A stretch of DNA of 64,000 nt from Streptomyces leeuwenhoekii (lineage in GTDB: Bacteria; Actinomycetota; Actinomycetes; Streptomycetales; Streptomycetaceae). The notes under the pieces were generated by a model. It saw nothing but the letters and a program-made list of their open reading frames with translations. It made no database searches and had not been told where the DNA came from. The stretch's first letter is position 1. Each line of letters opens with the position of its first letter. This document shows, in pieces, positions 1 to 64,000 of the stretch. Where the stretch lies: assembly GCF_001013905.1 (NCBI RefSeq), contig NZ_LN831790.1:62001-126000 (forward strand), written 5' to 3'. The translations under genes and the position numbers were made by a program.

Positions 1-147
1 GTGGCGCTTGGGCAGTGGCTGGGACTCGTTTGCCTTGCGGACCCAGTTCCGCGGCGACTCGGTAGAGCAGAGAAAAATTGCGCTTTGCTGCTGATCCTGG
101 TGACGGCGGTGCCTTGGGGACCGATGGCCACGGATTGGGCCACTCGT

Positions 148-1431
148 TCAGTCGTTGGTGTGCAGGGGGACATGGAACTCGGCGGCATTCTTGGCGAAAA
201 TGACTACCGAAGGAGGCGCGGGATCGATTTCGACGGATCGGATGGCCAGAGCATCTTCGTTCGCTTGGGCCGGAGTGAATGACAGGTAGAGGTAGCGCGT
301 GCGGAGTTCCGTTGTGGGCTCGTAATGCCACTCAAGTGTTGGCTGCCAGGATGAATGGAGCGTGACTCGCCCGTCACCGCCACCCGCCACCGGGCGCTGC
401 AAATGGGATCTACTTGGCGCGATGTATTGTCCGTCGTTATTGCCGAAGTAGACATGTACTCCGGTGACCAACTGCTCGCGGCCGAGGTCTAGTGTCACGA
501 GAAGCTCTCGGACTGGATGAGCGGTCAGAAAGTACGTTTCGCGATTGCCGTCGAGCATGAGCTCCGGTGGGTGTCCGTCGGCGGCTTCCGCGCCGAAGGG
601 GCCAGAGATGGAGGCGATCCGCTGAGCCTGCACTGCGAACCGGTTGTGGACGATGAGGCTGTTCACCTCGAGGTCGGGTTTGAGGACGGTGGTCTGGGTG
701 GAGAGGATGCGGGTGACGGGGTTGGTGGGGTCTCCGGTGGTGGCGCGGAGGTAAAAGGTGGTGTCGGAGGCGATGCCTTCGATGTCGAGGGTGGTGCGGT
801 TGGTGACGTCGCGTTCGACTCCGGGGTAGAGCAGGGTGTAGGTGGCGTTGGCGGAGCGTTCCCAGGTGAGCTTGACGTCGCCGCCGTTGGGGATGATGGA
901 GGGTTCGCACAGGAAGTTGCGCAGATAGAAGTCGGCGGGGAACTTGCCGATGTTGAAGACGGTGCGCCGTTCCGGGAAGGCACCGGAGTTTCCTTCGCGG
1001 GAGTGTTCGGTGATGGTGATGGGGGCGGTGCCGACTTGGCGGTTGACGGGGATGTCGGACAGCTGGATGGTGAACCCGGTGTCGGGGCCGATGGGGGCGT
1101 GGCTGCCGGTGGGGGTGCAGACGAATTCCTTGGCGGTTGCGTCCAGGTGCACGCTCCAGCCGTCGAGGCTGATCCGATGATTGATCCGGTTCAGGTCGGT
1201 GGCGAGGTCGGGTGCCCTTGTTCCGGCCGGGACCTTCACCCTGATCTTCTCGACGTCGGCCGGTGTGGCGCTCTGCCGGGCGACGGAGATGACCAGTTCC
1301 CCGGTCTCCTCCGGGGCCTGCGGGTTCTCCGGTGAGGCCTTGAGCGGACTCGGGGTGGTGGTGATGGCGTAGGACAGCAGCGGGTCGTTCGCGGCGGTGC
1401 CTGCGTCCTGCATCTGGGTAATCAGGGTCAC
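148..1431 (-). CDS. Unknown 427-aa protein with discoidin-like C-terminus
   Basis: Function is unknown. I chose the GTG at 1431 because AGGAG precedes it by 7 bases; the open frame upstream has the arginine/proline-rich look of non-coding frame. There is no signal peptide or membrane segment. The middle contains an Ig-like stretch (IPNGGDVKLTW...). The last 150 or so residues (ISGPFGAEAADGHPPELMLDGN, LLVTLDLGREQLVTGVHVYF) resemble an F5/8 type C (discoidin) jelly-roll, a fold that usually binds glycans or lipids. It is the last gene of a four-gene minus-strand operon, 79 bases after the 1162-aa gene. The fold assignment is inference from pattern only. Confidence 0.75.
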   Translation of the reverse strand: MTLITQMQDAGTAANDPLLSYAITTTPSPLKASPENPQAPEETGELVISVARQSATPADVEKIRVKVPAGTRAPDLATDLNRINHRISLDGWSVHLDATAKEFVCTPTGSHAPIGPDTGFTIQLSDIPVNRQVGTAPITITEHSREGNSGAFPERRTVFNIGKFPADFYLRNFLCEPSIIPNGGDVKLTWERSANATYTLLYPGVERDVTNRTTLDIEGIASDTTFYLRATTGDPTNPVTRILSTQTTVLKPDLEVNSLIVHNRFAVQAQRIASISGPFGAEAADGHPPELMLDGNRETYFLTAHPVRELLVTLDLGREQLVTGVHVYFGNNDGQYIAPSRSHLQRPVAGGGDGRVTLHSSWQPTLEWHYEPTTELRTRYLYLSFTPAQANEDALAIRSVEIDPAPPSVVIFAKNAAEFHVPLHTND

Positions 1432-1510
1432 GGCTGGCTCCTGAAGGGGGTTCGGGGACCGTGCCGCCCCGGATGCGGGGCGGCACGAAGCGGCGGGGGA
1501 GGGCGGCTGG

Positions 1511-4500
1511 TCAGTTTTCGGCGCGGCTGTGCGCGGCGGCGTCGTCGAGGGTGAGGAAGCCGGAGCGGATCTCGGGTGCGTCCAGGGGCAGGTCGTATTG
1601 GTCCTGGTCGAGGACCGGCAGCTTCTCCCACTGGCCGCCGCGGTTCTCCGACCAGGTCCAGGTGCCGACGACACCGGTCGGCACCGGCATGAGGACGGTT
1701 TCCTCGCTTTCGCCTTGGGGGCCGCGCAGGTCGGTGGTGGCGGCCAGGAGCGGGCCGGTGCGGAAGTTGACCGCCATTCGGGCGATCGCCGGATCGGTGA
1801 ATTCCTGCGGGACGAAGACCCGCTTGGTGGCGAGGATGTCGGTGGTGGCGTGCACGGCGGCGCGCGGGTCCAGCAGCACGGTGGTGACCGCGGTGTTCTG
1901 CTCACCGAAGTCGAGCTTCAGGCGGGGCCGCTGTCCGATCGGTCGCAGGTAGTCCCCGCTGCCAGCGGTCGGATCGATGACGGTCTCGAAGTGGTCGTAG
2001 TCGTTGTCGAGGACGTATCCGACCAGGCCGTCGTCGCTCTGCTGCGCCTCGCCGAGGCGGATCGTCCAGGGGTAGCGCGGCAGTTTCGGGTTCTGCTCTT
2101 CGTTGAAGAGGCTCTGCCAGCTGACGTCGGTGCGCAGGGGGCCGCGCAGGTTCATGGTGAGGCGGGTGCGGACCAGGGCGAGGGGGCGGCCGAGGAGGAA
2201 GCCGAGGCCGGGGTCGGCCGGGCCGTCCGGGTCGATGGTTTCCAGGGTCCGGTCGAGGGTGGCGCGGAAGGCGTCGAAGGTCTGCGGGCCGCGAGTTTTG
2301 ACCGCGTTGAGCAGCCGGTAGGGGTGGGGGGCCAGCGCCTCCAGTTGCCGGAAGTCGGTGACCTCGGAGCCGGGCAGCGCGGACCAGGAGACTTCCCGCT
2401 GACCGTTGGGGTTGAGGGTGACGCGCAGTTCGCCGAGTGCGGCGCCGTCGGGGGCGTGGACGACGAGGGATTTGTCGAGGCGGTTGTGCAGCAGCCAGGC
2501 GCAGACGGGGTTGGTGCCGGGGGTCAGGTCGGTGGGCTCGTCGGTGGTGGCGGCGAGGAAGTCGAAGCGCAGCCGGGCCGGCTGGAGCAGGCGCGGGCCG
2601 AGTTCGACGAGCCGGTCGGAGTCGTAGTCGCTGACGGGGTGGGCCGGGCGCATGGTGTCGGGCATTTCGGGCCTGAAGTGGGAGGACGTGCGGATGAGGT
2701 TGACGGAGCGTCCGAAGCGGTCGATGACGGCCAGCTTGAGGAAGGCGAGCTGGCCGGCGCGCAGTTCCTGGAAGGTGCTGGGGGGCCAGTCGGTGTCCCA
2801 GTCGGTGGCGGGCATGCCGCCGGGGTCGGGCGGGGGGTAGTCGCCGTTGCCGATGAGGTCGGCGAGGTCGCCGGCGGGGGGCTGGAGGCCGGCCAGGGGC
2901 TGGCGCTGGGCGATGGCGGCGCCGAAGCCGTCGAGGGTTTGGGAGAGGTAGTCCGTCTCGCGGGCCTGGGAGCGGACGGCGCGCACCGTGTCGGCGGGCA
3001 GGTTCTCCCGCACGCGGGCGTAGGACTGGAGGGTGCCGTCGACGATGTGGCCGGCGGAGGGGGCGAGGATCTGGCGGCCGGAGATGACCAGCGGGGTGCC
3101 GGGCTGGCCGGTGCCTTTCCACTGGTAGCGGGAGCCGTCGATGAAGTCCCAGTGGGCGCCGTCGCCGTCGCGGAAGGGCAGGGGGAAGTATTCGGCCTTC
3201 CAGAGCAGGAACAGCGGCTGCCACGGCATCGCCCACGGTTGGGTGCCGTATTCGGGCAGGGTGCCGGTGACGTCCCGGATCGCGCCGGTTTTCAGGGCGC
3301 GGTCGAGGATGAGGAACTCGCTGAGCAGCGCAGGGACGCAGGGCGGTTGCTCTCCGGTGAGGTCGATCTGGGCCGCGACGTCGGCGACGTCGCTGGTGGT
3401 GATGTTGGAGGCGCGGGTGACCACCCGTTCGGGGGTGCGGCAGGGCAGTGGGGTGTCGCGGGTGAGGGGGGCGTGGAGGTTGGTGCCCTGCAGGGTGAGG
3501 ACCGGGTCGGCGCTGTATTCGAAGTCCTCGGCGGGCACCCGGATCAGGCGGCGGGCGGCCCTTGTGCCGTAATCCGGGTACAGGGCGTCGATCTGCGCGT
3601 CCAGGTCCGTTTCGTTCTTGCCCCAGGGCAGCTCGGCGCGCTGGCGGGCCAGGTCGCGGGCGAGGGCGAAGACACGTCCGGCCGCGCCGTCCGGGTTGCG
3701 GCGGGAGAGTTCGTTGTCGATGCGGGCGTTGAAGTCCGCGGAGCGGCGCGGCAGCCGGCTCAGCCACCACAGGTGGTAGAGGCGTTCGCGGGCGGTGTCG
3801 AGTTCGGCTTCGGTGGCGTCGTGGGCGGCCTGGCGGCGGTTGAGGTCGGCGACGAGGTCGGCCTCGGCCGCCCGGGCCGCGGGGGTGGTGCGGCGGCCGG
3901 TCTCCTCGCCGCGTTCGCCGATGAACCAGCGGTAGCCGCCGGGGACCGGGCCGAAGGCGTGGTCGTGGGTGCGGCGGTCGGTGAGGATGTCGGCCTCGGG
4001 CCGGTCGCGTTCCTCCAGGGCGTCGATGCCGCCGAGCAGGAACGCCCGGAACAGATCGGCCTCGTCCTCGGACAAGGCGGTCTGCCCTCCGGCCTGGGCA
4101 CCGAGTTCCGCGACCGCTTCGGCGATGCTGTTGGACACGATCGCGGTGACCTGGGCCGGCCGCGGGATGGGCGAGGTGGGGACTTCGCCGGTCAGGTGCC
4201 AGTTCAGGCCCAGGACGGTTCCGGAGTAGACGGAAGAGCGGATGCCGCTGCCGGAGCCGGCGGGCGGCCTCCACTGCAGGCGCTCCAGCAGCTTGGCGAG
4301 GTTGTCGGTGCCGTGGAGGATGTCGCTTGCGGGATCGGCATACCAGCCGGCGACGAAGTAGCTGAGGCGCTCGTGGTCGGGCAGTCCGTCCTCGCAGATG
4401 TCCAGGAGGGTGTCGTGGAGGGAGAAGACGTTGCTGTTGTAGGGCTGGAAGACCGAGAAGGTCAGCAGGCCCGGGCCGATGGCGGTGAGGAACGGCGCCC

Positions 4501-4999
4501 GGCGGCCGTCGGGCTCGCGCCAGGGGCCGGTCAGTTCGTGGCACTTGCCGATCAGGGTCCCGGCGGGTTCGTCGCTGTCACTGTCGGGGTCGGGGTCGTA
4601 GTCGGGGTTCTGGAAGGAGACGGTGCCGTCCATGGGGTCGAGGTAGTCGCTCTCGACGATCCAGGCTTTGAGCGCGCGGCTGCTTTCGGTGTGGCGCACG
4701 ACGAGCCACCGGTTGGGCACCAGGGGGAAGTCTCCGACGCCCTCCTCCTCGTCGTGGCGGCCGCGGGTGAGGGCCGCGGGCAGTTCCCACTGGAGGTAGA
4801 CCCCGAGGCGGCTCTCCCTGCCGGTCCATTCCTCGGCGCTGGAGAACGGGACGGGCTCGGGGGGTACGCCTTTGCCGATTTCCTTGAAGTTGGTGGTCCA
4901 CCGGTGGAACACGTGGGGATCTGCGGTGTCGCGGGTGGCTCGGTTGACGGCGAGGGCTGCGACCTCGACCGGCACGATGAGGGTGTTGTCCACGGACAT
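1511..4999 (-). CDS. Unknown 1162-aa protein
   Basis: A very large protein I do not recognise. The ATG at 4999 is preceded by AAAGGAC at a good distance. No signal peptide, transmembrane segment or catalytic motif is visible. Residues around 375-430 are rich in Ala, Glu and Arg with heptad-like spacing (RAAEADLVADLNRRQAAHDA), suggesting a helical or coiled-coil stretch between beta-rich, Pro/Trp-rich parts. It lies between the 750-aa and 427-aa genes with gaps of 42 and 79 bases, so the four genes are probably co-transcribed. A structural or surface-assembly role is possible, but nothing in the sequence proves it. Confidence 0.8.
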   Translation of the reverse strand: MSVDNTLIVPVEVAALAVNRATRDTADPHVFHRWTTNFKEIGKGVPPEPVPFSSAEEWTGRESRLGVYLQWELPAALTRGRHDEEEGVGDFPLVPNRWLVVRHTESSRALKAWIVESDYLDPMDGTVSFQNPDYDPDPDSDSDEPAGTLIGKCHELTGPWREPDGRRAPFLTAIGPGLLTFSVFQPYNSNVFSLHDTLLDICEDGLPDHERLSYFVAGWYADPASDILHGTDNLAKLLERLQWRPPAGSGSGIRSSVYSGTVLGLNWHLTGEVPTSPIPRPAQVTAIVSNSIAEAVAELGAQAGGQTALSEDEADLFRAFLLGGIDALEERDRPEADILTDRRTHDHAFGPVPGGYRWFIGERGEETGRRTTPAARAAEADLVADLNRRQAAHDATEAELDTARERLYHLWWLSRLPRRSADFNARIDNELSRRNPDGAAGRVFALARDLARQRAELPWGKNETDLDAQIDALYPDYGTRAARRLIRVPAEDFEYSADPVLTLQGTNLHAPLTRDTPLPCRTPERVVTRASNITTSDVADVAAQIDLTGEQPPCVPALLSEFLILDRALKTGAIRDVTGTLPEYGTQPWAMPWQPLFLLWKAEYFPLPFRDGDGAHWDFIDGSRYQWKGTGQPGTPLVISGRQILAPSAGHIVDGTLQSYARVRENLPADTVRAVRSQARETDYLSQTLDGFGAAIAQRQPLAGLQPPAGDLADLIGNGDYPPPDPGGMPATDWDTDWPPSTFQELRAGQLAFLKLAVIDRFGRSVNLIRTSSHFRPEMPDTMRPAHPVSDYDSDRLVELGPRLLQPARLRFDFLAATTDEPTDLTPGTNPVCAWLLHNRLDKSLVVHAPDGAALGELRVTLNPNGQREVSWSALPGSEVTDFRQLEALAPHPYRLLNAVKTRGPQTFDAFRATLDRTLETIDPDGPADPGLGFLLGRPLALVRTRLTMNLRGPLRTDVSWQSLFNEEQNPKLPRYPWTIRLGEAQQSDDGLVGYVLDNDYDHFETVIDPTAGSGDYLRPIGQRPRLKLDFGEQNTAVTTVLLDPRAAVHATTDILATKRVFVPQEFTDPAIARMAVNFRTGPLLAATTDLRGPQGESEETVLMPVPTGVVGTWTWSENRGGQWEKLPVLDQDQYDLPLDAPEIRSGFLTLDDAAAHSRAEN

Positions 5000-5041
5000 G
5001 GCCCGGTGTCCTTTCGTTCGCTGCTGGAGGTGGTCCGGGCT

Positions 5042-7294
5042 TCAGGGCCGGGAGAAGGTCTGTGCCTGCGGCGCGTTGATCATCTGCAGGGCGAACTGCG
5101 CGGAGGAGATCCGCTGGGCACCCGTCAGGTCGTGCGCCTGGGACAGCGCGGGCAGCAGCGCGTCGCCGGTGCCGTCGACGTTGAGGACGTCATGGTCCCC
5201 GGGGCGCAGGAACCGGGCGAAGCCGTGGAAGATGTCTGAGCGGCTTTCGCGGGGAGGGAACTCACCCAGGGGGCGGCCGATTTGGTCTCCGCTGATCGCG
5301 CGGAGCTCGATGGTGCCGATGTCGCTGATGCCGAAGCACAGGCCGCGGGGCGGCTCGGCCAGCTCGAAGCGGTCGATGAGCAAGGGGTAGAGCAGCAGTC
5401 TGATCTCGGTGCCGTAGACCACGTCACGCACCGGTTCGACGACGTCGGCGCCGGCGTAGGCGGTGGTGATGGTGTTCGGCCAGTTCGCCACCAGGCTGGA
5501 GTTGATCAGCACCGCACACTTCGCGACGGGTCCGCCACCGGCGGCGAGGGCGTTGAGGTCGGCGTCCAGGGCGTGGCCGACGCCGACGCTCAGCGCGCCG
5601 TCGACCGCCGCCCGCACCCAGGCGGGATCGAGGTAGGCGAAGCGGATGCTCTCCGCCGGCAGCGCACGCGGGTCGGGAATCAGGTGGGACAGGCTCAACA
5701 GCTCCAGGCGGCGCAGCGCGTCCAGCCAGGCGGTGACCTTCGCGAAGGTGTCGGGTGCGGCCTGAGTGAGCAGGCTTGCAATGCCGGGCTGGGCGAGGAC
5801 GGCGCGTACGTCGCCGGGACTGCGGCGGGTGCGGGCGGCTGTGCGGCGGCGGCCGGCCCGCAGCTGCGGGCCGGCCTGGTCGAGGGCCTGGACCAGGCGG
5901 GCACCGCCGGATCGGGCGTCACCTTCGGTGAGGAGGCGGTCGAACGCTTCGTAGGCCAGGGGCGCGGTGAGCTGGCGGGCGCTCAGGGCGCTGGTGGCGC
6001 GTGCGGCGAGTTCGGGGTGGGAGGCCAGGCGGCGGGCCGCGGTGCGGGCGGCGGAGCGGAACTCCAGCAGCGCGCTGCGGAACTCGGCGTCCGCGAGGGC
6101 GAGAGTGCGTCCGGTGGTGAATGCGGCGGCGTAGGCGGCGTCGAAGACGCCGTAGCGCTGCAGGTAGATCAGCGCCTCACCCGGGGACTCCAGGCGGGCG
6201 GCAGCCGCAGCGGGCAGGTTCCGGGCCGGTTGTGCGGTGAGCGGGCCGCGGTAGAAGGCGAAGGTGCGCTCACCCGTCTCCAGACGCTGCGGCAGGGCGA
6301 CGGCACCGGCCTGTACGCGGCTCACGGCCTCGGCCTGCTCGGTACTCGGATCGGCCGGCCCCGGAACCGGCACGCGCAGACGCAGTTCGTCCGCGGGGCG
6401 GGGGTTGATGCCGTCGGCGGATGCCAGGTGATGGGCGAGGTCACCGAAGCCGACACCGGAGTCGGCCTCGGTGGTGAAGGACCAGGAGGTGAGCGAGACC
6501 AGGCGCACCCCGTTGGCGGGCGCGGGGGCGGTGAGGTACTGGTCGTGGCCTTCGAGGGAGACCAGGTGGGCGACGTGGCGTCCGCCCGCGGCGTCGGGGA
6601 AGCGGTTGGCGACCAGGACGGCGTTGAGCTCGCCCTCGTCCGGTGCGGGGGTGTCGCCGGCGCGGGTGGCGTCGGGTCGTCCGCCCTCACGCAGGTGCGC
6701 GAGGTAGGCCATCTCGGAAGGCAGCGGCTTCACCGCGTCGAACAGGTCCTTGGGCACGAAAATGCTGGCGCACTGCTCGTCGCACTCACCGGGACGCAGG
6801 CTCTGCGGGAGCAGAGCGGGGGGCGTGCCGTCGCCGTGGTCACCGTTCAGGAGGGCGCCTACGGTGCCGGTCTTGACCAGGCCGACCGCGTCCGGGTCCT
6901 CGGGCAGTTCGTTTTCGCGGAACAGCAGCAGGGCCATCCACGGGACGGCGGGCGGCTGGCCTTCGCCCAGGAGCCGGTTCCAGGGCAGGCCGGGGGCGTC
7001 GAGGTTGATGTGGGCGAGGGTCTGGCTGTAGGTGCCCACCGCGTCCGGCACGGGAAACTGGGCGTTGATGCCGGTCGGATCGAAGCTGAAGCGCGGCTCG
7101 ACGACATCGAAGGGCTGCGGGGTGGCGTCGATGACGCGGTCCGCCCCGCTGACGTCCTTGAAGGTGTGGCGGTTGTCGATCCGGTACCGGCCGGCGTGCA
7201 GGGACGGGATGCGGTGGTCGAAGAACCGGGTGCGGTGCTGGGTTGCCGGCGTGCTGGTGCGCGGCTGAGGGGCGGGATCGGACGTGGTGGTCAC
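5042..7294 (-). CDS. Unknown 750-aa protein
   Basis: An unrecognised protein. I chose the GTG at 7294 (VTTTSDPAPQP) because AAAGG lies 9 bases upstream; the longer frame starting at 7369 begins with non-coding-like Arg/Pro sequence. No signal peptide or membrane helix is seen. The centre contains long Ala/Arg/Leu-rich helical stretches (FRSALLEFRSAARTAARRL). It follows the DUF6603-like gene by 110 bases and precedes the 1162-aa gene by 42 bases on the same strand. Operon position suggests it works with the other three large proteins. Confidence 0.78.
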   Translation of the reverse strand: MTTTSDPAPQPRTSTPATQHRTRFFDHRIPSLHAGRYRIDNRHTFKDVSGADRVIDATPQPFDVVEPRFSFDPTGINAQFPVPDAVGTYSQTLAHINLDAPGLPWNRLLGEGQPPAVPWMALLLFRENELPEDPDAVGLVKTGTVGALLNGDHGDGTPPALLPQSLRPGECDEQCASIFVPKDLFDAVKPLPSEMAYLAHLREGGRPDATRAGDTPAPDEGELNAVLVANRFPDAAGGRHVAHLVSLEGHDQYLTAPAPANGVRLVSLTSWSFTTEADSGVGFGDLAHHLASADGINPRPADELRLRVPVPGPADPSTEQAEAVSRVQAGAVALPQRLETGERTFAFYRGPLTAQPARNLPAAAAARLESPGEALIYLQRYGVFDAAYAAAFTTGRTLALADAEFRSALLEFRSAARTAARRLASHPELAARATSALSARQLTAPLAYEAFDRLLTEGDARSGGARLVQALDQAGPQLRAGRRRTAARTRRSPGDVRAVLAQPGIASLLTQAAPDTFAKVTAWLDALRRLELLSLSHLIPDPRALPAESIRFAYLDPAWVRAAVDGALSVGVGHALDADLNALAAGGGPVAKCAVLINSSLVANWPNTITTAYAGADVVEPVRDVVYGTEIRLLLYPLLIDRFELAEPPRGLCFGISDIGTIELRAISGDQIGRPLGEFPPRESRSDIFHGFARFLRPGDHDVLNVDGTGDALLPALSQAHDLTGAQRISSAQFALQMINAPQAQTFSRP

Positions 7295-7404
7295 AGGGGC
7301 GGGCCTTTCGACAGGACGCGGCAAGGGGCGAGGGAGCCGGGCGGCTGCGCGGCAGCGGGGCCGCCCCATCGGAGGGTGCGGGCGGCCCGGTGCGGTGCGG
7401 TCGG

Positions 7405-9954
7405 TCAGCCGGCGACGAGCATCGGCTCGGCGGTGAAGGCGGTGCCCGCGGCCTGGGCGTAGGCGCTCAGGTCGCCGTCCAGCGTCCCGAGGCCGGCGCC
7501 GAGGCCGGCCAGGGCCTGGGCCAGGGTGGCGCGGTTGTCGCGGGTGGTAAAGGTGTCGATGCCGCCGTGGATCGCGGCGATGACGCCGCCGGGCCTCGTC
7601 GGCACCGCTCCCGTGGCCGGCTCGCCCGCGTACAGCGGCACGTTGCCGTCGGGGTTGATCGGATCGAAGGAGATGGCTTCCTCGTCGATGAACCCGGTGT
7701 CGGTGCCGTAGTCGACCGGCGGTGAGGTCAGCCGGATCCCCAGGATCCGGTCGGGGATGATCCCGTCGTTCGGCGCATCCGCCTGCTCACCCCACAGGCC
7801 GTTGGGCACGTTGCCGCGCAGCACCGCCCGGCCCCACCGCGTCAAGGTCGCGGCCTGACCGTTGTAGGTGAGCCAGACCCGCAGTTCGCTGCCCTTGCCC
7901 CGCACGTGCATGGGCAGGATGTCCACCGCGCTGCCGGTGGCGACCGGTGTGCTGTCGTTCTGGTCGAGGAACACCCGGCTGACGGGGGCTTGGGTGTCGG
8001 CGGTGAAGGTGAAGCCGCCGCTGCTGACCAGCCACGGCTTGACCGCGCCCCGGGTGGCCGGGGCGCCCTCGCCCGTGTAGCCGGCGATCGCCGTGGTGCG
8101 GACCATGTTCTCCGGAGGCGGCAACATGTCCTTGAAGCCGTCCCAGTCCAGCGCGGGGGTCTGAGCGCGGTGGTCGGCGCCGAAGCCGATGGTGAAGGAG
8201 ATGAACCACAGGTGGACGGTGGCCTCGCCGCCGACTGCGGGGCCCCAGACGCGGACGCTGACGCCGATCTCGACCGAAATCCTGATCTTGACGAACCAGA
8301 CCTTGATGGTCGCCGAGACCCCGACCCGCACGCCCATGCCGACGTCGAAGTAGAAGGGGTTCCACTCCAGAAGGGCGTCGATGCGAGCGGTGAGCCAGGC
8401 ACGCAGCATGCCGGACTGGAAGACGACGTCCAGGGAGCCGCCGGCCATCAGGGACTTGGGGGTGAACGCGGCGTACGCGCTGCCGGAGATGTTGACGGTG
8501 GAGCCGACGCCCCAGGTCAGGCCGGCCTGCTGCTGGCGCGGGTAGCGGGCGGGCAGTTCCCGCCCGGAGGGGATCGCACCGAGCAGGAGCGCGAAGTCGC
8601 CGGCGTGGGGGTGGTTGCCGAACCAGAACTTCATGCCGACGCCGCCGCGCAGCTTGCAGTTCGGGTCGATGAGGAACGTCTTCTCGGTGAACGCCGCGCC
8701 GATGCTCAGCTCCCCGGCCGTCGGGCGCAGGGTCGCCTCGATGCCGATCTCGATCCGGGCGATCTTCTTGTCGCTCTTGGTGGGCAGCTGTGTCCCGCCC
8801 ACGCCGAGCAGGCTGATCGTCAGCTCCGAGCCGGTCTGCACCAAGGCCATCGCGTGGCCGCGGAAGGACTCGAAGCAGTCGAAGGCCAGGCCGGCGGCGA
8901 ACCACAGGTCGCCCTGCTGCGGCCGCACCCACGGGTTGGAGCCGTCGATCAGCTCACCCAGGACCTTCAGCGGATCGACCTCCTCGTCATCCGCGCCGAT
9001 CTCCCCCGGATTGTCGAGCGCGACCAGGAACGGGAAGCTGCCCAGCGCGTCCGCGGAAGGCACCCGCACGCGGCTGTTCCAGCCGAACCCGGCCGAGATA
9101 CCGCGCACCTGGAACAGCGGCGGACCGAAACCGACCCGACTGCCCAGCGAACCGTAGGCGAACAGCGACGGCTGGGCGCCCGAGCCGGGGACGACGTAGG
9201 CGCCCATGGCGGAGCCGTTGAACGCACCGGTGTCCACCAGCAGGACCCCGCCGACCACCGCCTCGTAGGGATCGGGGGCGGGCAGCGCGGTCAGCGCACC
9301 GGCGATCCGCAAGGGCGGACTGTAGAAGTCCACACTCAGGCCGTTCTCACCGCCGGGTTCACCGATCGGCGACCAGCCGCGCACCGACGGCGCCTCGAGG
9401 ATTCTCATGCCCTTGCGGAGCGTGGGCCCGGGGCGGGGCGTGAAGATGCCGTTGTCCGTGACCAGTGCCTGCACGGTCCGGTCGCGAACGGTCCCGGCCC
9501 GTGGCCGCACTGCGGGCAGGGCCCGGCCCAGGCCGTCCAGGCGCCCGGGGTCGGCCGGCGGTGCGGGCGTTCGCCGGGCCAGCCGCAGAGCCCGGCCGTC
9601 CGCCAGCGCCCATGCCCCGGCAGGCAGTACGGAGTCGGCCGGTACGCCGTCGACCAGGACCAGCGCCCGGTCCCCGCCGAGGTCCACGGTGACCAGGGTG
9701 CCGGTCACCGTCTCGCCGTCCACGGTGAACGTGACGCGCACCGGCACCGGCGAGGGGGACGCCGTGGTGATCACCTGCCCGCCGACGGCCAGGGCCTGCT
9801 GATCGCACACCGGTGCGTCCAGGCGCGCCGGGCCCTCGCCGAACACCAGGGCGGCGGCATCGTGGTCGGGAAGAAGAGATGCCGGGATCTCGACCGCATC
9901 TCCCGAAGCCGCCTGTTGAAGGAGCTCATGAACGTCTTCCACGCGTGCTGTCAC
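7405..9954 (-). CDS. DUF6603-like 849-aa protein
   Basis: The first gene of the four-gene operon. The second half has long alternating hydrophobic/polar beta-strand patterns (GVSATIKVWFVKIRISVEIG, VHLWFISFTIGFGADH) characteristic, to my recollection, of DUF6603 proteins, whose function is unknown. There is no signal peptide. The start is uncertain: GTG at 9954 (VTARVEDVHELL) has GAGGG about 10 bases upstream, while a TTG at 10014 would add 20 residues without a clear ribosome site. The amphipathic strands could form a beta-barrel or a beta-solenoid; that is inference. Confidence 0.72.
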   Translation of the reverse strand: MTARVEDVHELLQQAASGDAVEIPASLLPDHDAAALVFGEGPARLDAPVCDQQALAVGGQVITTASPSPVPVRVTFTVDGETVTGTLVTVDLGGDRALVLVDGVPADSVLPAGAWALADGRALRLARRTPAPPADPGRLDGLGRALPAVRPRAGTVRDRTVQALVTDNGIFTPRPGPTLRKGMRILEAPSVRGWSPIGEPGGENGLSVDFYSPPLRIAGALTALPAPDPYEAVVGGVLLVDTGAFNGSAMGAYVVPGSGAQPSLFAYGSLGSRVGFGPPLFQVRGISAGFGWNSRVRVPSADALGSFPFLVALDNPGEIGADDEEVDPLKVLGELIDGSNPWVRPQQGDLWFAAGLAFDCFESFRGHAMALVQTGSELTISLLGVGGTQLPTKSDKKIARIEIGIEATLRPTAGELSIGAAFTEKTFLIDPNCKLRGGVGMKFWFGNHPHAGDFALLLGAIPSGRELPARYPRQQQAGLTWGVGSTVNISGSAYAAFTPKSLMAGGSLDVVFQSGMLRAWLTARIDALLEWNPFYFDVGMGVRVGVSATIKVWFVKIRISVEIGVSVRVWGPAVGGEATVHLWFISFTIGFGADHRAQTPALDWDGFKDMLPPPENMVRTTAIAGYTGEGAPATRGAVKPWLVSSGGFTFTADTQAPVSRVFLDQNDSTPVATGSAVDILPMHVRGKGSELRVWLTYNGQAATLTRWGRAVLRGNVPNGLWGEQADAPNDGIIPDRILGIRLTSPPVDYGTDTGFIDEEAISFDPINPDGNVPLYAGEPATGAVPTRPGGVIAAIHGGIDTFTTRDNRATLAQALAGLGAGLGTLDGDLSAYAQAAGTAFTAEPMLVAG

Positions 9955-10014
9955 AGCGCTCAAGCCCTCACTCGCGGCGAAAAGGGGAAGACGGAAGCAC
10001 GCGCGGTCCGGCAA

Positions 10015-10432
10015 GGAGCCTGACGTGTCCGCTGTGAGGAGCCTAGCCAGTTGCGGACTCTAAGTGTGCGATTAATCGCCCATAGTGATGATTGTGGCTG
10101 GAAGGCGGTGCGCGCACTCCACGAAAGGAATGGCCCTGCAGCACATGCCCGGTCTGACCTGCAGAACCGTTTCGATGTGCCACACAAGGAGATCGGGCCG
10201 ACCCGGACCGTCCCCCGGGGCGCCGCCGGGGTTCGCCGAGCCCGGGACGCGCGGAACCTCCTGCCTGCTGACCGACGGGTTCGACGGGTCAGCCCGATAC
10301 CCATGACACGCATGCTCTGCCACCGGGAACGAAATCACCGGGCAGGAAGTCAACGAACGGGTCGCACTACGCCCGTGAACCGGGCGAGGTGCCCCTTCCG
10401 GCCAAGATCGGGCATCAGCGCGGTGTGGCCCC
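10015..10432. other. Intergenic region without a recognised gene
   Basis: About 400 bases between the DUF6603-like gene and the ATP-grasp gene, both on the minus strand. Open frames here are short and lack ribosome sites. It should hold the promoter of the four-gene operon at its left end; a minus-strand TAGGCT (-10-like) lies near 10037-10042, but I see no good -35 partner. Confidence 0.5.
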
Positions 10433-11419
10433 TCAACCGCCTGGATTCAGTCCCAGTCGGGCGGTGGCTGAGGAGATCACCGCATCGGCCAGGGCGGTGG
10501 CGGGGTCCAGACCGGCCAGCACGAGCGCCTGGTGCGAGGCGCCGCCGGCAGGAAGACCGGGCAGGCCGTTGACTTCCAGCAGGTGCAGGCGGCCGTCCGG
10601 TGAGAGGCGGAAGTCGGCCCGTGCGAAGTCCAGCAGTCCGAGAACCTGTACGGCGCGGTGGGTCAGGGTGCGGGCCTGGCGGGCGAGCGGGGCGGGGATC
10701 GGTGCGGGGACCTGGAGGTGTTTCCAGCGCTCCGGGTCCTGTTTGAGGGTGTAGTCGAACAGTCCGCCGGCAGTGGCGGTGGCGGGCATGGTGGTCTCGG
10801 CCGGGGCGAGGGCTCCGCCGGCCGCAGAGAAGTACGGCACGGTGATGTCGCGCCCGGGCACGTACTCCTCGATGAGGACTCCGTCCGGGTATTCGCTCAG
10901 GCACGCCGCAACACGGGACATCGCCTCGTGCCGTGTGGCGGCCAGGGACTGCGGCCCGATGCCCTTGGAGCAGGACTCGAAATTCGGTTTCACGATCACC
11001 GGGAACCGCAGCCCCTCCAGCACGGGGACCTCACCTGGGTCCTTCACGAAGACCCAGCCGGGGGTCGGGATCTGGTGGGAGCGCAGGAGGAGCTTGGTCA
11101 GGTGCTTGTCCAGGGCGAGCCCCAGAGGCATGGGTCCGGAGCCGGTGTGGGCCAGGCCCAGCTGCTGGTAGAGGGCGGGGTAGAACGACTGCCGCCAGGG
11201 GCCGGCCCATCCTTCCGCCAGGTTGAACACCAACCCCGGCCGGGCCGCACGAAGACGGGCCACCGTCTCCTCGACCGCCCCGCCGACGTCCATGGCGACC
11301 GGATCGTGCCCCAGACACCGCATGCTCTCCAGCAACTGGGCCACTTCCTCGCGAGAGGTGAATCCACGCTGGTCCACCCCGTCACCGCGCCGCAGATTGT
11401 GAGCAAGGGCAACACGCAC
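10433..11419 (-). CDS. D-alanine-D-alanine ligase-like ATP-grasp protein
   Basis: A 328-aa ATP-grasp enzyme that probably ligates a carboxylate to an amine using ATP. The GTG at 11419 (VRVALAHNLRRGD) is preceded by GGGGGAGG five bases upstream. ATP-grasp features are visible: LDKHLTKLLLRSHQIPTPGW, FPVIVKPNFESCSKGIG (ATP-binding lysine and glycine loop), VLIEEYVPGRDITVP, and DFRLSPDGRLHLLEVNGLPGL near the C-terminus (metal ligands Glu and Asn). Family members make D-Ala-D-Ala or other dipeptides. It stands alone, so the substrate is unknown. It is transcribed away from the PRC-barrel gene. Confidence 0.85.
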   Translation of the reverse strand: MRVALAHNLRRGDGVDQRGFTSREEVAQLLESMRCLGHDPVAMDVGGAVEETVARLRAARPGLVFNLAEGWAGPWRQSFYPALYQQLGLAHTGSGPMPLGLALDKHLTKLLLRSHQIPTPGWVFVKDPGEVPVLEGLRFPVIVKPNFESCSKGIGPQSLAATRHEAMSRVAACLSEYPDGVLIEEYVPGRDITVPYFSAAGGALAPAETTMPATATAGGLFDYTLKQDPERWKHLQVPAPIPAPLARQARTLTHRAVQVLGLLDFARADFRLSPDGRLHLLEVNGLPGLPAGGASHQALVLAGLDPATALADAVISSATARLGLNPGG

Positions 11420-11782
11420 GACAACCTCCCCCAAACAGGCCGAGCGCTCCCTCCGGCCGCCCAGGTCCTACCCCGCAGCAGCCGCTGGCACCGCGCCAGG
11501 GGAGAGAGGCGCTCGCCAACGGACAGACAAGCGCAGGCCGTGCGGGTGCCACCCGCTGTACTCCCGCGCACCCCTGTGCGATCTTGCCCGGAAACACGCT
11601 GAGGCATCGCCGGCCGTGCCCGCTCGCACGGGAGTCGCAGGAGTGAAGTTGGCCCCCGTGAGGGTCTGGGGCGAAATCTTCCCGAGCAGTAAGCGCTCAC
11701 GTGACACGGCGGCTCTCCCGCGTGTCTCCTTCGCCGGAAGAAACCCGCCGCCTTGATAGCAGTTCTCCGAAAGGGTTTTCGT
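11420..11782. promoter_or_regulatory. Divergent intergenic region
   Basis: About 360 bases between the divergently transcribed ATP-grasp gene and PRC-barrel gene, so promoters for both should lie here. I found no confident -35/-10 pair and no conserved open frame. Confidence 0.4.
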
Positions 11783-12133
11783 ATGAATGAGCACATGTGG
11801 ACCCACTCCCCAGCCTCCGGCTATCAGATGGGCACCGGTCTGGCCGGCTACAAGGTCGAGGCCAGGGACGGCGAGATCGGCAAGGTCGACAAGCACTCCG
11901 ATGACGTCGGCTCCGCCTACATCGTGGTCGACACCGGCGTGTGGATCTTCGGCAAGGAAGTCCTCCTTCCCGCCGGCACGATCACCCGCATCGACCAGGA
12001 AGAGCACAAGGTCTTCGTCAGCCGGACCAAGGAGGAGATCAAGGGCGCTCCCGGGTTCGACAGGAGCCGGCACCTCGGAGACCCGGGCTACCACCGCCAG
12101 GTGGGTGACTACTACAGCCGGCTCCCCATGTGA
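11783..12133 (+). CDS. PRC-barrel domain protein
   Basis: A 116-aa soluble protein. The ATG at 11783 follows AAAGGG by eight bases; an in-frame upstream start lacks such a site. Residues about 15-75 form a PRC-barrel: YKVEARDGEIGKVDKH, YIVVDTGVWIFGKEVLLPAG, ITRIDQEEHKVFVSRTKEEI. PRC-barrels are small beta folds found in RimM and in photosynthetic reaction centre H subunits; stand-alone forms are common in streptomycetes and often stress-induced. The C-terminal tail (DRSRHLGDPGYHRQVGDYYS) is polar and probably disordered. Function is otherwise unknown. Confidence 0.88.
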   Translation: MNEHMWTHSPASGYQMGTGLAGYKVEARDGEIGKVDKHSDDVGSAYIVVDTGVWIFGKEVLLPAGTITRIDQEEHKVFVSRTKEEIKGAPGFDRSRHLGDPGYHRQVGDYYSRLPM

Positions 12134-12285
12134 CGGACACCCCGCAGACACGGGCCGGGGGCGGCATTCCAGGTGCCACCGGCGGCCGTGGCCCGGGCCA
12201 CGGCCGCCGCCGCTCCGTCAGGCGTCAGGATCATCCTTCGAAGAGGGGGTGAGGAGAGGGCCTTCGGCTGGCCTGTGAATCACCT

Positions 12286-12723
12286 CTAGCGCGAGGGCTC
12301 ATTCAGCCAGGTGATCCTGCCTTTGATGTCCACGGTGCCATGCGTGTCGTCCGGCAAATCGGCCACGAGGTCGCCTTCGACCTGCTGGCCCGGCTGCAGC
12401 GTTCCGTACTCGCAGCGCACCGACGGCTCTGCCACCTTGCACGGATTGCTGACCCGGGCAACGCGAAGGGGCGGGGTCAGCCGGTGCGTCATCACCACTT
12501 TGTGGACGGCCGTGTCGCCTGGGTTGGTGATCCTCCAGTGCCATGCAACGCTGTCGCCGCCCTCGCTGACTTGCGGGGGACCGTAGGTGAACTCGGCCTT
12601 GCCAGGGGAGGCGTCAAGAGCGGTGGCCTGAGCCGAGGACAGGAGCACGAACAGGGCCACAGCGGTGGCCACGGCAGCAGTAGCCCGGCCCAGCCGACGT
12701 CCGTACATGCGATCGATCTTCAT
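12286..12723 (-). CDS. Secreted protein, DUF11-like
   Basis: A 145-aa exported protein. It starts with a Sec signal peptide: basic MKIDRMYGRRLGR, a hydrophobic core to about residue 32, and an Ala-rich cleavage site before LDASPG. The mature part (WHWRITNPGDTAVHKVVMTH ... LQPGQQVEGDLVADLPDDTH) resembles the Ig-like DUF11 fold seen in cell-surface proteins. The ATG at 12723 has GAGGA just upstream. Probably an extracellular or wall-associated structural protein; no catalytic residues are seen. Confidence 0.8.
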   Translation of the reverse strand: MKIDRMYGRRLGRATAAVATAVALFVLLSSAQATALDASPGKAEFTYGPPQVSEGGDSVAWHWRITNPGDTAVHKVVMTHRLTPPLRVARVSNPCKVAEPSVRCEYGTLQPGQQVEGDLVADLPDDTHGTVDIKGRITWLNEPSR

Positions 12724-12813
12724 GAAGTCCTCAACGGCCTGTCAGCGACAGGGGTTACGCACTCAATCGATCGCCACACTGGACTCGACGCTTTAACACC
12801 CCAGGAGCAGCAC

Positions 12814-13038
12814 GTGAGTTTCACATCATCCCCAACGCCGCCGAATCCGCCAAAGCCCTCCCAGCCCGGCCCGTTCATGACGCTGCACACTGCCATGGTC
12901 CTCCTGACGGCGGTTGTCGCCGGCCTTGTCGTCGGCGGCCTCACCTTCCTCAACGGTAGGCCGGCCGCCGGGGCGGTCCTCGTCGGTTTGGTAAGCACCG
13001 GCGGCAGCGTGCCCGTGCTGCACACCCTCATCGGATGA
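12814..13038 (+). CDS. Small membrane protein, 74 aa
   Basis: The GTG start at 12814 follows AGGAG by eight bases. A Pro/Ser-rich N-terminus of about 20 residues (SSPTPPNPPKPSQPGP) precedes two hydrophobic segments, about residues 26-46 and 53-72, separated by the short loop NGRPAAG. This topology looks like a two-helix membrane peptide. Function unknown. It is divergent from the secreted-protein gene at 12723. Confidence 0.65.
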   Translation: MSFTSSPTPPNPPKPSQPGPFMTLHTAMVLLTAVVAGLVVGGLTFLNGRPAAGAVLVGLVSTGGSVPVLHTLIG

Positions 13039-13147
13039 CGCCCCTGGACGCGGCGTGATCGGAAACCTGATCAGAGGCCCCCAGCAGGTGAAGGCGCTCG
13101 CGCGGTTCCCGGGCCCAGCCGCTACGTCCGGGGCGGACCACCCGTCG

Positions 13148-13306
13148 ATGTCGGCCGGCCTGGTGAGCCTGGTCGTCACCGGCGCGGGCATGACCGGTCT
13201 CTTCCTCGTCCCGGTCGCCTGCTCCCGTCAGTTGCCGGACGTCATCCGCCGACGCGCGGCCGAGCGGCGTGCCGGTGCGGGCCCGGCCGGGCTGGACGAT
13301 GCCTGA
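13148..13306 (+). CDS. Possible small membrane protein
   Basis: A weak candidate of about 52 aa (MSAGLVSLVVTGAGMTGLFL...) with one hydrophobic segment followed by an Arg/Ala-rich tail. It follows the 74-aa membrane gene on the same strand. There is no good ribosome site, so it may not be translated. Confidence 0.28.
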   Translation: MSAGLVSLVVTGAGMTGLFLVPVACSRQLPDVIRRRAAERRAGAGPAGLDDA

Positions 13307-13362
13307 TTGCCCGGACCGGCGCCCGCGGGGGATGCTGCGCCTGCGACAGCGAAGGGGAGAGC

Positions 13363-13845
13363 GTGTGCGAGTACGACGAAGAAGCTGCTGGCGAAGCGCT
13401 CAGGAAGGCTGCTGAGCTGTTGCCGGACGACGGCACGGGCGACGGAGCCGAGGCGGCGCAGCAGGCTGTCCAGGAGGCGCTCCAGGCGCTCCCCGGCACG
13501 CCGGAGCCGGGCTGGACGCCCGAGCAGGAGAAGCAGATCCAGGCGATGGTGCACGAGCGCGCCGGCCTGCTGCGCCGGCGTCGTCAGGAGCAGGCGCGCA
13601 AGCGCTACGTCGGCCTGGCCATGTACAGCGACCCGCAGCTAGTGGACGAAGCCGAACTGCGCATGTGGAAGCAGAACATGACGGTGGCCATCCTGCTGGA
13701 GTTCGCGGTCAGCGACATGCGCCCCGACGACGTGCAGTCGGCGGTGACCCGTCTGGAGATCGTGCACGCCGCCACCTACGCGGACCTCACGGAGTTCAAG
13801 CAGAAGATGGCCGACGGGGAGCAGGGCAACCCCAGCGGCCCGTGA
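13363..13845 (+). CDS. Hypothetical 160-aa protein
   Basis: The GTG at 13363 follows AAGGGGAGA. The protein is acidic and largely helical: an Ala/Glu-rich N-terminal third, a basic linker (RAGLLRRRRQEQARKRYV), then a compact C-terminal part (WKQNMTVAILLEFAVSDMRP, VHAATYADLTEFKQKM). No known domain, signal or membrane segment is recognised. It is probably a cytoplasmic protein. Confidence 0.65.
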   Translation: MCEYDEEAAGEALRKAAELLPDDGTGDGAEAAQQAVQEALQALPGTPEPGWTPEQEKQIQAMVHERAGLLRRRRQEQARKRYVGLAMYSDPQLVDEAELRMWKQNMTVAILLEFAVSDMRPDDVQSAVTRLEIVHAATYADLTEFKQKMADGEQGNPSGP

Positions 13846-14028
13846 CCGCACGGGCAGCTCGGGCGTTGGACACGACAGCGCGTGCATGAACATCCGACCC
13901 CCCGCGGATACGCGCGTGAGGCGTCCAGGCGCCGCCCCTGCTCGTGATCGCCAACGGGAGAGTGCGGGTTGTGCGTCAGGTGCGCAACGCTCCGGACGCC
14001 GGGACCGGCGCGCGGTCAGCCTGCGGGC

Positions 14029-14584
14029 ATGGACAAGTTCATCGAGGTGGCCAGCACGCTTCGTCTCCGGGGCGATCATCGCCGTTCTGGCGTCGTGGCT
14101 GACCAACCGCGCCCGCAACCACCAGGAGCAGCAGGCCGAGATCGGGGCCCTTCGGGTGCAGGCGGACGCGATGACGGTGGCGGTGATGGAACTGCAGGGC
14201 GCGGCCGCCGCCAACCGGCTGCTGTGGGAGGGGCCGGCCGAGCGCGGCCGGACGTTCCTGCTGACCGCGCTCGCCTTCGCCGGTGGCGCCGCCCGCGCCC
14301 GGATAGCTGGCGGAACCGACGTGCAGAGCGGGCTGGTGGGCTTTGGCCGGGCGGCCGAGCTGCTGAGCCGGGAGAGGGTGGCGAGCAAGCAGATCGTGGC
14401 CGCCGTGCGGGAGCCGCTCACCCGGGCCGCCACCGCTGCCGCCCCGCTCATGCGCTGCTCCGACCCGGCCGTCGGCAGGCATCCTGCTCCGCCCGGCGAC
14501 GAGCGGAGGGCGACGGGCGACGATGCACCGGCTTTCACCGGGGCCCGACCACGAGGTCGACGTGGCCGGACGGCATCACCGTAG
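14029..14584 (+). pseudogene. Frameshifted signal-anchor protein
   Basis: An ATG at 14029 encodes MDKFIEVAST, then the coding-like sequence continues one frame over as RFVSGAIIAVLASWLTNRAR, a typical membrane anchor, followed by a helical domain (HQEQQAEIGALRVQADAMTV). Restoring a lost CG near 14056 would join them. The downstream part is open to 14584. Either a real frameshift mutation or a sequencing error; the product would be a membrane-anchored hypothetical protein. Confidence 0.4.
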
Positions 14585-15073
14585 GCCGCTGTCGGCTGCC
14601 CGCCGGAAGACATCCTCACAAGTGGGCCGTGGCATGGGCGAGCTCTCGGCGAGCACGGTCAGCGCATGGCGCACTTCCCGGCTCAGCTGGAAGAGCCGGC
14701 GGCTTCCCTGCCCGCCCTCGTAGGCGGAGAGGCGGAAGAGGGCGACTGCCTGATGGTCGCGCTCGTCGGCGAAGGTGTCAGGGAGTCCCGCGAGGAGTTC
14801 GAAGTCGCGCTTGCCGGTGGCCGCGTCGGCCACCGTCTCCAGGGGCAGGGTGCCAAGGTCTTCAGCGGGCACTGACGCGTCGGCCGCGACCGCATGGGCG
14901 GCCAGGGCGGCGAAGATCCCGATCAGCCGCTCGCCTACTGCCTCGCTGATTCCCCAGGTCCGCAGGCGCTCGCGGCGGTCAGCCTGTTCGTCCGGCTCCT
15001 GGTCCACCAGCGGCAGCAGGACACGCCCCAGGTGAGCGCAGCGGCGCCAGAGCAGGTCGGGGTCCGCGGTCAC
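14576..15073 (-). CDS. Hypothetical 165-aa protein
   Basis: The GTG at 15073 (VTADPDLLWRRCAHLG) has AGGAG five bases upstream. The protein is soluble, acidic and helical, with an EPDEQADRRERLRTWGISEA segment and a central Ala-rich helix. No known domain is recognised. It faces the frameshifted gene at 14029-14584 and overlaps its end by nine bases. Confidence 0.6.
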   Translation of the reverse strand: MTADPDLLWRRCAHLGRVLLPLVDQEPDEQADRRERLRTWGISEAVGERLIGIFAALAAHAVAADASVPAEDLGTLPLETVADAATGKRDFELLAGLPDTFADERDHQAVALFRLSAYEGGQGSRRLFQLSREVRHALTVLAESSPMPRPTCEDVFRRAADSGLR

Positions 15074-15096
15074 GGTCACTCCTCTCTTCCGAGAGC

Positions 15097-15141
15097 GGAA
15101 GGCCTGCGGCGACCAGTGGTCTCGGTCGCCGCAGGCCTTCC
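15097..15141 (-). terminator. Perfect 18-bp inverted repeat
   Basis: Arms 15097-15114 and 15124-15141 are perfectly complementary with a nine-base loop. It sits just after the end (15181) of the secreted-protein pseudogene and just before the ribosome site of the gene starting at 15073. It most likely terminates transcription arriving from the right. Confidence 0.7.
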
Positions 15142-15180
15142 AATGTGCCACTACGCGCAGGGTACGTACAGGACGGAGCT

Positions 15181-15645
15181 TTAGGCGGTACCGCTCGCGG
15201 ACCCACTGCTGCTCACAATGGTCCCGACGGTGACGGAGCGCCAGCCGACGTTCGGGTCACCGGGGCGGTTCGTGCAGGTAGCCCTCGCCGTCGTGGACCG
15301 GAGAGGCGGAGCGCACTGGTACTGGCGTGAGCTCGAGGCGGCCGTCATCCACATGTTCGAGAAGTTGTTGTAGAACTCCAGGTCCACGCCGCCGTTGCAG
15401 GCTGAAGGTCCGCCCTAACACGTCTCGATGCCTCCGGTGCCGGTCATGGTGGAACCGCTGTGATTGGGCTTGGACGCGTAGAACACGCACGACGCTGTTT
15501 CGCCCGCCGGCTCCGCGCTGGGAACCGTCACCTCGACGGACGGCGGTCCCGGGTTGGGCGGCGGGGCCGCCTGGGCTGTGTGTGTGCCGACGGCCGTGAA
15601 GACCATGCCGGCGACGAATAACCCCCCGAGGTGTCCCAGATTCAT
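15181..15645 (-). pseudogene. Secreted protein interrupted by an amber codon
   Basis: The ATG at 15645 follows GGGGAGGGG. It encodes a Sec signal peptide (MNLGHLGGLFVAGMVFTAVG, cleavage near AQA) and a Pro-rich start. The frame reads ETC, then TAG at 15415-15417, then continues in the same frame with no other stop as GGPSACNGGVDLEF to 15181. The segment after the stop looks like genuine protein (NNFSNMWMTAASSSRQYQCA) with cysteines that could pair with those before it. A one-base nonsense change is the simplest reading. Truncated secretion or read-through are alternatives. Confidence 0.6.
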
Positions 15646-15731
15646 GGATACCCCTCCCCTTGGTTGCCCGGCTGCGGTCAGCGGGGCCGTAGGGACGAGA
15701 GCGTAGGACCCGGAAGGCATGTGCAGGAGTG

Positions 15732-16225
15732 TTATGTCGGCCAACTCGTACTCCTCCCGCTGAAGGGCTTTTGGCCTGTTTGTTGCAGGCCCTCACCAGA
15801 CGTGTGACGTAAGCCCCACACCGGCCCAGGACGCTGGTGTGTCCCCGACGGCATCGGGTGGCCGCTGCACGAGGAACTCGAGGCCCTATCGCGCTTCGAC
15901 GCGGTCGTCGGCGCCGACCGCACGCGCCGGGTCTAACGGCCGGGCATCGGAGTGTCCACGGCGCTCGGCCTGTACTGATGAGCTCATGGGAGATCAAATT
16001 CGAACCAGACCACCTTGCCAGTACTCAACGGAGCTGCGGCGAGGACCAGCGCGTACACAGAACCTCACCGGTGAGGAGATTGCTCGCGTACGCGGGCAGG
16101 CCGGTAACGAACAGGGGCTCGTCGAAGCGCAGCAGCGCACGGCGGGGCCTCACGGCGTCCAGGACCTTCCGCAGGATGCGAAACGCCTCGCCCCCGGCAG
16201 CTTCAATGCCGGTGTGACTGAGCAT
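15732..16225 (-). pseudogene. Decayed gene fragment
   Basis: A minus-strand frame reads RPRRALLRFDEPLF and ASNLLTGEVLCTRWSSPQLR, meets a TGA near 16025, and resumes in frame as VLARWSGSNLISHELISTGR before frameshifting. It looks like part of a real protein broken by a stop and frameshifts. I do not recognise the family. A short plus-strand piece near 15840-15935 (WPLHEELEALSRFDAVVGAD) may be the C-terminal scrap of another gene. Confidence 0.35.
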
Positions 16226-16278
16226 TTGATTTGGCGAGTTGAGCAGGATACCCGTACGGCCCGGTTGTTGATGTTGTT

Positions 16279-16677
16279 TTGGGCCTTTCCTCGCGTACGG
16301 CTCGTGCTCTGCGGTGTGCTCTCGCCACGGGTGACGTACAGGTCGTCGATGTTCCGGCAGGTCCGGTGTGGTCCCACGCCTGCCGTCTGGAGGACCTCGC
16401 GCTGCCGTACGCGCTGCCCGAGCGGGCCGCCGAGTGCCTGGATCTGCGGCCGGGATGGCCGCGTACGTGGACGGTGACGTGGAAGACCGGGAAGTCCGAG
16501 GTCATCGTCCCGGTGAAGGACCTGTCGGCGGGGCCGGCGATGGCGTCGGTGCCGGTGCGGCGGTTCTCTTGGCGGACCGGCCAGCGTCACCGGCCCGGGT
16601 TGGAGTGCCTGGTGACGACCGGCAGGCAGCACGGCTTCGAGAGTCTGGCCGACGCCGCCGCCCAGCTCACCCAATGA
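16279..16677 (+). pseudogene. TnsA-like transposase endonuclease fragment
   Basis: The frame contains WTVTWKTGKSEVIVPVKDL and VRRFSWRTGQRHRPGLECLV followed by TTGRQHGFESLA. I recognise this as the N-terminal part of the TnsA-like heteromeric transposase subunit common in streptomycetes. Full proteins continue for another 100 or more residues with the nuclease core; here homology stops at about 16655 and the frame closes at 16677. It is therefore a 3'-truncated remnant of a Tn7-like element. No partner TnsB/TnsC gene is present. Confidence 0.6.
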
Positions 16678-16808
16678 GCCCGGACGCGCTGGTTGGAACC
16701 AGTGCGGCTCGGCGAGCTGGTGGCTTCTGGGCGGTGGGACAGGCTTGTTGGCACCAAGTGGTCACGCTTCTTGCAACCGACCGCGAGTTGTCAGTCTTCT
16801 TGGCACCG

Positions 16809-16848
16809 CCCCTTGGGGGCCCGGCCGACGTGGCGGGCCCCCAAGGGG
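16809..16848 (-). terminator. Terminator after the SMI1-like gene
   Basis: Perfect 15-bp arms at 16809-16823 and 16834-16848 with a ten-base loop. It lies immediately downstream of the stop of the SMI1/KNR4-like gene (16854) on the minus strand, so it should end the toxin/immunity-like operon. Confidence 0.75.
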
Positions 16849-16853
16849 TCGGC

Positions 16854-17465
16854 TCAGTGCTGCGCGGGGTGGAACAGGGTGTCGTCGTAGTCCGGGAAGA
16901 CGGTCGGCATGACGCGACGGAACGCGGTGACCTCCGTACTGTCCTCCAGGCCCCGGCAGAGGGTCTGCGGCCAGTACCAGAAGCCACGGGAGGCGATCAA
17001 CCGTTCCAGGTAGGCGTCGAAGGAGTACCCGGTGTCGTACAGCTCCTCGCCGAGGTAGTGGTAGTGGACGGAATCGCTCGGCGGGACGAGTGCCGCGCAG
17101 GCCTCGGGGACGAACCGGTCGAGAGGCCGGACGGCGCGGAACTCCTGGTCCTGCGCCGAGTGCCAGACGATGCCCTCCCAGTCGCCGAGGACCTGACGCA
17201 ACGGCAGCAGGTTGATCAGGCCCTGGTCGGAGAGGTTGTGGTTGAGGAGCTCGGGAACAGTGTGCCGCCAGGTCAGGCGGACCGCGCCGACCTCGCGGTA
17301 GAAGGCCTCGACGCCCGCCGGGAGACGGCCGTCGGCCAGGCGGAGGGCGAGCTCCAGGTCGGCGGGCGGGGTCGGTGGCGCGACGGTGGCCTCCAGGAGC
17401 TCCACGCGGGGGTTGCGCTCCAGGTCGCTGATCATCGCGGACAGCCGGGCACGGGGGTCGATCAC
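16854..17465 (-). CDS. SMI1/KNR4-family (SUKH) protein, probable immunity protein
   Basis: A 203-aa cytoplasmic protein with the SMI1/KNR4 layout: an N-terminal part ending LPAGVEAFYREVGAVRLTW, then SDQGLINLLPLRQVLGDWEG, then a Tyr/Phe-rich helix (GYSFDAYLERLIASRGFWYW). SUKH proteins commonly neutralise nuclease toxins encoded next to them. The GTG at 17465 has GAAGGAGA upstream and lies 46 bases after the DUF4157/nuclease-like gene on the same strand. Its immunity role is inferred from family and position. Confidence 0.78.
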   Translation of the reverse strand: MIDPRARLSAMISDLERNPRVELLEATVAPPTPPADLELALRLADGRLPAGVEAFYREVGAVRLTWRHTVPELLNHNLSDQGLINLLPLRQVLGDWEGIVWHSAQDQEFRAVRPLDRFVPEACAALVPPSDSVHYHYLGEELYDTGYSFDAYLERLIASRGFWYWPQTLCRGLEDSTEVTAFRRVMPTVFPDYDDTLFHPAQH

Positions 17466-17511
17466 GGAGTTACGTCTCCTTCGGCGCCTCCGGCGGCGCC
17501 AGCGGGTGCGG

Positions 17512-18657
17512 TCAGTTCTTCAGTCGGTTGTTCTCGATCTCCCAGGCGTCGCCGCGCAGTTCGTTGCCGTTGGTGTCGTAGATGGTGTACTCGGCGTGGA
17601 TCTTGCCGGCAAGCTTGGCGGCGTAGTTGGCGTCGATGTCGGCGTCCACGTTGGCGTCGCCGGTCTTGAAATCCTTGGCGGCGGGGTGGGTGCTGTAGTC
17701 GGCCTTCACGTCGTACTCGACCACGTGGCCCTTGTTCAGCACCTCGTCCTTGACACTCTTCTCGACCTTGGCGTGGTGCGCCGAGTTCGCGGACGCGGTG
17801 ATCGGCGTCATGTTCTTCATGACGCCGGGGCCGCCGACGTTGTGGTTGAGCAGGTGTCCCTGCACCATGAAGTTCTGGAACCAGGTGCCGGTCGCTCCGC
17901 CCTTGGGCCACCAGGACGGCTGCTCCTGGGGTGCCGAGCCCTTCCCGAGCTGCCCCGGCCAGAGTTCGGCGTGCATGGTGGTACCGACGCCGTTGCCGTT
18001 CACCCCGCCGTAGTTGACGTACGGGGCGCCGGCGAACGCCCGCTGCACCGGCAGCTCCGGCGCTGCGGACGGGGAGTGGGCGGCGGCCCGTTGGACGGCG
18101 GCTTCGGGCACGGGCCCGCTCAGCGCCCGGACGGCGTTCGCCTCGGCGGCGCGCTCGAACCGGTCGCCGGGGTCGCTGACCGACAGTCCGTCCCCGTGGT
18201 CGGTGCCGGACACCGGGCCCGACCGCTGCTGGATGACATGGGTCAACTCGTGTGCCAGGGTGTGCTTGTCGCCGCCGCCGTGGCCGATCACGACGTGCTC
18301 GCCGGAGGTGTAGGCGCGGGCGCTCATCTCGGCCGCCGAGCGGGCCGCGGCGGGGCCGTCGTGGAGCCGCACGCTGCTGAAGTCGGCGCCCAGGCGGGCC
18401 TCCATCTCCGTCCGCACGCCGTCGGCCAGCGGACGGCCCGGCGACCGCAGTACCTGGTGGACCGTCGAGCGCTGGACCGGTGCCTCCTCCGGCTCCAGCT
18501 GCCGCCCGAGCAGTCGGACGACGGCCGCGTTGCCGATGCTGCGCTGCAGCGCGGCGAGCGAGCGGGGGTCCGGCGGCGCGGACTGCCGCTGTGCGGTCGA
18601 TCGGCCGTGGTCGCGGCGCTCGGACTCGCTCCGCCGTTTCGGGTCATGCGCGTGCAC
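17512..18657 (-). CDS. DUF4157 (eCIS core) protein with C-terminal nuclease-like domain
   Basis: A 381-aa protein. The GTG at 18657 follows AGGAGG by five bases. Residues about 70-180 form the DUF4157 domain, with LGADFSSVRLHDGPAA, the zinc-protease motif HELTH at 136-140, and DPGDRFERAAEANAV. The C-terminus has GHLLNHNVGGPG (267-278), KNMTPITASANSAH (281-294) and VEKSVKD, resembling a His-Me-finger DNA/RNA nuclease (GH...N.TP...N). DUF4157 domains are linked to extracellular contractile injection systems and their cargo. No signal peptide is present. With the SUKH gene behind it, a toxin/immunity pair is likely; no injection-system genes are in this window. Confidence 0.8.
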   Translation of the reverse strand: MHAHDPKRRSESERRDHGRSTAQRQSAPPDPRSLAALQRSIGNAAVVRLLGRQLEPEEAPVQRSTVHQVLRSPGRPLADGVRTEMEARLGADFSSVRLHDGPAAARSAAEMSARAYTSGEHVVIGHGGGDKHTLAHELTHVIQQRSGPVSGTDHGDGLSVSDPGDRFERAAEANAVRALSGPVPEAAVQRAAAHSPSAAPELPVQRAFAGAPYVNYGGVNGNGVGTTMHAELWPGQLGKGSAPQEQPSWWPKGGATGTWFQNFMVQGHLLNHNVGGPGVMKNMTPITASANSAHHAKVEKSVKDEVLNKGHVVEYDVKADYSTHPAAKDFKTGDANVDADIDANYAAKLAGKIHAEYTIYDTNGNELRGDAWEIENNRLKN

Positions 18658-18823
18658 ATCCACCTCCTGGACAGGCGGTTCGCACCGCGGTCGCTGTGTG
18701 TCCATGCCGGTCTACGGCGGATGCCGTGGGCCACGCAAGGACCACAGGGGCAGTGTCGGGGCAAACTCCGGGGGACCCGCCGGTGTCACACCGGCCGACC
18801 GGCCCCGGATCGGCGCCACCGTC

Positions 18824-18866
18824 GCTCAGGCCCTGTCCGGCAAGACCGACCGGACAGGGCCTGAGC
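18824..18866 (-). terminator. Perfect 17-bp inverted repeat after tpg
   Basis: Arms 18824-18840 and 18850-18866 are perfectly complementary with a nine-base loop. It lies between the end of tpg (19033) and the DUF4157 gene start (18657), so it probably ends the tap-tpg transcript. Confidence 0.7.
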
Positions 18867-19032
18867 GGCGCCGACCGCACTGGTTCCAGTTCTCCTGGCC
18901 AGGTTCCAACTAGCGTGTCACGGCTCACCCAAGCCGTCGACAACTCCCACTCAAGTCGCCAACTCGCACGCCCACTCGCCAACTGAAGCGCTCAGTCACA
19001 ACGGGGCCCGCAGGTTGTTCGGGGTGCGGCTG

Positions 19033-19590
19033 CTACAGGTCGAACTCGAGGTGCTCGATGTCCGTGAAGCGCACCTCCTCCAGGGAGCCGGCGCGGCGGC
19101 CGCCGTCCTGGAAGTAGACCTCCTTGAGCGCTTCGGCCGCGATCTGCTGGAGCTGCTGGTCGGTGGCGCCGGCCTCCTGCGCGTCGAAGAGGCGGGCGGC
19201 GTACTGCGGAGGCAGGGCGACCGTCAGGTGCCGGATGCGGTCCTGGTCCGTCGACCCGATCGGCGCGGTGTAGCCGAGGCGGGCGCGGGTGTCGATGACG
19301 ATGCCGCCGGTGGTGGCCGCCTTCTGCCGGGCCTTGGCCCGGATCTGCGGCTGCCACCGCTTCTTGACCTCGCGCTCCAGGCGCGCGGCGAGGTCGGGGC
19401 GGGGCTTTTTGATCTGGTTCTTCACGTACCGTTCGACGGTGCGCTGGGAGACCCGCAGCATCTGGGCGACCGCCTTTGTACCTTTGAGCTGCTTGACCAG
19501 GTACCGCATCTGCGCGCCCGCGCTCTTGGGCGCCGGGCGGGTGAACGCCTTCTGCACCGCGGCGTCCAGGCCGTCCCCGAACAGGCTCAT
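19033..19590 (-). CDS. tpg: Telomere terminal protein Tpg
   Basis: A 185-aa protein, the usual size of Streptomyces Tpg, which is covalently attached to the 5' ends of linear replicons and primes end patching. The N-terminal third has a helix-turn-helix (TKAVAQMLRVSQRTVERYVK) followed by basic sequence (KKPRPDLAARLEREVKKRWQ). The middle GIVIDTRARLGYTAPIGSTD and the end SLEEVRFTDIEHLEFDL match my memory of the family. It lies 12 bases after tap, the conserved order for this pair. Its presence implies a linear replicon. Confidence 0.92.
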   Translation of the reverse strand: MSLFGDGLDAAVQKAFTRPAPKSAGAQMRYLVKQLKGTKAVAQMLRVSQRTVERYVKNQIKKPRPDLAARLEREVKKRWQPQIRAKARQKAATTGGIVIDTRARLGYTAPIGSTDQDRIRHLTVALPPQYAARLFDAQEAGATDQQLQQIAAEALKEVYFQDGGRRAGSLEEVRFTDIEHLEFDL

Positions 19591-19602
19591 CGTGGCCTAC
19601 TC

Positions 19603-21834
19603 CTACTCTCCGTTGTCGACGTCGGTGACGGTGCCGTCCTTGATGTACCGGGCGAGGTTGAGTTCCGGGGCGTTGAACCGCTCGCGGACCTCCTCGCCCC
19701 ACAGGACGGTCTGGGTGCCTTCGTGCTTGACCAGGCCGGGGTTGATGCCGAGCTTGAAGCCGCCAGGGAGCGGCTTGCCGTCCCGGTAGGGCAGGAAGTC
19801 CAGCGGGCTCGGCCCATTCGAGGCGTAGACGACGCAGTCGGACAGGATCGCGATGGGGTACTGCCCGGTGAACGCCGCGTGCTTGACGATCTTGCGGTGG
19901 AGGTTGATCCGGGTGCGGGAGATGACCGCCGCGCGGATGTCCGGCCGCCACGTCGGGCGGGACAGGGCCCGCCACGGCTCACCCGGCCGCCACCCCTCGC
20001 CGCGGGGCCGCTCGCGCAGCTTGCCCAGGCCGCCCTTGACCGTCGCCTTGATCGCCGAGACGACGATCGCGAGCTCCGGGTCGCGGTTCTTGTAGCCGTC
20101 CATCGCGGCGAGGAAGTCCGCCGGCGCCATGTCGGCGTGCACGCCGAGGTCGGCCATCGTGGCGAGGTAGGCGTCTCGGAGCCGGTTGTACCAGCCGTCC
20201 AGGTAGCGGCCGTTGTCGTACCGGACCCACGCCTCGGTCGGGTGCACCTCGTAGCCGAGCTCCGCCGCGTAGGCGACGGTGGGCGTCGCGTACCAGGCCG
20301 GGCCGGTCGGGCGCTCGCCCTTCGGTGTGAACGGGCTTGGCAGAAGGCTGCCGTCCAGCTCCACCCATTCCTTGCCGACCTTCACCTTCGACAGGTCGAC
20401 GTGGGAGAGGTCTACCAGCCAGGAGCCGGGCAGCTTCGGGTCGAACACCGGGTTCGTGATGTGCGTCGGGGCGCCGAGGCCGACGGTGAGGCCGTTGGCG
20501 CCGGCGGCGAAGGCCATGTTGACGTCGATGCCGACCAGGTGGCGCAGGGTGCACTCGGCGTCGGTCATCGGGCGTGCCCAGTCGTACGCCTCCTCGAAGA
20601 GCTTCTCGCTGGGGCCGCGGACGTGGAAGCGGGGTAGGTCCTTGAGGACGGGGTGGCCGTCGGGGGCCTCGCAGGGCGCCGGGTCGACCGGGTCCTTGCC
20701 CAGGCTGCCGGGGTTGTGCTCGGAGTGCCGCTTCCCCGACCCGTCCGGCTCGGAGGCCCGGGTCGGCGGGTGCAGGGCGGTCATCAGCTCCAGGCCGGTC
20801 ACGGCCGTGGAGCCGCGCGGTGTCATCACGCGGGAGGCGTACACGCCCAGCACGCGTGCGAGCTCGGCCGGCGGGAGCTGCCCGGCGTGGCCCCAGTGCC
20901 GGGTGTCCAGCGCGTGCCAGGACGGGATGCACAGCTGCACGCAGGCCCGCTCCGCCCCCTGGGCGGGGCGGTAGATCCGCGCCCACGGGCCGAAGCCGCG
21001 CTTGGTCAGCTTCCACTCCGCACGCGCGAGCTGCTTGATGACCTTGTGGCCCTCGGGCAGGCGCCCGGCGAGCCGCTCCTCCTCCGTGAGGGCGACCGGG
21101 AGGCCGTAGCGTTCCAGGGCGGCTTCGGTGAGCACGAGCAGCGGGTCGGCGTCCTTGCCGGGGCCGGACAGTTTCGGCTGGCCGAGCTTTCCCTCGGTGA
21201 GCGTCCACTCCACCAGTGCCGGAATGGACTTGGCGGGCACCTCCAGGACCAGGCCGCCGGTGCAGTACGCCAGGACCTGCCCGTCCGCGTCGACGTCGAT
21301 GACCGCGAGGGGACCGTTGGCGAAGCGCGGGTCGGTACCGCCCGCCGGGGTGCCGGCGGGGGCGGCCTTCTTCGCGCCCGGGCGGCGTGACGCCGACGTG
21401 CTCCTGGTGGTACGGGCCGGGCGCGGAGCGGCTGCCGGGGCGGGACGGGACGGGGTGTTCTCGGCAGTAGTCATGGCCGCAGCCTCGGACGTCTGTCCTG
21501 CGGACGAAGTTCGCGCTTCGGGCGCCGGAGCTGCCGGGCTGGTGCATGTCTCGGGCACCGCCGTGTCCTCGCTCGGGGCGGCGGTGTTGGCCGGGGCGGG
21601 GTAGAGCTTCGCGAGCCCGTCGAGGAGGCGGGCGTACGCGTCGCGCTCCGGTGGCCGCGGCTCGGTCTTGCCGGACTCCCAGCCGCTGACCGTGGCCCGG
21701 CGCACCTTCAGCGCGGCGGCCACCTCCTCCACGGTCAGGCCGTGGGCCCTGCGCAGGCGCTTGCGCTCTTCGGGCGGCGGGAGCGGGGCGCGGGACGCGA
21801 GCAGCGCATCGACGGCGTCGAACAACTCGGACAT
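19603..21834 (-). CDS. tap: Telomere-associated protein Tap
   Basis: A 743-aa protein that in Streptomyces binds the telomeric 3' overhang and recruits Tpg. The ATG at 21834 (MSELFDAVDALL) has a perfect AGGAGG six bases upstream. Residues about 20-60 form an XRE-type helix-turn-helix (LTVEEVAAALKVRRATVSGW). An Ala/Pro-rich linker follows to about residue 150, then the long conserved Tap body (FANGPLAVIDVDADGQVLAY, HALDTRHWGHAGQLPPAELA, LRHLVGIDVNMAFAAGANGL). Length and tap-tpg order match characterised pairs. It is intact. Confidence 0.92.
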   Translation of the reverse strand: MSELFDAVDALLASRAPLPPPEERKRLRRAHGLTVEEVAAALKVRRATVSGWESGKTEPRPPERDAYARLLDGLAKLYPAPANTAAPSEDTAVPETCTSPAAPAPEARTSSAGQTSEAAAMTTAENTPSRPAPAAAPRPARTTRSTSASRRPGAKKAAPAGTPAGGTDPRFANGPLAVIDVDADGQVLAYCTGGLVLEVPAKSIPALVEWTLTEGKLGQPKLSGPGKDADPLLVLTEAALERYGLPVALTEEERLAGRLPEGHKVIKQLARAEWKLTKRGFGPWARIYRPAQGAERACVQLCIPSWHALDTRHWGHAGQLPPAELARVLGVYASRVMTPRGSTAVTGLELMTALHPPTRASEPDGSGKRHSEHNPGSLGKDPVDPAPCEAPDGHPVLKDLPRFHVRGPSEKLFEEAYDWARPMTDAECTLRHLVGIDVNMAFAAGANGLTVGLGAPTHITNPVFDPKLPGSWLVDLSHVDLSKVKVGKEWVELDGSLLPSPFTPKGERPTGPAWYATPTVAYAAELGYEVHPTEAWVRYDNGRYLDGWYNRLRDAYLATMADLGVHADMAPADFLAAMDGYKNRDPELAIVVSAIKATVKGGLGKLRERPRGEGWRPGEPWRALSRPTWRPDIRAAVISRTRINLHRKIVKHAAFTGQYPIAILSDCVVYASNGPSPLDFLPYRDGKPLPGGFKLGINPGLVKHEGTQTVLWGEEVRERFNAPELNLARYIKDGTVTDVDNGE

Positions 21835-21855
21835 GGAGAACCTCCTGATCGACAA

Positions 21856-21995
21856 CCTATCCCATGGACCGCACTGTTCGCGTACACATTGCGTACGAAA
21901 CGCGTTCTTTCAGCGTGCGTCTGCTATGTTGACCTTGAAATGCGAACAGCTCTGCTCGGTCCCGACCGCGTGAGCTCGAACGGCATGGAGGACTG
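21856..21995. promoter_or_regulatory. tap upstream region with repeated GCGTAC
   Basis: The region upstream of tap contains two direct copies of GCGTAC at 21880-21885 and 21891-21896, one helical turn apart. A minus-strand TAGGTT lies at 21854-21859. The repeats could be an operator for the helix-turn-helix of Tap itself or another regulator; this is inference. Confidence 0.35.
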
Positions 21996-23100
21996 GTGCG
22001 GGAGAGCGGCAGTCTGGAGGCGCTGCCTGAGTCGGAGAACCGCCAGGTGCTGGAGCAGGTGATCATTCCGGCGGCCACGAGGGGAGCTGTGCGCCAGTCC
22101 CGCCCGGCGCCGTGGTTGTCGCCGGGCAACCGGGCGCAGGGAAGACCGAGATCGCCGATCTCGTTCAGGTGGCTCTGGCCCGCCGGGGCGGCGCCGTGCG
22201 GGTCTGCCGCGACCTGTACAAGGCGGCGCACCGGCGCTACCGCCGACTCCTGGCAGCCGACGTGCGGACCGCCGGGGTCGCAGTCCGCCCGGACACGGGC
22301 CGCTGGCAGGCCGCGATCGAGGATCACGTCCGCGTGCACGGGTACGACGCCGTGATCGAGTCCGCGCTCGCCGACATCGAGGAGTTCCGTGCGTCCTCGG
22401 CCGCGTACCGGGAGGCCGGCGCCCGCCTGGAGGGGCGGTGGCGACGGCGGAGGCACTGAGTCAGCTCGGGATCCTGGACGTCGGCGACGACTTCAAGGCC
22501 CAGCACCCCGACTACTTCCAGCTGCTGCGCGACGATCCCCGCAGCACCGGGGCGGCGATCCGCGCCGACTACCGCACCTGGTTCGCCCAAGCCGAGCAGC
22601 ACGTCCGTGTGTGGAGGAGCTCTTCGCCAGTGCGCTGCCGTACGCGAAGCTGACAGCCGTCTCGTCACGGCGCTGCGCTACGCCCGCGCGCTGAAGCGCG
22701 GCGGCACCGGCCGGTTCACCAGCCGCTCCGGGCACGACGCCCGCTACCGTGCGCTCGCCGAACGTCGTCGCCGTCGCCGTCGCCGAGAGCCACCCGCAGA
22801 TCGCGGCCATCACGGTGATCCGCCGAGATGGGCAGGCCCTGCTGCGCCACGAGGCCGGCGGCGCCGGGCGGGCGTGATGGGCACTCGCCGCGGAACGCTC
22901 CCGGCCGTACACCGAGCAGGAGGCGGCCGCGTTCCTCCGTCTCCACCAGGCGCTGCGCCTCGCGCTTCCGCGGCACCGGAACGAGCTGGACCAGATTGCC
23001 GCGCTCACGCGACCGCTCATGCCCGTGCGGATGCAGCCGGCCCGCATTGACCAGCCGCACCCGCACCTGTGGCCGCTGCCGGTCCCGTTCCGGGCCCCGG
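21996..23100 (+). pseudogene. Decayed zeta-toxin family gene
   Basis: Pieces of one zeta-toxin (UDP-N-acetylglucosamine kinase-like) protein are spread over several frames. They are ESENRQVLEQVIIPAATRGA near 22035, the Walker A segment VVVAGQPGAGKTEIADLV at 22112-22165, RVHGYDAVIESALADIEEF near 22335, VAESHPQIAAITVIRRDGQ near 22790, and YTEQEAAAFLRLHQALRLAL near 22912. At least three frameshifts separate them, so no full protein can be made. Order and content match streptomycete zeta toxins. Confidence 0.7.
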
Positions 23101-23367
23101 GGTGCGGCTCGTTGAACGCCTTCAGCCGGGCCGCGCAGACGGCGGCGATCCGCTCGGCCTCCTCCGGGTCGGTGGTCGCCAGATGTGCCTGGTCGGCGAG
23201 CACTGCCTGACGGCCGGCCCTCAGCTCCTCGATCCGCTCCTCGTCGGGCACCGGTGCGCGGCGCTCGGTGATGAGCTGGGCGTTGTGCCAGTTCACCACT
23301 TCCTGGCAACGTCCTCCGCCGCGTGCTCCTTGCCGCCTTCCAGGCCGGAGAAGTCGGGGTCGGACAT
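23098..23367 (-). pseudogene. Broken small gene facing the zeta remnant
   Basis: An ATG at 23367 with GAGGTGG upstream encodes MSDPDFSGLEGGKEHAAEDV, then the frame shifts to VVNWHNAQLITERRAPVPDE and a helical stretch ending near LKAFNEPHPGARN. Its 3' end overlaps the tail of the zeta-toxin remnant on the opposite strand. It may be a linked accessory gene; I do not recognise the family. Confidence 0.4.
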
Positions 23368-23653
23368 GGGCTACCACCTCACCATGTTGATCTCGCTGGG
23401 AAGCGGCCTTGTATCCCTGACCGATGGTGGCAGGCCGGAAGAGAAGGTCCGCGGGCGGCCGGATGAGGAGCAGCCGATCACCGCCGCCCGGGCGAAGGCG
23501 GAGGAAAGCGGTGGTGGCCTGGGCGGACGAGTGCGGGCTACGCTCGGACACGGCTCCGCACGGCCGTCCCTGGCGCCGAAGGGGGGACTTCGGTGGTGCG
23601 GATGAACGGTGGGCGGCTGCGCGAGAACGTCGTGTCCGCGATCGCTTCGCGCC

Positions 23654-24235
23654 TCATACGCCGACCCGTGACATCAGGTCGTCCAAGGAGGGAATCCGCT
23701 CGGCCACCGGGTCCTCGGTGAAGTCACCGACCCATCCGTCGTCCTCCTCGAAGAAGCGGATGGCGCAGAAGTGCGGCACCTCTCCCATGTCGTACCAGTG
23801 CTTGGTTCCGGCCGGCACCGACAGAAGGTCTCCCGCCTCGCACACGACGGCGTACACGCGATTCTCCAGGTGCAGGTAGAAGCAGCCGCGTCCCTCGACG
23901 AAGAACCGCACCTCATCCTCACTGTGCCGGTGCTCGCTCAGGAACTTCCGTCGCGCGGCGGCGGCCTGAGCCGCCCAATCCGGGTCGTCGGTGCGGGGCT
24001 GCATCCGTGCCACGTCCACCAGCCGGAACCCGCGCTGCGCACAGAGCCGGTCGACCTGGTCCCGGTACAGGGCCAGGACCGTGTCCTGGTCCGCCGCCGC
24101 GGGAAGGAGGTGATCGGTGGGCCAGCGCCGGAACTCCACTCCGTGTGCAGCGAGTTCCGTTCCGATCCGTGCCGGGTCGGTGGTGCGCAGGAGCGTCTCC
24201 CGACCGCTGTCGGTCATGATCTGCAGGACTGTCAT
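23654..24235 (-). CDS. mtnD: Acireductone dioxygenase
   Basis: A 193-aa cupin that oxidises acireductone to 4-methylthio-2-oxobutanoate and formate, the fifth step of methionine salvage. The metal ligands are visible as EHRHSEDEVRFFVEGRG (His, His, Glu) and GTKHWYDMG (His), and the N-terminus has the family's FRRWPTDH-type start. The ATG at 24235 is preceded by GAGGAG. It follows mtnA-apt by 43 bases on the same strand and completes a pathway whose other enzymes lie on the plus strand at 29837-33252. Confidence 0.95.
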   Translation of the reverse strand: MTVLQIMTDSGRETLLRTTDPARIGTELAAHGVEFRRWPTDHLLPAAADQDTVLALYRDQVDRLCAQRGFRLVDVARMQPRTDDPDWAAQAAAARRKFLSEHRHSEDEVRFFVEGRGCFYLHLENRVYAVVCEAGDLLSVPAGTKHWYDMGEVPHFCAIRFFEEDDGWVGDFTEDPVAERIPSLDDLMSRVGV

Positions 24236-24278
24236 GGGCGAAGTCTCCTCGTGGTGTCACCTGCCGGTCTGCGGGCGG

Positions 24279-25895
24279 TCAGGCGTTCGATGGGGCGGGG
24301 AGCTGGACGGTGGCGGGGTGTGGGACGCCCACCAGGCTCGCTGCGAAGAGTTCGTGTCCGCGCAGGCGTGCGCGGCCGCCCAGCTCTGCCAGCTCGGTGA
24401 TCACCGCGAGGCCGCAGACTTCCGCCCCGCAGGCCTCGACCAGACGGATTGCGGCGTCCAGTGTTCCGCCGGTGGCGAGGACGTCGTCCACGACGAGTAC
24501 GCGCGCCCCCGGTGGTACGGCGTCCTCCTGCACCTCGAGCGAGTCGGATCCGTACTCGAGGCCGTAGTCCACCGAGAGGACGGCACCGGGCAGTTTCCCG
24601 GGCTTGCGGCCGAGCACCAGCGCGGTCCCCAGCCGCTGTGCGACGATTGCGCCGAGCGGGAATCCCCGGGCCTCCAGTGCGAGGACGAGGTCACAGCGTC
24701 CTCGGAACCGGTCCTGCACGCCTGTGGCGATGTCGCCGAGCAGCGTGTGGTCCCGGTAGACCTCTCCCAGGTCCTGGAAGGCCACCCCGGCCCTGGGGAA
24801 GTCCGGTATCTCGCGGCACCGTTCGAGCACGCGCCGGGACAGGACCGCGGGGTCGGACCTGCCCGCGGAGTACTCGTGCGCCACCTCTTGTGAAGGGGTC
24901 GGCCGCCCTCCTGGCATGACCGCCCGCTCGGTGACCACGGCGGTGACCAGGCTGTGCGGTGTGATGTCGAAGGCGGGGTTGAACACCGGGGTGCCCGCCG
25001 GGGCGACCGGCCGGCCCGCGTAGTGGGTGACCTCGTCGGCGGGGCGTTCCTCGATGGCGATGTCCCGGCCGGTGGCGGTCGAGGGATCCAGCGTCGATTC
25101 GGGGGCCACGACCACGAACGGGACGCCGGCCCTCGCCGCCGCAGCGGCGAGGGAGTAGGTACCGACCTTGTTGGCGACGTCCCCGTTGCCGGCTATCCGG
25201 TCGGCGCCGACCAGCACACAGTCCACCATCGCGTTGTCGAGAGCGGCGGGGCCCGCGGAGTCGACGCAGAGGCGGTGCGGGATGTCGGCCTCGGCCAGTT
25301 CCCACGTGGTCAGACGAGCGCCTTGGAGCAGCGGGCGGGTCTCGTCGACCAGCACTTCCTCGATCAGTCCTTCTGCGGACAGCGCGCGGACGGCGCCCAG
25401 CGCCGTCCCCCATGCCGTCGTGGCCAGGCGCCCGGTGTTGCAGTGGGTGAGCACCCGCAACGGCCGCTGCGGGCAGAGGAGTTTCACCAGATCTGCAGCG
25501 CGGCGGGCCGCCGTCCGGTTGATCTCCTCGTCCTCCCGCAGCATGGCCTCGGCCTCGAAGAGGACGGATTGGGGGCCGTCCGCGAGCCTGGACAGAGCTC
25601 GGCCGACTCCTCGGGCGAGGTTGACGGCGGTGGGCCGGGCCGCCGCGATGCGCGCCGCGTCCGCGTGCACGGAGGCCGCGTCGACGACTCCGTCGCTGGT
25701 GTGCCGTATGGCCGACATGGCGACGCCCAGGGCGCCGGCGACTCCGATGGCGGGGGCTCCGCGTATGGCAAGGCTGGTGATGGCGTCGATCAGACCGTCG
25801 ACGGTGGTGAGTCGCAGCGGCCGGTACGCGTGGGGAAGGGCGCGCTGGTCGACGGTGACGATGGTGTCGTCTTCCCAGGCCACGGAACGCTCCAT
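24279..25895 (-). CDS. mtnA: Methylthioribose-1-phosphate isomerase fused to adenine phosphoribosyltransferase
   Basis: A 538-aa fusion. Residues 1 to about 335 are MtnA, which isomerises methylthioribose-1-phosphate to methylthioribulose-1-phosphate. Visible motifs are RGAPAIG (45-51), THCNTGRLAT with catalytic Cys152, VLVGADRIAGNGDVANKVGT with Asp232, and NPAFDITP (306-313). After a linker (about 336-350), residues 351-538 are adenine phosphoribosyltransferase: REIPDFPRAGVAFQDL, LEARGFPLGAIVAQ, and the PRPP loop VLVVDDVLATGGT (466-478). The ATG at 25895 has AGGAG eight bases upstream; no stop or frameshift separates the halves. It would process both products of MTA phosphorolysis, sugar phosphate and adenine. 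Separate proteins are the norm. Confidence 0.93.
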   Translation of the reverse strand: MERSVAWEDDTIVTVDQRALPHAYRPLRLTTVDGLIDAITSLAIRGAPAIGVAGALGVAMSAIRHTSDGVVDAASVHADAARIAAARPTAVNLARGVGRALSRLADGPQSVLFEAEAMLREDEEINRTAARRAADLVKLLCPQRPLRVLTHCNTGRLATTAWGTALGAVRALSAEGLIEEVLVDETRPLLQGARLTTWELAEADIPHRLCVDSAGPAALDNAMVDCVLVGADRIAGNGDVANKVGTYSLAAAAARAGVPFVVVAPESTLDPSTATGRDIAIEERPADEVTHYAGRPVAPAGTPVFNPAFDITPHSLVTAVVTERAVMPGGRPTPSQEVAHEYSAGRSDPAVLSRRVLERCREIPDFPRAGVAFQDLGEVYRDHTLLGDIATGVQDRFRGRCDLVLALEARGFPLGAIVAQRLGTALVLGRKPGKLPGAVLSVDYGLEYGSDSLEVQEDAVPPGARVLVVDDVLATGGTLDAAIRLVEACGAEVCGLAVITELAELGGRARLRGHELFAASLVGVPHPATVQLPAPSNA

Positions 25896-25992
25896 GACTT
25901 CGTCTCCTGAAATAGGCATCAAATGCGGCTGCCCGCGGACCCCGGTCCGCTCCGCCGGTCATCACCGCGTGTTTTAGACAGGATGAGTCGCA

Positions 25993-26021
25993 ACCTTAAG
26001 AAGCCTTTTCCGAGGTGACAA
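25993..26021 (-). promoter_or_regulatory. Sigma70-type promoter for mtnA-apt/mtnD
   Basis: On the minus strand TTGTCA (26016-26021) and TAAGGT (25993-25998) are separated by 17 bases, an almost ideal vegetative promoter. Transcription would start near 25986, about 90 bases before the mtnA ATG. Confidence 0.6.
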
Positions 26022-26607
26022 GAGGGAATGGCAGGATACTTTTTTTCCCGCCATGATCGTTTTACACGGGTGCGGGCCGGGCGCGCTTACCGCCCCGAGC
26101 GCGCGAGACCGCCTCGCCCCTCTCTCACCGGCGGTTTTCCATCTTTCCATACGGAGAGCGGAATCAGGAATACTTTCGCGTAATCGGGTAGCGGGGCCAA
26201 CGGATCCGCGCATCTGCACGTCTCATTTCTTGCCTGGGCTTTTTTCGGTTACAGGATTTGCTTCCGGCCATGATCGGCGCGGGCTGAGATCACTTCCATC
26301 GCTGAGAGTGATCACTGTTGATCGACATTGCCGACCAGTCTGGGATTAAATGTCCTAAATTTTGATTTCGCATTGCGGAAGTTATCGTCCGAACGATCGG
26401 GGTAGCGGCTTCGATCCAGACGTGTCCGGTTCGGCGGTTGTGTGACAGGTGGGGGCTTTGCGTAGCTTGAATGCAACACATTCTTTCCTGCTTCCACAGT
26501 CGAGGCGGTTCCTTCTCTTCCGGGCCTCTCTGCCTCGAATCCCGTGTATTCGCATGCCATTCGACAGTGAGCGCCTCCATCCCTTGCGCAACCTCAAGGA
26601 GTAAGTC
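26022..26607. other. AT-richer divergent intergenic region of the SAM cluster
   Basis: Nearly 600 bases between the divergent mtnA-apt and speD genes, clearly less GC-rich than the genes around it. It should hold the speD promoter and possibly an operator, but I found no convincing -35/-10 pair on the plus strand. I looked for a SAM riboswitch-like set of paired helices and did not see one. Confidence 0.5.
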
Positions 26608-27021
26608 GTGTCCGTAGTCGCAGAATCCGTGGAACGGCAGACCGGTGAATACAAGGATGACGGCTACGGCCTGCGCTACGCGGGAGTGCACGTCATCATC
26701 GACCTGTGGGGAGCCCGGCGCCTCAACGACGAACAGGTTGTCACCCGCGCCATGCGGGAAGCCGTCGAGGCCTGTGGAGCCACCCTGCTGGAGCTCAAGA
26801 TCCACCGTTTCGCCCCCCAGGGCCTTACCGGCGTCGCCATCCTCAGCGAGTCCCACCTGTCCATCCACTGCTGGCCCGAGAACGGCTACGCCGCCATCGA
26901 TGTGTTCACCTGCGGTGACTCCGATCCGCGCCAGGCCATACCGATCCTGCGTGCGGCTTTCGATCCCGAACACGTGCAGGTCACCGAGCACAAGCGCGGC
27001 ATCAACGTCATGGCCGCCTGA
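26608..27021 (+). CDS. speD: S-adenosylmethionine decarboxylase proenzyme
   Basis: A 137-aa pyruvoyl-enzyme precursor that decarboxylates SAM to the aminopropyl donor S-adenosylmethioninamine. The self-cleavage region LSESHLSIH (79-87) supplies Ser82, which becomes the pyruvoyl group; His87 and Cys102 (FTCGD) complete the class 1b processing and catalytic set with the expected 5- and 20-residue spacing. The GTG at 26608 follows AAGGAG. It is the first gene of a ten-gene plus-strand run. No recognisable spermidine synthase is nearby, so the use of its product is open. Confidence 0.95.
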   Translation: MSVVAESVERQTGEYKDDGYGLRYAGVHVIIDLWGARRLNDEQVVTRAMREAVEACGATLLELKIHRFAPQGLTGVAILSESHLSIHCWPENGYAAIDVFTCGDSDPRQAIPILRAAFDPEHVQVTEHKRGINVMAA

Positions 27022-27103
27022 AACAGGCGCCCGGTCGGCCCTTCGGCCGCGCCGCCGCGCGCGCCGCTGCCCACCACCCACCGACGACACCCGGAGGTGT
27101 CCC

Positions 27104-28225
27104 ATGAGCACGATCAGGCGTGTGTCCATCCTGAAGGAGACCCGCGCGGGGGAGAAGCGGGTCATACTCCTCCCGTCCCAGGCCAAGCAGTTCGTCGACG
27201 CCGGGTACGACGTGCTGGTCGAGGCCGGGGCCGGCGAGAACACCGGCGCCCCGGACGAGGAGTACAAGAGCGCGGGAGCCCAGATCACCGGCACGGAAGA
27301 GGCATGGCGGGGAAGCGACCTGGTGTTGAAGTACAAGGCTCCCGGGCCGCATGAGTACCAGTACCTGCGGGACGGCCTGCACCTCGGAGCCTTCTTCCAC
27401 GCGGAGGGCAATCCCGGGCTCACCCGGGCGCTGCTGGACTCCGGAACCCACGCCTACGCCTACGAGTTCTTCCGCACTCCGGACGGCGTGTTCCCGCTGG
27501 CCGTGCCGGACAGTGAGATCTCCGGCAAGCTGGCGGTCCTCTTCGCCGCCTACCACCTGCAAAGCCACCTCGGCGGACGGGGCGTGCTGCTCGCGGACAT
27601 GCCGCAAGTGGCCCCGCCGCGGGTGGTGGTCATCGGATACGGCAACGCGGGAGCCGCTGCCGCCCGCACCGCACGGGCACTGGGCGCCGATGTCGTCGTC
27701 CTTGGCACCAACCGGGAACGGCTGCGCCGGTTCGAGGCCTCCCTCCCCGGCGTGACCTGTCTGCTCAACACCCCGGAGACACTGGAGCGCGAAGTGCTCC
27801 AGGCCGATCTCGTCGTGGGGGCCATCCTCATCTCCACCTACGACACCCCGGCCATGGTCGACGAGGGACTCGTCCGCCGCATGAAGCGAGGGTCGATGAT
27901 CGTCGACGTCACCGTCGGCTACGGCAGCGGCTATCTGCCGACCTTCGACCGGCAGACCACCCACGAGTCGCCCGTGTACGAACGGTTCGGCGTGCTGCAC
28001 TGCAAGATCGACGCCATGCCCGGTTCCGTGCCGTACACCGCCTCCCGCGCGGTGAGCCCGCTGATCGCGCCCTATCTCATCCGGCTCGGGGAGGCCGTCC
28101 ACACCGGTGAGCCGGACCCCACCTCTGCGGAGGGCCTGATCACCAGCGGCGGCCGGATCACCCACCAGGAGATCGAACGCCACATGCGGCAGGCAGGTGT
28201 GACGGGATCCGGCGATGACCACTGA
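27104..28225 (+). CDS. Divergent alanine dehydrogenase/transhydrogenase-family protein
   Basis: A 373-aa NAD(P)-dependent enzyme of the alanine dehydrogenase/PntA fold. It has the N-terminal SILKETRAGEKRVILLPSQA, the substrate-side DLVLKYKAPGPHEYQYLRDG, a nucleotide-binding VVVIGYGNAGAAAARTARAL, and MKRGSMIVDVTVGYGSGY. In alanine dehydrogenases the last segment reads like ID-Q-G-G with a catalytic Asp; here that position appears to be Gly272. Substrate and reaction may therefore differ: an imine reductase or opine-type role is possible. The ATG at 27104 has GGAGGTG. Its end overlaps the next gene by 11 bases. Confidence 0.8.
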   Translation: MSTIRRVSILKETRAGEKRVILLPSQAKQFVDAGYDVLVEAGAGENTGAPDEEYKSAGAQITGTEEAWRGSDLVLKYKAPGPHEYQYLRDGLHLGAFFHAEGNPGLTRALLDSGTHAYAYEFFRTPDGVFPLAVPDSEISGKLAVLFAAYHLQSHLGGRGVLLADMPQVAPPRVVVIGYGNAGAAAARTARALGADVVVLGTNRERLRRFEASLPGVTCLLNTPETLEREVLQADLVVGAILISTYDTPAMVDEGLVRRMKRGSMIVDVTVGYGSGYLPTFDRQTTHESPVYERFGVLHCKIDAMPGSVPYTASRAVSPLIAPYLIRLGEAVHTGEPDPTSAEGLITSGGRITHQEIERHMRQAGVTGSGDDH

Positions 28226-29066
28226 GGCGCTTATCTGGTTCGACCGGCCCGCCGCCGAGGCCGCGCCGTCCGTCGAGTATGCCGAGCGCGCCCGGTTCTA
28301 CGAGGTCGAGTACCGCACCGACATCGACCGTCCCTTCCTGCGTGCACTGCTCACCCCCGAGGTGGGCTCGGTCCTGGAGATCCCCTGTGGAGCCGGCCGT
28401 AACCTGGACTGGCTCGCGGTCAGCGGCCGTCAGGTCGTCTGCGCCGACATCGAGCCCGCCATGGTGGAGCGTGTGCGGGAGCGGATCACCGCCGCCGGTG
28501 CCGGCGAGCGCGTCAGCGCCGTGGTCGCCGACCTGTGCGAACTGGATCTCGGACGCAGGTTCGACCTCATCCTCGTACCGCAGGAGGCCTTCCAACTGCT
28601 CGCCGAGCCCGGCCAGGCCGAGCGCGCGCTGCACCGGCTGGCGCAGCACCTCACGGACGACGGCACTCTCCTGCTCGACCTGCACACCTTCCAAGCCGAC
28701 CGTTCCGGCGAACAGTCCCCCCTGCCGGACTACTTCGACCCGGCCATCCCGGCCGGAGAACTCACCGTCGAGTGGACCAGGCCGGTGGACGGCCATCGCT
28801 GGCTGAGCCGTGCGCGGCGGCAGTACGACGAGGGCACCGTGGTCCGTGTCGAGTACCACTACCAACTGGGCACGGGCGACCGGCTGATCCGCTCCTGGCG
28901 GTCGCGGATCCGGCTGCGCCGCCACACCCTGGGCGAGCTGCGGTCACTGGCCGCCCGCTCGGGGCTCTGCGTCACCCGGGTGGCGAGCGACTACGACGGC
29001 ACCCCCCACACCCCAGGAGCCGCACGTCTCGTCACCCTCCTACAACCCACAAACCATCCGGAGTAG
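28215..29066 (+). CDS. Class I SAM-dependent methyltransferase-fold protein
   Basis: A 283-aa Rossmann-fold protein. Motif I is LEIPCGAGRNLDWLA, followed by the acidic loop VVCADIEPAMVERV and FDLILVPQEAFQLL. The C-terminal domain is beta-rich (VVRVEYHYQLGTGDRLIRSW). The start overlaps the upstream dehydrogenase-like gene by 11 bases, so translation is coupled. A methylase is the default call. Because speD lies in the same operon, it could instead use decarboxylated SAM to transfer an aminopropyl group, or cyclise SAM as azetidine synthases do, releasing MTA; this is inference. Confidence 0.82.
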   Translation: MTTEALIWFDRPAAEAAPSVEYAERARFYEVEYRTDIDRPFLRALLTPEVGSVLEIPCGAGRNLDWLAVSGRQVVCADIEPAMVERVRERITAAGAGERVSAVVADLCELDLGRRFDLILVPQEAFQLLAEPGQAERALHRLAQHLTDDGTLLLDLHTFQADRSGEQSPLPDYFDPAIPAGELTVEWTRPVDGHRWLSRARRQYDEGTVVRVEYHYQLGTGDRLIRSWRSRIRLRRHTLGELRSLAARSGLCVTRVASDYDGTPHTPGAARLVTLLQPTNHPE

Positions 29067-29069
29067 AAC

Positions 29070-29840
29070 ATGACCCCTCCCCCGACCGTGACGGGCGGCT
29101 CCCGCCCGGCCGCCGCCACGGCCCTGGACCCCGAGGCCCTGGCCTACTTCCGGCGGTACTTCACCGAGTACTTCCGCGACGAGTTCCGGCCGGGCCAGGG
29201 CACCGAGGACATCCTCGACACCCTCGCCGGCGTGAGCCACGCCGGGGACTGGCTGGACCTCGGTGCCGGCCCCTGCACCCTCTTCTGGTCGATCCCGCTG
29301 TCCGGTGTCCGCTCCATCCGATGCGCCGACGCGGCACCCGAGGCACTCGCGGTCCTCCGCGACTTCGTCGACGGCGACGACGTCCCCCTGTGCTACCAGC
29401 AGGTCCTCGACCGTCACCGACGGGACCGCCGGCACCTGGAACGGATGCGCGCGGCGGTGGCGGACTACGCAGTCTTCGACGCGATGAAGCCCTGGCCCGA
29501 ACCGTTCGGCGGGATGCGGTTCGACCTCATCACGGAGTTCGGGCTGTTCGGCCTCTCCCCGGATCCCGACCACTACCGCGCCTGCTTCCGGCACCTGCGC
29601 GAGCGGCTCCAGGACGGTGGGACCGTGGTCGGCGCGGACTGGATCCGCAGCGCCCGGTTCATCGCCGACGAGGGACACGACAACTCCTACCTCTCCAAGC
29701 GACTCGTGGCACAGGCGACCGAGGAAGCCGGGCTGACCCTGCGCACCTGCCGGCTTTGCCCCATCCAGGGCGACGAACTCTACGACGCCCTCGTCGTGTG
29801 GTCCGCCGACAAGCCGGACGGACAGGCCGGTGAGTCATGA
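29070..29840 (+). CDS. NNMT/PNMT/TEMT-type methyltransferase
   Basis: A 256-aa protein similar in layout to the NNMT/PNMT/TEMT family of small-molecule N-methyltransferases. Features are YFRRYFTEYFRDEFRPGQGT, motif I GDWLDLGAGPCTLFWSIPLS, IRCADAAPEALAVL, and FDLITEFGLFGLSPDPDHY near the catalytic region. The ATG at 29070 is three bases after the previous stop, and its own stop overlaps the mtnB start. Family members methylate amines, so the product of the cluster may be an N-methylated amine or amino acid; the substrate cannot be read from sequence. Confidence 0.8.
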   Translation: MTPPPTVTGGSRPAAATALDPEALAYFRRYFTEYFRDEFRPGQGTEDILDTLAGVSHAGDWLDLGAGPCTLFWSIPLSGVRSIRCADAAPEALAVLRDFVDGDDVPLCYQQVLDRHRRDRRHLERMRAAVADYAVFDAMKPWPEPFGGMRFDLITEFGLFGLSPDPDHYRACFRHLRERLQDGGTVVGADWIRSARFIADEGHDNSYLSKRLVAQATEEAGLTLRTCRLCPIQGDELYDALVVWSADKPDGQAGES

Positions 29841-30538
29841 CCACCGCGCGGAACGCTCCCGCCATGGCTTCCCCCGGCGATGCCACCATCTGGCTCCGAC
29901 GGGCCCGCGAGGACATCGGCTCGGTCTGCCGCACGCTCTACCAGCGCGGATGGATGGAAGGCACATCCGGCAACGTCTCGGTGTCCGACGGCAGCGTTGC
30001 GGTGATCTCCGCCAGCGGACGCGCCAAGGGCAGGATGACCGCGCGGGACACGGTGGCGCTCCGACTCGCCGACGGCTCACCGCTGCCCGGGGAAAGCGAG
30101 CGGCCCTCGGCCGAGACCTCCATCCACCTCGCCGTGTACCGGGCCATCGGCGCAACAGCGGCCGTCATCCACGCCCACTCGCCCTACGCGACCGCGCTCT
30201 CCGCACGCCATGAGCGGCATGGAGGGACCGGCAGCGTGCTCCTCGAGAGGTGGGAGCTGGCCAAGGGCCTGGGTATGCGCGAGCCCGACCTGGTGGCCCT
30301 GCCCGTGTTCCTCAACCGTTCCGACGTCCCGCGCATCGCCCAGGAGGTGACCGAGCACTTGGAGCGAGCCGACGTCCGGACACCTCCCGCACTCCTCATC
30401 GCCCGGCACGGCCTCACCGTCTGGGGCAGGGATGTCGACCAGGCGCAGAACCGGCTGGAATGCGTCGAAGCCCTCTGCCGGCTCGCCCTGCTGACGGACG
30501 CAAACGAACGCGGCGAACAGTACGGAGAGTCCGCATGA
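29837..30538 (+). CDS. mtnB: Methylthioribulose-1-phosphate dehydratase
   Basis: A 233-aa class II aldolase-fold enzyme that dehydrates methylthioribulose-1-phosphate, the step after MtnA. Motifs are WMEGTSGNVSV, SAETSIHLAVYRA (catalytic Glu), VIHAHSPYATALS (zinc His-x-His) and IARHGLTVWGRD (third zinc His). It starts with ATGA overlapping the preceding stop and overlaps mtnC at its end, so translation is tightly coupled. Among class II aldolases, placement between mtnA and mtnC functions favours MtnB over fuculose aldolase. Confidence 0.93.
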   Translation: MTTARNAPAMASPGDATIWLRRAREDIGSVCRTLYQRGWMEGTSGNVSVSDGSVAVISASGRAKGRMTARDTVALRLADGSPLPGESERPSAETSIHLAVYRAIGATAAVIHAHSPYATALSARHERHGGTGSVLLERWELAKGLGMREPDLVALPVFLNRSDVPRIAQEVTEHLERADVRTPPALLIARHGLTVWGRDVDQAQNRLECVEALCRLALLTDANERGEQYGESA

Positions 30539-31260
30539 CCACAGCCGTCATCCTCGACGTGGAGGGCACCACGAGCGCGACCGTCCACGTGCACGACGTT
30601 CTCTTCCCCTACGCCAGGGACAGGATCGCCTCATGGGTGGCGGAGCACGGGCACGAGCCCGCAGTCCGCGCGGTCATCGAGGACGTCCACCGGATCACCG
30701 GGCACCAGTCCGCCAGTCAGGACTCCGCGGTACGCACCCTCATCGAATGGGCGGACCAGGACCGCAAGTCGGAACCCCTCAAACGCCTCCAGGGCATGAT
30801 CTGGGCCGAGGGCTATGCGCGCGGCGACATCTCCGGGCACATTTACTGGGACACCCTGCTGGCGATGGGCACCTGGTTCGAACGCGGACTGCGCGTCTTC
30901 ATCTACTCCTCGGGCTCGGTCCGCGCGCAGCGGGAGTGGTTCTCCCACAGCCAGTTCGGCGATCTGAGCCGCTGGATACACGGCTACTTCGACCTGCGCA
31001 CCGCCGGGCCGAAGGACAGCGAGGACTCCTACCGAAGGATCTGCGACACCATCGGGGTGCGGGCCTCCGACGGCGTATTCGTCTCCGACAGCATCACCGA
31101 GCTCGACGCGGCGGCGGACGCGGGACTGCGCACCGCCTGGATCGTCCGGCCGGAGGAACGGCGACGGCCGGACACCAAGGAGGGCACACGGGCGCCACGC
31201 CATCCGGCGCACCGCCATCTGCTGGCCCTCACGGAGGCGGGAGCCCTCGATGGACCGTGA
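30535..31260 (+). CDS. mtnC: Enolase-phosphatase
   Basis: A 241-aa HAD-superfamily bifunctional enzyme that enolises and dephosphorylates 2,3-diketo-5-methylthiopentyl-1-phosphate to acireductone. The N-terminal VILDVEGTTSATVHVHDVLF carries the Asp nucleophile in the family-specific DxEGT form. VFIYSSGSVRAQREWF is HAD motif II, and FVSDSITELDAAADAGLRTA is the acidic magnesium motif. Length is typical. The ATG at 30535 overlaps the mtnB stop. Confidence 0.94.
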   Translation: MTTAVILDVEGTTSATVHVHDVLFPYARDRIASWVAEHGHEPAVRAVIEDVHRITGHQSASQDSAVRTLIEWADQDRKSEPLKRLQGMIWAEGYARGDISGHIYWDTLLAMGTWFERGLRVFIYSSGSVRAQREWFSHSQFGDLSRWIHGYFDLRTAGPKDSEDSYRRICDTIGVRASDGVFVSDSITELDAAADAGLRTAWIVRPEERRRPDTKEGTRAPRHPAHRHLLALTEAGALDGP

Positions 31261-32464
31261 CCCGGGCCGGCCGCTCGGGGCCGGCCGGTTCAGCACGACC
31301 GTGTTCACCGAGCTGACCGCCCTCGCCGAACGGACCGGAGCCATCAACCTCGGGCAGGGTTTTCCCGACGAGGACGGCCCGGAGGCTGTCCTGCGGACCG
31401 CCTGTGACGCACTGGTCTCCGGGGAGAACCAGTACCCGCCGCTCGGCGGCCTGCCCGGACTCCGGGCCGCCGTCGCCCGGCAGCGGCAGCGCCGTTACGG
31501 ACTCGGCTACGACCCCGAGGACGAAATCCTGGTGACCACCGGCGCGACGGAGGCGATCACCGCGGCCGTCCTCGCGCTGTGCGGGCCCGGGGACGAGGTC
31601 ATCGTCGTCGACCCCGCCTACGACGCGTACGTCGCCGCCGTCACCCTGGCCGGCGGACGGTGCCGGCGCGTCCCGTTGCTCCGCGACGGCGGCACGGGCT
31701 TCGTACTCGACCCGGACGAACTGCAACGGGCGGTCACCCCGCGCTCGCGCCTGCTGATCCTCAACACGCCGCACAACCCGACCGGCAAGGTCTTCGACCG
31801 GACGGAGCTGTCCGGCATCGCGAGGTTCTGCGTCCGCAACGATCTCATCGCCGTGGTGGACGAGGTGTACGAGTACCTGGTCTACGACGGCGCCGGGCAC
31901 CTGCCGCCGGCGGCTCTGCCCGGCATGCGCGAACGCACACTGAGCGTGTCATCGGCCGGCAAGACCTTCAACGTCACCGGCTGGAAGGTCGGCTGGTGCT
32001 GTGGGCCGTCCGACCTGGTCGCGGCCGTACGCTCGGTCAAGCAATACCTGACCTTCGCCTCGGCCGCGCCGCTGCAACGAGCCGTGGCAGAGGCGCTGGA
32101 CACCCAGGAGGACTGGGTCACACGGTGGCGCGAAGATCTGCGTGGGCGGCGCGACCTGCTGGCCGCGGGGCTGACCGGCGCCGGGCTGCCGGTCATCACC
32201 CCGGAGGGCGGCTACTTCCTCCAGGCGGATGTCTCAGACCTCACCCGCCGGGACGCCGTGGAGTTCTGCCGGGACCTTCCGGCAGCCGCCGGCATCGTGG
32301 CCCTGCCGACCACCGCGTTCTGCGAGAAGCCCGGCGCGTACCGGTCGCTCGTGCGCTTCGCGTTCTGCAAGCGACGGGACCTGCTCGCCGAAGCCGTCAC
32401 GCGCGTGGGACACCTGCGGCGGCCGTCCCCGCCCGTCCCGTCGCAACACCTGGAGAAGACATGA
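31250..32464 (+). CDS. mtnE: Methionine-type aminotransferase of salvage
   Basis: A 404-aa PLP fold-type I aminotransferase of the kynurenine/YbdL-like branch, several members of which transaminate 4-methylthio-2-oxobutanoate to methionine. Features are INLGQGFPDEDGPEAVLRTA, NTPHNPTGKVFD, the PLP lysine in SVSSAGKTFNVTGWKVGW, ITPEGGYFLQADV, and YRSLVRFAFCKRRDLL near the C-terminus. It overlaps mtnC by 11 bases and mtnP by four. The position gives the missing last step of methionine salvage; a different amino donor or acceptor in the product pathway remains possible. Confidence 0.88.
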   Translation: MDRDPGRPLGAGRFSTTVFTELTALAERTGAINLGQGFPDEDGPEAVLRTACDALVSGENQYPPLGGLPGLRAAVARQRQRRYGLGYDPEDEILVTTGATEAITAAVLALCGPGDEVIVVDPAYDAYVAAVTLAGGRCRRVPLLRDGGTGFVLDPDELQRAVTPRSRLLILNTPHNPTGKVFDRTELSGIARFCVRNDLIAVVDEVYEYLVYDGAGHLPPAALPGMRERTLSVSSAGKTFNVTGWKVGWCCGPSDLVAAVRSVKQYLTFASAAPLQRAVAEALDTQEDWVTRWREDLRGRRDLLAAGLTGAGLPVITPEGGYFLQADVSDLTRRDAVEFCRDLPAAAGIVALPTTAFCEKPGAYRSLVRFAFCKRRDLLAEAVTRVGHLRRPSPPVPSQHLEKT

Positions 32465-33252
32465 CCGGAATCACTGCGGACATCGGCGTCATCGGGGGAT
32501 CAGGGCTCTACTCTCTCCTGGACGACGCTAGCGGCATACAACAGCCCACGCCCTACGGTCACGCCAGTGACTCCATCACCGTCGGAGAGCTGGCTGGCCG
32601 GCGCGTCGCCTTCCTGCCCCGGCACGGACGCGGCCACCGGCTCCCTCCCCACCGCGTCAACTACCGGGCCAATCTGAGCGCGTTGGACGCCCTGGGAGTG
32701 ACCCAGGTCATCGCCGTCGGCGCCGTGGGAAGCCTGACCCCCGAAATTCCCGCGGGCAGCCTGGTCGTCCCGGACCAGATCGTGGACCGTACCAGCGGAC
32801 GGGCCCAGACGTTCTTCGACGGCCCGGGTGCGGCACACGCCTCCTTCGCCGACCCCTACTGCGCCAGCGGACGAGCGATAGCTCTGCAGACGGCCCGGAC
32901 GAACGGCTGGGAAGCCGTGGACGGAGGGACCCACGTGGTCATCGAGGGACCGCGCTTCTCCACGCGGGCGGAGTCACGGTGGTACGCCGCGCAGGGCTGG
33001 TCGGTGGTCGGCATGACCGCGCATCCGGAGGCCGTCCTCGCCCGCGAACTGGGGATGTGCTGCACGCCGTTGTGCCTCGTCACCGACCTGGACGCCGGTG
33101 CGCAAAGCGGCGAGGGGGTCACCCACGAGGAAGTCCTCGCCGCGTTCGCGTCGAACCTCGAACGCCTGCGTCACCTGCTCGGCGACCTCGTCAAGGCGCT
33201 CCCCGAGGAGCGCGACTGCGACTGTGCGGCCATGAAAGCCGTGATCGTGTGA
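32461..33252 (+). CDS. mtnP: S-methyl-5'-thioadenosine phosphorylase
   Basis: A 263-aa trimeric-type nucleoside phosphorylase that splits MTA with phosphate into adenine and methylthioribose-1-phosphate. Motifs are [13 protein letters not shown] (phosphate loop), [55 protein letters not shown], and [20 protein letters not shown] (purine pocket). MTI phosphorylases are close relatives, but the fused adenine phosphoribosyltransferase in this cluster argues that adenine is released, hence MTA. It overlaps the aminotransferase stop by four bases. Confidence 0.92.
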
Positions 33253-33275
33253 GGAACGATCCCATGGGAGGGACC

Positions 33276-34484
33276 ATGCGCCCTGCTCTGTTCACCTCGG
33301 AGTCCGTGACCGAAGGTCACCCCGACAAGATCGCTGACCAGATCAGCGACACCATTCTCGACGCGCTTCTGCGCGAGGACCCGGCCTCCCGGGTCGCCGT
33401 CGAAACCCTGATCACCACCGGCCTGGTGCACGTGGCCGGCGAGGTCACGACCAAGGCGTACGCGGACATCCCGACGCTGGTCCGCGGCAAGATCCTGGAG
33501 ATCGGCTACGACTCCAGCAAGAAGGGCTTCGACGGCGCCTCCTGCGGCGTCTCGGTCTCGATCGGCGCGCAGTCGCCGGACATCGCGCAGGGCGTCGACG
33601 CGGCCTACGAGGCCCGTGTCGAGGGCGACGACGACGAGCTGGACAAGCAGGGCGCCGGTGACCAGGGCCTGATGTTCGGCTACGCCACGGACGAGACGCC
33701 GACGCTGATGCCGCTGCCGGTCTTCCTCGCCCACCGCCTGTCCAAGCGCCTGTCCGACGTGCGCAAGAACGGCACGATCCCCTACCTGCGTCCCGACGGC
33801 AAGACCCAGGTCACCATCGAGTACGACGGCGACAAGGCCGTCCGCCTCGACACGGTCGTCGTCTCCTCCCAGCACGCGAGCGACATCGACCTCGACTCGC
33901 TCCTCGCGCCCGACATCCGCGAGTTCGTCGTGGAGCCGGAGCTGAAGGCGCTGCTGGACGACGGCATCAAGCTGGACACGGAGAACTACCGCCTCCTGGT
34001 CAACCCCACCGGCCGCTTCGAGATCGGCGGCCCGATGGGCGACGCCGGCCTGACCGGCCGCAAGATCATCATCGACACCTACGGCGGCATGGCCCGCCAC
34101 GGCGGCGGCGCCTTCTCCGGCAAGGACCCGTCCAAGGTGGACCGCTCCGCCGCCTACGCCATGCGCTGGGTCGCGAAGAACGTGGTCGCCGCCGGTCTGG
34201 CCTCCCGTTGCGAGGTGCAGGTGGCGTACGCCATCGGCAAGGCCGAGCCGGTCGGCCTCTTCGTGGAGACCTTCGGCACCGCCCAGATCGATCCCGAGAA
34301 GATCGAGAAGGCGATCGACGAGGTCTTCGACCTGCGTCCGGCCGCCATCATCCGCGACCTGGACCTGCTCCGCCCGATCTACGCCCAGACCGCGGCGTAC
34401 GGCCACTTCGGCCGGGAGCTGCCCGACTTCACCTGGGAGCGCACCGACCGCGTCGACGCCCTGCGCGCCGCGGCGAGGACATGA
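33276..34484 (+). CDS. metK: S-adenosylmethionine synthetase
   Basis: A 402-aa enzyme that makes SAM from methionine and ATP, closing the recycling loop. It starts like other actinobacterial MetK proteins ([20 protein letters not shown]), which favours the ATG at 33276 with GGGAGG upstream over one at 33264. Signature regions [15 protein letters not shown] and [19 protein letters not shown] (residues about 267-285) are intact. Third-position GC is extremely high, as in housekeeping genes. A second, pathway-dedicated copy beside the chromosomal one is likely. Confidence 0.95.
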
Positions 34485-34555
34485 GCTGCCCAAGAAGACC
34501 CGGCACCCGCGAACTCGTGAAGCCCTGCCCCCTGAAGTGTGTGGAGGAAAACACC

Positions 34556-35854
34556 ATGACGATCTTGGAAAATGACGTCACAGCCCATCGGACGGCCACC
34601 GAGGAACTGGGACGGCTGTGGGCGACCGATCCGCGCTGGAAGGGAGTCACCCGCCGGCACACCCCGCAGGACGTCGTCCGACTCTCCGGAAGTGTCCGGG
34701 AGGAGCACACCCTGGCCCGGCGCGGGGCCGGGACACTGTGGCGGCTGCTGCACGACCTCGAGTACGTCCACACCCTGGGCGCGCTGACCGGTGGCCAGGC
34801 CGTACAGATGGTGCGGGCCGGTCTCCGCGCCATCTACCTCTCCGGCTGGCAGGTGGCGGCCGACGCCAACCAGGCCGGACAGACCTATCCGGACCAAAGC
34901 CTGTACCCGGCCAACTCTGTGCCCTGGGCGGTACGCCGGATCAACAACGCCCTCCTGCGGGCCGACGAGATCGCCGTCGCCGAAGGCGACCGGTCCACCG
35001 ACTGGCTGGTCCCCATCGTCGCCGACGCCGAGGCCGGCTTCGGAGGTGCGCTCAACGCCTTCGAACTGACCAAAGCAATGATCGCGGCTGGAGCGGCGGG
35101 CGTCCACTTCGAGGACCAACTGGCCTCGGAGAAGAAGTGCGGTCACCTCGGCGGGAAGGTCCTCATCCCGACCGCGCAGCACATCCGGACGCTGAGCGCC
35201 GCGCGCCTGGCCGCCGACATCGCTGGCGTCCCCACCGTCATCGTCGCGCGCACCGACGCGCTCGCCGCCGATCTGCTCACCAGCGACGTCGACGAGCGGG
35301 ACGCGCGGTTCTGTACCGGGGAGCGCACCAACGAGGGTTACCACCGGGTCAGGCCCGGCATGGCAGCCGCCATCAGCCGGGGACTCGCGTACGCGCCGTA
35401 CGCCGACCTGCTGTGGATGGAGACCTCCACGCCCGACGTGGAACAAGCCCGCGTGTTCGCCGAGGCCATCCACGCGGAGTACCCCGACAAGCTCCTCGCG
35501 TACAACTGCTCGCCCTCCTTCAACTGGCGCCGGCACCTGGACGACGCTGCGGTCGCGGCCTTCCAGAAGGAGCTGGCCGCCATGGGCTACCGCTTCCAGT
35601 TCATCACCCTCGCCGGTTTCCACTCACTCAACCACGGGATGTTCGACCTGGCGCGCGGCTACGCGAAGGAGGGCATGCCCGCCTACGTCAAGCTGCAGGA
35701 GCGCGAGTTCGAGGACCAGGAGCGCGGGTTCACTGCGGTCAAGCACCAAAGGGAGGTCGGCACCGGGTACTTCGACCTGGTGAGCGCAGCGGTCAATCCG
35801 ACGGCGGAGACTTTGGCGTTGCGCGGTTCCACCGAGGAGAGCCAGTTCGGCTGA
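34556..35854 (+). CDS. aceA: Isocitrate lyase
   Basis: A 432-aa enzyme of the ICL/PEP-mutase superfamily that cleaves isocitrate to glyoxylate and succinate. The catalytic KKCGH is at 193-197 (Cys195), with [32 protein letters not shown] and [13 protein letters not shown] as expected for true isocitrate lyase rather than methylisocitrate lyase. The ATG at 34556 has GGAGG upstream and lies 71 bases after metK. In this cluster it could supply glyoxylate to the dehydrogenase-like enzyme, for example to make glycine or an N-carboxymethyl amine; that link is inferred. Confidence 0.92.
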
Positions 35855-35864
35855 CCGGCGAGCC

Positions 35865-37088
35865 TCATCCGCGGGAAGCGGCCCGTGTCTCTTGCCCCAG
35901 CGCCTCGTCGTGCTCCGGCCGTCGCGCGGGAGGCCGGAAGACCAGGGTCACCAGTGTCACGGCCGCCGTCACGAGGAACGCGGTACGCATGCTGTAGTGG
36001 TCCGCCACCGCTCCGAGGGTGGCGGGCCCCGTCAGGGTCCCGATGCCGAGTGCCAGGACGGTGGCGCTGAAACCGGTCGACGGCTGTTCGGGAAAGACCC
36101 GGTAGCTCCACAGCGCGAGCAGCGAGGACGTGGCCATGAAAGCCGGCCCGTACAGGACGGCCGAAGCGACGACCGCGGTGAGAGCGCCGGGAGCCAGCCC
36201 CAGCAGCGCGATCGCTGCCGACAGCGCCAGGAACAGCACCGCCTGGCCGAGCCGCAGTCCCAGCCGTACGAAAAAGGCTCCGGCGAAGACACTGCTGATC
36301 CCGGCCAACCCCATGAGCGTCCAGAACAGCGGCGCCACCGGGGAGTTCTCTCCCGCCGCATCCGAGACGGCATCCAGGGCGAAGGCCCAGTAGAAGGCAC
36401 CGATGACCCCGTAGACGAACGCGGTGAGATACAGCGTCGCGGACGCCGGGCGGAGGAACCAGCGCGCCGAGACGGTCTTCCCGCCGCCGTTCCCCTTGCC
36501 CTCGTGGCGCCCGGCGGGCAGGACCCGCGCCGCGTACCAGGCCATCGCCAGGGCCACGACCGCGAACCCGAACCAGGCGTACCGCCAGTCGGCCCCCTGG
36601 GTGACCAGAGCGAGTGGCCCGGCCACGGTGACACCGAAGGCGGTACCGCTCGGGATGAGAGCCATGACCCGTTCGCGTGTGCGGTCCGGCAGCAGGCGGT
36701 CGGCGGTGTCGGAGAACGGCGCCCAGGAGAAACCCGAGGCCATTCCCGCCACCACGAGCCCCACGACGAGGACCCACGTGGTCTGGGCCACCGCCACCGT
36801 CATCATGCCGACCCCCGCCGATACTCCTGCCGCGACCACCATGGGGCGGGGACCCAGGCGCGAGACGAGCACCCCCACCAGCAGCAGCGCCACCACATAC
36901 CCGACGTAGGAAACGCTGTTGACCAGGCCGAGAACCGATGTCGAAAGTCCGAACCGGTCGCGCAGGTCGGGAAGGAACAGCCCGTACCCGTACCGGGCGA
37001 AGCCGTAGGCCACCGCTTGGGCCGCCACTCCTACTCCGCCGACCTGCCAGGCTAAACGCGACGCAGATGGTTCACATCGTCCGGTCAC
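35865..37088 (-). CDS. MFS exporter, YbfB/YjiJ-like
   Basis: A 407-aa major facilitator protein with about twelve hydrophobic segments. The loop between helices 2 and 3 reads GVLVSRLGPRPMVVAAG, the MFS motif A position. I chose the GTG at 37088 because AGGAG lies seven bases upstream; the longer frame has no ribosome site. It carries a TTA leucine codon at 37053-37055 (codon 12), a bldA target. It converges on the isocitrate lyase gene with a ten-base gap. It probably exports the product of the adjoining cluster. Confidence 0.88.
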   Translation of the reverse strand: MTGRCEPSASRLAWQVGGVGVAAQAVAYGFARYGYGLFLPDLRDRFGLSTSVLGLVNSVSYVGYVVALLLVGVLVSRLGPRPMVVAAGVSAGVGMMTVAVAQTTWVLVVGLVVAGMASGFSWAPFSDTADRLLPDRTRERVMALIPSGTAFGVTVAGPLALVTQGADWRYAWFGFAVVALAMAWYAARVLPAGRHEGKGNGGGKTVSARWFLRPASATLYLTAFVYGVIGAFYWAFALDAVSDAAGENSPVAPLFWTLMGLAGISSVFAGAFFVRLGLRLGQAVLFLALSAAIALLGLAPGALTAVVASAVLYGPAFMATSSLLALWSYRVFPEQPSTGFSATVLALGIGTLTGPATLGAVADHYSMRTAFLVTAAVTLVTLVFRPPARRPEHDEALGQETRAASRG

Positions 37089-37205
37089 GTAGTCACTCCT
37101 CGTGTTCGGTCCGATCCGGGAACGCCCGGTTATCCAGTTGGCGCCCTCGTACACCACAGCGGGCCACCCGTGTGCCGCGGTGCGGCCATGGCACACGGCC
37201 GCCCG

Positions 37206-38039
37206 TCAGCGCGGCCGGCGGAGGAAATCCAAGAGGGTGGCGGTGAGTTCGGCGGGAGCATCCTCCTGGACCAGGTGACCGGCACCGGCGATCAGCTCCA
37301 GTCGCGCGCCGGGGATCCGGGTGGCCAGCTCCCGTCCCCGCGCCACGGGGACCCAGACGTCATCCTCGCCCCAGCAGACCAGCACCGGAACGCCGATCTC
37401 GCCGTACCGGTCCTGGATCTCGTCAGTGTGGCGCTGGTCCGCCTGGTCCATCTGACGGTAGAAGGCCGCCTGACCGGACTCGTCCAACCAGGGCCGGACG
37501 AGCCGTTCCAGGACGGCGGGACGAAGACCGGCACTGCTGGCAGAGCCCACGTACGCGCGCAGCAGAGCACGGTGCAGCTCGGGCGGCAGCTGCTGGAAGA
37601 CCTCGCTGTGCCGGCCGGCGAGCCAAAAGAACGGAGAACCCCATGGGCCCAGCGCGACCGTGTCGACCAGGGCCAGCGCACGGTAGCGAGCTCCGTGCAG
37701 CAGGTGCGCCCGCAGGCAGACGGCACCACCGAAGTCGTGGGCGACCACCAGCGGCTCCTCGAGGCCCCAGTGCGCGAGCAGCTCGCTGAAGACCCGGCCC
37801 TGGCCGGCCAAAGAGACATCCTGGCCAGCCGACTTGTCCGACTGCCCGTAACCCGGCATGTCCCACACGAAGACCCGGAAGTGGCGAGCGAGCGCGTGGG
37901 CCACAGCCCGCCAGATGTACGAGGAGAAGGGAGTGCCGTGGAGAAGCACCACCGGATCCCGCCCGGGATCTCCGAGACTCCCCCAGCGGACACCACCCGA
38001 CGTACTGTGAAACGTCTCCGGCAGTTGCCATCCACTCAC
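37206..38039 (-). CDS. Alpha/beta hydrolase with Asp nucleophile motif
   Basis: A 277-aa alpha/beta-fold hydrolase. The oxyanion region is VVLLHGTPFSSYIW. The nucleophile elbow VVAHDFGGAVCLRA has Asp instead of Ser, as in epoxide hydrolases and haloalkane/haloacetate dehalogenases. VLVCWGEDDVWVPVARG supplies the acid, and IAGAGHLVQEDAP the catalytic His. The GTG at 38039 follows GAGAGGA. It lies 117 bases upstream of the exporter gene on the same strand and may belong to the same product pathway, or may be a free-standing detoxifying hydrolase. Confidence 0.85.
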   Translation of the reverse strand: MSGWQLPETFHSTSGGVRWGSLGDPGRDPVVLLHGTPFSSYIWRAVAHALARHFRVFVWDMPGYGQSDKSAGQDVSLAGQGRVFSELLAHWGLEEPLVVAHDFGGAVCLRAHLLHGARYRALALVDTVALGPWGSPFFWLAGRHSEVFQQLPPELHRALLRAYVGSASSAGLRPAVLERLVRPWLDESGQAAFYRQMDQADQRHTDEIQDRYGEIGVPVLVCWGEDDVWVPVARGRELATRIPGARLELIAGAGHLVQEDAPAELTATLLDFLRRPR

Positions 38040-38402
38040 GCGCGCTGTTCCTCTCGATGTCGACCGACAGACAGACCATGTACCTGCTGCAGCCCGGCTG
38101 TCATCCTCCGCCGATCAGAACGCAGAAATTCCTGACGTTCTTCTGACGGCGGCCGTCCCGCCAACATCGGGCAGCGGCCGCGGTCCGGGGCCCGTGCTCC
38201 ACCCGCTCCTGGGCAGCCGCACGGGCGACATCCCGGCGGGCTCGCTCGGCAGCAGCCTGCTCTCGCCGCCGCACGAAGCTCTCCGCCTCGATGGCGGCCT
38301 GCTCGCGCAGCCGGTCCCCCAGGCCCCGGCGACGCTCACGGTCGCTCAGGCCGGCAGCTCCCGGTCGACCTGCGCCTCGGCGACCGACGGGCCGGTTCGA
38401 CA

Positions 38403-39297
38403 AGGCGCTGCCGCAGCAGACGCAGCCAGCCATGGCCGACGTCGCCCAGCCACTCCTGCTGCCCGGCACCGTCGGTACCGCTATCGGGCAGCTGACCGGC
38501 TCCCTCGTACGCGCGCTGCGGGAGCGGCGGCAGACCGTACGCGCGCTCGCCCGGTGCGCTCGGCTCACCGGCCTCCTGGAGGCCGAGCCCGACGTGGAGG
38601 CGCTGTCCTTCTATCCGCACCTGCTGGCGTGGGAGCTCACACAGCCCCGCGGACAAGCGCGTCACGCCGGTGACCCTGCTGGACACCTTCGAGGACGTCG
38701 GCGACTGCACCCACCGCGACCTGGAGCACCTCATCTCAGCGGGTAGTGTGGCTGATGTCGAACGCCTTCCTCATGGTCACCGGCCGCTCGCGCCTTCAGT
38801 AGGCCGATCCCGCTCTCCAGGGGCAGCTCGACTACACCGGGCCGGCCCCCTGGCCCGGCCTGGCCACGCCTGCCTCCGCGATCCCGGCCGCGCGGACAGC
38901 AGGCGCCGTGCGAGGGCGCGGGCGGCAGGTCCTGGCCGGGGACTCCTCACTCGAGGACTGCGACGACTACCTCGCCCGCCGGCTCACCTGCGACGGCCAG
39001 CCCCTCATCAACGGCTAAATCCGCCAGGTCATCACAGGCCGGTCCCACGGCCTGCCCCTCTACCTCGACCTGTCGGTGCTCCGCTTCCTGGAGATCCGCC
39101 ACACCCGCGAGCCGGTCCCCTCCGACTTCGACCACGACTTCGGCGCCCTGATCGCCCGCACCCTGTCCGACATCACCCCCGACGAACGCCACGTCCTGCG
39201 GTCGGTGTCCTTGCTGGACGCCCTTGTTGCAGCGCAGCGGCGCCTCAGCGCCTCAGCGGCGGCCCCCGGAACGGAGGCTGGCATCGCTGACCTCACC
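38403..39297 (+). pseudogene. Decayed ATPase-like gene
   Basis: Plus-strand fragments line up as one protein over several frames. They are LTGSLVRALRERRQTVRALA, PVTLLDTFEDVGDCTHRDLE (Walker B-like), SLEDCDDYLARRLTCDGQPL, and IRQVITGRSHGLPLYLDLSV with FEIRHT-like sequence after it. A frameshift near 38650, TAG near 38797 and TAA near 39016 interrupt it. The tail stops 23 bases before the IS3-family element. It resembles STAND/NACHT-like ATPases common in streptomycetes; the identification is moderate. Confidence 0.5.
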
Positions 39298-39352
39298 AGA
39301 AGAGGCGGCTAACCTAAAGTGAAGTTTCCCCGTGATCTCGGACACGTGATCG

Positions 39353-40240
39353 TTATGCCGCGAGGGCGTGCTGATGCCGCTGCCTGGTCTCGGCTGGGGT
39401 GAGATAGCCGAAGGTCTTGTGCTTGCGCAGTCGGCGGCGGTTGTAGAAGGTCTCGATGAAGTTGAAGACCTCGGCGCGGGCGGTGGCCCGGTCGGGCCAG
39501 GTGCGGGTGCCGATCTCTTCCTTGAGCAGGGCCCAGAAGCTCTCCGCGGCGGCGTTGTCGAAGCATGATCCCGTGCGTCCGCAGCTCTGCCGGAGCTCGA
39601 ACTTCCCTATTCGTTCCCGGAACTGGGTGGAGGTGTATTCGCTGCCGCGATCGCTGTGAATCACGCAGCCGGGCTCCAGTCCGCCTCGGCCGTGGGCCAT
39701 GTCGAGAGCACCGACGACGAGCTCGGCGCGGTGGTGGTCGGCCATGGCATAGCCGACGACCTCGCGGGTGGCCAGGTCCAGCCAGCAGGCGAGGTAGAGC
39801 CAGCCCTCGGCGATGGGCAGGCAGGTGATGTCGCCGACCAGCTTGGTGCCGGGGCGCTCGGCATGGAAGTCGCGGCCGATCAGGTCCGGGGCCGGCTGCG
39901 CCTTCACATCAGGCCGGGTCAGCGAACGCCTCTTGCGCCGGGTGACGCCACGGATGTCGCGCTCGCGCATCAGGCGGGCGACGCGTTTGCGGTTCACCCG
40001 TCGGCCCAGGCGGCGCAGTTCGGCGTGGATCCGCGGGACCCCGTACGTGTGCCGGGACGCGATGTGCACCACGGCGATCTCGTGCGCGAGCGCGTCGTCG
40101 GCAGCCTGACGAGCGCGGCGGGCGGCCTCGCCCTCGCGCCAGGCGTAGTAGGAGGAGCGGGAAACCTTCAGCACCCGGCACAGCAGGACGATCGGGTAAG
40201 CCGCCTTCTCCGCATGAATCAACCGGTACAGCTCGCTCAC
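39353..40240 (-). CDS. IS3-family transposase OrfB
   Basis: A 295-aa DDE integrase-type transposase. It has an N-terminal HTH-like segment (LLCRVLKVSRSSYYAWREGE), HTYGVPRIHAELRRLGRRVN, and catalytic residues in LVGDITCLPIAEGWLYLACW (Asp), CVIHSDRGSEYTSTQF (Asp) and FDNAAAESFWALLKEEIG (Glu). It overlaps orfA by four bases in a different frame, so an OrfAB fusion by -1 frameshifting is expected. It looks intact. Confidence 0.95.
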   Translation of the reverse strand: MSELYRLIHAEKAAYPIVLLCRVLKVSRSSYYAWREGEAARRARQAADDALAHEIAVVHIASRHTYGVPRIHAELRRLGRRVNRKRVARLMRERDIRGVTRRKRRSLTRPDVKAQPAPDLIGRDFHAERPGTKLVGDITCLPIAEGWLYLACWLDLATREVVGYAMADHHRAELVVGALDMAHGRGGLEPGCVIHSDRGSEYTSTQFRERIGKFELRQSCGRTGSCFDNAAAESFWALLKEEIGTRTWPDRATARAEVFNFIETFYNRRRLRKHKTFGYLTPAETRQRHQHALAA

Positions 40241-40536
40241 CGGTCGTTCTCCTTCACGAAGAAGGCCGTCGCTTTTTTCAGGATCTCGATCGTCTGCTGC
40301 TGTTCACGGACCTCCTTGCGCAGCCGCTTGAGCTCCTCGCGCTCGGCGCTGGTCAGCTCGCCGGACCCGCCCTCGCCCCGGTCCGCCTTCGCCCAGCGGT
40401 ACCAGCCTCGCAGGGACTCGGAGCTGATGCCGAGCTCCCGGGCGACGGCGGTGACCGTTTTGCCCGAGGAATCGACGAGCGCGATCGCGTCCCGCTTGAA
40501 CTCCTCGGTGTACCGCTTCGTGTACTTGCTTCCCAC
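40237..40536 (-). CDS. IS3-family transposase OrfA
   Basis: A 99-aa helix-turn-helix protein (KRYTEEFKRDAIALVDSSGK, VARELGISSESLRGWYRWAK) ending in a leucine-zipper-like helix (ELKRLRKEVREQQQTIEILK). It binds the element ends and joins OrfB through frameshifting. It looks intact. Confidence 0.93.
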   Translation of the reverse strand: MGSKYTKRYTEEFKRDAIALVDSSGKTVTAVARELGISSESLRGWYRWAKADRGEGGSGELTSAEREELKRLRKEVREQQQTIEILKKATAFFVKENDR

Positions 40537-40859
40537 CTGGTGCTACTTCCTCTGGAACCTCAAGATCCCAGTCTCCAGGTGTCCACGATCAAGGGGAAGC
40601 TTCAGCACCGAGCTGCACCTCGCGCCGGCACTCAGGACAGTCCGGCAGCCACACAGCACGGGATACAGCCGCCGCTCCAGGCCGTCAGGAACTTCGCAAA
40701 GATTCACCCTGCCGAGCCGAAGTCAGTAGCACCGTCGTGGCATCTGCTGAGCAGCTTCCGCGAGGCACCACCGCTCCTGGCCTGAGGCGGTGTTCGCGAG
40801 TGCTGTAATGTCACCTGCAGCAACTATGGGAATCTGCCGAAGACTTGGAGTGCTACATC

Positions 40860-41405
40860 ATGCCTAGGAGAAGTACGCCTCCGGGGTACTGGATAGGCGC
40901 CCTACTCTTGGGTGCATTGTCGGTCGTGCTTGTGCTTGCCATGCAAGCGAAGCAGAACCTCCCCGGCCATGTATCACAGACAGGCGATGCCAAGCCCACC
41001 GCTAAATCTTCTCCGCCACTCCCTCCTGAAGCGCGATACCCAGTACCACCTGATACTGGCATGGGTCGCCGAGTGGTGTATTCAAAGAAGCAGCAGCGGG
41101 TTTGGTTGATTGCTGAGAATGAGCAAGTCCTGCGCACCTTCAGGGTATGGCCTGGCACCATAGACCCGGCAGTGGGTGCCCACACTGTGACCTACCGGCG
41201 TGCACAAGGAACCGGAACTGATGGTGCCATGGTAGAGAACGTAGTCTACTTCGGAAGTAATTACGCCTTTTCCAATGCAGTGGACGGCTCGCCGCCGAAG
41301 CCAAGCCCCGGCCTTCGTACCGGTGCCATACGCGAGAGTGTTGCAGATGGGCGGGCGATGTGGAAGTTCGCATCCGAAAATACATCTGTCTACGTAGCTG
41401 AATGA
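40860..41405 (+). CDS. L,D-transpeptidase-like protein without the catalytic Cys
   Basis: A 181-aa exported or membrane-anchored protein. The ATG at 40860 follows GGAG. An N-terminal hydrophobic segment (WIGALLLGALSVVLVLAMQA) precedes a Pro-rich linker and a YkuD-like domain: RRVVYSKKQQRVWLIAENEQ, VLRTFRVWPGTIDPAVGAHT, VYFGSNYAFSNAVDGSPPKP, TGAIRESVADGRAMWKF. In active enzymes the last stretch reads like SHGCIR; here Cys is Ala, and the mature domain has no cysteine. It is probably a non-catalytic wall-binding paralogue, a type I recall in streptomycetes. Confidence 0.75.
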   Translation: MPRRSTPPGYWIGALLLGALSVVLVLAMQAKQNLPGHVSQTGDAKPTAKSSPPLPPEARYPVPPDTGMGRRVVYSKKQQRVWLIAENEQVLRTFRVWPGTIDPAVGAHTVTYRRAQGTGTDGAMVENVVYFGSNYAFSNAVDGSPPKPSPGLRTGAIRESVADGRAMWKFASENTSVYVAE

Positions 41406-42262
41406 CCATTTTCTTTGGCCAGCACCTCGCGTGCGGACCTCTCTCGCTGCTTCATTTGAGACAGTACGTCCTGCAATGCACTTTCATGCTCAGCAATCTT
41501 TTTTTCCTCGAGAGCCACTTCTCCCTCGAACCACATCTGCACGACACCAGATGACTTCTTACACTCGACGTCTCGGGTAGCAACGGAAACTTCGTGCGGA
41601 GTTGCTTTTGCGGTTTTCCAGTTCCACTTTGGGTCGTTCATGGCATCCATCGGTGAATCGTATTTATGGCCCGTCTCAGCCATGCAGTCAGACCAGCCCT
41701 TAAATGCCTTCACGACGGAAGGCAAGCGTGTGGCAGCAATATAACTGGAGGCCTTTATTTGCTCTGGAAGATTCTTGTCCTCCAACTGCGGAATACTCTC
41801 CTCCGCCTTGTCCGAGCACGCGCTCAACGCCTTAGACTCCTGCGGATTAGGTGATATAGAAGGCTGCGATCCTCCTCCATTCAGCACTGCCATGTAGTGA
41901 TAACCGTGCTGCGCCTGCTTCTGGTTGACGGGGCCGTATCGCCCGGCCATAAGTGTCGGCAATTTATCTGGCGTTCGACGCGGCAGCCTGAATTTGATGC
42001 GCTTATCAGCCAAGCACTTATCGACAAGTGCCATCGCCGCCTGCGCGACGAATCTCCTCTGATCGTCTGACTCGATGTACTTCTGAATCGGCAGCACCAA
42101 ATGCGGTAGAGGGTCGTAGATGTCTGAATCGCGCTCGGCTTCCAGTGCAGACGGGCGAGCCTCCGCCACCGACCCCGTCGCATCGCTTTCGTGTGAGCAC
42201 GCCGAAATGAGGGTTGACGTTAGGACGCAAAGTGCGAGGTGAGTAAAGTGTCGACGCTTCAT
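41390..42262 (-). CDS. Putative lipoprotein, 290 aa
   Basis: The ATG at 42262 follows GAGG by seven bases; an ATG two codons earlier is possible. The N-terminus is a lipoprotein signal (KRRHFTHLALCVLTSTLISA, then Cys). The mature protein has conserved-looking cysteine pairs (VDKCLADK, SACSDKAEESIP, GWSDCMAETGHKYD, DVECKKS) and ends in a charged helix. It resembles actinobacterial secreted lipoproteins of unknown function. Its 3' end overlaps that of the transpeptidase-like gene by 16 bases, tail to tail. GC is lower than in most of the window. Confidence 0.8.
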   Translation of the reverse strand: MKRRHFTHLALCVLTSTLISACSHESDATGSVAEARPSALEAERDSDIYDPLPHLVLPIQKYIESDDQRRFVAQAAMALVDKCLADKRIKFRLPRRTPDKLPTLMAGRYGPVNQKQAQHGYHYMAVLNGGGSQPSISPNPQESKALSACSDKAEESIPQLEDKNLPEQIKASSYIAATRLPSVVKAFKGWSDCMAETGHKYDSPMDAMNDPKWNWKTAKATPHEVSVATRDVECKKSSGVVQMWFEGEVALEEKKIAEHESALQDVLSQMKQRERSAREVLAKENGHSAT

Positions 42263-42295
42263 ATACATGCCTCAAATCGCGAAAATTACAGAAAG

Positions 42296-42335
42296 GAGGC
42301 TGACTCCCGCCCTGCTCAGGGCGGGAATCAGCCTC
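42296..42335 (-). terminator. Intrinsic terminator after the I36-type gene
   Basis: Nineteen-base arms at 42296-42314 and 42317-42335 pair with one G-U wobble on the minus strand and are followed by a T-rich run. It lies nine bases after the stop of the inhibitor gene (42344). Confidence 0.85.
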
Positions 42336-42343
42336 TTCACTCA

Positions 42344-42772
42344 TCAGTAGTAGTACGACCGCCAAGATGCGTTCTCGTTGTAAGTCTTGACGAGCTGTAC
42401 GTTGGTGTTGGAGGTGACGACGTCATAGTCACCCTGCTGGCCGGAATAGAAAAACACTCGAACGAAGTCGTTGCTGCAGACGCAGCCACCCCCCATACTG
42501 TAGGAAGCAGACGCGGCGTTGTTCTTGACGGGCTGGCCGGCTCCTGCCCCGTTGTTCGGGAAGACGTACCCAGCCAAATCGTCGACTTCGCCCGTACCAC
42601 TACCCCATCTGTAATATGCGCCCTGCTGGTTCGAGTTGTAGTAAAGACAGAATCCGATTCCGTTGGCGTCCATCGGACACTTGCCTGTGGCAGCACTCGC
42701 CGGAGCAGAAAACGCGAAAGTAGAGGCCACGACCGTTATGGCCATACCCACCACTGCGAAAATTTTGCGCAT
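42344..42772 (-). CDS. Secreted peptidase inhibitor I36-like protein
   Basis: A 142-aa exported protein. The ATG at 42772 follows AAGGGGGA. A Sec signal (MRKIFAVVGMAITVVASTFA, cleavage after ASA) leads to a small Cys-containing beta-rich domain: FCLYYNSNQQGAYYRWGSGT, then GGGCVCSNDFVRVFF and QQGDYDVVTSNTNVQLVKTY. This is the layout of the I36 (SMI, metalloprotease inhibitor) family of streptomycetes, a beta/gamma-crystallin-like fold. An intact terminator follows. Confidence 0.78.
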   Translation of the reverse strand: MRKIFAVVGMAITVVASTFAFSAPASAATGKCPMDANGIGFCLYYNSNQQGAYYRWGSGTGEVDDLAGYVFPNNGAGAGQPVKNNAASASYSMGGGCVCSNDFVRVFFYSGQQGDYDVVTSNTNVQLVKTYNENASWRSYYY

Positions 42773-43047
42773 TAAACGATCCCCCTTCTTGGGATTTTTC
42801 ACCTTCATCCTAGCTTCACTAACCTGCAAGATCAATCACTTTCTTCTCTGTCCATATTTGCTGCCATTGGTGTCATTTATGGAAGCTGCACCAGGCTCAT
42901 GATGAATGGCTGGGTTTTCTCACGTAGACTGGTCGAGCCAGTCCGCACCAGGCTCCGCACCTGCCCCTGATCGACCAACTTTCGCACCGTAAGAGCGATA
43001 CACTGCTATATGTGGCATTTTACAAGGATGGCGAGGAATTGATACCA

Positions 43048-43248
43048 ATGCATGACAAGGAAGAGAGGGTTTCGCGTGAGTTGTCTGCCGTTGCGGCCGG
43101 TTTTACGGTGAACAATGCTGCGCTCATTAACGGCGGCATCGCCGCAGGAAAGGAAAAGTTGCGGCGTAGACGAATAGTGATCGCGGTATGCTCTGTAGCA
43201 ATCGCGCTGCTCGGCATTGCAGTGATGGCTGGCGTAGACCTCTACTGA
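43048..43248 (+). CDS. Small membrane protein, 66 aa
   Basis: An ATG at 43048 follows GAGGAA by nine bases; a GTG at 43012 would add 12 residues. After a charged helical N-terminus (HDKEERVSRELSAVAAGFTV) and a basic patch (KEKLRRRR) there is one transmembrane helix near the C-terminus (VIAVCSVAIALLGIAVMAGV). It is probably an inner-membrane protein with its N-terminus in the cytoplasm. Function unknown. Confidence 0.55.
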   Translation: MHDKEERVSRELSAVAAGFTVNNAALINGGIAAGKEKLRRRRIVIAVCSVAIALLGIAVMAGVDLY

Positions 43249-43372
43249 CCCCGATCAGTGGCGGATGTAGACGTCACTGACTTCGGCTCGGCAGGGTGAA
43301 TCCCCGCCCCCACCCGCATACCTCACACAGCACGGACCGACTCCAGACCCTCCCACCGAGCGGCAGCACGGG

Positions 43373-43714
43373 GTGACGGTCCTGCGTGAGCTTGCCGAGC
43401 CGGAGGTCGGCGGCTTCGGCTGGGGGTACAACGGCGGCGGCACCAGCGCGGCGGCCGCGGCGATCCTCGCCGACGCGCTCGACCTCGGCGACCCGGACAA
43501 GTGCGGCATCGGATACGCGACCTACCCCGAGGACGAGGTCCTGGCGCAGCTCCGGGAGGACTTCTGCGACGACGTCCTCTCCCAGCTCTGCGACCAGTGG
43601 CGGGTGCGCCGCGGCGTCGTCCTGCGCTGGTCGCTGGCCTGGTGCCTGCAGCGCGGCATCGACGAATTGCCCGCCGCTCTGCGGGAGCTCCCGCCGCTCC
43701 AGAGCCAGAGCTGA
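43373..43714 (+). CDS. DUF6166-like protein
   Basis: A 113-aa soluble protein with the pattern GGFGWGYNGGGTSAAAAAIL, LREDFCDDVLSQLCDQWRVR and RGVVLRWSLAWCLQRGIDEL. I recognise this as DUF6166, a small family found on actinobacterial plasmids and mobile elements, function unknown. The GTG start has no strong ribosome site, and family members may be longer at the N-terminus, so a 5' truncation is possible. Confidence 0.65.
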   Translation: MTVLRELAEPEVGGFGWGYNGGGTSAAAAAILADALDLGDPDKCGIGYATYPEDEVLAQLREDFCDDVLSQLCDQWRVRRGVVLRWSLAWCLQRGIDELPAALRELPPLQSQS

Positions 43715-43851
43715 CCGATGGGCTCGCCGAACACAGCGCGACCGGGCGGCTCCCTGTGGACCCGCCTGGTTGACGCCTTCCACGGACGGGACACCCCGGC
43801 GCCCACGCCACCGGCCGTCCCGTGGAACAGTCTGGAGTGGAGGGTCGACCC

Positions 43852-44022
43852 GGAGTACAGGTCGGAGCGGTGGTCGAAGGTGCCGGCGAGTGCTTCGGGT
43901 GCCATGTAGGCCGGTGTGCCGATCAGGACACCGGTGGTGGTGACGTCGTGCTGGCCGTCGTTGCCCTTGGCGATGCCGAAGTCGACGACCGTCGCCCTGC
44001 CGTTGCTCCGGATCTCAACCAT
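43852..44022 (-). pseudogene. Ser/Thr protein kinase fragment
   Basis: Minus-strand sequence reads GRATVVDFGIAKGNDGQHDV, then LIGTPAYMAPEALAGTFDHR and SDLYS. This is the DFG-to-APE activation segment of a Pkn-type kinase. It lacks the N-lobe, the catalytic loop and everything after the F helix, so it is a stranded internal fragment of 57 codons. Confidence 0.7.
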
Positions 44023-44105
44023 GGAAGAGTCTGAACGCGTCCTGTCCCTACGGCAGGTATGGCACCGCCTGGGTGATCGCCCAGGCGGATCTCAAAGGAG
44101 AGTCC

Positions 44106-44279
44106 ATGCGTATACCGCGATGGATCACGGCAAGCCTCTTCACCACGGCGGCAGCCGTGTCAGCACTCGCCCTGAGCTCGGGCTTCAGCCTCGCGAACAA
44201 CGACAGTCACCACCGCGACTCGGTTACGACGGCCGGGCAGTACACCACCCTCTGCCTGAACGGTGGCTGCGCCGACTGA
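44106..44279 (+). CDS. Small secreted peptide precursor, 57 aa
   Basis: The ATG at 44106 follows AAAGGAGAG. A signal peptide (MRIPRWITASLFTTAAAVSA to about residue 29) leaves a mature peptide of roughly 28 residues with a His/Asp/Ser-rich start (NNDSHHRDSV) and a C-terminal LCLNGGCAD, where two cysteines four apart may form a small disulfide loop. A strong terminator follows. Function unknown. Confidence 0.65.
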   Translation: MRIPRWITASLFTTAAAVSALALSSGFSLANNDSHHRDSVTTAGQYTTLCLNGGCAD

Positions 44280-44309
44280 CCCACCACCCCGCACCGACGC
44301 GCCGCAGAC

Positions 44310-44358
44310 GTGAGGCGGAGGGACTCACCTCGTCAGGTGGGTCCCTCCGCCACCTCAC
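44310..44358 (+). terminator. Terminator after the small secreted peptide
   Basis: Long arms at 44310-44330 and 44335-44358 around a four-base CGTC loop pair almost fully with a three-base bulge. It starts 31 bases after the peptide stop. Confidence 0.75.
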
Positions 44359-44871
44359 GCGGCCTGCCCCAGCCGAGCGCGGCCAGCACCACCACCTTGT
44401 CCGCCGTCAGCTTCCACGGCCCCGCCGGCCGCTCGCCGCTGAACGTCCAGCCCTGAAGTGGGCGGCGTAGGGAGATGACCGGGAGCGGAGGGCGGCCAGC
44501 TGCTGGAGCTGGTCCGCGGCGAGCTTGCCGCGCTGGACTGCTGGCTGGCGCCTTCCCCGAACACCTCACCGGCACCGTCCCGCAGCCGGGCCGCGCGTGG
44601 CTCGCCGCCGAGCACGCCGGGACCGTCGCGGCCGCGGCCAGGCCGGCTCTGGACGCGATGGTGCGCCTGGCCGACCGCGGTACCGGCCTGCTCCTACGGC
44701 GCCGGTGTGCGCCGTGCTCGCCCCGGCGGGCCGCTGACCGCCCGGGGAGACCGGGCTGGTCAGGACGAGAAGCGGACACTGCGCCGGCCGGACGAGTGGG
44801 CGAGCACGGTGTTCCTGCCGGCCCGGGACCGGACTGGATCCTCGCGGCAGGACTCCTGCTCGCGAAGCGCG
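44359..44871. other. Degenerate region without a recognised gene
   Basis: Frames on both strands are open but Arg/Pro-rich and lack ribosome sites. Minus-strand RPLQGWTFSGERPAGPWKLT near 44420 looks protein-like and may be the end of a lost gene. I cannot assign it. Confidence 0.35.
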
Positions 44872-45417
44872 TCAGGAGACCGTGGGGAGGTGCAGGTGCC
44901 GAAGCATGACCGCGAAGTTCGGGGAGTCCGGGAACGGCTGACGATGACCGACCTTGGCGTACCCCCACGCCTCGTACAGCGCCTGCACCTTCGGGTGGTC
45001 GGGATCGACCAGGAGCACGGCCAGGGCCTCCGGCCGGTCCTCGAGCAGCGCCGTGTGTAGCCGCTCGGCGGTCCCCGTCTTCCGCCACCGCGGGCGCACC
45101 ATCAGCTCGGACACAGAGAAGGTCGAGTCGTTCGCCGGTGGCTCGCTCAGGTGCTCGCGCCACCACTCGCGGCCGGGGGTGGCCGGGGCGCCGTATGCGA
45201 AACCGACCGGTTCGTCGCCGTCGTAACCGATGACGCAGGCAAAACCGGGGTGCTCGCCCCAGTGGTCGACGAACCAGGGGAAGCGTTGGTTGAACTCGTC
45301 CATCTGGTCCGCGTAGGCGTCGGCGTGCACGTCCAGCAGTGTCTGCCGGATGGCCTGGAGGTCCTCGTGGCCGAAGCGGCGCAGTTCGACGGCTGTCGTG
45401 GTCAAGGGGTGCTCCAT
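44872..45417 (-). CDS. GNAT-family acetyltransferase
   Basis: A 181-aa N-acetyltransferase. Motifs are VELRRFGHEDLQAIRQTLLD, FACVIGYDGDEPVGFAYGAP, the acetyl-CoA loop region SELMVRPRWRKTGTAERLHT, and LVDPDHPKVQALYEAWGYAK near the end. The usual R/Q-x-x-G-x-G/A loop is represented by RWRKTGTA. The ATG at 45417 lies inside the end of the XRE gene; a TTG at 45405 with GGAG upstream is an alternative. It is co-transcribed with the regulator. Confidence 0.82.
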   Translation of the reverse strand: MEHPLTTTAVELRRFGHEDLQAIRQTLLDVHADAYADQMDEFNQRFPWFVDHWGEHPGFACVIGYDGDEPVGFAYGAPATPGREWWREHLSEPPANDSTFSVSELMVRPRWRKTGTAERLHTALLEDRPEALAVLLVDPDHPKVQALYEAWGYAKVGHRQPFPDSPNFAVMLRHLHLPTVS

Positions 45418-46682
45418 TCGGTCCGGTAGTGGTCGGTCCATTCGTGTGCGATGTGGGCGGAGGGGGCGCGGGCGATCAGGTCGCGTTGGAAGTCGCCGAG
45501 GAGCTGCCGCATTCGCCCGGGGAGCGGGGCGCCCGCCATGATCGCGAAGACGGTGCCGCTGGTGGCGCAGGCCTGCTCGATGTCGTCCTGGTGCAGCTGG
45601 GCCAGGGCGAGGCGTGCGGTTGTATGTGCCCGGTTGCGGCGGTAGGTGTCGGGAAGGGCGGCCAGTGCCCGGTGGGCGGCGGCCTCCGCTTCCGCCGGGT
45701 CCCCTACGACGTCCCGCACGATCGCGGTCAGGGAGTGCAGCTCCGCCCAGCTGTAGAAGGCGATCCATGTCGAGCGCGGCTGTGCCGGATCGGTCTTCGC
45801 CAGGGCGTCCTCGGCGCGGCCGAGGCAGCGCAGGGCTGCGCTGCGGTCGCCGCTGTGAGCGAGGCCGACGGCCATGCGTGCCTGGGCGAGGGAGGCGTGC
45901 AGCGGGCTGCGTCGGACGATGGGTGTGGCCTGGGCGGCCTGGGCGGCGGCGACCGCCTCGGGGTAGCGCTTGCGCTGTCGGGCGAGCATGGCCCGCAGGT
46001 TCCACACCTGCATGGCCATCTCGGTGTCCTGGGCGAGGCCCGCGAGAGTCAGGGCGCGGTCGAGGTGTTTGCCGGCGCCGTCGAGCTGCCCGGCGTCGAT
46101 CAGGGCCCACGCGGCGGTCGCGGTGAAGTCGCTGGCCAGCGCGTACAGGCGCTGCCGTACGCGCTGGGTGGCAGACTTGCTCTGTAGGCCGAGTGCCTCG
46201 TCGGCGCCGGCCAGGGCGGCATGGGCGAGGCTGCCGTGCCCGCCGCGGGCGGCGTCCAGCGCGACCAGCTTCTCGACGTCGTCCCGCAGCCTGAGCACGT
46301 CGGAGGTGCCCACACGTGAGCGGGGCGCGGGGGCGGGCATTACGGCGGCGGCAGCGGCGCCGGTGGCCGCGCTGCAGAACTGACGACGGCGCACGTCGGG
46401 GTCCTCCGGTAGTGCTGGTGGGACAGTCTTGTGTCTCCCCCGGGGTACGAACCCTAGAGCTGTGGGGGAAAGACCGGTGACCATCTCCAGGGCCCGGCGC
46501 TGGCGGTCCTGGGGCCACTGGTTCTCGCCGGACAGCCACCGGAACACGGTGCGCTCCGACGTCGCGCCGGCCCGGCCCGTGAGCTGGAGGATGGCGTCGT
46601 TGACCGCGTCGGCGAGTTCTCCGGCTGACATCTGGTGCCCCGTCATCCAGGCGGCTAAGTCTTCGTTTCTGGTCTCCGCCAC
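45402..46682 (-). CDS. XRE-family regulator with TPR-like repeats
   Basis: A 426-aa protein. The N-terminus is a helix-turn-helix domain (NEDLAAWMTGHQMSAGELAD, ERTVFRWLSGENQWPQDRQR). It continues with a Tat/hydrophobic-looking patch (RRRQFCSAATGAAAAAVMPA) and a long tetratricopeptide-like helical array (residues about 150-400). This architecture is common for streptomycete regulators that bind small signals. It reads divergently from the four-gene operon starting at 46881 and overlaps the GNAT gene by 16 bases. Confidence 0.85.
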   Translation of the reverse strand: MAETRNEDLAAWMTGHQMSAGELADAVNDAILQLTGRAGATSERTVFRWLSGENQWPQDRQRRALEMVTGLSPTALGFVPRGRHKTVPPALPEDPDVRRRQFCSAATGAAAAAVMPAPAPRSRVGTSDVLRLRDDVEKLVALDAARGGHGSLAHAALAGADEALGLQSKSATQRVRQRLYALASDFTATAAWALIDAGQLDGAGKHLDRALTLAGLAQDTEMAMQVWNLRAMLARQRKRYPEAVAAAQAAQATPIVRRSPLHASLAQARMAVGLAHSGDRSAALRCLGRAEDALAKTDPAQPRSTWIAFYSWAELHSLTAIVRDVVGDPAEAEAAAHRALAALPDTYRRNRAHTTARLALAQLHQDDIEQACATSGTVFAIMAGAPLPGRMRQLLGDFQRDLIARAPSAHIAHEWTDHYRTEWSTP

Positions 46683-46880
46683 GACAGCACCGTAGGGCGT
46701 GGCCGAGACCCAGCGCAGGTAAAGGGCTGTTCAATTCGTCAGTACGAGGGCGAGCATGCCGTCCTGCTTCGTCATGCACGTTGCCCGGTGCTGGCCGGTT
46801 GGGTGTGGTGTACGGCCCCGCCGCGCCTCTCCCCCCTGGGCGCGGCGGGGCGCCGACTCGATCAATCTGCTGAGGCAGCG

Positions 46881-47294
46881 ATGACCAGTGCAGGAACCGC
46901 CCAGGAGACCGCCGCCGCACAGGCCGCTGCGGGCCCTGCCGCAGCCGTGCTGTATGTGTGCGCCGAGCGGGGAAAGTTGAACCCCACCCTGGCGGAGGAG
47001 CGCGCCGAGGAGGAAGGCCGCGCCTTGGCGCAGCAGCACGGGCTGACGATCACCGACACCGTCAGGGACGAGTACGGCGAACCGGAGCCCTGCCTCCGCG
47101 TCGGCTGGCAGCGCGTGCGGCAGCTCGCGCAGTCCGGCGCGGCCGCTGTAGTGATCACGCGGTGGCCCACGTGCATCGCACCGGAGTCCTCCCGCGAGCT
47201 GCGCTACCGCGAGATCCGGTGGCTGCAGGAGCACGGGGTGCGGGTGCGGTACTCGTGGGCGCCGCTGGCCCAAAGCGGCGGTGAGGCCCGGTGA
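46881..47294 (+). CDS. Hypothetical 137-aa protein, resolvase-like fold
   Basis: The ATG at 46881 has TGAGGC upstream. After an Ala-rich start, VLYVCAERGKLNPTLAEERA, ALAQQHGLTITDTVRDEYGE and GWQRVRQLAQSGAAAVVITR follow the layout of a serine-recombinase N-terminal domain, but the catalytic Ser-Arg context is absent. The tail (YREIRWLQEHGVRVRYSWAP) is conserved in relatives I recall next to XRE/TPR regulators. It is first of four genes joined by four-base overlaps. Confidence 0.75.
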   Translation: MTSAGTAQETAAAQAAAGPAAAVLYVCAERGKLNPTLAEERAEEEGRALAQQHGLTITDTVRDEYGEPEPCLRVGWQRVRQLAQSGAAAVVITRWPTCIAPESSRELRYREIRWLQEHGVRVRYSWAPLAQSGGEAR

Positions 47295-47527
47295 GCACCA
47301 CGCACGGTCTGCTGCACGGGGACCACCGCTGGATCGGCCGCGAGGTCGAGGACACCGCCTCCGGGCGCCGGGGGATCCTGCGTGCGATCGCCCCCGAAGG
47401 CGGCAACCCTCGCCCGGTGGCGTGGCTGTGGCCCAAGGGCGGAGGAACCGAGTGGACCACCGACCCGGCCGCGCTCGCCAATCCCGCACCCCTCACGCCG
47501 GACGACTACCGCCGGGAGGAGCGATGA
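47291..47527 (+). CDS. Hypothetical 78-aa protein
   Basis: The GTG at 47291 overlaps the preceding stop (GTGA). Sequence is HGDHRWIGREVEDTASGRRG, ILRAIAPEGGNPRPVAWLWP, then GGTEWTTDPAALANP: a small beta-rich cytoplasmic protein without known domain. Its coupling to both neighbours supports it being real. Confidence 0.7.
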   Translation: MSTTHGLLHGDHRWIGREVEDTASGRRGILRAIAPEGGNPRPVAWLWPKGGGTEWTTDPAALANPAPLTPDDYRREER

Positions 47528-47802
47528 GCGGTGTGCACGCCCGCCCCTCCCGGCCAGGCCGCGCCGTACTCGCCCTCGCAGCGCTCGCCCTGCCCCCTCC
47601 CACGGTCGTACTTGCGCCCCGCTTGGGGGCCGCTCAGCTCCCGGCACCCGTTCCGGACGTCGGCCCGCCGGACGCTGCTCCCGAGGTGGGCCTGCAGGCT
47701 CAGGATGACCGCCAGCAGGATGACCGCCAGATCGACCGGACCGAGCGGCGCCCCGACCGGTACGGTGCCCGCCCTCACCTTTCCCGGTGGTCCGCACCGT
47801 GA
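47524..47802 (+). CDS. Hypothetical 92-aa protein
   Basis: The ATG at 47524 overlaps the preceding stop (ATGA). A hydrophobic N-terminal segment (RAVLALAALALPPPTVVLAP) is followed by a polar Asp/Gln/Arg-rich tail (DDRQQDDRQIDRTERRPDRY). It could be a signal-anchored membrane protein. The composition is odd, but the overlaps at both ends support translation. Confidence 0.5.
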   Translation: MSGVHARPSRPGRAVLALAALALPPPTVVLAPRLGAAQLPAPVPDVGPPDAAPEVGLQAQDDRQQDDRQIDRTERRPDRYGARPHLSRWSAP

Positions 47803-47918
47803 CCGGGCGCCGCCGCAGGCATCGGCGCGGCGGCCCGCCGTGGTGGGCCTGGTGGCAGACCTGGTGCTTGTGCGGCGCGCTCCTCGCGCTGGTCCTCGTC
47901 ACTTTGCTTCCTCTGTAG
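47799..47918 (+). CDS. Small membrane peptide, 39 aa
   Basis: The GTG at 47799 overlaps the stop of the preceding gene (GTGA). The peptide has a basic N-terminus (TGRRRRHRRGG), a Trp-rich interface (PPWWAWWQTWCLC) and one transmembrane helix (GALLALVLVTLLPL). A terminator starts two bases after its stop. It is the last gene of the coupled operon. Confidence 0.55.
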   Translation: MTGRRRRHRRGGPPWWAWWQTWCLCGALLALVLVTLLPL

Positions 47919-47920
47919 GC

Positions 47921-47963
47921 CCCGGCTGAGCCGGGCCGGACGTCACACCCCCGGCTCAGCCGG
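47921..47963 (+). terminator. Terminator of the four-gene coupled operon
   Basis: Arms 47921-47934 and 47950-47963 are perfectly complementary over 14 bp; the left arm can also fold on itself (CCGGCTGAGCCGG). It directly follows the 39-aa gene. Confidence 0.75.
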
Positions 47964-48272
47964 TTCCAGTTTCTGAGTGGGAGACACCCCATCCCCATCC
48001 GTGCTTTGCGCGGGGCTGGGCCGGCCTGCTGCCCGTGCCCGTGCCCGGCGGTGACATCCCGCGTATCTCCGCAGGATGGCCGCATTCGGGCCGGTGATGG
48101 TGGGTCGTGGGCTGGGTCCACCTGCATGATGCAAGACCGTGCGCCCGAGAGCCGGCCTAGAAGTCGGGCACCAGCTCCACCGGGCCCGGCGAGAAGTTGG
48201 CGAAGCACCCGCCTTCCGGTCCGCCATGACGGCCGGGCCGCAGGCGTTGGCACCTTGGACTGGGAGGTATAG
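47964..48272. other. Intergenic region before the VanX-like gene
   Basis: About 310 bases with no convincing open frame. It should contain the promoter of the dipeptidase gene, but no clear -35/-10 pair was found. Confidence 0.4.
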
Positions 48273-48941
48273 ATGAGCATCATCCTGATGTCCGACCCGC
48301 GCGTGGCCGCCATCCCCGTCGCCGACTGCGGCGAGCCGCTCGTCGACGTCCGCGAGTCTCTGCTGGTGGACGACCGCAAGGCCGACGCGGCAGACGCCTT
48401 CGTCCACATCCGTCAAGGCGTTCTCGACCGGCTCCTTCACGCCCAGTCGCTCCTGCCCGGCGGCCTTCGCCTGCTGTTCATCGAGGGCTACCGCCCGCCC
48501 CACCTGCAACGGCGTTACTTCGAGCAGTACGCGGACGAGCTGCGCACCGCCAACCCGGCCTGGACACAAGAACAGGTACATGAAGCCGCCAGCCGGTTTG
48601 TGTCCCCGCCGGAGATCGCGCCTCACAGCGCCGGGGCCGCAGTCGACCTCACCCTCGTCGACGCCGACGGCCGTGAGCTGGACATGGGCACGCGCGTCAA
48701 CGCCAGCCCCGAGGAGAGCGACGGCGCCTGCTACACCGACGCCCCCGGCCTCAGCGGCCGGGCCCGTACCAACCGGACCACGCTCGGCAGCGCGCTGTCC
48801 TCCGCCGGGTTGATCAACTACTGCACGGAGTGGTGGCACTGGAGTCTCGGCGATAGGTACTGGGCGCTGCAGACCGGGCAGCCTGCCGCCCTGTACGGGC
48901 CCGTCGACCTGCCGCAGAAGCCCCGCGTCAGTGGCCGTTGA
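48273..48941 (+). CDS. VanX-like D-Ala-D-Ala dipeptidase (M15)
   Basis: A 222-aa cytoplasmic metallopeptidase. The family motifs are present: FIEGYRPPHLQRRYFEQY (substrate Arg), APHSAGAAVDLTLVD (zinc His and Asp), LDMGTRVNASPEES, and INYCTEWWHWSLGDRYWA (catalytic Glu and zinc His). These enzymes hydrolyse D-Ala-D-Ala or related dipeptides in cell-wall turnover or glycopeptide resistance. No vanH/vanA-type genes are next to it, so a resistance role is not supported. The ATG at 48273 has GGGAGGT. Confidence 0.9.
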   Translation: MSIILMSDPRVAAIPVADCGEPLVDVRESLLVDDRKADAADAFVHIRQGVLDRLLHAQSLLPGGLRLLFIEGYRPPHLQRRYFEQYADELRTANPAWTQEQVHEAASRFVSPPEIAPHSAGAAVDLTLVDADGRELDMGTRVNASPEESDGACYTDAPGLSGRARTNRTTLGSALSSAGLINYCTEWWHWSLGDRYWALQTGQPAALYGPVDLPQKPRVSGR

Positions 48942-49032
48942 CGCACGAGGAGCGACCTCTGGGGACTCCCCCGAGACCAGTTGGCCGCATCATTGCAGGC
49001 CCGTCCGTGCCACCCGTTCGGGAAGGAGCTTC

Positions 49033-49200
49033 ATGACCACCGCGTCCACCGCGAGCGTGGGCTACTGGGAGCCGCTCTGGGCGCAGGGCCGCCGATACCG
49101 GCAGCTCGATGACGCCGAGAGGCAGCTCATGAAGGAGCATCTCGGTCCCGGCCGCGGTCGCCCGGCCCTCGACCTCGGCAGCGGCACCGGTTGTGTCGGC
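49033..49200 (+). pseudogene. Truncated methyltransferase
   Basis: The ATG at 49033 follows GGAAGGAG and begins a plausible protein (VGYWEPLWAQGRRYRQLDDA, GRGRPALDLGSGTG) ending at SAM motif I. After GSGTGC the coding character is lost, so only the first 55 or so residues of a class I methyltransferase remain. Confidence 0.6.
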
Positions 49201-49389
49201 AGAGACCGTGTCCCCCGCAGGTCGTGTCGCTTTACGCAGTGGCGAAGTTCCAAGCGCCTGTCGCGTTGCGGCGACTCATCCTGTTCCTTTCCCACCTTGG
49301 GGGGTGATCGAGATCACTTCGACCGGCGCGGTCGACCAACTGATATGACGGGAGGCTGCGCTGCTCGCTTACGGTCGACTCTAGGAGGT

Positions 49390-49690
49390 GTAGCGACGCC
49401 TCCCACCGTGACAACACTCGCGACTACGAGTGAGACCGTCTACGCGATCACCGGCCTGCACCCCGAGCAGTCCAACAGCCCACATCGCTGCCCGGCCCGC
49501 GGGAATTGGACCATGAAGAACACCGTCCAACAATGGGGCCCACTACGACGACAAGTCTCAGGGCAGGACCCGCAACACGCCCGTCGCGCTCGCCACCGAT
49601 GGCGCCCCGATCCGCAGCACGCTCAAGTTTGCTGGTGTATATGAACGCCGTCGACGGACACCAAGCTCACGCCGAACCGCGCCGTACCCT
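49390..49690 (+). pseudogene. ISAs1-type transposase remnant
   Basis: One frame reads ETVYAITGLHPEQSNSPH and NWTMKNTV; after a frameshift another frame reads GPHYDDKSQGRTRNTPVALA and RSTLKFAGV. Together they match the C-terminal part of ISAs1-family transposases (ETVYAITSL..., GNWTIEN..., DEDKSQVRTGN...). The 5' two-thirds are missing. It abuts the truncated methyltransferase and may have caused that break. Confidence 0.6.
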
Positions 49691-49699
49691 TACCTTCTA

Positions 49700-50189
49700 A
49701 TACATTAGATGACTAACCGGACATTCGACGCGAACGCCGAGCCCGGCACCCGGGGTTTACTTTCGGCCGCCGGTCATCAATCGCGCGATCATGATGCCCG
49801 CACGGGGCGCCGTTGAGGCTACTTTGCGTGATCAAGCCAGTGCAATCTTGCGCTGGGAACTATCACTGTGGGTAGTTGATTCTTGGCGAAGTCCTTCCAT
49901 CCTCCAGGGAAACCCCTTGTGACACCTTTGAGTGGGCTTGGGGATCTTTTCTGGCCGAGTGCGGATCGCATGGTTGTGCGAGGATCTTTGGCTGTGCAAC
50001 GCTCTTGATCGAAACGGGGTGATAACGAGCTGGATTCATAGGTTCCATGCCGCGCTTTGAGCACGAGACAGAGACTGCTAAGCGCCGTAATTTGGGCGCT
50101 GCGTCGACGAGGTGCGCGGTCACTCAAATCGGGCAAGGTGGTCGCCGGCATCAAGCGAGACTGGCGTTAGCTTACCGGGGGATGCTCAT
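49700..50189. other. Intergenic region left of the right-hand cluster
   Basis: About 490 bases with lower GC and no convincing gene. Short open frames on both strands lack ribosome sites. It separates the remnant zone from the oxidoreductase genes and may contain their promoter. Confidence 0.45.
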
Positions 50190-51182
50190 ATGAATGTCGA
50201 CATTGATCACGTGCGCGCTCTGATGGTCGAAGCATGCCGACGGAGCGCGGTGCCAGCAGAGTCTGTGGATCTAGTCGTCGACCATTACCTTCTTGGGGAG
50301 ACTCAAGGGAAGTACTCGCACGGCGTGGCGAAATTCTGTTTCGAGTCGCAGTTCTTCGGTGAGCGGCAGGGATCACCTCGCACGGTTCGCGAGCGCGGTG
50401 TGCTTGCCATCGTGGATGCCCAACGTGAGATCGGTCCCGTCAGCGCGGACCATGCGGTTCGGATAGCGGCTGATCGGGCACGTGAGCTGGGCGCCGGTAT
50501 CGTCGGCATGATCAACACGCAGCGCTACGGGATTCTGTCGCCCTGGGCTGAACACCTGGCAAGGGCTGGCTTCCTGGGGATCGTGATGAACACCTCCCGT
50601 GCCGACAGCACGGTCGAGGGGGCTCGGACGCCCTTTCTGGGCGTGAACCCCATCAGCTATGCCGTGCCCACGACTGGCGAGCCTCTTGTGGTGGACATGT
50701 CTACTACGAAATCACCCATGGGTGTTCTTTGGGAGGCACGGCGTGGCGCCGCGCAACTGCCAGCCGAAAGCTTTGTTGATCTTGATGGAGATTTTACGGT
50801 TGACCCGCACCTTGCCGAATCAGCTATGGTTTTCGGCGGCCATAAGGGCTTTGCCGTCTCATTGTTGATCCAGATCATGACCGGATCTCTCTTCGGCTTC
50901 CCCATGGGGCCAGGTGTTGAGTCAACGTGGACCACCGGATATACGTTCATCGCGATCGACCCTTCCTTCGGCGGGGAACTTGACGATTTTCCGAACAACA
51001 ATGCGAGGCTCGTCGAAGTGATGGAAGGCGTCGGTACGCGAGACTCTCAGCCCTTTCGGATCCCAGGACGTCGGAGCCGGGCTCACGTCCGCAAGGTCAC
51101 GGCCTTGGGGAAGCTTGATATTCCTGACTCCGTTTATCGTAGACTGAGGGCAAGAGCCGCCGGCGACTTTGTATCCGACTGA
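50190..51182 (+). CDS. Malate/L-lactate (LDH2-type) dehydrogenase family protein
   Basis: A 330-aa NAD(P)-dependent oxidoreductase of the LDH2/MDH2 family (malate, ureidoglycolate, delta-1-piperideine-2-carboxylate reductases). Features are GETQGKYSHGVAKFCFESQF (the DSHG-like region), ADHAVRIAADRARELGAGIV, FLGVNPISYAVPTTGEPLVV, VDMSTTKSPMG, and VFGGHKGFAVSLLIQIMTGS. The ATG at 50190 has a weak ribosome site. GC is lower than in neighbours, suggesting separate ancestry. It lies 24 bases before the flavin monooxygenase gene, so both may be co-transcribed. Substrate unknown. Confidence 0.85.
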   Translation: MNVDIDHVRALMVEACRRSAVPAESVDLVVDHYLLGETQGKYSHGVAKFCFESQFFGERQGSPRTVRERGVLAIVDAQREIGPVSADHAVRIAADRARELGAGIVGMINTQRYGILSPWAEHLARAGFLGIVMNTSRADSTVEGARTPFLGVNPISYAVPTTGEPLVVDMSTTKSPMGVLWEARRGAAQLPAESFVDLDGDFTVDPHLAESAMVFGGHKGFAVSLLIQIMTGSLFGFPMGPGVESTWTTGYTFIAIDPSFGGELDDFPNNNARLVEVMEGVGTRDSQPFRIPGRRSRAHVRKVTALGKLDIPDSVYRRLRARAAGDFVSD

Positions 51183-51206
51183 TATTCCGCCGTTACCCAT
51201 GGGGGC

Positions 51207-52313
51207 GTGATGACAGCAGGGTCTATTGCGAAATTCCACTGGTTTCTCCCCACCGCCAGCGACGGGCGGTCCCTCGCGGTCGGTACGCATGGGACCCATG
51301 GTGCGGCCGCCGGTGGTGACCAAGCGCCCGAAGGCGGGGCGGATCGGTTCAGGGCCCCCGACATTGCCTACCTTGCACAGGTGGCACGAGCAGCCGAGCA
51401 GCAGGGCTTCGATGGGATTCTGACCCCCACGGGAACGTGGTGCGAAGACGCCTGGCTGGTCACCGCCGCGCTAGCCCGGGAGAGCGAGCGACTGAAATTC
51501 CTGGTCGCCTTTCGGCCCGGATCCGTATCACCAACCCTCGCGGCCCAGATGGCCTCCACCCTCCAGCGGCTTTCCCGTGGCCGGCTCCTGCTGAACGTGG
51601 TCACCGGCGGCGAACGTGACGAGCAGGCCCGTTTCGGCGACCACCTCAACAAGGACCAGCGCTACGCAAGGACTGGCGAGTTCCTCACCGTACTTCGGGG
51701 AGCGTGGAGTTGTACCCCCTTCGATTTCAAGGGCGAGTACTACGACGTCCGTGGCGCAACCGTCGCCGCACCTCCGAACCCGTTGCCTGAGATCTACTTC
51801 GGAGGTTCATCAGAGGCGGCGGGCCCAGTCGCCGCACGTCACGTCGACACTTACTTGACGTGGGGTGAGCCTCCCGCACAAGTGGCCGAGAAGCTGGCAT
51901 GGATGAGGAGGCTGGCGTCCGAGGAGGGTCGAGCTCTCCGTTTCGGAATCCGCTTCCATGTGGTGGCCCGCGACACGTCCAGAGAGGCGTGGGCGGCAGC
52001 CTCACGGCTGTTGGACCGTATGGACAGCGCACATGTGGCCCAGGTGCAGAACGTGTTGGCAGCGAGCGAGTCCACCGGCCAGGCACGTATGAGAGCCCTC
52101 CATGAGACGTTCCGCGAGGGTTGGCGCCACGACGACCTTGAGATCTACCCAAACGTCTGGGCTGGCGTCGGCCTGCTGCGCGGCGGAGCGGGCACGGCGT
52201 TGGTCGGCAGCCACGCGGAGGTCGCCGACCGGATCGAGGAGTACCGGGCGCTGGGCATCGAGGAGTTCATTCTCTCCGGCTTTCCGCACCTGGAGGAGGC
52301 TTACAACGGCTAA
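51207..52313 (+). CDS. LLM-class flavin monooxygenase (SsuD-like), 3' end replaced by IS5 element
   Basis: A 368-aa FMNH2-dependent luciferase-like oxidoreductase closest to alkanesulfonate monooxygenase SsuD: KFHWFLPTASDGRSLAVGTH, DGILTPTGTWCEDAWLVTAA, LAAQMASTLQRLSRGRLLLN, VVTGGERDEQARFGDHLNKD, EIYFGGSSEAAGPVAARHVD. The reading frame ends HLEEAYNG and then a TAA supplied by the left end of the inserted element. Removing the element and one TTA copy restores EEAYWVGEGVLPELRRRG and a stop at 53268, which is the expected SsuD C-terminus. The enzyme therefore lacks about 22 native residues; activity is uncertain. Confidence 0.85.
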   Translation: MMTAGSIAKFHWFLPTASDGRSLAVGTHGTHGAAAGGDQAPEGGADRFRAPDIAYLAQVARAAEQQGFDGILTPTGTWCEDAWLVTAALARESERLKFLVAFRPGSVSPTLAAQMASTLQRLSRGRLLLNVVTGGERDEQARFGDHLNKDQRYARTGEFLTVLRGAWSCTPFDFKGEYYDVRGATVAAPPNPLPEIYFGGSSEAAGPVAARHVDTYLTWGEPPAQVAEKLAWMRRLASEEGRALRFGIRFHVVARDTSREAWAAASRLLDRMDSAHVAQVQNVLAASESTGQARMRALHETFREGWRHDDLEIYPNVWAGVGLLRGGAGTALVGSHAEVADRIEEYRALGIEEFILSGFPHLEEAYNG

Positions 52314-53194
52314 CACAATGAGGCGGATCACTGCTGCTTGCCGTGTCCAGGGCAGGAGTTGAGCGTTCCCCTCGTTGTGGGGACATCACCGTGGATCGTG
52401 TCGGATGAGCTGTGGGAGCGCTTGGAGCCGCTGCTTCCGCAGCGTGAGCGGCGCTTTCGGTACCCGGGTCGCAAGCCGCTGCCGGACCGGGAGGTGCTGT
52501 GCGGGATCTTGTACGTGCTGCACACCGGCATCCAGTGGGAGTACCTGCCCAGGGAGCTGGGCTTCGGCTCGGGCATGACCTGCTGGCGGCGGCTGCGGGA
52601 CTGGAACGAGGCCGGCGTCTGGCAGCGACTCCACGAAGTTCTGCTCGCAGAGCTGAACGCGGCATCGCGACTGGACTGGTCCCGCTGCGTGATCGACTCC
52701 TCCCACGTCAGGGCCCTAAAAGGGGGCAGCACACGGGCCCTTCGCCGGTCGACCGCGGGCGGGCCGGCTCGAAGCACCACCTGATCACCGACGGGCATGG
52801 CACACCCCTCGCGGTCCTGTTGACCGGGGGCAACCGCAACGATGTCACCCAGCTGCTGCCCCTGCTCGATGCGATTCCGCCGGTCCGCGGCCGGGTGGGC
52901 CGTCCGCGCCGCAAGCCCGACGCCCTGTTCGCCGACCGGGGCTACGACCACGACATCTACCGCGACCGGGTCCGCGACCGAGGCATCCTGCCCGCGATCG
53001 CCCGGCGCGGCACGCGACATGGCACCGGGCTGGGTACCTACCGGTGGGTGATTGAGCGCAGCTTCGCCTGGCTGCACGGCTTCCGACGACTGCGGATCCG
53101 CTGGGAACGACGGGCTGACATCCACGAAGCGTTCCTCAAACTCGCCTGCTGCCTGATCACCCACCGACAACTCGGCTCATTGTGTTAGCCGTTG
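52304..53194 (+). mobile_element. IS5-family (IS427-like) insertion sequence
   Basis: An 891-bp element with perfect 19-bp terminal inverted repeats at 52304-52322 and 53176-53194, flanked by the direct repeat TTA at 52301-52303 and 53195-53197. It carries one transposase in two overlapping frames. Perfect ends and duplication indicate a recent insertion, here into the 3' end of an SsuD-like gene. Confidence 0.93.
52338..53188 (+). CDS. IS5-family transposase, two frames joined by -1 frameshift
   Basis: The first frame (to 52784) has the N-terminal domain (VSDELWERLEPLLPQRERRF, LHTGIQWEYLPRELGFGSGM) and the first catalytic Asp in CVIDSSHVRALKGG. The second frame continues HTGPSPVDRGRAGSKHHLIT, LFADRGYDHDIYRDRVRDRG (second Asp) and YRWVIERSFAWLHGFRRLRI (Glu). 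The switch lies at the A4G5 run at 52718-52726, a typical slippery site for this group, so one full DDE transposase by programmed frameshifting is likely. Confidence 0.88.
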
Positions 53195-53197
53195 TTA

Positions 53198-53270
53198 CTG
53201 GGTCGGTGAGGGCGTGCTGCCGGAACTGCGCCGTCGTGGCATCGCGCCGACGTCGAGCACGGCGGCGTGA
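53198..53270 (+). pseudogene. Detached C-terminal end of the SsuD-like gene
   Basis: Read in the frame of the monooxygenase after removal of the element, this segment encodes WVGEGVLPELRRRGIAPTSS and then TAA-free sequence to TGA at 53268-53270. GEGVLP plus a basic tail is the usual end of SsuD proteins. It now has no start of its own. Confidence 0.8.
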
Positions 53271-53303
53271 CCTGTGTGAACGCACATCGTGGAAGGGGGA
53301 CCC

Positions 53304-53921
53304 ATGCCGGACGACCTTGAAATTCCCACTCTTTGCGGAACCGGGGCCAATCTGCTGCTCTCGGTAGTCGATCTCATTCATCAGAGTGTGCCCAAGACTG
53401 TCTGGGAAACGGAGCGCCTCAGGAAGGTCTTCGGCAACCGGACCGTTCCCATGATCCTCGCCGACGGGGACGTGATGGCCTTTGGTCCGTGTCCCGACCG
53501 GACACTAGTGGCCTCGGCAGTGCTCCAGCGCCATGGGATTCGGCCGACCATCATCTACCACGAGCGAAGGGTGCCGGGCTTCACGCCCTCCACCGCGCAC
53601 ATCGCCATGGAGATATCCGTGGACGGGCGCACCTGGATGATGGACTTCGGAAGCCGCGAAAGTCGGCTGATCGAGGGAGAGTACTACTTCAACCCCGAGA
53701 TCGAGGAGACGCTGGCCCTAGAGCGCTTCAACCTGCTGGACATGGACGTCGACCTGATGTCGGTCACCCCGAATCAGATGTTCGGGATGGTGGCCACCGA
53801 GAACATCGACATGGAACACAAGTACGACTACTACGAAAAACAGTCGCGCAGATACAGCGGGCAGATTTTAGAGGACCGGCTGGCCCTTGACAAGACGCAT
53901 AGCGTCTACTACGAACTCTGA
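53304..53921 (+). CDS. Transglutaminase/papain-fold protein of the PKS-like cluster
   Basis: A 205-aa protein I do not recognise by name. A Cys-His-Asp layout typical of transglutaminase-like enzymes is visible: GPCPDRTLVASAVLQRHGIR with Cys63, STAHIAMEISVDGRTWMMDF with His99 and Asp114. The ATG at 53304 follows GGGGGA. Codon 189 is TTA (53868-53870), suggesting bldA control. It heads the run of exporter and PKS-like genes. It may ligate or release an acyl product, or process a peptide; this is inferred from fold only. Confidence 0.7.
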   Translation: MPDDLEIPTLCGTGANLLLSVVDLIHQSVPKTVWETERLRKVFGNRTVPMILADGDVMAFGPCPDRTLVASAVLQRHGIRPTIIYHERRVPGFTPSTAHIAMEISVDGRTWMMDFGSRESRLIEGEYYFNPEIEETLALERFNLLDMDVDLMSVTPNQMFGMVATENIDMEHKYDYYEKQSRRYSGQILEDRLALDKTHSVYYEL

Positions 53922-53964
53922 TTCCCGATCAACTGCGCCTGTTCCTGCACGAAACGAGAGTAAA

Positions 53965-54879
53965 TTGACCGAAGTGGCTTATGAGATCGAGCGTCTCGTA
54001 AAAGTCTATCCACGCCAGACCGAAGCCGCGACGAACGATGTCTCCCTGAGTGTCCGTGCCGGTGAGGTGTTCGGAATTCTAGGGGACAACGGAGCGGGAA
54101 AGACCACACTGGTAAGACAGATGGTCAACCTGCTGCGCTCGACTTCGGGTGAGATCAGATTGTTCGGCAGGTCGGTGCCCGGGAATCCGTTGTTCGTAAG
54201 CCGGACTGTCGCTTACATGCCGCAGAGCAGCATGGCGCTGAACCGTCTGAAGGTGAAGGAGGCCATTTATTTCGCCGCCCACCTACGCGGTATGTCCCGC
54301 CGCGACGCTGCCCGTGAACGCGACGCCATGATCGAGACGTGGCAGCTCGGACCGGTACGGGACAAGTCGAGCTCTCGCCTCTCGGGCGGGCAGCAGCGCC
54401 TTCTCCAGCTAGCTCTGGCCACTGCGGGCCGTCTGCCTGTCGCGGTGCTCGACGAGCCGACCAATGACCTGGACCCGGTCAACCGCAAACACGTCTGGGA
54501 GGTGCTGCGGAAGTTCAACGCCGAGCAAGGCACGACGATCCTCTTCATCACCCACGACGCGATTGAGGCGGAACGCATCGTCCATCGCGTCGGCATTATG
54601 AGAAAGGGCAGCTTCCTTGCGATCGGCCAGCCCGCTCAGCTGAAGCGGAAGCTTCTGGATCATATGCGGCTCGAAGTGTGGCTCCCTCCGGGGGAAGTTC
54701 CTGCGCTCCCTGCCGACATGCCTCAGCACTGGAAATCGGACGACAACGTCGTTCTGTCGGTTCCACGGGACCGCGCGCCCGCGCTGTTGTCCGAGCTGAG
54801 GCTGAACGAATCGATTGACTACCGACTCTACTCGGCGACTCTGGAAGACTTGTATCTGCACTATGCGAACTCAGACTGA
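53965..54879 (+). CDS. ABC exporter ATP-binding subunit
   Basis: A 304-aa ATPase. Walker A is GILGDNGAGKTTLVRQMVNL, the signature is SSSRLSGGQQRLLQLALATA, Walker B is PVAVLDEPTNDLDPVNRKHV, and the H-loop is ILFITHDAIEAE. A C-terminal extension (about 230-304) is typical of drug or lipid exporters of the ABC-2 type. The start is uncertain: TTG at 53965 with GAGAG upstream is preferred; a TTG at 53887 would overlap the previous gene. It overlaps the permease gene by 17 bases. Confidence 0.88.
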   Translation: MTEVAYEIERLVKVYPRQTEAATNDVSLSVRAGEVFGILGDNGAGKTTLVRQMVNLLRSTSGEIRLFGRSVPGNPLFVSRTVAYMPQSSMALNRLKVKEAIYFAAHLRGMSRRDAARERDAMIETWQLGPVRDKSSSRLSGGQQRLLQLALATAGRLPVAVLDEPTNDLDPVNRKHVWEVLRKFNAEQGTTILFITHDAIEAERIVHRVGIMRKGSFLAIGQPAQLKRKLLDHMRLEVWLPPGEVPALPADMPQHWKSDDNVVLSVPRDRAPALLSELRLNESIDYRLYSATLEDLYLHYANSD

Positions 54880-55624
54880 ACGGCCGGGGCTGGCTGCCCA
54901 ATTCGTCGACCTCTGGCTCATGCAGCTCTCCAACTGGCGATGGTCCTGGCGTGCCATGATGGTTACAGGAATCATCACTCCCCTCATGACCGTCGCGGCG
55001 CTCGGGGCGTTCGCGAAGGGGCGGGGGCATGAGTCCCTCGTCTACGTACTCACCGGCAGTATTCTACTGTCACTGATGTTCGAGAACCAGAACAAGGTCG
55101 CCCAAAATTTCGCCTACATGAAGGCTATGGGGACCCTGGACTTTCTTGGTACTCTTCCGGTGCGTCGTCAAATGGTCATCACGGCGACGGTTCTGGCATT
55201 CTTCGCGCTTTCCGCGCCGGCGCTCCTAACGACTCTGATGCTCGGGTCGCTGATCCTCGGCGTCCATCTCTCAGTGAGCTGGCTGGTCGTCCTCGTCATC
55301 CCACTCTGCGTGCTGTCTCTGGCCGGTATCGGGGCCGTCATCGGGATTGTGACCCGAAGCCAGGAGGAGGCGAGTTCGCTCACCCTGCTGGTCACGATGC
55401 TTTTGCTGTTCTTCGGACCGGTGATTATCCCTGCGAGTCGGCTCCCCGGATGGCTGGTGACTATCAGCCACGTCAGTCCAACCACCTACGCGGCTTCGGC
55501 GATACGCCAAGTACTCGTCGGGCCGGTGACGGGACGGATCTGGCTCGACCTGTTCGTCCTGCTGGCACTCACCGGGATCACCCTCTGGTTCGCCGGCTCA
55601 CGCATGCAATGGAAGGCCAACTGA
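54863..55624 (+). CDS. ABC-2 type exporter permease
   Basis: A 253-aa membrane protein with about six hydrophobic segments (MMVTGIITPLMTVAALGAFA, MVITATVLAFFALSAPALLT, VVLVIPLCVLSLAGIGAVIG, LLVTMLLLFFGPVIIPASRL) and the family-typical LPGWLVTISHVSPTTYAASA before the last helix. It forms an exporter with the ATPase encoded just upstream and overlapping it. The likely cargo is the product of the PKS-like enzymes. Confidence 0.88.
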   Translation: MRTQTERPGLAAQFVDLWLMQLSNWRWSWRAMMVTGIITPLMTVAALGAFAKGRGHESLVYVLTGSILLSLMFENQNKVAQNFAYMKAMGTLDFLGTLPVRRQMVITATVLAFFALSAPALLTTLMLGSLILGVHLSVSWLVVLVIPLCVLSLAGIGAVIGIVTRSQEEASSLTLLVTMLLLFFGPVIIPASRLPGWLVTISHVSPTTYAASAIRQVLVGPVTGRIWLDLFVLLALTGITLWFAGSRMQWKAN

Positions 55625-55647
55625 AGGCAGCGTTATAGGAGGACATA

Positions 55648-56418
55648 ATGTCTGAAACGCAGACGCTCGACGGTGTCTTGGCATCCACACGGCTCGCCTG
55701 GAGCGTGCTGTTCGGTGGAGAGTCGCTCGGCGAGGTCGACCGCGAGTTGCTCCGCTCGTTGCAGGACGACCCCGGCACCTGGGGTCGTCTGATCCTCGAC
55801 ACCTGGGCCACGTTCACCGCTCTCGACGGCAAGAGGGCACCTGCCGGACTCAGCGTCCGCCGGGATGCCGGCGCAGAGTCCGTGACCGCCACCGCCTCAC
55901 GGACCGACTCGAGAGAGGAAGAGGCGGTGGCTCGGACGGAGGACGGCATGATCCCGGAGCAGGCGCAGTCCTCCTCGCAGCGGGCCGAGACCGTGGCGTC
56001 CAGGCCCGCGGAGCTCGCGGACCAGGCGGAGGGCCGGACCGGATCACCGGCGGTCATGGCGCCAGCGTCGTCCCGGCCGGAGCCCGCCCCCGCCGGGACG
56101 ACGCAACCGCTCGACTTCTTCGACCCCGACGAGGAGGACGAGTCCGTACCGCCACGCCGGACGGTCACCGTCGAGGAGGTCAAGGCCCGCCTGACCGAGC
56201 TCATAGCCGAGATAAGCGGTTATCCGGAAGACGTCTTCGAAGACCACCTCGACCTGGAGGTCGACCTCGGCATCGACTCCATCAAACAGGTTGAGACGCT
56301 GGCCAAGGTCCGCGAGGAATACGACCTTCCTCTGGACGAAGGCTTCCTCATGCGCGACTACGCCACGATCGGGAAGATGGCCGGTTACATCGTGGACCGC
56401 CTGGAAAAGGAGACCTGA
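55648..56418 (+). CDS. Acyl carrier protein with long N-terminal extension
   Basis: A 256-aa protein. The C-terminal 85 residues are a PUFA/PKS-type ACP: VEEVKARLTELIAEISGYPE, VDLGIDSIKQVETLAKV with phosphopantetheine Ser211, and FLMRDYATIGKMAGYIVDRL. The N-terminal 60 residues form a separate small helical domain (LDGVLASTRLAWSVLFGGES), linked by about 100 disordered Ala/Glu/Pro-rich residues. The ATG at 55648 follows AGGAGG. It should carry the growing chain for the KS, KR and DH domains encoded downstream. The extra N-domain may dock a partner. Confidence 0.9.
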   Translation: MSETQTLDGVLASTRLAWSVLFGGESLGEVDRELLRSLQDDPGTWGRLILDTWATFTALDGKRAPAGLSVRRDAGAESVTATASRTDSREEEAVARTEDGMIPEQAQSSSQRAETVASRPAELADQAEGRTGSPAVMAPASSRPEPAPAGTTQPLDFFDPDEEDESVPPRRTVTVEEVKARLTELIAEISGYPEDVFEDHLDLEVDLGIDSIKQVETLAKVREEYDLPLDEGFLMRDYATIGKMAGYIVDRLEKET

Positions 56419-56421
56419 GCC

Positions 56422-57216
56422 GTGCGCGAGGACTTGCCAGGGTACGCAGGCAAGGTGGCGCTGGTCGTCGGCAGCAGCCGTGGCCTCGGGCGGCAGGTGG
56501 CCGAGCTGATGGCCGACCAGGGTGCGAGGGTTATCGTCAACTCCGCTTCGACCACGGTGGACGGCAAGAACGTCGCGCGCACCATCACGAAGAACGGTGG
56601 TCAGGCCCACTACGTCTGCGCCGACGTGGCCAGTGAGGATCAGGTCGCCGCCATGGCCAGCCTGATCCAGGAGAAGTTCGGCCGTCTGGACATCGTGGTC
56701 CACTGTGCGGCCGGCGGCTCGGAGGCCCGCGTCATGGATGCCACCTTCCCCATGTTCGAGCGCACCTTCCGCGTCAACTCCTACTCCTTGGTAACCCTGG
56801 CCCGGCACCTGTCTCCGCTGATGCCTGCGGGTTCGCGGTTCGTGTACATGAGCAGCATGGGGGCGATCCGGGCATCGCACGGGTACGGCGTCGTGGGCGC
56901 CGCCAAGGCGGCCAGTGAAGCCCTGGTGCGCTCCCTCGCCCTCGAGCTGGCGCCGTTGAACATCACCGTGAACGGAGTGCGCACCACGGCCTTCCCGAGC
57001 CTGTCGCTGCGCTACTTCTCCAAGGGCGGTGACTGGCTCGATATCTGCGAGCGCGAGTCCCCGCTGGGCCCACCGCAGGCCGGCAAGATTGCCGAAGCGA
57101 TCCTTCTTCTGTGTTCGCAGGCCGCGGGCTACATCACCGGACAGGTCCTCAACGTGGACGGCGGCTGGCTCACCTCCGTACTGCGGACCCGAGGGGCCGA
57201 GGCCGACGTGAGCTGA
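56422..57216 (+). CDS. FabL-type enoyl reductase (SDR)
   Basis: A 264-aa short-chain dehydrogenase. The cofactor loop is GSSRGLG (17-23). The active site region SSMGAIRASHGYGVVGAAKA has Tyr155 and Lys162 separated by six residues, the YX6K spacing of enoyl-ACP reductases such as FabL rather than the YX3K of ketoreductases. The rest (LALELAPLNITVNGVRTTAF, YITGQVLNVDGGWL) also fits FabL. It starts four bases after the ACP stop. It probably gives the missing enoyl-reduction step for the multienzymes; a ketoreductase role is less likely. Confidence 0.82.
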   Translation: MREDLPGYAGKVALVVGSSRGLGRQVAELMADQGARVIVNSASTTVDGKNVARTITKNGGQAHYVCADVASEDQVAAMASLIQEKFGRLDIVVHCAAGGSEARVMDATFPMFERTFRVNSYSLVTLARHLSPLMPAGSRFVYMSSMGAIRASHGYGVVGAAKAASEALVRSLALELAPLNITVNGVRTTAFPSLSLRYFSKGGDWLDICERESPLGPPQAGKIAEAILLLCSQAAGYITGQVLNVDGGWLTSVLRTRGAEADVS

Positions 57217-57263
57217 TCCTGCACTGAATCAACATTCAACGCCCCGGTCTGGGAGTGGTAGGA

Positions 57264-60200
57264 ATGGAATTCGAACCGATCGCCGTCGTGGCTGCGGAGT
57301 GCAGACTGCCGGGCGCAGCCAACCTGCAGGAATTCTTCCGGAACAACCAAGAGGGGACCTGCTCGATCAGCAAGGCGCTCGACGCCTTCTGGGATGGCTG
57401 CGAGGTCTACGACAAGAACGACGGAGGGCACCTCAACACCTCGTACACCGACCTTGGCGGGTTCCTCGACCCCTGGGAGCTGGACCGCGGTGTATTCCGC
57501 ATCGCCCCACGTGTCATCGAGCGCATGGACCCGGCCCACGCACTGGGCCTAGAAATGGCGCACCGAGTCATCGAGCAGGCCGAGCGGAGCGGGCCCTTGC
57601 CGCGGGACGAGACGGCAGTCGTCGTCGCCAATGTCGGGGGCGGCTCGACCAGCCGGATCAACGCGAACATGAAGGTACAGTCCGAACGCTGGGCCGGCGC
57701 GCTGCGCCGCCGGGAGCCGACCCTGGCCAACGTACTGGACGAACACCAGAACAATGAACGCACCCGCCACCCGGACAAGCGCGAGGACCTCGCCCTCAAC
57801 GGGGAGTCCGGAACGATCGGTGGTCGCATCGCCAACTACTTCAACCTGCGCGGGACCCATTACGGCATCGACGCGGCATGCGGCAGCTCGCTCGCAGCGG
57901 TGCACTCCGCCTGCATGGGGCTGCACCAAGGTGAGTTCGACGCCGCACTGGTAACTGCCGTGGGGATCCTCACCCCCGACATCTTCGTCGTGAACAGTGC
58001 GGCCCGAACCCTGTCTAAGGACGGCAGCTTCCCCTTCGGATCCGCCGCCAACGGCCTGGTCCCGGGCGAGGGCGGAGTGGGCCTGCTGCTGATGCGGCTG
58101 GCGGACGCCCGGCAGCAGGGACGACCAGTGCTCGCCGTGACCCGCAGCATCGGCTACAGCACCAACGGCCGAACCACTTCGACCTGGGCTCCTTCCGCCG
58201 AGGCCGAGGAACGTGCTATCCGCAGGGCCTTCGACGGCATGCCCTTCGGTATGGAGGACGTCGACTATGTGGAGGCGCACGGCACCTCCACCCGGGCGGG
58301 GGATGAAGCCGAGTTCGACGCGTTGCTGCGCACCTATGGCTCGGTGACACGCTCCAGGCCCCTGCCGTTCGGCTCCGTAAAGAGCCTCATCGGTCACACG
58401 GTGGAGAGCGCCGGCCTGGTGGGCATACTCCGCGGGCTCTTCATCTTCGAGACCGGCACCCTCCCTCCGACAGTGAACGTCGACGACATACGCCCGGAGG
58501 TCGCCGGGGCCGCGGACCGTCTATGGCTCCAGCGGGCGAACGAGGGGCTCACCCCGGCGCCCGGACGACCGCGCCGTGTGGGTGTGAGCGCCTTCGGATA
58601 CGGAGGCATCAACTACCACCTCCTACTGGAGCATCCCGGAACCGAGGCTGCCGCCATCAGCCGGAGCAACCCGCCGCTGCGACGCGACCGGACCCCCATC
58701 GCCATTGTCGGTTTGGAAGCGGTTCAGCCCGATGCTACGGACGCCGCCGCGTTCTGGCGCAATCTGCAGGAGGGGCTGGCGAGTCGGCAGGACCTGCGCG
58801 GCCGGGTGCCCAGCCGCGACTTGGATGTGGAGGACGCGGGTCTGCAACGCCAAGCGACCCACCTGCAGAACGCAGCGTTCGTCGACGTGCCCGGCACCGT
58901 AGACAACACGCGATTCCGCATCCTACCCAACCAGGTGCCTGGCCTCACTGACGAGTACCTCGTCCTACTGTCCTGTGCGGCCAACCTCGCGAGCGCGGTC
59001 GAACATGCCACCGCCGCCATCGACCCAACGCGAGCTGGCTGCATCATAGGTCAACTCCCGGACTCGGACCGCGAGTTCGAGCTGATGCAGTCCTTGCGGT
59101 TCATGCCCTGGCTGCGCCGGTTACGCAGACTCGCCCGCGCCCGCGGTATCGAAGCCCCATGGTCCGCGCTCCGTGACGATCTTTGGAACGACCCCACGCT
59201 CGAGCTCCACACCGTGAACCAGGACACCTCGGTCGCGGGCTTCGGCTCCACCCTGCCCTCGACGCTCGCTAGCTCCTTCGACCTGCGTGGCAAGAGCTAC
59301 GCAGTACGCGCCGCCTGCGCGACCGGACTGGCGGCCCTTTCTCTGGCGGTTCAGGAACTGCGTGAGCACACATTGGACTTCGTGCTGTGCGGGGCCGTGG
59401 GCATGGGTGTGGGCCTGGTCAACCACACGGCGCTGGCCTCGATCCGGGCTCTGAGTGCCAACGGCGTTGGACGCCCGTACGACGAGAAGGGCGACGGCTT
59501 CATCATGGGAGGCGGTGCGGGACTCCTCTGTCTCAAGCGGCTGCCTGATGCGGAACGCGACGGAGACCCAATCTTCGCCGTCGTACGGGAGGTGCGTGGC
59601 GGCAGCGACGGCAAGGGACGCAGCCTGCTGGCGCCCAACACCGAGGGACGCCGCTTCACCATGGAACGCACATACCGAAACTCCGGGCTGTCCCCTGCAA
59701 GCATCACCTATGTCGAAGGCCATGGTGCCGCCACGGCTCTGGGTGATCGGTCGGAGGTCGAAGCGCTGTCCGCGGTCCTCGGTAACGAGGAGACGGTTTT
59801 CCTCGGCAGCGCGAAGGGCAATGTCGGTCACCAGAAGGGTGCCTCGGGCATGACCTCGGTGATCAAGACGGTGCTCTGCCTCCATCACGGTGAACTTGTG
59901 CCCACGCCGGGGTACGAGAATCCGCATCCGGCCCTCGAACTGGAGCAGCGGCGCTTTCAAGTGCTGACCGAGACGCGGCCCTGGCCCGCCCCGCGAGACG
60001 GTGCCCCTCGCCGTGCGGCCGTGAACGCGTTCGGACTCGGTGGCATCAACTACCACGCCGTGCTGGAGGAATACCTCCGGCCAGAGCCCTCGCGGCAATC
60101 AGCGGCGCGAACCACGCCGCGTGAGACGAGCCCGGAGCCCACCATCGCGATCTGGACCGCACCTGGCCAGGAGGAACTGGACCGCTCCCTGGCCGCCTTC

Positions 60201-61430
60201 GCCGAGCACGGCGAGGCTCCGCCACCGCCCGACTCGGCCCACACCCACCGCGTGGCAGTCGACGGGGGCACGGGCCCGGACGCAGCCAAGGCCCTGCACG
60301 ACAAGGTCCGCAGGTACCTTGCCACCGGGCCGGACACGCTCACCCCCGCACAGTGGGACGCCATGGGGGTGTTCACAGGGCGAACGGATCTGCCGACTGG
60401 CGGCGTCTGCCGGCTCTACCCCGGCCAGGGCAGCCAGTACCCTGGCATGCTGCGCGAAGCGGCCCCGGCTATCGACGGCGCGGAGGACAAGGTGAGGGCC
60501 GCAGCCAGCGCGCTCTCAGCGCAACTGCCGGGACTGCTGGACGACTTCTGGCACGCCGACTTCGCTACATGCGAGCAATGGCTGTCCCGCACAGAGAACT
60601 GCCAGGTCGCCACCCTCGTGGTGAGCGCCGCCCTCGGTGACTGGCTCGACGGTCTCGGCGTGGCAGCCGACTTCCATCTGGGGCACTCCTTCGGTGAGGT
60701 CTCCGCGCTGGCAGCAGCCGGCGCTATCCCGCTGCCCGACGCGCTGCGCACCGCTCACCGCCGCGGCACCATCGCCGCTCAAGGGCGTGGCGGACCACGG
60801 CAGGGCATGGCCGTGCTGTTCACGTCAGCCGCAGAGGCGACTCGGTTCATCGGCGAGGACGACAACGACGTCGTCGTCGCCAACCGGAACAGCCGCCGCC
60901 AAGTCGTCCTCGCGGGAAACGCCGAAGCGCTCACCCGGGTGCTGAGGCGAGCGACCACCGACGGGATCGAGGCACGGGCACTGCCCATCGAGCGTGCCTT
61001 CCACTCGCCGCTGTTGCGGGACGCCATCCCCGCCTACCGTGCGTTTCTCGACTCGGTGCCCGTCACCAGCCCGCCGGCACCGGTGTACGAGACGCTCACC
61101 TCGCGGCCGTACCCACGGAACACCGAGCCCGGCAGGATCCGACAGAGCCTCGCCGACCAGTTTGTGCTCCCCGTGTACTTCGAAACCATGGTCCAGGACG
61201 CGTACGACCGTGGAGCGCGGGTCTTCGTGGAAGTCGGTCCGAAGCGGGCGTTGTCCTCCCTGGTCGGCGAGTGTCTCGGCACGTCGGCGAAGGTGCGCAC
61301 CGTCACCCTGCTCCATCCCAAAGGGGGAGAAGTGGCGCAGGTGCGCCGTGCCGCCGCGCAGCTCTGGGCCATCGGCCTGACCGATGTTCGACCGGTCTCT
61401 GACGTAACTGCCCGAAAGGCCGCGACATGA
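57264..61430 (+). CDS. PUFA-synthase-like KS-KS-AT multienzyme
   Basis: A 1388-aa protein. KS1 (about 1-460) has the full triad Cys206 (GIDAACGSSLAAVHSA), His339 (VEAHGTST) and His378 (SLIGHTVESAG). KS2 (about 475-920) also keeps Cys685 (RAACATGLAALSLAV), His820 (VEGHGAATALGD) and His856 (GNVGHQKGASG), so it is not a chain-length factor by that test. The acyltransferase (about 1050-1360) has PGQGSQYPGM, Ser1142 in GHSFGEVSA and His1247 in AFHSPLL. No ACP, KR or DH is fused. A TTA codon lies at 59121-59123. The ATG at 57264 has GGGAG; the end overlaps the next gene by four bases. Two KS domains before one AT is unusual. Confidence 0.9.
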   Translation: MEFEPIAVVAAECRLPGAANLQEFFRNNQEGTCSISKALDAFWDGCEVYDKNDGGHLNTSYTDLGGFLDPWELDRGVFRIAPRVIERMDPAHALGLEMAHRVIEQAERSGPLPRDETAVVVANVGGGSTSRINANMKVQSERWAGALRRREPTLANVLDEHQNNERTRHPDKREDLALNGESGTIGGRIANYFNLRGTHYGIDAACGSSLAAVHSACMGLHQGEFDAALVTAVGILTPDIFVVNSAARTLSKDGSFPFGSAANGLVPGEGGVGLLLMRLADARQQGRPVLAVTRSIGYSTNGRTTSTWAPSAEAEERAIRRAFDGMPFGMEDVDYVEAHGTSTRAGDEAEFDALLRTYGSVTRSRPLPFGSVKSLIGHTVESAGLVGILRGLFIFETGTLPPTVNVDDIRPEVAGAADRLWLQRANEGLTPAPGRPRRVGVSAFGYGGINYHLLLEHPGTEAAAISRSNPPLRRDRTPIAIVGLEAVQPDATDAAAFWRNLQEGLASRQDLRGRVPSRDLDVEDAGLQRQATHLQNAAFVDVPGTVDNTRFRILPNQVPGLTDEYLVLLSCAANLASAVEHATAAIDPTRAGCIIGQLPDSDREFELMQSLRFMPWLRRLRRLARARGIEAPWSALRDDLWNDPTLELHTVNQDTSVAGFGSTLPSTLASSFDLRGKSYAVRAACATGLAALSLAVQELREHTLDFVLCGAVGMGVGLVNHTALASIRALSANGVGRPYDEKGDGFIMGGGAGLLCLKRLPDAERDGDPIFAVVREVRGGSDGKGRSLLAPNTEGRRFTMERTYRNSGLSPASITYVEGHGAATALGDRSEVEALSAVLGNEETVFLGSAKGNVGHQKGASGMTSVIKTVLCLHHGELVPTPGYENPHPALELEQRRFQVLTETRPWPAPRDGAPRRAAVNAFGLGGINYHAVLEEYLRPEPSRQSAARTTPRETSPEPTIAIWTAPGQEELDRSLAAFAEHGEAPPPPDSAHTHRVAVDGGTGPDAAKALHDKVRRYLATGPDTLTPAQWDAMGVFTGRTDLPTGGVCRLYPGQGSQYPGMLREAAPAIDGAEDKVRAAASALSAQLPGLLDDFWHADFATCEQWLSRTENCQVATLVVSAALGDWLDGLGVAADFHLGHSFGEVSALAAAGAIPLPDALRTAHRRGTIAAQGRGGPRQGMAVLFTSAAEATRFIGEDDNDVVVANRNSRRQVVLAGNAEALTRVLRRATTDGIEARALPIERAFHSPLLRDAIPAYRAFLDSVPVTSPPAPVYETLTSRPYPRNTEPGRIRQSLADQFVLPVYFETMVQDAYDRGARVFVEVGPKRALSSLVGECLGTSAKVRTVTLLHPKGGEVAQVRRAAAQLWAIGLTDVRPVSDVTARKAAT

Positions 61431-63913
61431 TCGGCTTGATCCCAACCGCCACACCCGTCGCCCTGCGCGAGGTGAGGCACGACCTGGCCGGCCGACGCGT
61501 GCTCGTGATCGGCGACTGCGACGGCCTCGCCGGGGCGATGCTAGCTCGGCTCAGTGCGGCCGGGGCCCACACCGAGGCAGTGATGGTGCGGGAAACCGTG
61601 CGCCCATACGCCTCGTCTCACCGCGGGCAGTTGCTCGCAGCGGAGGAGCTCGCCGTACGCCTGACCTCGGGGCCCCTTCCGGACTGGGTCTTGTTCCTGC
61701 CAGGATTCACCGCCCGAGCCCGCCCCGCTCAGGCGTTCCGCCCGGAAGAAGGGCTCTACGCGGGCGGGATGACACGAACCTTGTTCCACACGCTGTCCCC
61801 GCTCGGGCGGCGCTGGCTGGAGCGGGGCGCCGGCGGCTTCGCCGTGGTCACCCGCGCGGACGGCAGGTTTGGGCTGACCGGCGCCCGCCCGGGTGACCCG
61901 CTCGCCGGACTGCTGCACGGCACCGTGCGCGCCCTGCACGCGGAACTCCCGATGATCCGCACCGTGGCACTGGACGTCGGCCCATCGGTGCCCCTCGACG
62001 TCGTCGCCGACCGGCTACTCGACCTCGTCTCGGACACCTCCCATGGACACGTCGAGCGAGGGCTCGCCGGAAGCCAGGCGTATGCCACCACACTGGTGCC
62101 CGCCTTCGAGCAGCCCGCCGACATCCCGGGGGCCGAAGGCCGGTTGCCCTTGGAACGAGGCGACACCGTCCTGGCCACCGGCGGCGGGCGAGGAGTGACC
62201 GCTCGTGTCGTACGCATGATGGCCGAGGAGGTGCCGTGCCGCTACCTGCTGCTCGGCACCACCAAGTTGGTCGATGTCAAGGCGGCTCTCGGAGTGGGGG
62301 ATCGCGATGAACTCCTGCACATGCCCGCGGAAGAGCTGGAGGCACACAAACGGCGCCAGTTCGCGGCGATGCGGCGTGACAATCCGACGCTGCTGCCCCC
62401 AGCGTTCGAACGCCACTGGGCCCGCATCAGCAATTCGCTGGAGGTCCTGCGGACCCTGACCCATGTGCGTGACCTGGGTGCCCGAGCCGAATACTTGTGC
62501 CTGGACATTACCGACGGGCACGCCACCCGTCGCTTCGCCGACGAACTGGTCAGAACCTCCGGGCCGGTACAGGCACTGTTGCACGGCGCCGGGGTGGAGA
62601 CGAGCAAGAACCTGTGCCGGAAGACCCAGGACTCATGGGAACGGACCGTCGCGGTCAAGACAGCCGGGCTGTACAACCTCAGTCCGGTCCTCGGCGACGA
62701 GACCCGGCTGATCATGCTCTTCGGTTCGGCAGCAGGAACATACGGCAATCCAGGTCAGATCGACTATGCAGGGGCCAGCGAGTTTCTCACCACCGCCGCG
62801 TACCGCCTGGCCGCGGATTTCCCGGCTGCTCGTGTGCGTTCGGTGGCCTGGCCCGCGTGGGCCGAGGTGGGGATGGCAGTCCGGCCTTCCTCCCGGGCCG
62901 CCCTGGAACAGCGTGACGTCAGGTTCATGGAGGTGTCCGAGGGTTTGGACTGGGCCGGTGCGCTGCTGCGTAGTCCGAGTCGGGTTCCGGTTTGTGTCAG
63001 CCTCGGATACGAGGGAATGCCACCGGAAGCCACCGCCACCCGCGAGACGGCACCGTGGCGCTCCGCTCGCGCGAACCGGGGCAACCTGGTGGATCTGTGC
63101 TCCGAGGCGGGCCCCGGGCGCTGGGAGGTCCGGTGGACCTACCAACCCGAACTGGACGCGGCCTTGGCCGACCACCAGGTGGACGGAAACGTCCGTGTAC
63201 CCTTCGCTCTCTTCATCGAGCTCATGTGCCAGACAGCCTCTGCCTGCCTCGGTGACCTTGGAGCATTCACCCTGCGTGCGCTGCGCATGCACCAGCCGCT
63301 GACCTTGGCACCCGAGCGCCCCAGGGACCTGCGGGCTGTGATCGCCCGCACGGCGGAGGGCACCCTGCGAGTCGGCGTGGAAAGCTCACCGATCCGTCCG
63401 GACCACAGCTGGGTGCCCGTCACCCTCCAGCATGCGAGTGCCGAGATCGAGCCCCTGACCGGACAGAAACCGGCACCCCGGATCGATGTGGCACTCAAGG
63501 GATTGGAGCCGGTCTCCGTGGACCACCTGCAGGAGCGGTTCGCCGCCAACGGGATCGTCTACGGCCCGGCCTTTCGCGAGATCGTCTCCTGCTGGCGTGA
63601 CGGCGCGCTCCGCCTGGCCCAGGTACGCGCCGGAGCGGGCTGGAAGGCGGATGTGCGAGGGCGGTCCTTCTTCGACATCGGCCTGCTCGATCTCTCACTG
63701 CAGACGCTCGTCTTCCACCCGGGCGCCCGCCACGGAGGGCTGCCGACGGCGGTGGAGGAACTCATCGTGCACACGGAGCTCGGCGGCAGCCGCTCTGAGG
63801 GCTGGGCCTTGGTGGACACGGGCGCGGAGAAGCTGGGCGTGACCCTGGCCGACTCCGCCGGGCGGGTCATGGCCCAGATCCGCAATCTTGAACTGACCGC
63901 GCGCGAGTCGTAG
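61427..63913 (+). CDS. Ketoreductase-dehydratase multienzyme
   Basis: An 828-aa protein. Residues about 10-240 look like the structural half of a ketoreductase (RRVLVIGDCDGLAGAMLARL, PLAGLLHGTVRALHAELPMI). The catalytic half starts at TGGGRG (251-256) and has LHGAGVETSKNL, Ser434 (MLFGSAAG) and Tyr447 (QIDYAGASEF). Residues about 560-828 form a hot-dog-type dehydratase: His583 in HQVDGNVRVP, YGPAFREIVS, and Asp755 in DLSLQ. Start and previous stop overlap (ATGA). It would reduce and dehydrate beta-ketoacyl chains made by the KS-KS-AT protein on the separate ACP. Confidence 0.9.
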   Translation: MIGLIPTATPVALREVRHDLAGRRVLVIGDCDGLAGAMLARLSAAGAHTEAVMVRETVRPYASSHRGQLLAAEELAVRLTSGPLPDWVLFLPGFTARARPAQAFRPEEGLYAGGMTRTLFHTLSPLGRRWLERGAGGFAVVTRADGRFGLTGARPGDPLAGLLHGTVRALHAELPMIRTVALDVGPSVPLDVVADRLLDLVSDTSHGHVERGLAGSQAYATTLVPAFEQPADIPGAEGRLPLERGDTVLATGGGRGVTARVVRMMAEEVPCRYLLLGTTKLVDVKAALGVGDRDELLHMPAEELEAHKRRQFAAMRRDNPTLLPPAFERHWARISNSLEVLRTLTHVRDLGARAEYLCLDITDGHATRRFADELVRTSGPVQALLHGAGVETSKNLCRKTQDSWERTVAVKTAGLYNLSPVLGDETRLIMLFGSAAGTYGNPGQIDYAGASEFLTTAAYRLAADFPAARVRSVAWPAWAEVGMAVRPSSRAALEQRDVRFMEVSEGLDWAGALLRSPSRVPVCVSLGYEGMPPEATATRETAPWRSARANRGNLVDLCSEAGPGRWEVRWTYQPELDAALADHQVDGNVRVPFALFIELMCQTASACLGDLGAFTLRALRMHQPLTLAPERPRDLRAVIARTAEGTLRVGVESSPIRPDHSWVPVTLQHASAEIEPLTGQKPAPRIDVALKGLEPVSVDHLQERFAANGIVYGPAFREIVSCWRDGALRLAQVRAGAGWKADVRGRSFFDIGLLDLSLQTLVFHPGARHGGLPTAVEELIVHTELGGSRSEGWALVDTGAEKLGVTLADSAGRVMAQIRNLELTARES

Positions 63914-63928
63914 GGCAAGGAAGGCTAA

Positions 63929-64000
63929 GTGAAGAATTTCCTCGTGATAGGCGTTGGTCCGCACGCGCGCTTGAACCACCTGCCATCGCTGTGGGCCGGT
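63929..64000 (+). CDS. Start of a probable NAD-binding oxidoreductase, cut by the window edge
   Basis: A GTG at 63929 following AAGGAAGG begins VKNFLVIGVGPHARLNHLPS. The glycine-rich GVGPHAR-type start resembles Gfo/Idh/MocA-family oxidoreductases. Only 24 codons are visible. It continues the PKS-like operon on the same strand, 15 bases after the KR-DH stop. Confidence 0.6.
   Translation, partial: MKNFLVIGVGPHARLNHLPSLWAG

Follow-up and report, generated by a model that had tools for sequence, protein, structure and literature searches.

A rare Streptomyces gene cluster that may use decarboxylated S-adenosylmethionine as an aminopropyl donor and recycle the methylthioadenosine released

Introduction

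Staphylopine-type pathways combine the side chain of S-adenosylmethionine (SAM) with reductive condensation and export by an MFS protein, and opine-type metallophores chelate through a carboxylate that the SAM decarboxylase SpeD would remove. To our knowledge, there are very few clusters in which decarboxylated SAM (dcSAM), rather than SAM itself, feeds a specialised pathway. In the available excerpts of the literature, aminopropylation is given as the usual fate of dcSAM (PMC6302742), a methyltransferase-fold enzyme, MccD, is proposed for the aminopropylation of microcin C (PMC10491745), and ArsL is linked to 3-amino-3-carboxypropyl transfer in arsinothricin-type clusters (PMC8552651).

Here, we describe a cluster in a 64,000-nucleotide stretch of Streptomyces leeuwenhoekii DNA (the window, to which all coordinates refer) that encodes both a supply of dcSAM (MetK and SpeD) and a full loop for recycling the waste. 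The reading that we prefer, and to which we give an even chance, is that this rare and seemingly complete cluster uses dcSAM as an aminopropyl donor through a methyltransferase-fold enzyme, adds reductive amination and N-methylation, and makes a small N-alkylated amino-acid-type product while the loop recycles methylthioadenosine (MTA).

Results

The eight loop and SpeD genes (encoding MTAP, MtnA-Apt, MtnB, MtnC, MtnD, an aminotransferase, MetK, and SpeD) occupy 10,831 bases, from 23654 to 34484; an earlier note had placed this set within 11 kb, and all of it was found, in 10.8 kb. An alanine dehydrogenase (AlaDH)-like gene and two methyltransferase-fold genes (MT1 and MT2) are interleaved among them, and all named genes of the cluster are intact open reading frames. 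The note had described most of the genes as overlapping. Five junctions do overlap, by 4 or 11 bases (AlaDH/MT1, MT2/mtnB, mtnB/mtnC, mtnC/aminotransferase, and aminotransferase/MTAP), but at six others the genes stand 3 to 82 bases apart, and one divergent junction spans 712 bases. The layout also needs correction on two points: mtnD (acireductone dioxygenase, 23654..24235, minus strand; Pfam PF03079, 101.6 bits, cut-off 27) and the mtnA-apt fusion (MTR-1-P isomerase plus adenine phosphoribosyltransferase, 24279..25895 or to 25922, minus strand; TIGR00512, 362.7 bits, cut-off 279; NF002636, 178.7 bits, cut-off 125) make up a unit of their own that diverges from speD, and the opposite strand carries the MFS gene. 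The intergenic region between mtnA-apt and speD (25896..26607), read directly, is a probable control region. A promoter scan of 25800-26700 was uninformative, with no sigma-70-type site (0.4 expected) and one terminator-like site (1.0 expected).

SpeD (class 1b SAM decarboxylase, 26608..27021, plus strand) exceeds the AdoMetDC equivalog cut-off (TIGR03330, 135.7 bits, cut-off 75.65) and has the processing Ser82, the catalytic His87, and Cys102. The spacing of these residues equals that of S63, H68, and C83, named for the Thermotoga maritima enzyme in the excerpted text of PMC10407285. Pro90 of a WPE motif is also kept; it is a candidate for the proline that, going by that excerpt, is diagnostic of AdoMetDC versus arginine decarboxylase. 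No other SpeD was found in the host genome. Across 392 Streptomyces genomes, SpeD exceeded the cut-off in five, three of which carry this cluster, and matched at E 0.001 in 20. Loci were inspected in 8 of those 20 genomes, namely the three clusters and five others considered as further examples (G281 and G172, over the cut-off; G107, G762, and G737, below it); all five proved different.

Since the genome yielded no second AdoMetDC, this SpeD could instead serve an unusual polyamine pathway, in which a non-SpeE aminopropyltransferase (MT2 or MT1) would yield an aminopropylated, N-methylated polyamine, in line with the usual fate of dcSAM as excerpted from PMC6302742. We regard this as quite unlikely. 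The cluster genes that were scanned (NCBIfam or Pfam) include none recognised as diamine-forming and none matching the SpeE family of aminopropyltransferases. Furthermore, a polyamine would need neither the AlaDH-like protein nor the Rieske enzyme of the related clusters, and the cluster itself is rare and accessory.

Those related clusters lie in two other Streptomyces genomes, G289 and G284, which carry the same gene set with a Rieske oxygenase where the window has isocitrate lyase. They are also the only other MT2-bearing genomes among the 295 Streptomyces searched (3/295), and in both, speD, the AlaDH-like gene, MT1, MT2, and mtnA-apt co-occur, the combination that the earlier note had proposed to look for. 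Recurrence in two further genomes therefore excludes chance. The mtnD products are 56-60% identical and the MFS proteins 57-60%, and the fusion has full-length counterparts at 62-63% over 518-523 residues; dN/dS between the window and its relatives is 0.17-0.54 for the four core genes. A pattern scan of genome contigs gave 77 hits that reduced to two loci, one of them that of G289, and a scan of 396 genomes of the phylum returned, among the candidates listed per genome, only the window's own locus, a count to be read as at least that. A plasmid origin was rejected: among 72,556 plasmids MT2 had no match and MT1 only two weak ones (31% and 40%).

Every step from MTA to methionine has its family in the cluster: MTAP (32461..33252, plus strand; NF005876, 391.3 bits, cut-off 306), MtnA, MtnB (MTRu-1-P dehydratase, 29837..30538, plus strand; TIGR03328, 161.2 bits, cut-off 137.05), MtnC (acireductone synthase, 30535..31260, plus strand; TIGR01691, 207.2 bits, cut-off 128.1), MtnD, and a PLP aminotransferase (31250..32464, plus strand). 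The last is a putative MtnE, converting KMTB to methionine. We infer this role because the protein passes NF005855 (559.2 bits, cut-off 553) but not the methionine aminotransferase model NF006569 (381.8 bits, cut-off 420). The Apt half of the fusion would recover the adenine that MTAP sets free. Completing the loop is metK (SAM synthetase, 33264 or 33276..34484, plus strand; TIGR01034, 556.2 bits, cut-off 309.4), which is 99.1% identical in DNA to the other host metK over 1191 bp, the identity ending at the edges of the reading frame.

That this is merely the organism's ordinary methionine salvage or polyamine locus is very improbable, even though its only mtnC match and the only SpeD found lie here. 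The host genome (G000) holds a second metK, a second mtnA, and a second MTAP (at C3:4794693) elsewhere, so the region is not simply its salvage locus; of the four genes searched for second copies (metK, mtnA, MTAP, and mtnC), mtnC was the one matched only in the cluster. The rarity of SpeD over its cut-off and co-inheritance with the AlaDH-like, MT1, MT2, and MFS genes argue in the same direction, as do the trees. There, cluster mtnA, mtnB, and mtnD fall apart from the ordinary Streptomyces salvage loci and join cassettes found in four other genomes, in arsenic islands and in a locus of metallophore-like character (support 98/99, 100/100, and 100/100, the mtnB tree carrying a long-branch warning). 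The trees are midpoint-rooted and cover chosen loci of the genus; rows L042, L043, L045, L052, and L062 were left out because L072-L075 already represent their genomes, and two MTAP rows that are identical, L063 and L076, both stayed in. For mtnA and mtnD, the three cluster sequences do not make up a separate clade, and in the MTAP tree no supported branch unites the cluster copies with those of the cassettes. Salvage without the other cluster genes does occur in other Streptomyces (mtnC exceeds its cut-off in 37/199 genomes; MT2 occurs in 3/295), yet the mtnA, mtnB, and mtnD of those loci belong to a different lineage. On second copies, trees, and co-occurrence, the note's idea that an accessory pathway consumes the C3 chain of SAM and must for that reason recycle MTA is supported in most respects.

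The AlaDH-like oxidoreductase (27104..28225, plus strand) has AlaDh_PNT domains and falls short of the curated alanine dehydrogenase equivalog (TIGR00518, 284.5 bits, cut-off 391.85). Two aspartates of alanine dehydrogenase, in the VDVAIDQG and TILDIN motifs, are glycine in all four family members compared (those of the window, G289, G284, and the Lihuaxuella thermophila trio described below), while both positions are aspartate in 2/2 other Lihuaxuella homologues. We take the former to be the catalytic Asp and the latter the NAD-ribose Asp. By alignment, then, the active site is altered relative to alanine dehydrogenase.

MT1 (28215..29066, plus strand) was assigned from profile searches and a structure model. 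The model falls among N- and C-methyltransferases (CcbJ, CypM, TylM1, and GNMT), which suggests that MT1 is probably an amine N-methyltransferase; by sequence, neither of its two best PDB matches bears the name of an amine N-methyltransferase, and one is a bacillithiol methyltransferase. No known aminopropyltransferase was among the 50 fold matches listed for MT1, which excludes nothing. MT2 (29070..29840, plus strand) is NNMT/PNMT/TEMT-like (PF01234, 27.3 bits, cut-off 25), with NNMT as best PDB match (E 1e-3), and is a candidate aminopropyltransferase that would use dcSAM and release MTA. Neither protein matched the SpeE family.

In Lihuaxuella thermophila (Bacillota), the AlaDH-like/MT1/MT2 trio occurs with neither speD nor mtn genes beside it. 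The contig does hold a SpeD, but some 110 kb distant and among neighbours that look unrelated by eye, and we rejected this locus as another complete instance of the cluster. The gene that follows the trio resembles an aminoacyl-tRNA synthetase by eye only; family and structure searches gave no match, and that assignment was dropped. Without an adjoining speD, the trio may not need dcSAM. Its product could then be a betaine-like amino acid, N-methylated by methyl transfer alone, with SpeD either feeding a spermidine synthase elsewhere or acting as an arginine or ornithine decarboxylase, and the MTA loop serving that flux. Consistent with this are the resemblance of the MT1 model to N-methyltransferases, the betaine-oxygenase kind of the relatives' Rieske enzyme, and the substrate changes to arginine and ornithine described for SpeD homologues in the excerpt of PMC10407285. 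Methylation, however, yields S-adenosylhomocysteine and not MTA, which leaves the loop unexplained unless SpeD feeds another enzyme, and three species have the loop joined to the trio. Furthermore, the catalytic residues of AdoMetDC are conserved in SpeD, which also passes the equivalog cut-off. We consider methyl transfer alone unlikely, if the most credible of the alternatives to aminopropylation.

Isocitrate lyase (34556..35854, plus strand; NF011645, 748.4 bits, cut-off 562) had been counted as part of the cluster. It is the only copy found in the host and is absent from the clusters of G289 and G284, so its place as a conserved member is not supported. The Rieske enzyme found there resembles quaternary-ammonium oxygenases. 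GbcA is its best NCBIfam family, albeit well below the equivalog cut-off (213.1 and 209.9 bits, cut-off 670), and its nearest relatives include GbcA, a demethylase, and a carnitine oxygenase. The host has no close homologue (best match 27% identity, E 2e-5).

The MFS protein (YbfB-like, 35865..37196, minus strand; PF07690/PF06779) is a probable exporter. MFS export, SAM side-chain transfer, and reductive condensation with an alpha-keto acid would together make an opine-type metallophore by nicotianamine/staphylopine logic, the order of chemistry being that of staphylopine-type pathways. In addition, a related MTA cassette with metK in genome G006 adjoins a FecCD/periplasmic-binding-protein system and a DUF364 'putative heavy-metal chelation' gene. 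Against this, no metal-uptake gene lies between the first and last genes of any of the three clusters (flanking genes were mostly judged by eye), and SpeD would take away the chelating carboxylate. The metallophore-like product of the earlier note thus gains no specific support, and we think it improbable, on a par with the polyamine.

Discussion

Our results favour a pathway that draws on dcSAM. SpeD would convert SAM to dcSAM, which one methyltransferase-fold enzyme, more likely MT2, would take as aminopropyl donor, releasing MTA. The AlaDH-like protein may make or join the amino-acid part by reductively aminating an alpha-keto acid with NAD(P)H; in this strain, that acid is probably glyoxylate, supplied by the neighbouring isocitrate lyase. 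The other methyltransferase-fold enzyme, more likely MT1, would N-methylate. In the relatives, the Rieske oxygenase could then oxidise the N-methylated intermediate. The MFS protein would export the product. Methionine would be regenerated from MTA by MTAP, MtnA, MtnB, MtnC, MtnD, and the aminotransferase and then converted to SAM by MetK, with Apt reclaiming the adenine.

If true, this would make MT2 (or MT1) an aminopropyltransferase that does not belong to the SpeE family, and would reveal a new reductive aminase in the AlaDH-like protein. We advance more tentatively, as a possibility that we doubt somewhat more than we credit, the strongest form of this view. It holds that the product is an aminopropylated, N-methylated opine- or betaine-like amino acid of a new natural-product class, made by a hitherto undescribed NNMT-family aminopropyltransferase and an AlaDH-derived reductive aminase without the catalytic Asp; that the sulfur and adenine of SAM are fully recycled by the cluster itself; and that clusters spending the side chain of SAM have, on repeated occasions, taken up a portable MTA cassette. 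More generally, with supply and recycling genes inside the cluster, a flux that is normally invisible can be read from the genome. A single salvage-gene lineage is common to the clusters that seem to consume the SAM side chain and offers a practical marker for finding more, and repeated recruitment of the cassette, if true, would make it a hook for genome mining.

As excerpted, microcin C biosynthesis (MccD/MccE) likewise has a methyltransferase-fold enzyme proposed to add an aminopropyl group to a small molecule, a likeness of proposed role rather than one drawn from comparing MccD with MT1 or MT2; here, a pyruvoyl SpeD would supply dcSAM, and peptide-nucleotide genes are absent. A link to arsinothricin-type clusters comes from G065, where an mtnA-B-D-C-MTAP cassette of the cluster's lineage is found some 11 kb from an ArsL gene that exceeds its cut-off; both systems would spend the C3/C4 chain of SAM (for ArsL, as excerpted from PMC8552651). 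Radical SAM chemistry operates there and no SpeD was seen, whereas arsenic genes are absent here. Staphylopine and other opine metallophores have in common with the cluster the SAM side chain, reductive condensation, and MFS export, but here the donor would lack its carboxyl group, the reductase has an AlaDH fold, and no uptake gene lies inside. Finally, the methionine salvage pathway is matched family by family, the MtnE role being inferred. Unlike the usual Streptomyces salvage loci, from which its mtnA, mtnB, and mtnD are separate lineages, the cluster joins that pathway to speD, metK, the AlaDH-like gene, MT1, and MT2, and fuses mtnA to apt.

Results

Thirteen intact genes lie between positions 23654 and 37196 of the window, which covers C3:62001-126000 on a contig of 7.9 Mb in a genome of 8.12 Mb. 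They confirm the earlier observation that a complete SAM recycling loop sits with a SAM decarboxylase (SpeD) in one cluster. At the left end, mtnD and an mtnA-apt fusion occupy the minus strand. After a gap of 712 bases between mtnA-apt and speD, the plus strand carries, in this order, speD, an alanine-dehydrogenase-like gene (AlaDH-like), two methyltransferase-fold genes (MT1 and MT2), mtnB, mtnC, an aminotransferase, MTA phosphorylase (MTAP), metK, and isocitrate lyase; the right end is an MFS gene, again on the minus strand. Together, speD and the loop genes span 10.8 kb, and at five gene junctions of the cluster there are overlaps of 4 or 11 bases. Beyond the MFS gene lies an alpha/beta hydrolase gene (37206-38039), which had no match within 39 kb around the cluster in two other Streptomyces with the same gene set (G289 and G284).

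The genes form a unit and did not come together by chance. A search of 295 Streptomyces genomes found MT2 in 3, namely our strain (G000) and these two relatives, which share the order speD-alaDH-MT1-MT2-Rieske-mtnB-mtnD-mtnC-aminotransferase-MTAP-metK-(PfkB kinase, in G284)-TetR-MFS-SARP/BTAD-type regulator-mtnA-apt, with regulators and kinase assigned by Pfam in G284 and by eye in G289. Protein identity between the window and the relatives was 74 to 76% for SpeD, 77 to 78% for AlaDH-like, 57 to 59% for MT1, 63 to 64% for MT2, 62 to 63% for mtnA-apt, 57 to 60% for the MFS protein, and 86 to 91% for metK. By a simple count, dN/dS of the four core genes was 0.17 to 0.54 between the window and the relatives and 0.06 to 0.29 between G289 and G284, which indicates purifying selection. 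Isocitrate lyase and the Rieske gene are both non-core, since the first is absent from the relatives' clusters and the second has no close homologue in G000.

Of 392 Streptomyces genomes, 5 carry SpeD above its cut-off, and this cluster accounts for three of the five. The remaining two (L037 in G281 and L038 in G172) belong to another locus type, alike in both genomes, in which radical SAM-like, MFS, and amidohydrolase-like genes were seen by eye near speD; it is possibly another pathway based on decarboxylated SAM (dcSAM). Weaker matches in a further 15 of the 392 genomes were considered as more copies of the cluster, and the three examined (G107, G762, and G737) proved to be other loci. These SpeD homologues (L039 to L041) scored 48 to 74 bits, under the cut-off, and their neighbors by eye were phosphopantetheinyl-transferase-like, ATP-grasp-like, or radical SAM-like genes.

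An argument could be made that the cluster is simply the ordinary salvage locus of the organism. Against this stand second copies of metK (C3:6590633), mtnA (C3:5002391), and MTAP (C3:4794693) in G000, along with phylogenetic trees (21 rows for mtnB, 16 for mtnA, 16 for MTAP, and 15 for mtnD). By contrast, mtnC, SpeD, and isocitrate lyase are single in G000, each inside the cluster. In the trees, the cluster's mtnB, mtnD, and mtnA join cassettes of four other Streptomyces genomes (support of 100/100, 100/100, and 98/99, respectively) and stay separate from the usual mtnA/mtnBCD salvage loci; in the MTAP tree, cluster and cassette groups were not joined with support. These cassettes (L072 to L075, in G065, G162, G143, and G006) belong to one MTA-recycling lineage. 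Three of them (G065, G162, and G143) have similar surroundings that by eye resemble arsenic islands, and in G065, the one genome examined for ArsL, an ArsL gene lies about 11 kb from the cassette (488.9 bits; cut-off, 450). The G006 cassette has its own metK and adjoins a metal-uptake group with periplasmic-binding protein, FecCD, and DUF364 genes. Based on the tree grouping and these surroundings, one lineage of MTA-recycling genes recurs in clusters apparently spending the SAM side chain. Elsewhere, in G058 (L076), an MTAP gene lies near a gene resembling by eye the SAM hydrolase/halogenase family, possibly marking another SAM-derived pathway.

The cluster's position is probably subtelomeric and accessory. 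The telomere genes tpg and tap, scoring 301.8 and 1143.5 bits against cut-offs of 90 and 600, respectively, occupy 19033-21834 on the minus strand. A distance of about 1.8 kb separates them from the cluster, whose own start is about 86 kb into the contig. The region is flanked by an IS3-family transposase pair (39353-40536, minus strand) and, on the other side, by a short zeta-toxin-like open reading frame (22112-22459, plus strand). Also nearby, a protein combining an eCIS core domain with a DNA/RNA non-specific endonuclease domain (17512-18663, minus strand) is perhaps the cargo of a contractile injection system.

The cluster's metK (33288-34478) is 99.1% identical to the second, presumably housekeeping, copy (L085, C3:6590633-6591817), with 11 mismatches over 1191 bp and no gaps, and the similarity is confined to the open reading frame, ending at its first and last few codons. 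Because metK stands at the same place in both relatives, with 86 to 91% protein identity, the near-identical pair suggests gene conversion between the two metK paralogues, and a new insertion is less likely. A replacement that was both precise and recent is possible as well.

Discussion

Our results support the core of the earlier interpretation, a specialized pathway with MTA and SAM recycling, with moderate confidence in its mechanism. In the most likely scheme, MetK would make SAM, which SpeD would convert to dcSAM. One methyltransferase-fold enzyme would then move the aminopropyl group onto an amino-acid acceptor, releasing MTA. The AlaDH-like enzyme would supply or join the acceptor through reductive amination; in our strain, the keto acid is likely to be glyoxylate from the neighboring isocitrate lyase. 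The other methyltransferase-fold enzyme would serve a methylation step and the MFS protein export. MTAP, MtnA, MtnB, MtnC, MtnD, and the aminotransferase would return MTA to methionine, and Apt would recover adenine. That the C3 chain of SAM is spent is argued most strongly by the need for a full MTA loop, since methylation by itself gives SAH. For the acceptor, the product, and the order in which the steps run, this scheme is a proposal.

Several points count against this mechanism. The AlaDH-like/MT1/MT2 trio is present in Lihuaxuella thermophila (Bacillota) without adjoining speD or mtn genes. Isocitrate lyase and the Rieske gene, as noted above, are non-core. Furthermore, SpeD homologues can switch substrate (PMC10407285). 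In Lihuaxuella (L012, 3973-6099), the trio is followed by an AlkZ-like DNA glycosylase and an APH-family kinase, perhaps for self-protection from a DNA-damaging product. Between the first and last genes of each of the three clusters there is no gene for metal uptake, so the metallophore-like pathway that the earlier note offered as an option is just one possibility among others.

Among the matches listed in the literature searched, there was no description of this gene set or of a dcSAM-spending Streptomyces cluster. The locus is a specialized-metabolism cluster whose SAM recycling loop is complete and co-inherited, and its type had no description among those matches. Aminopropylation is the usual fate of dcSAM (PMC6302742). 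A precedent for its proposed chemistry comes from microcin C, for which PMC10491745 describes aminopropyl transfer by a methyltransferase-fold enzyme as a proposal, and a paper cited in PMC13381572 deals, by its title, with dcSAM in the biosynthesis of microcin C in Bacillus subtilis.
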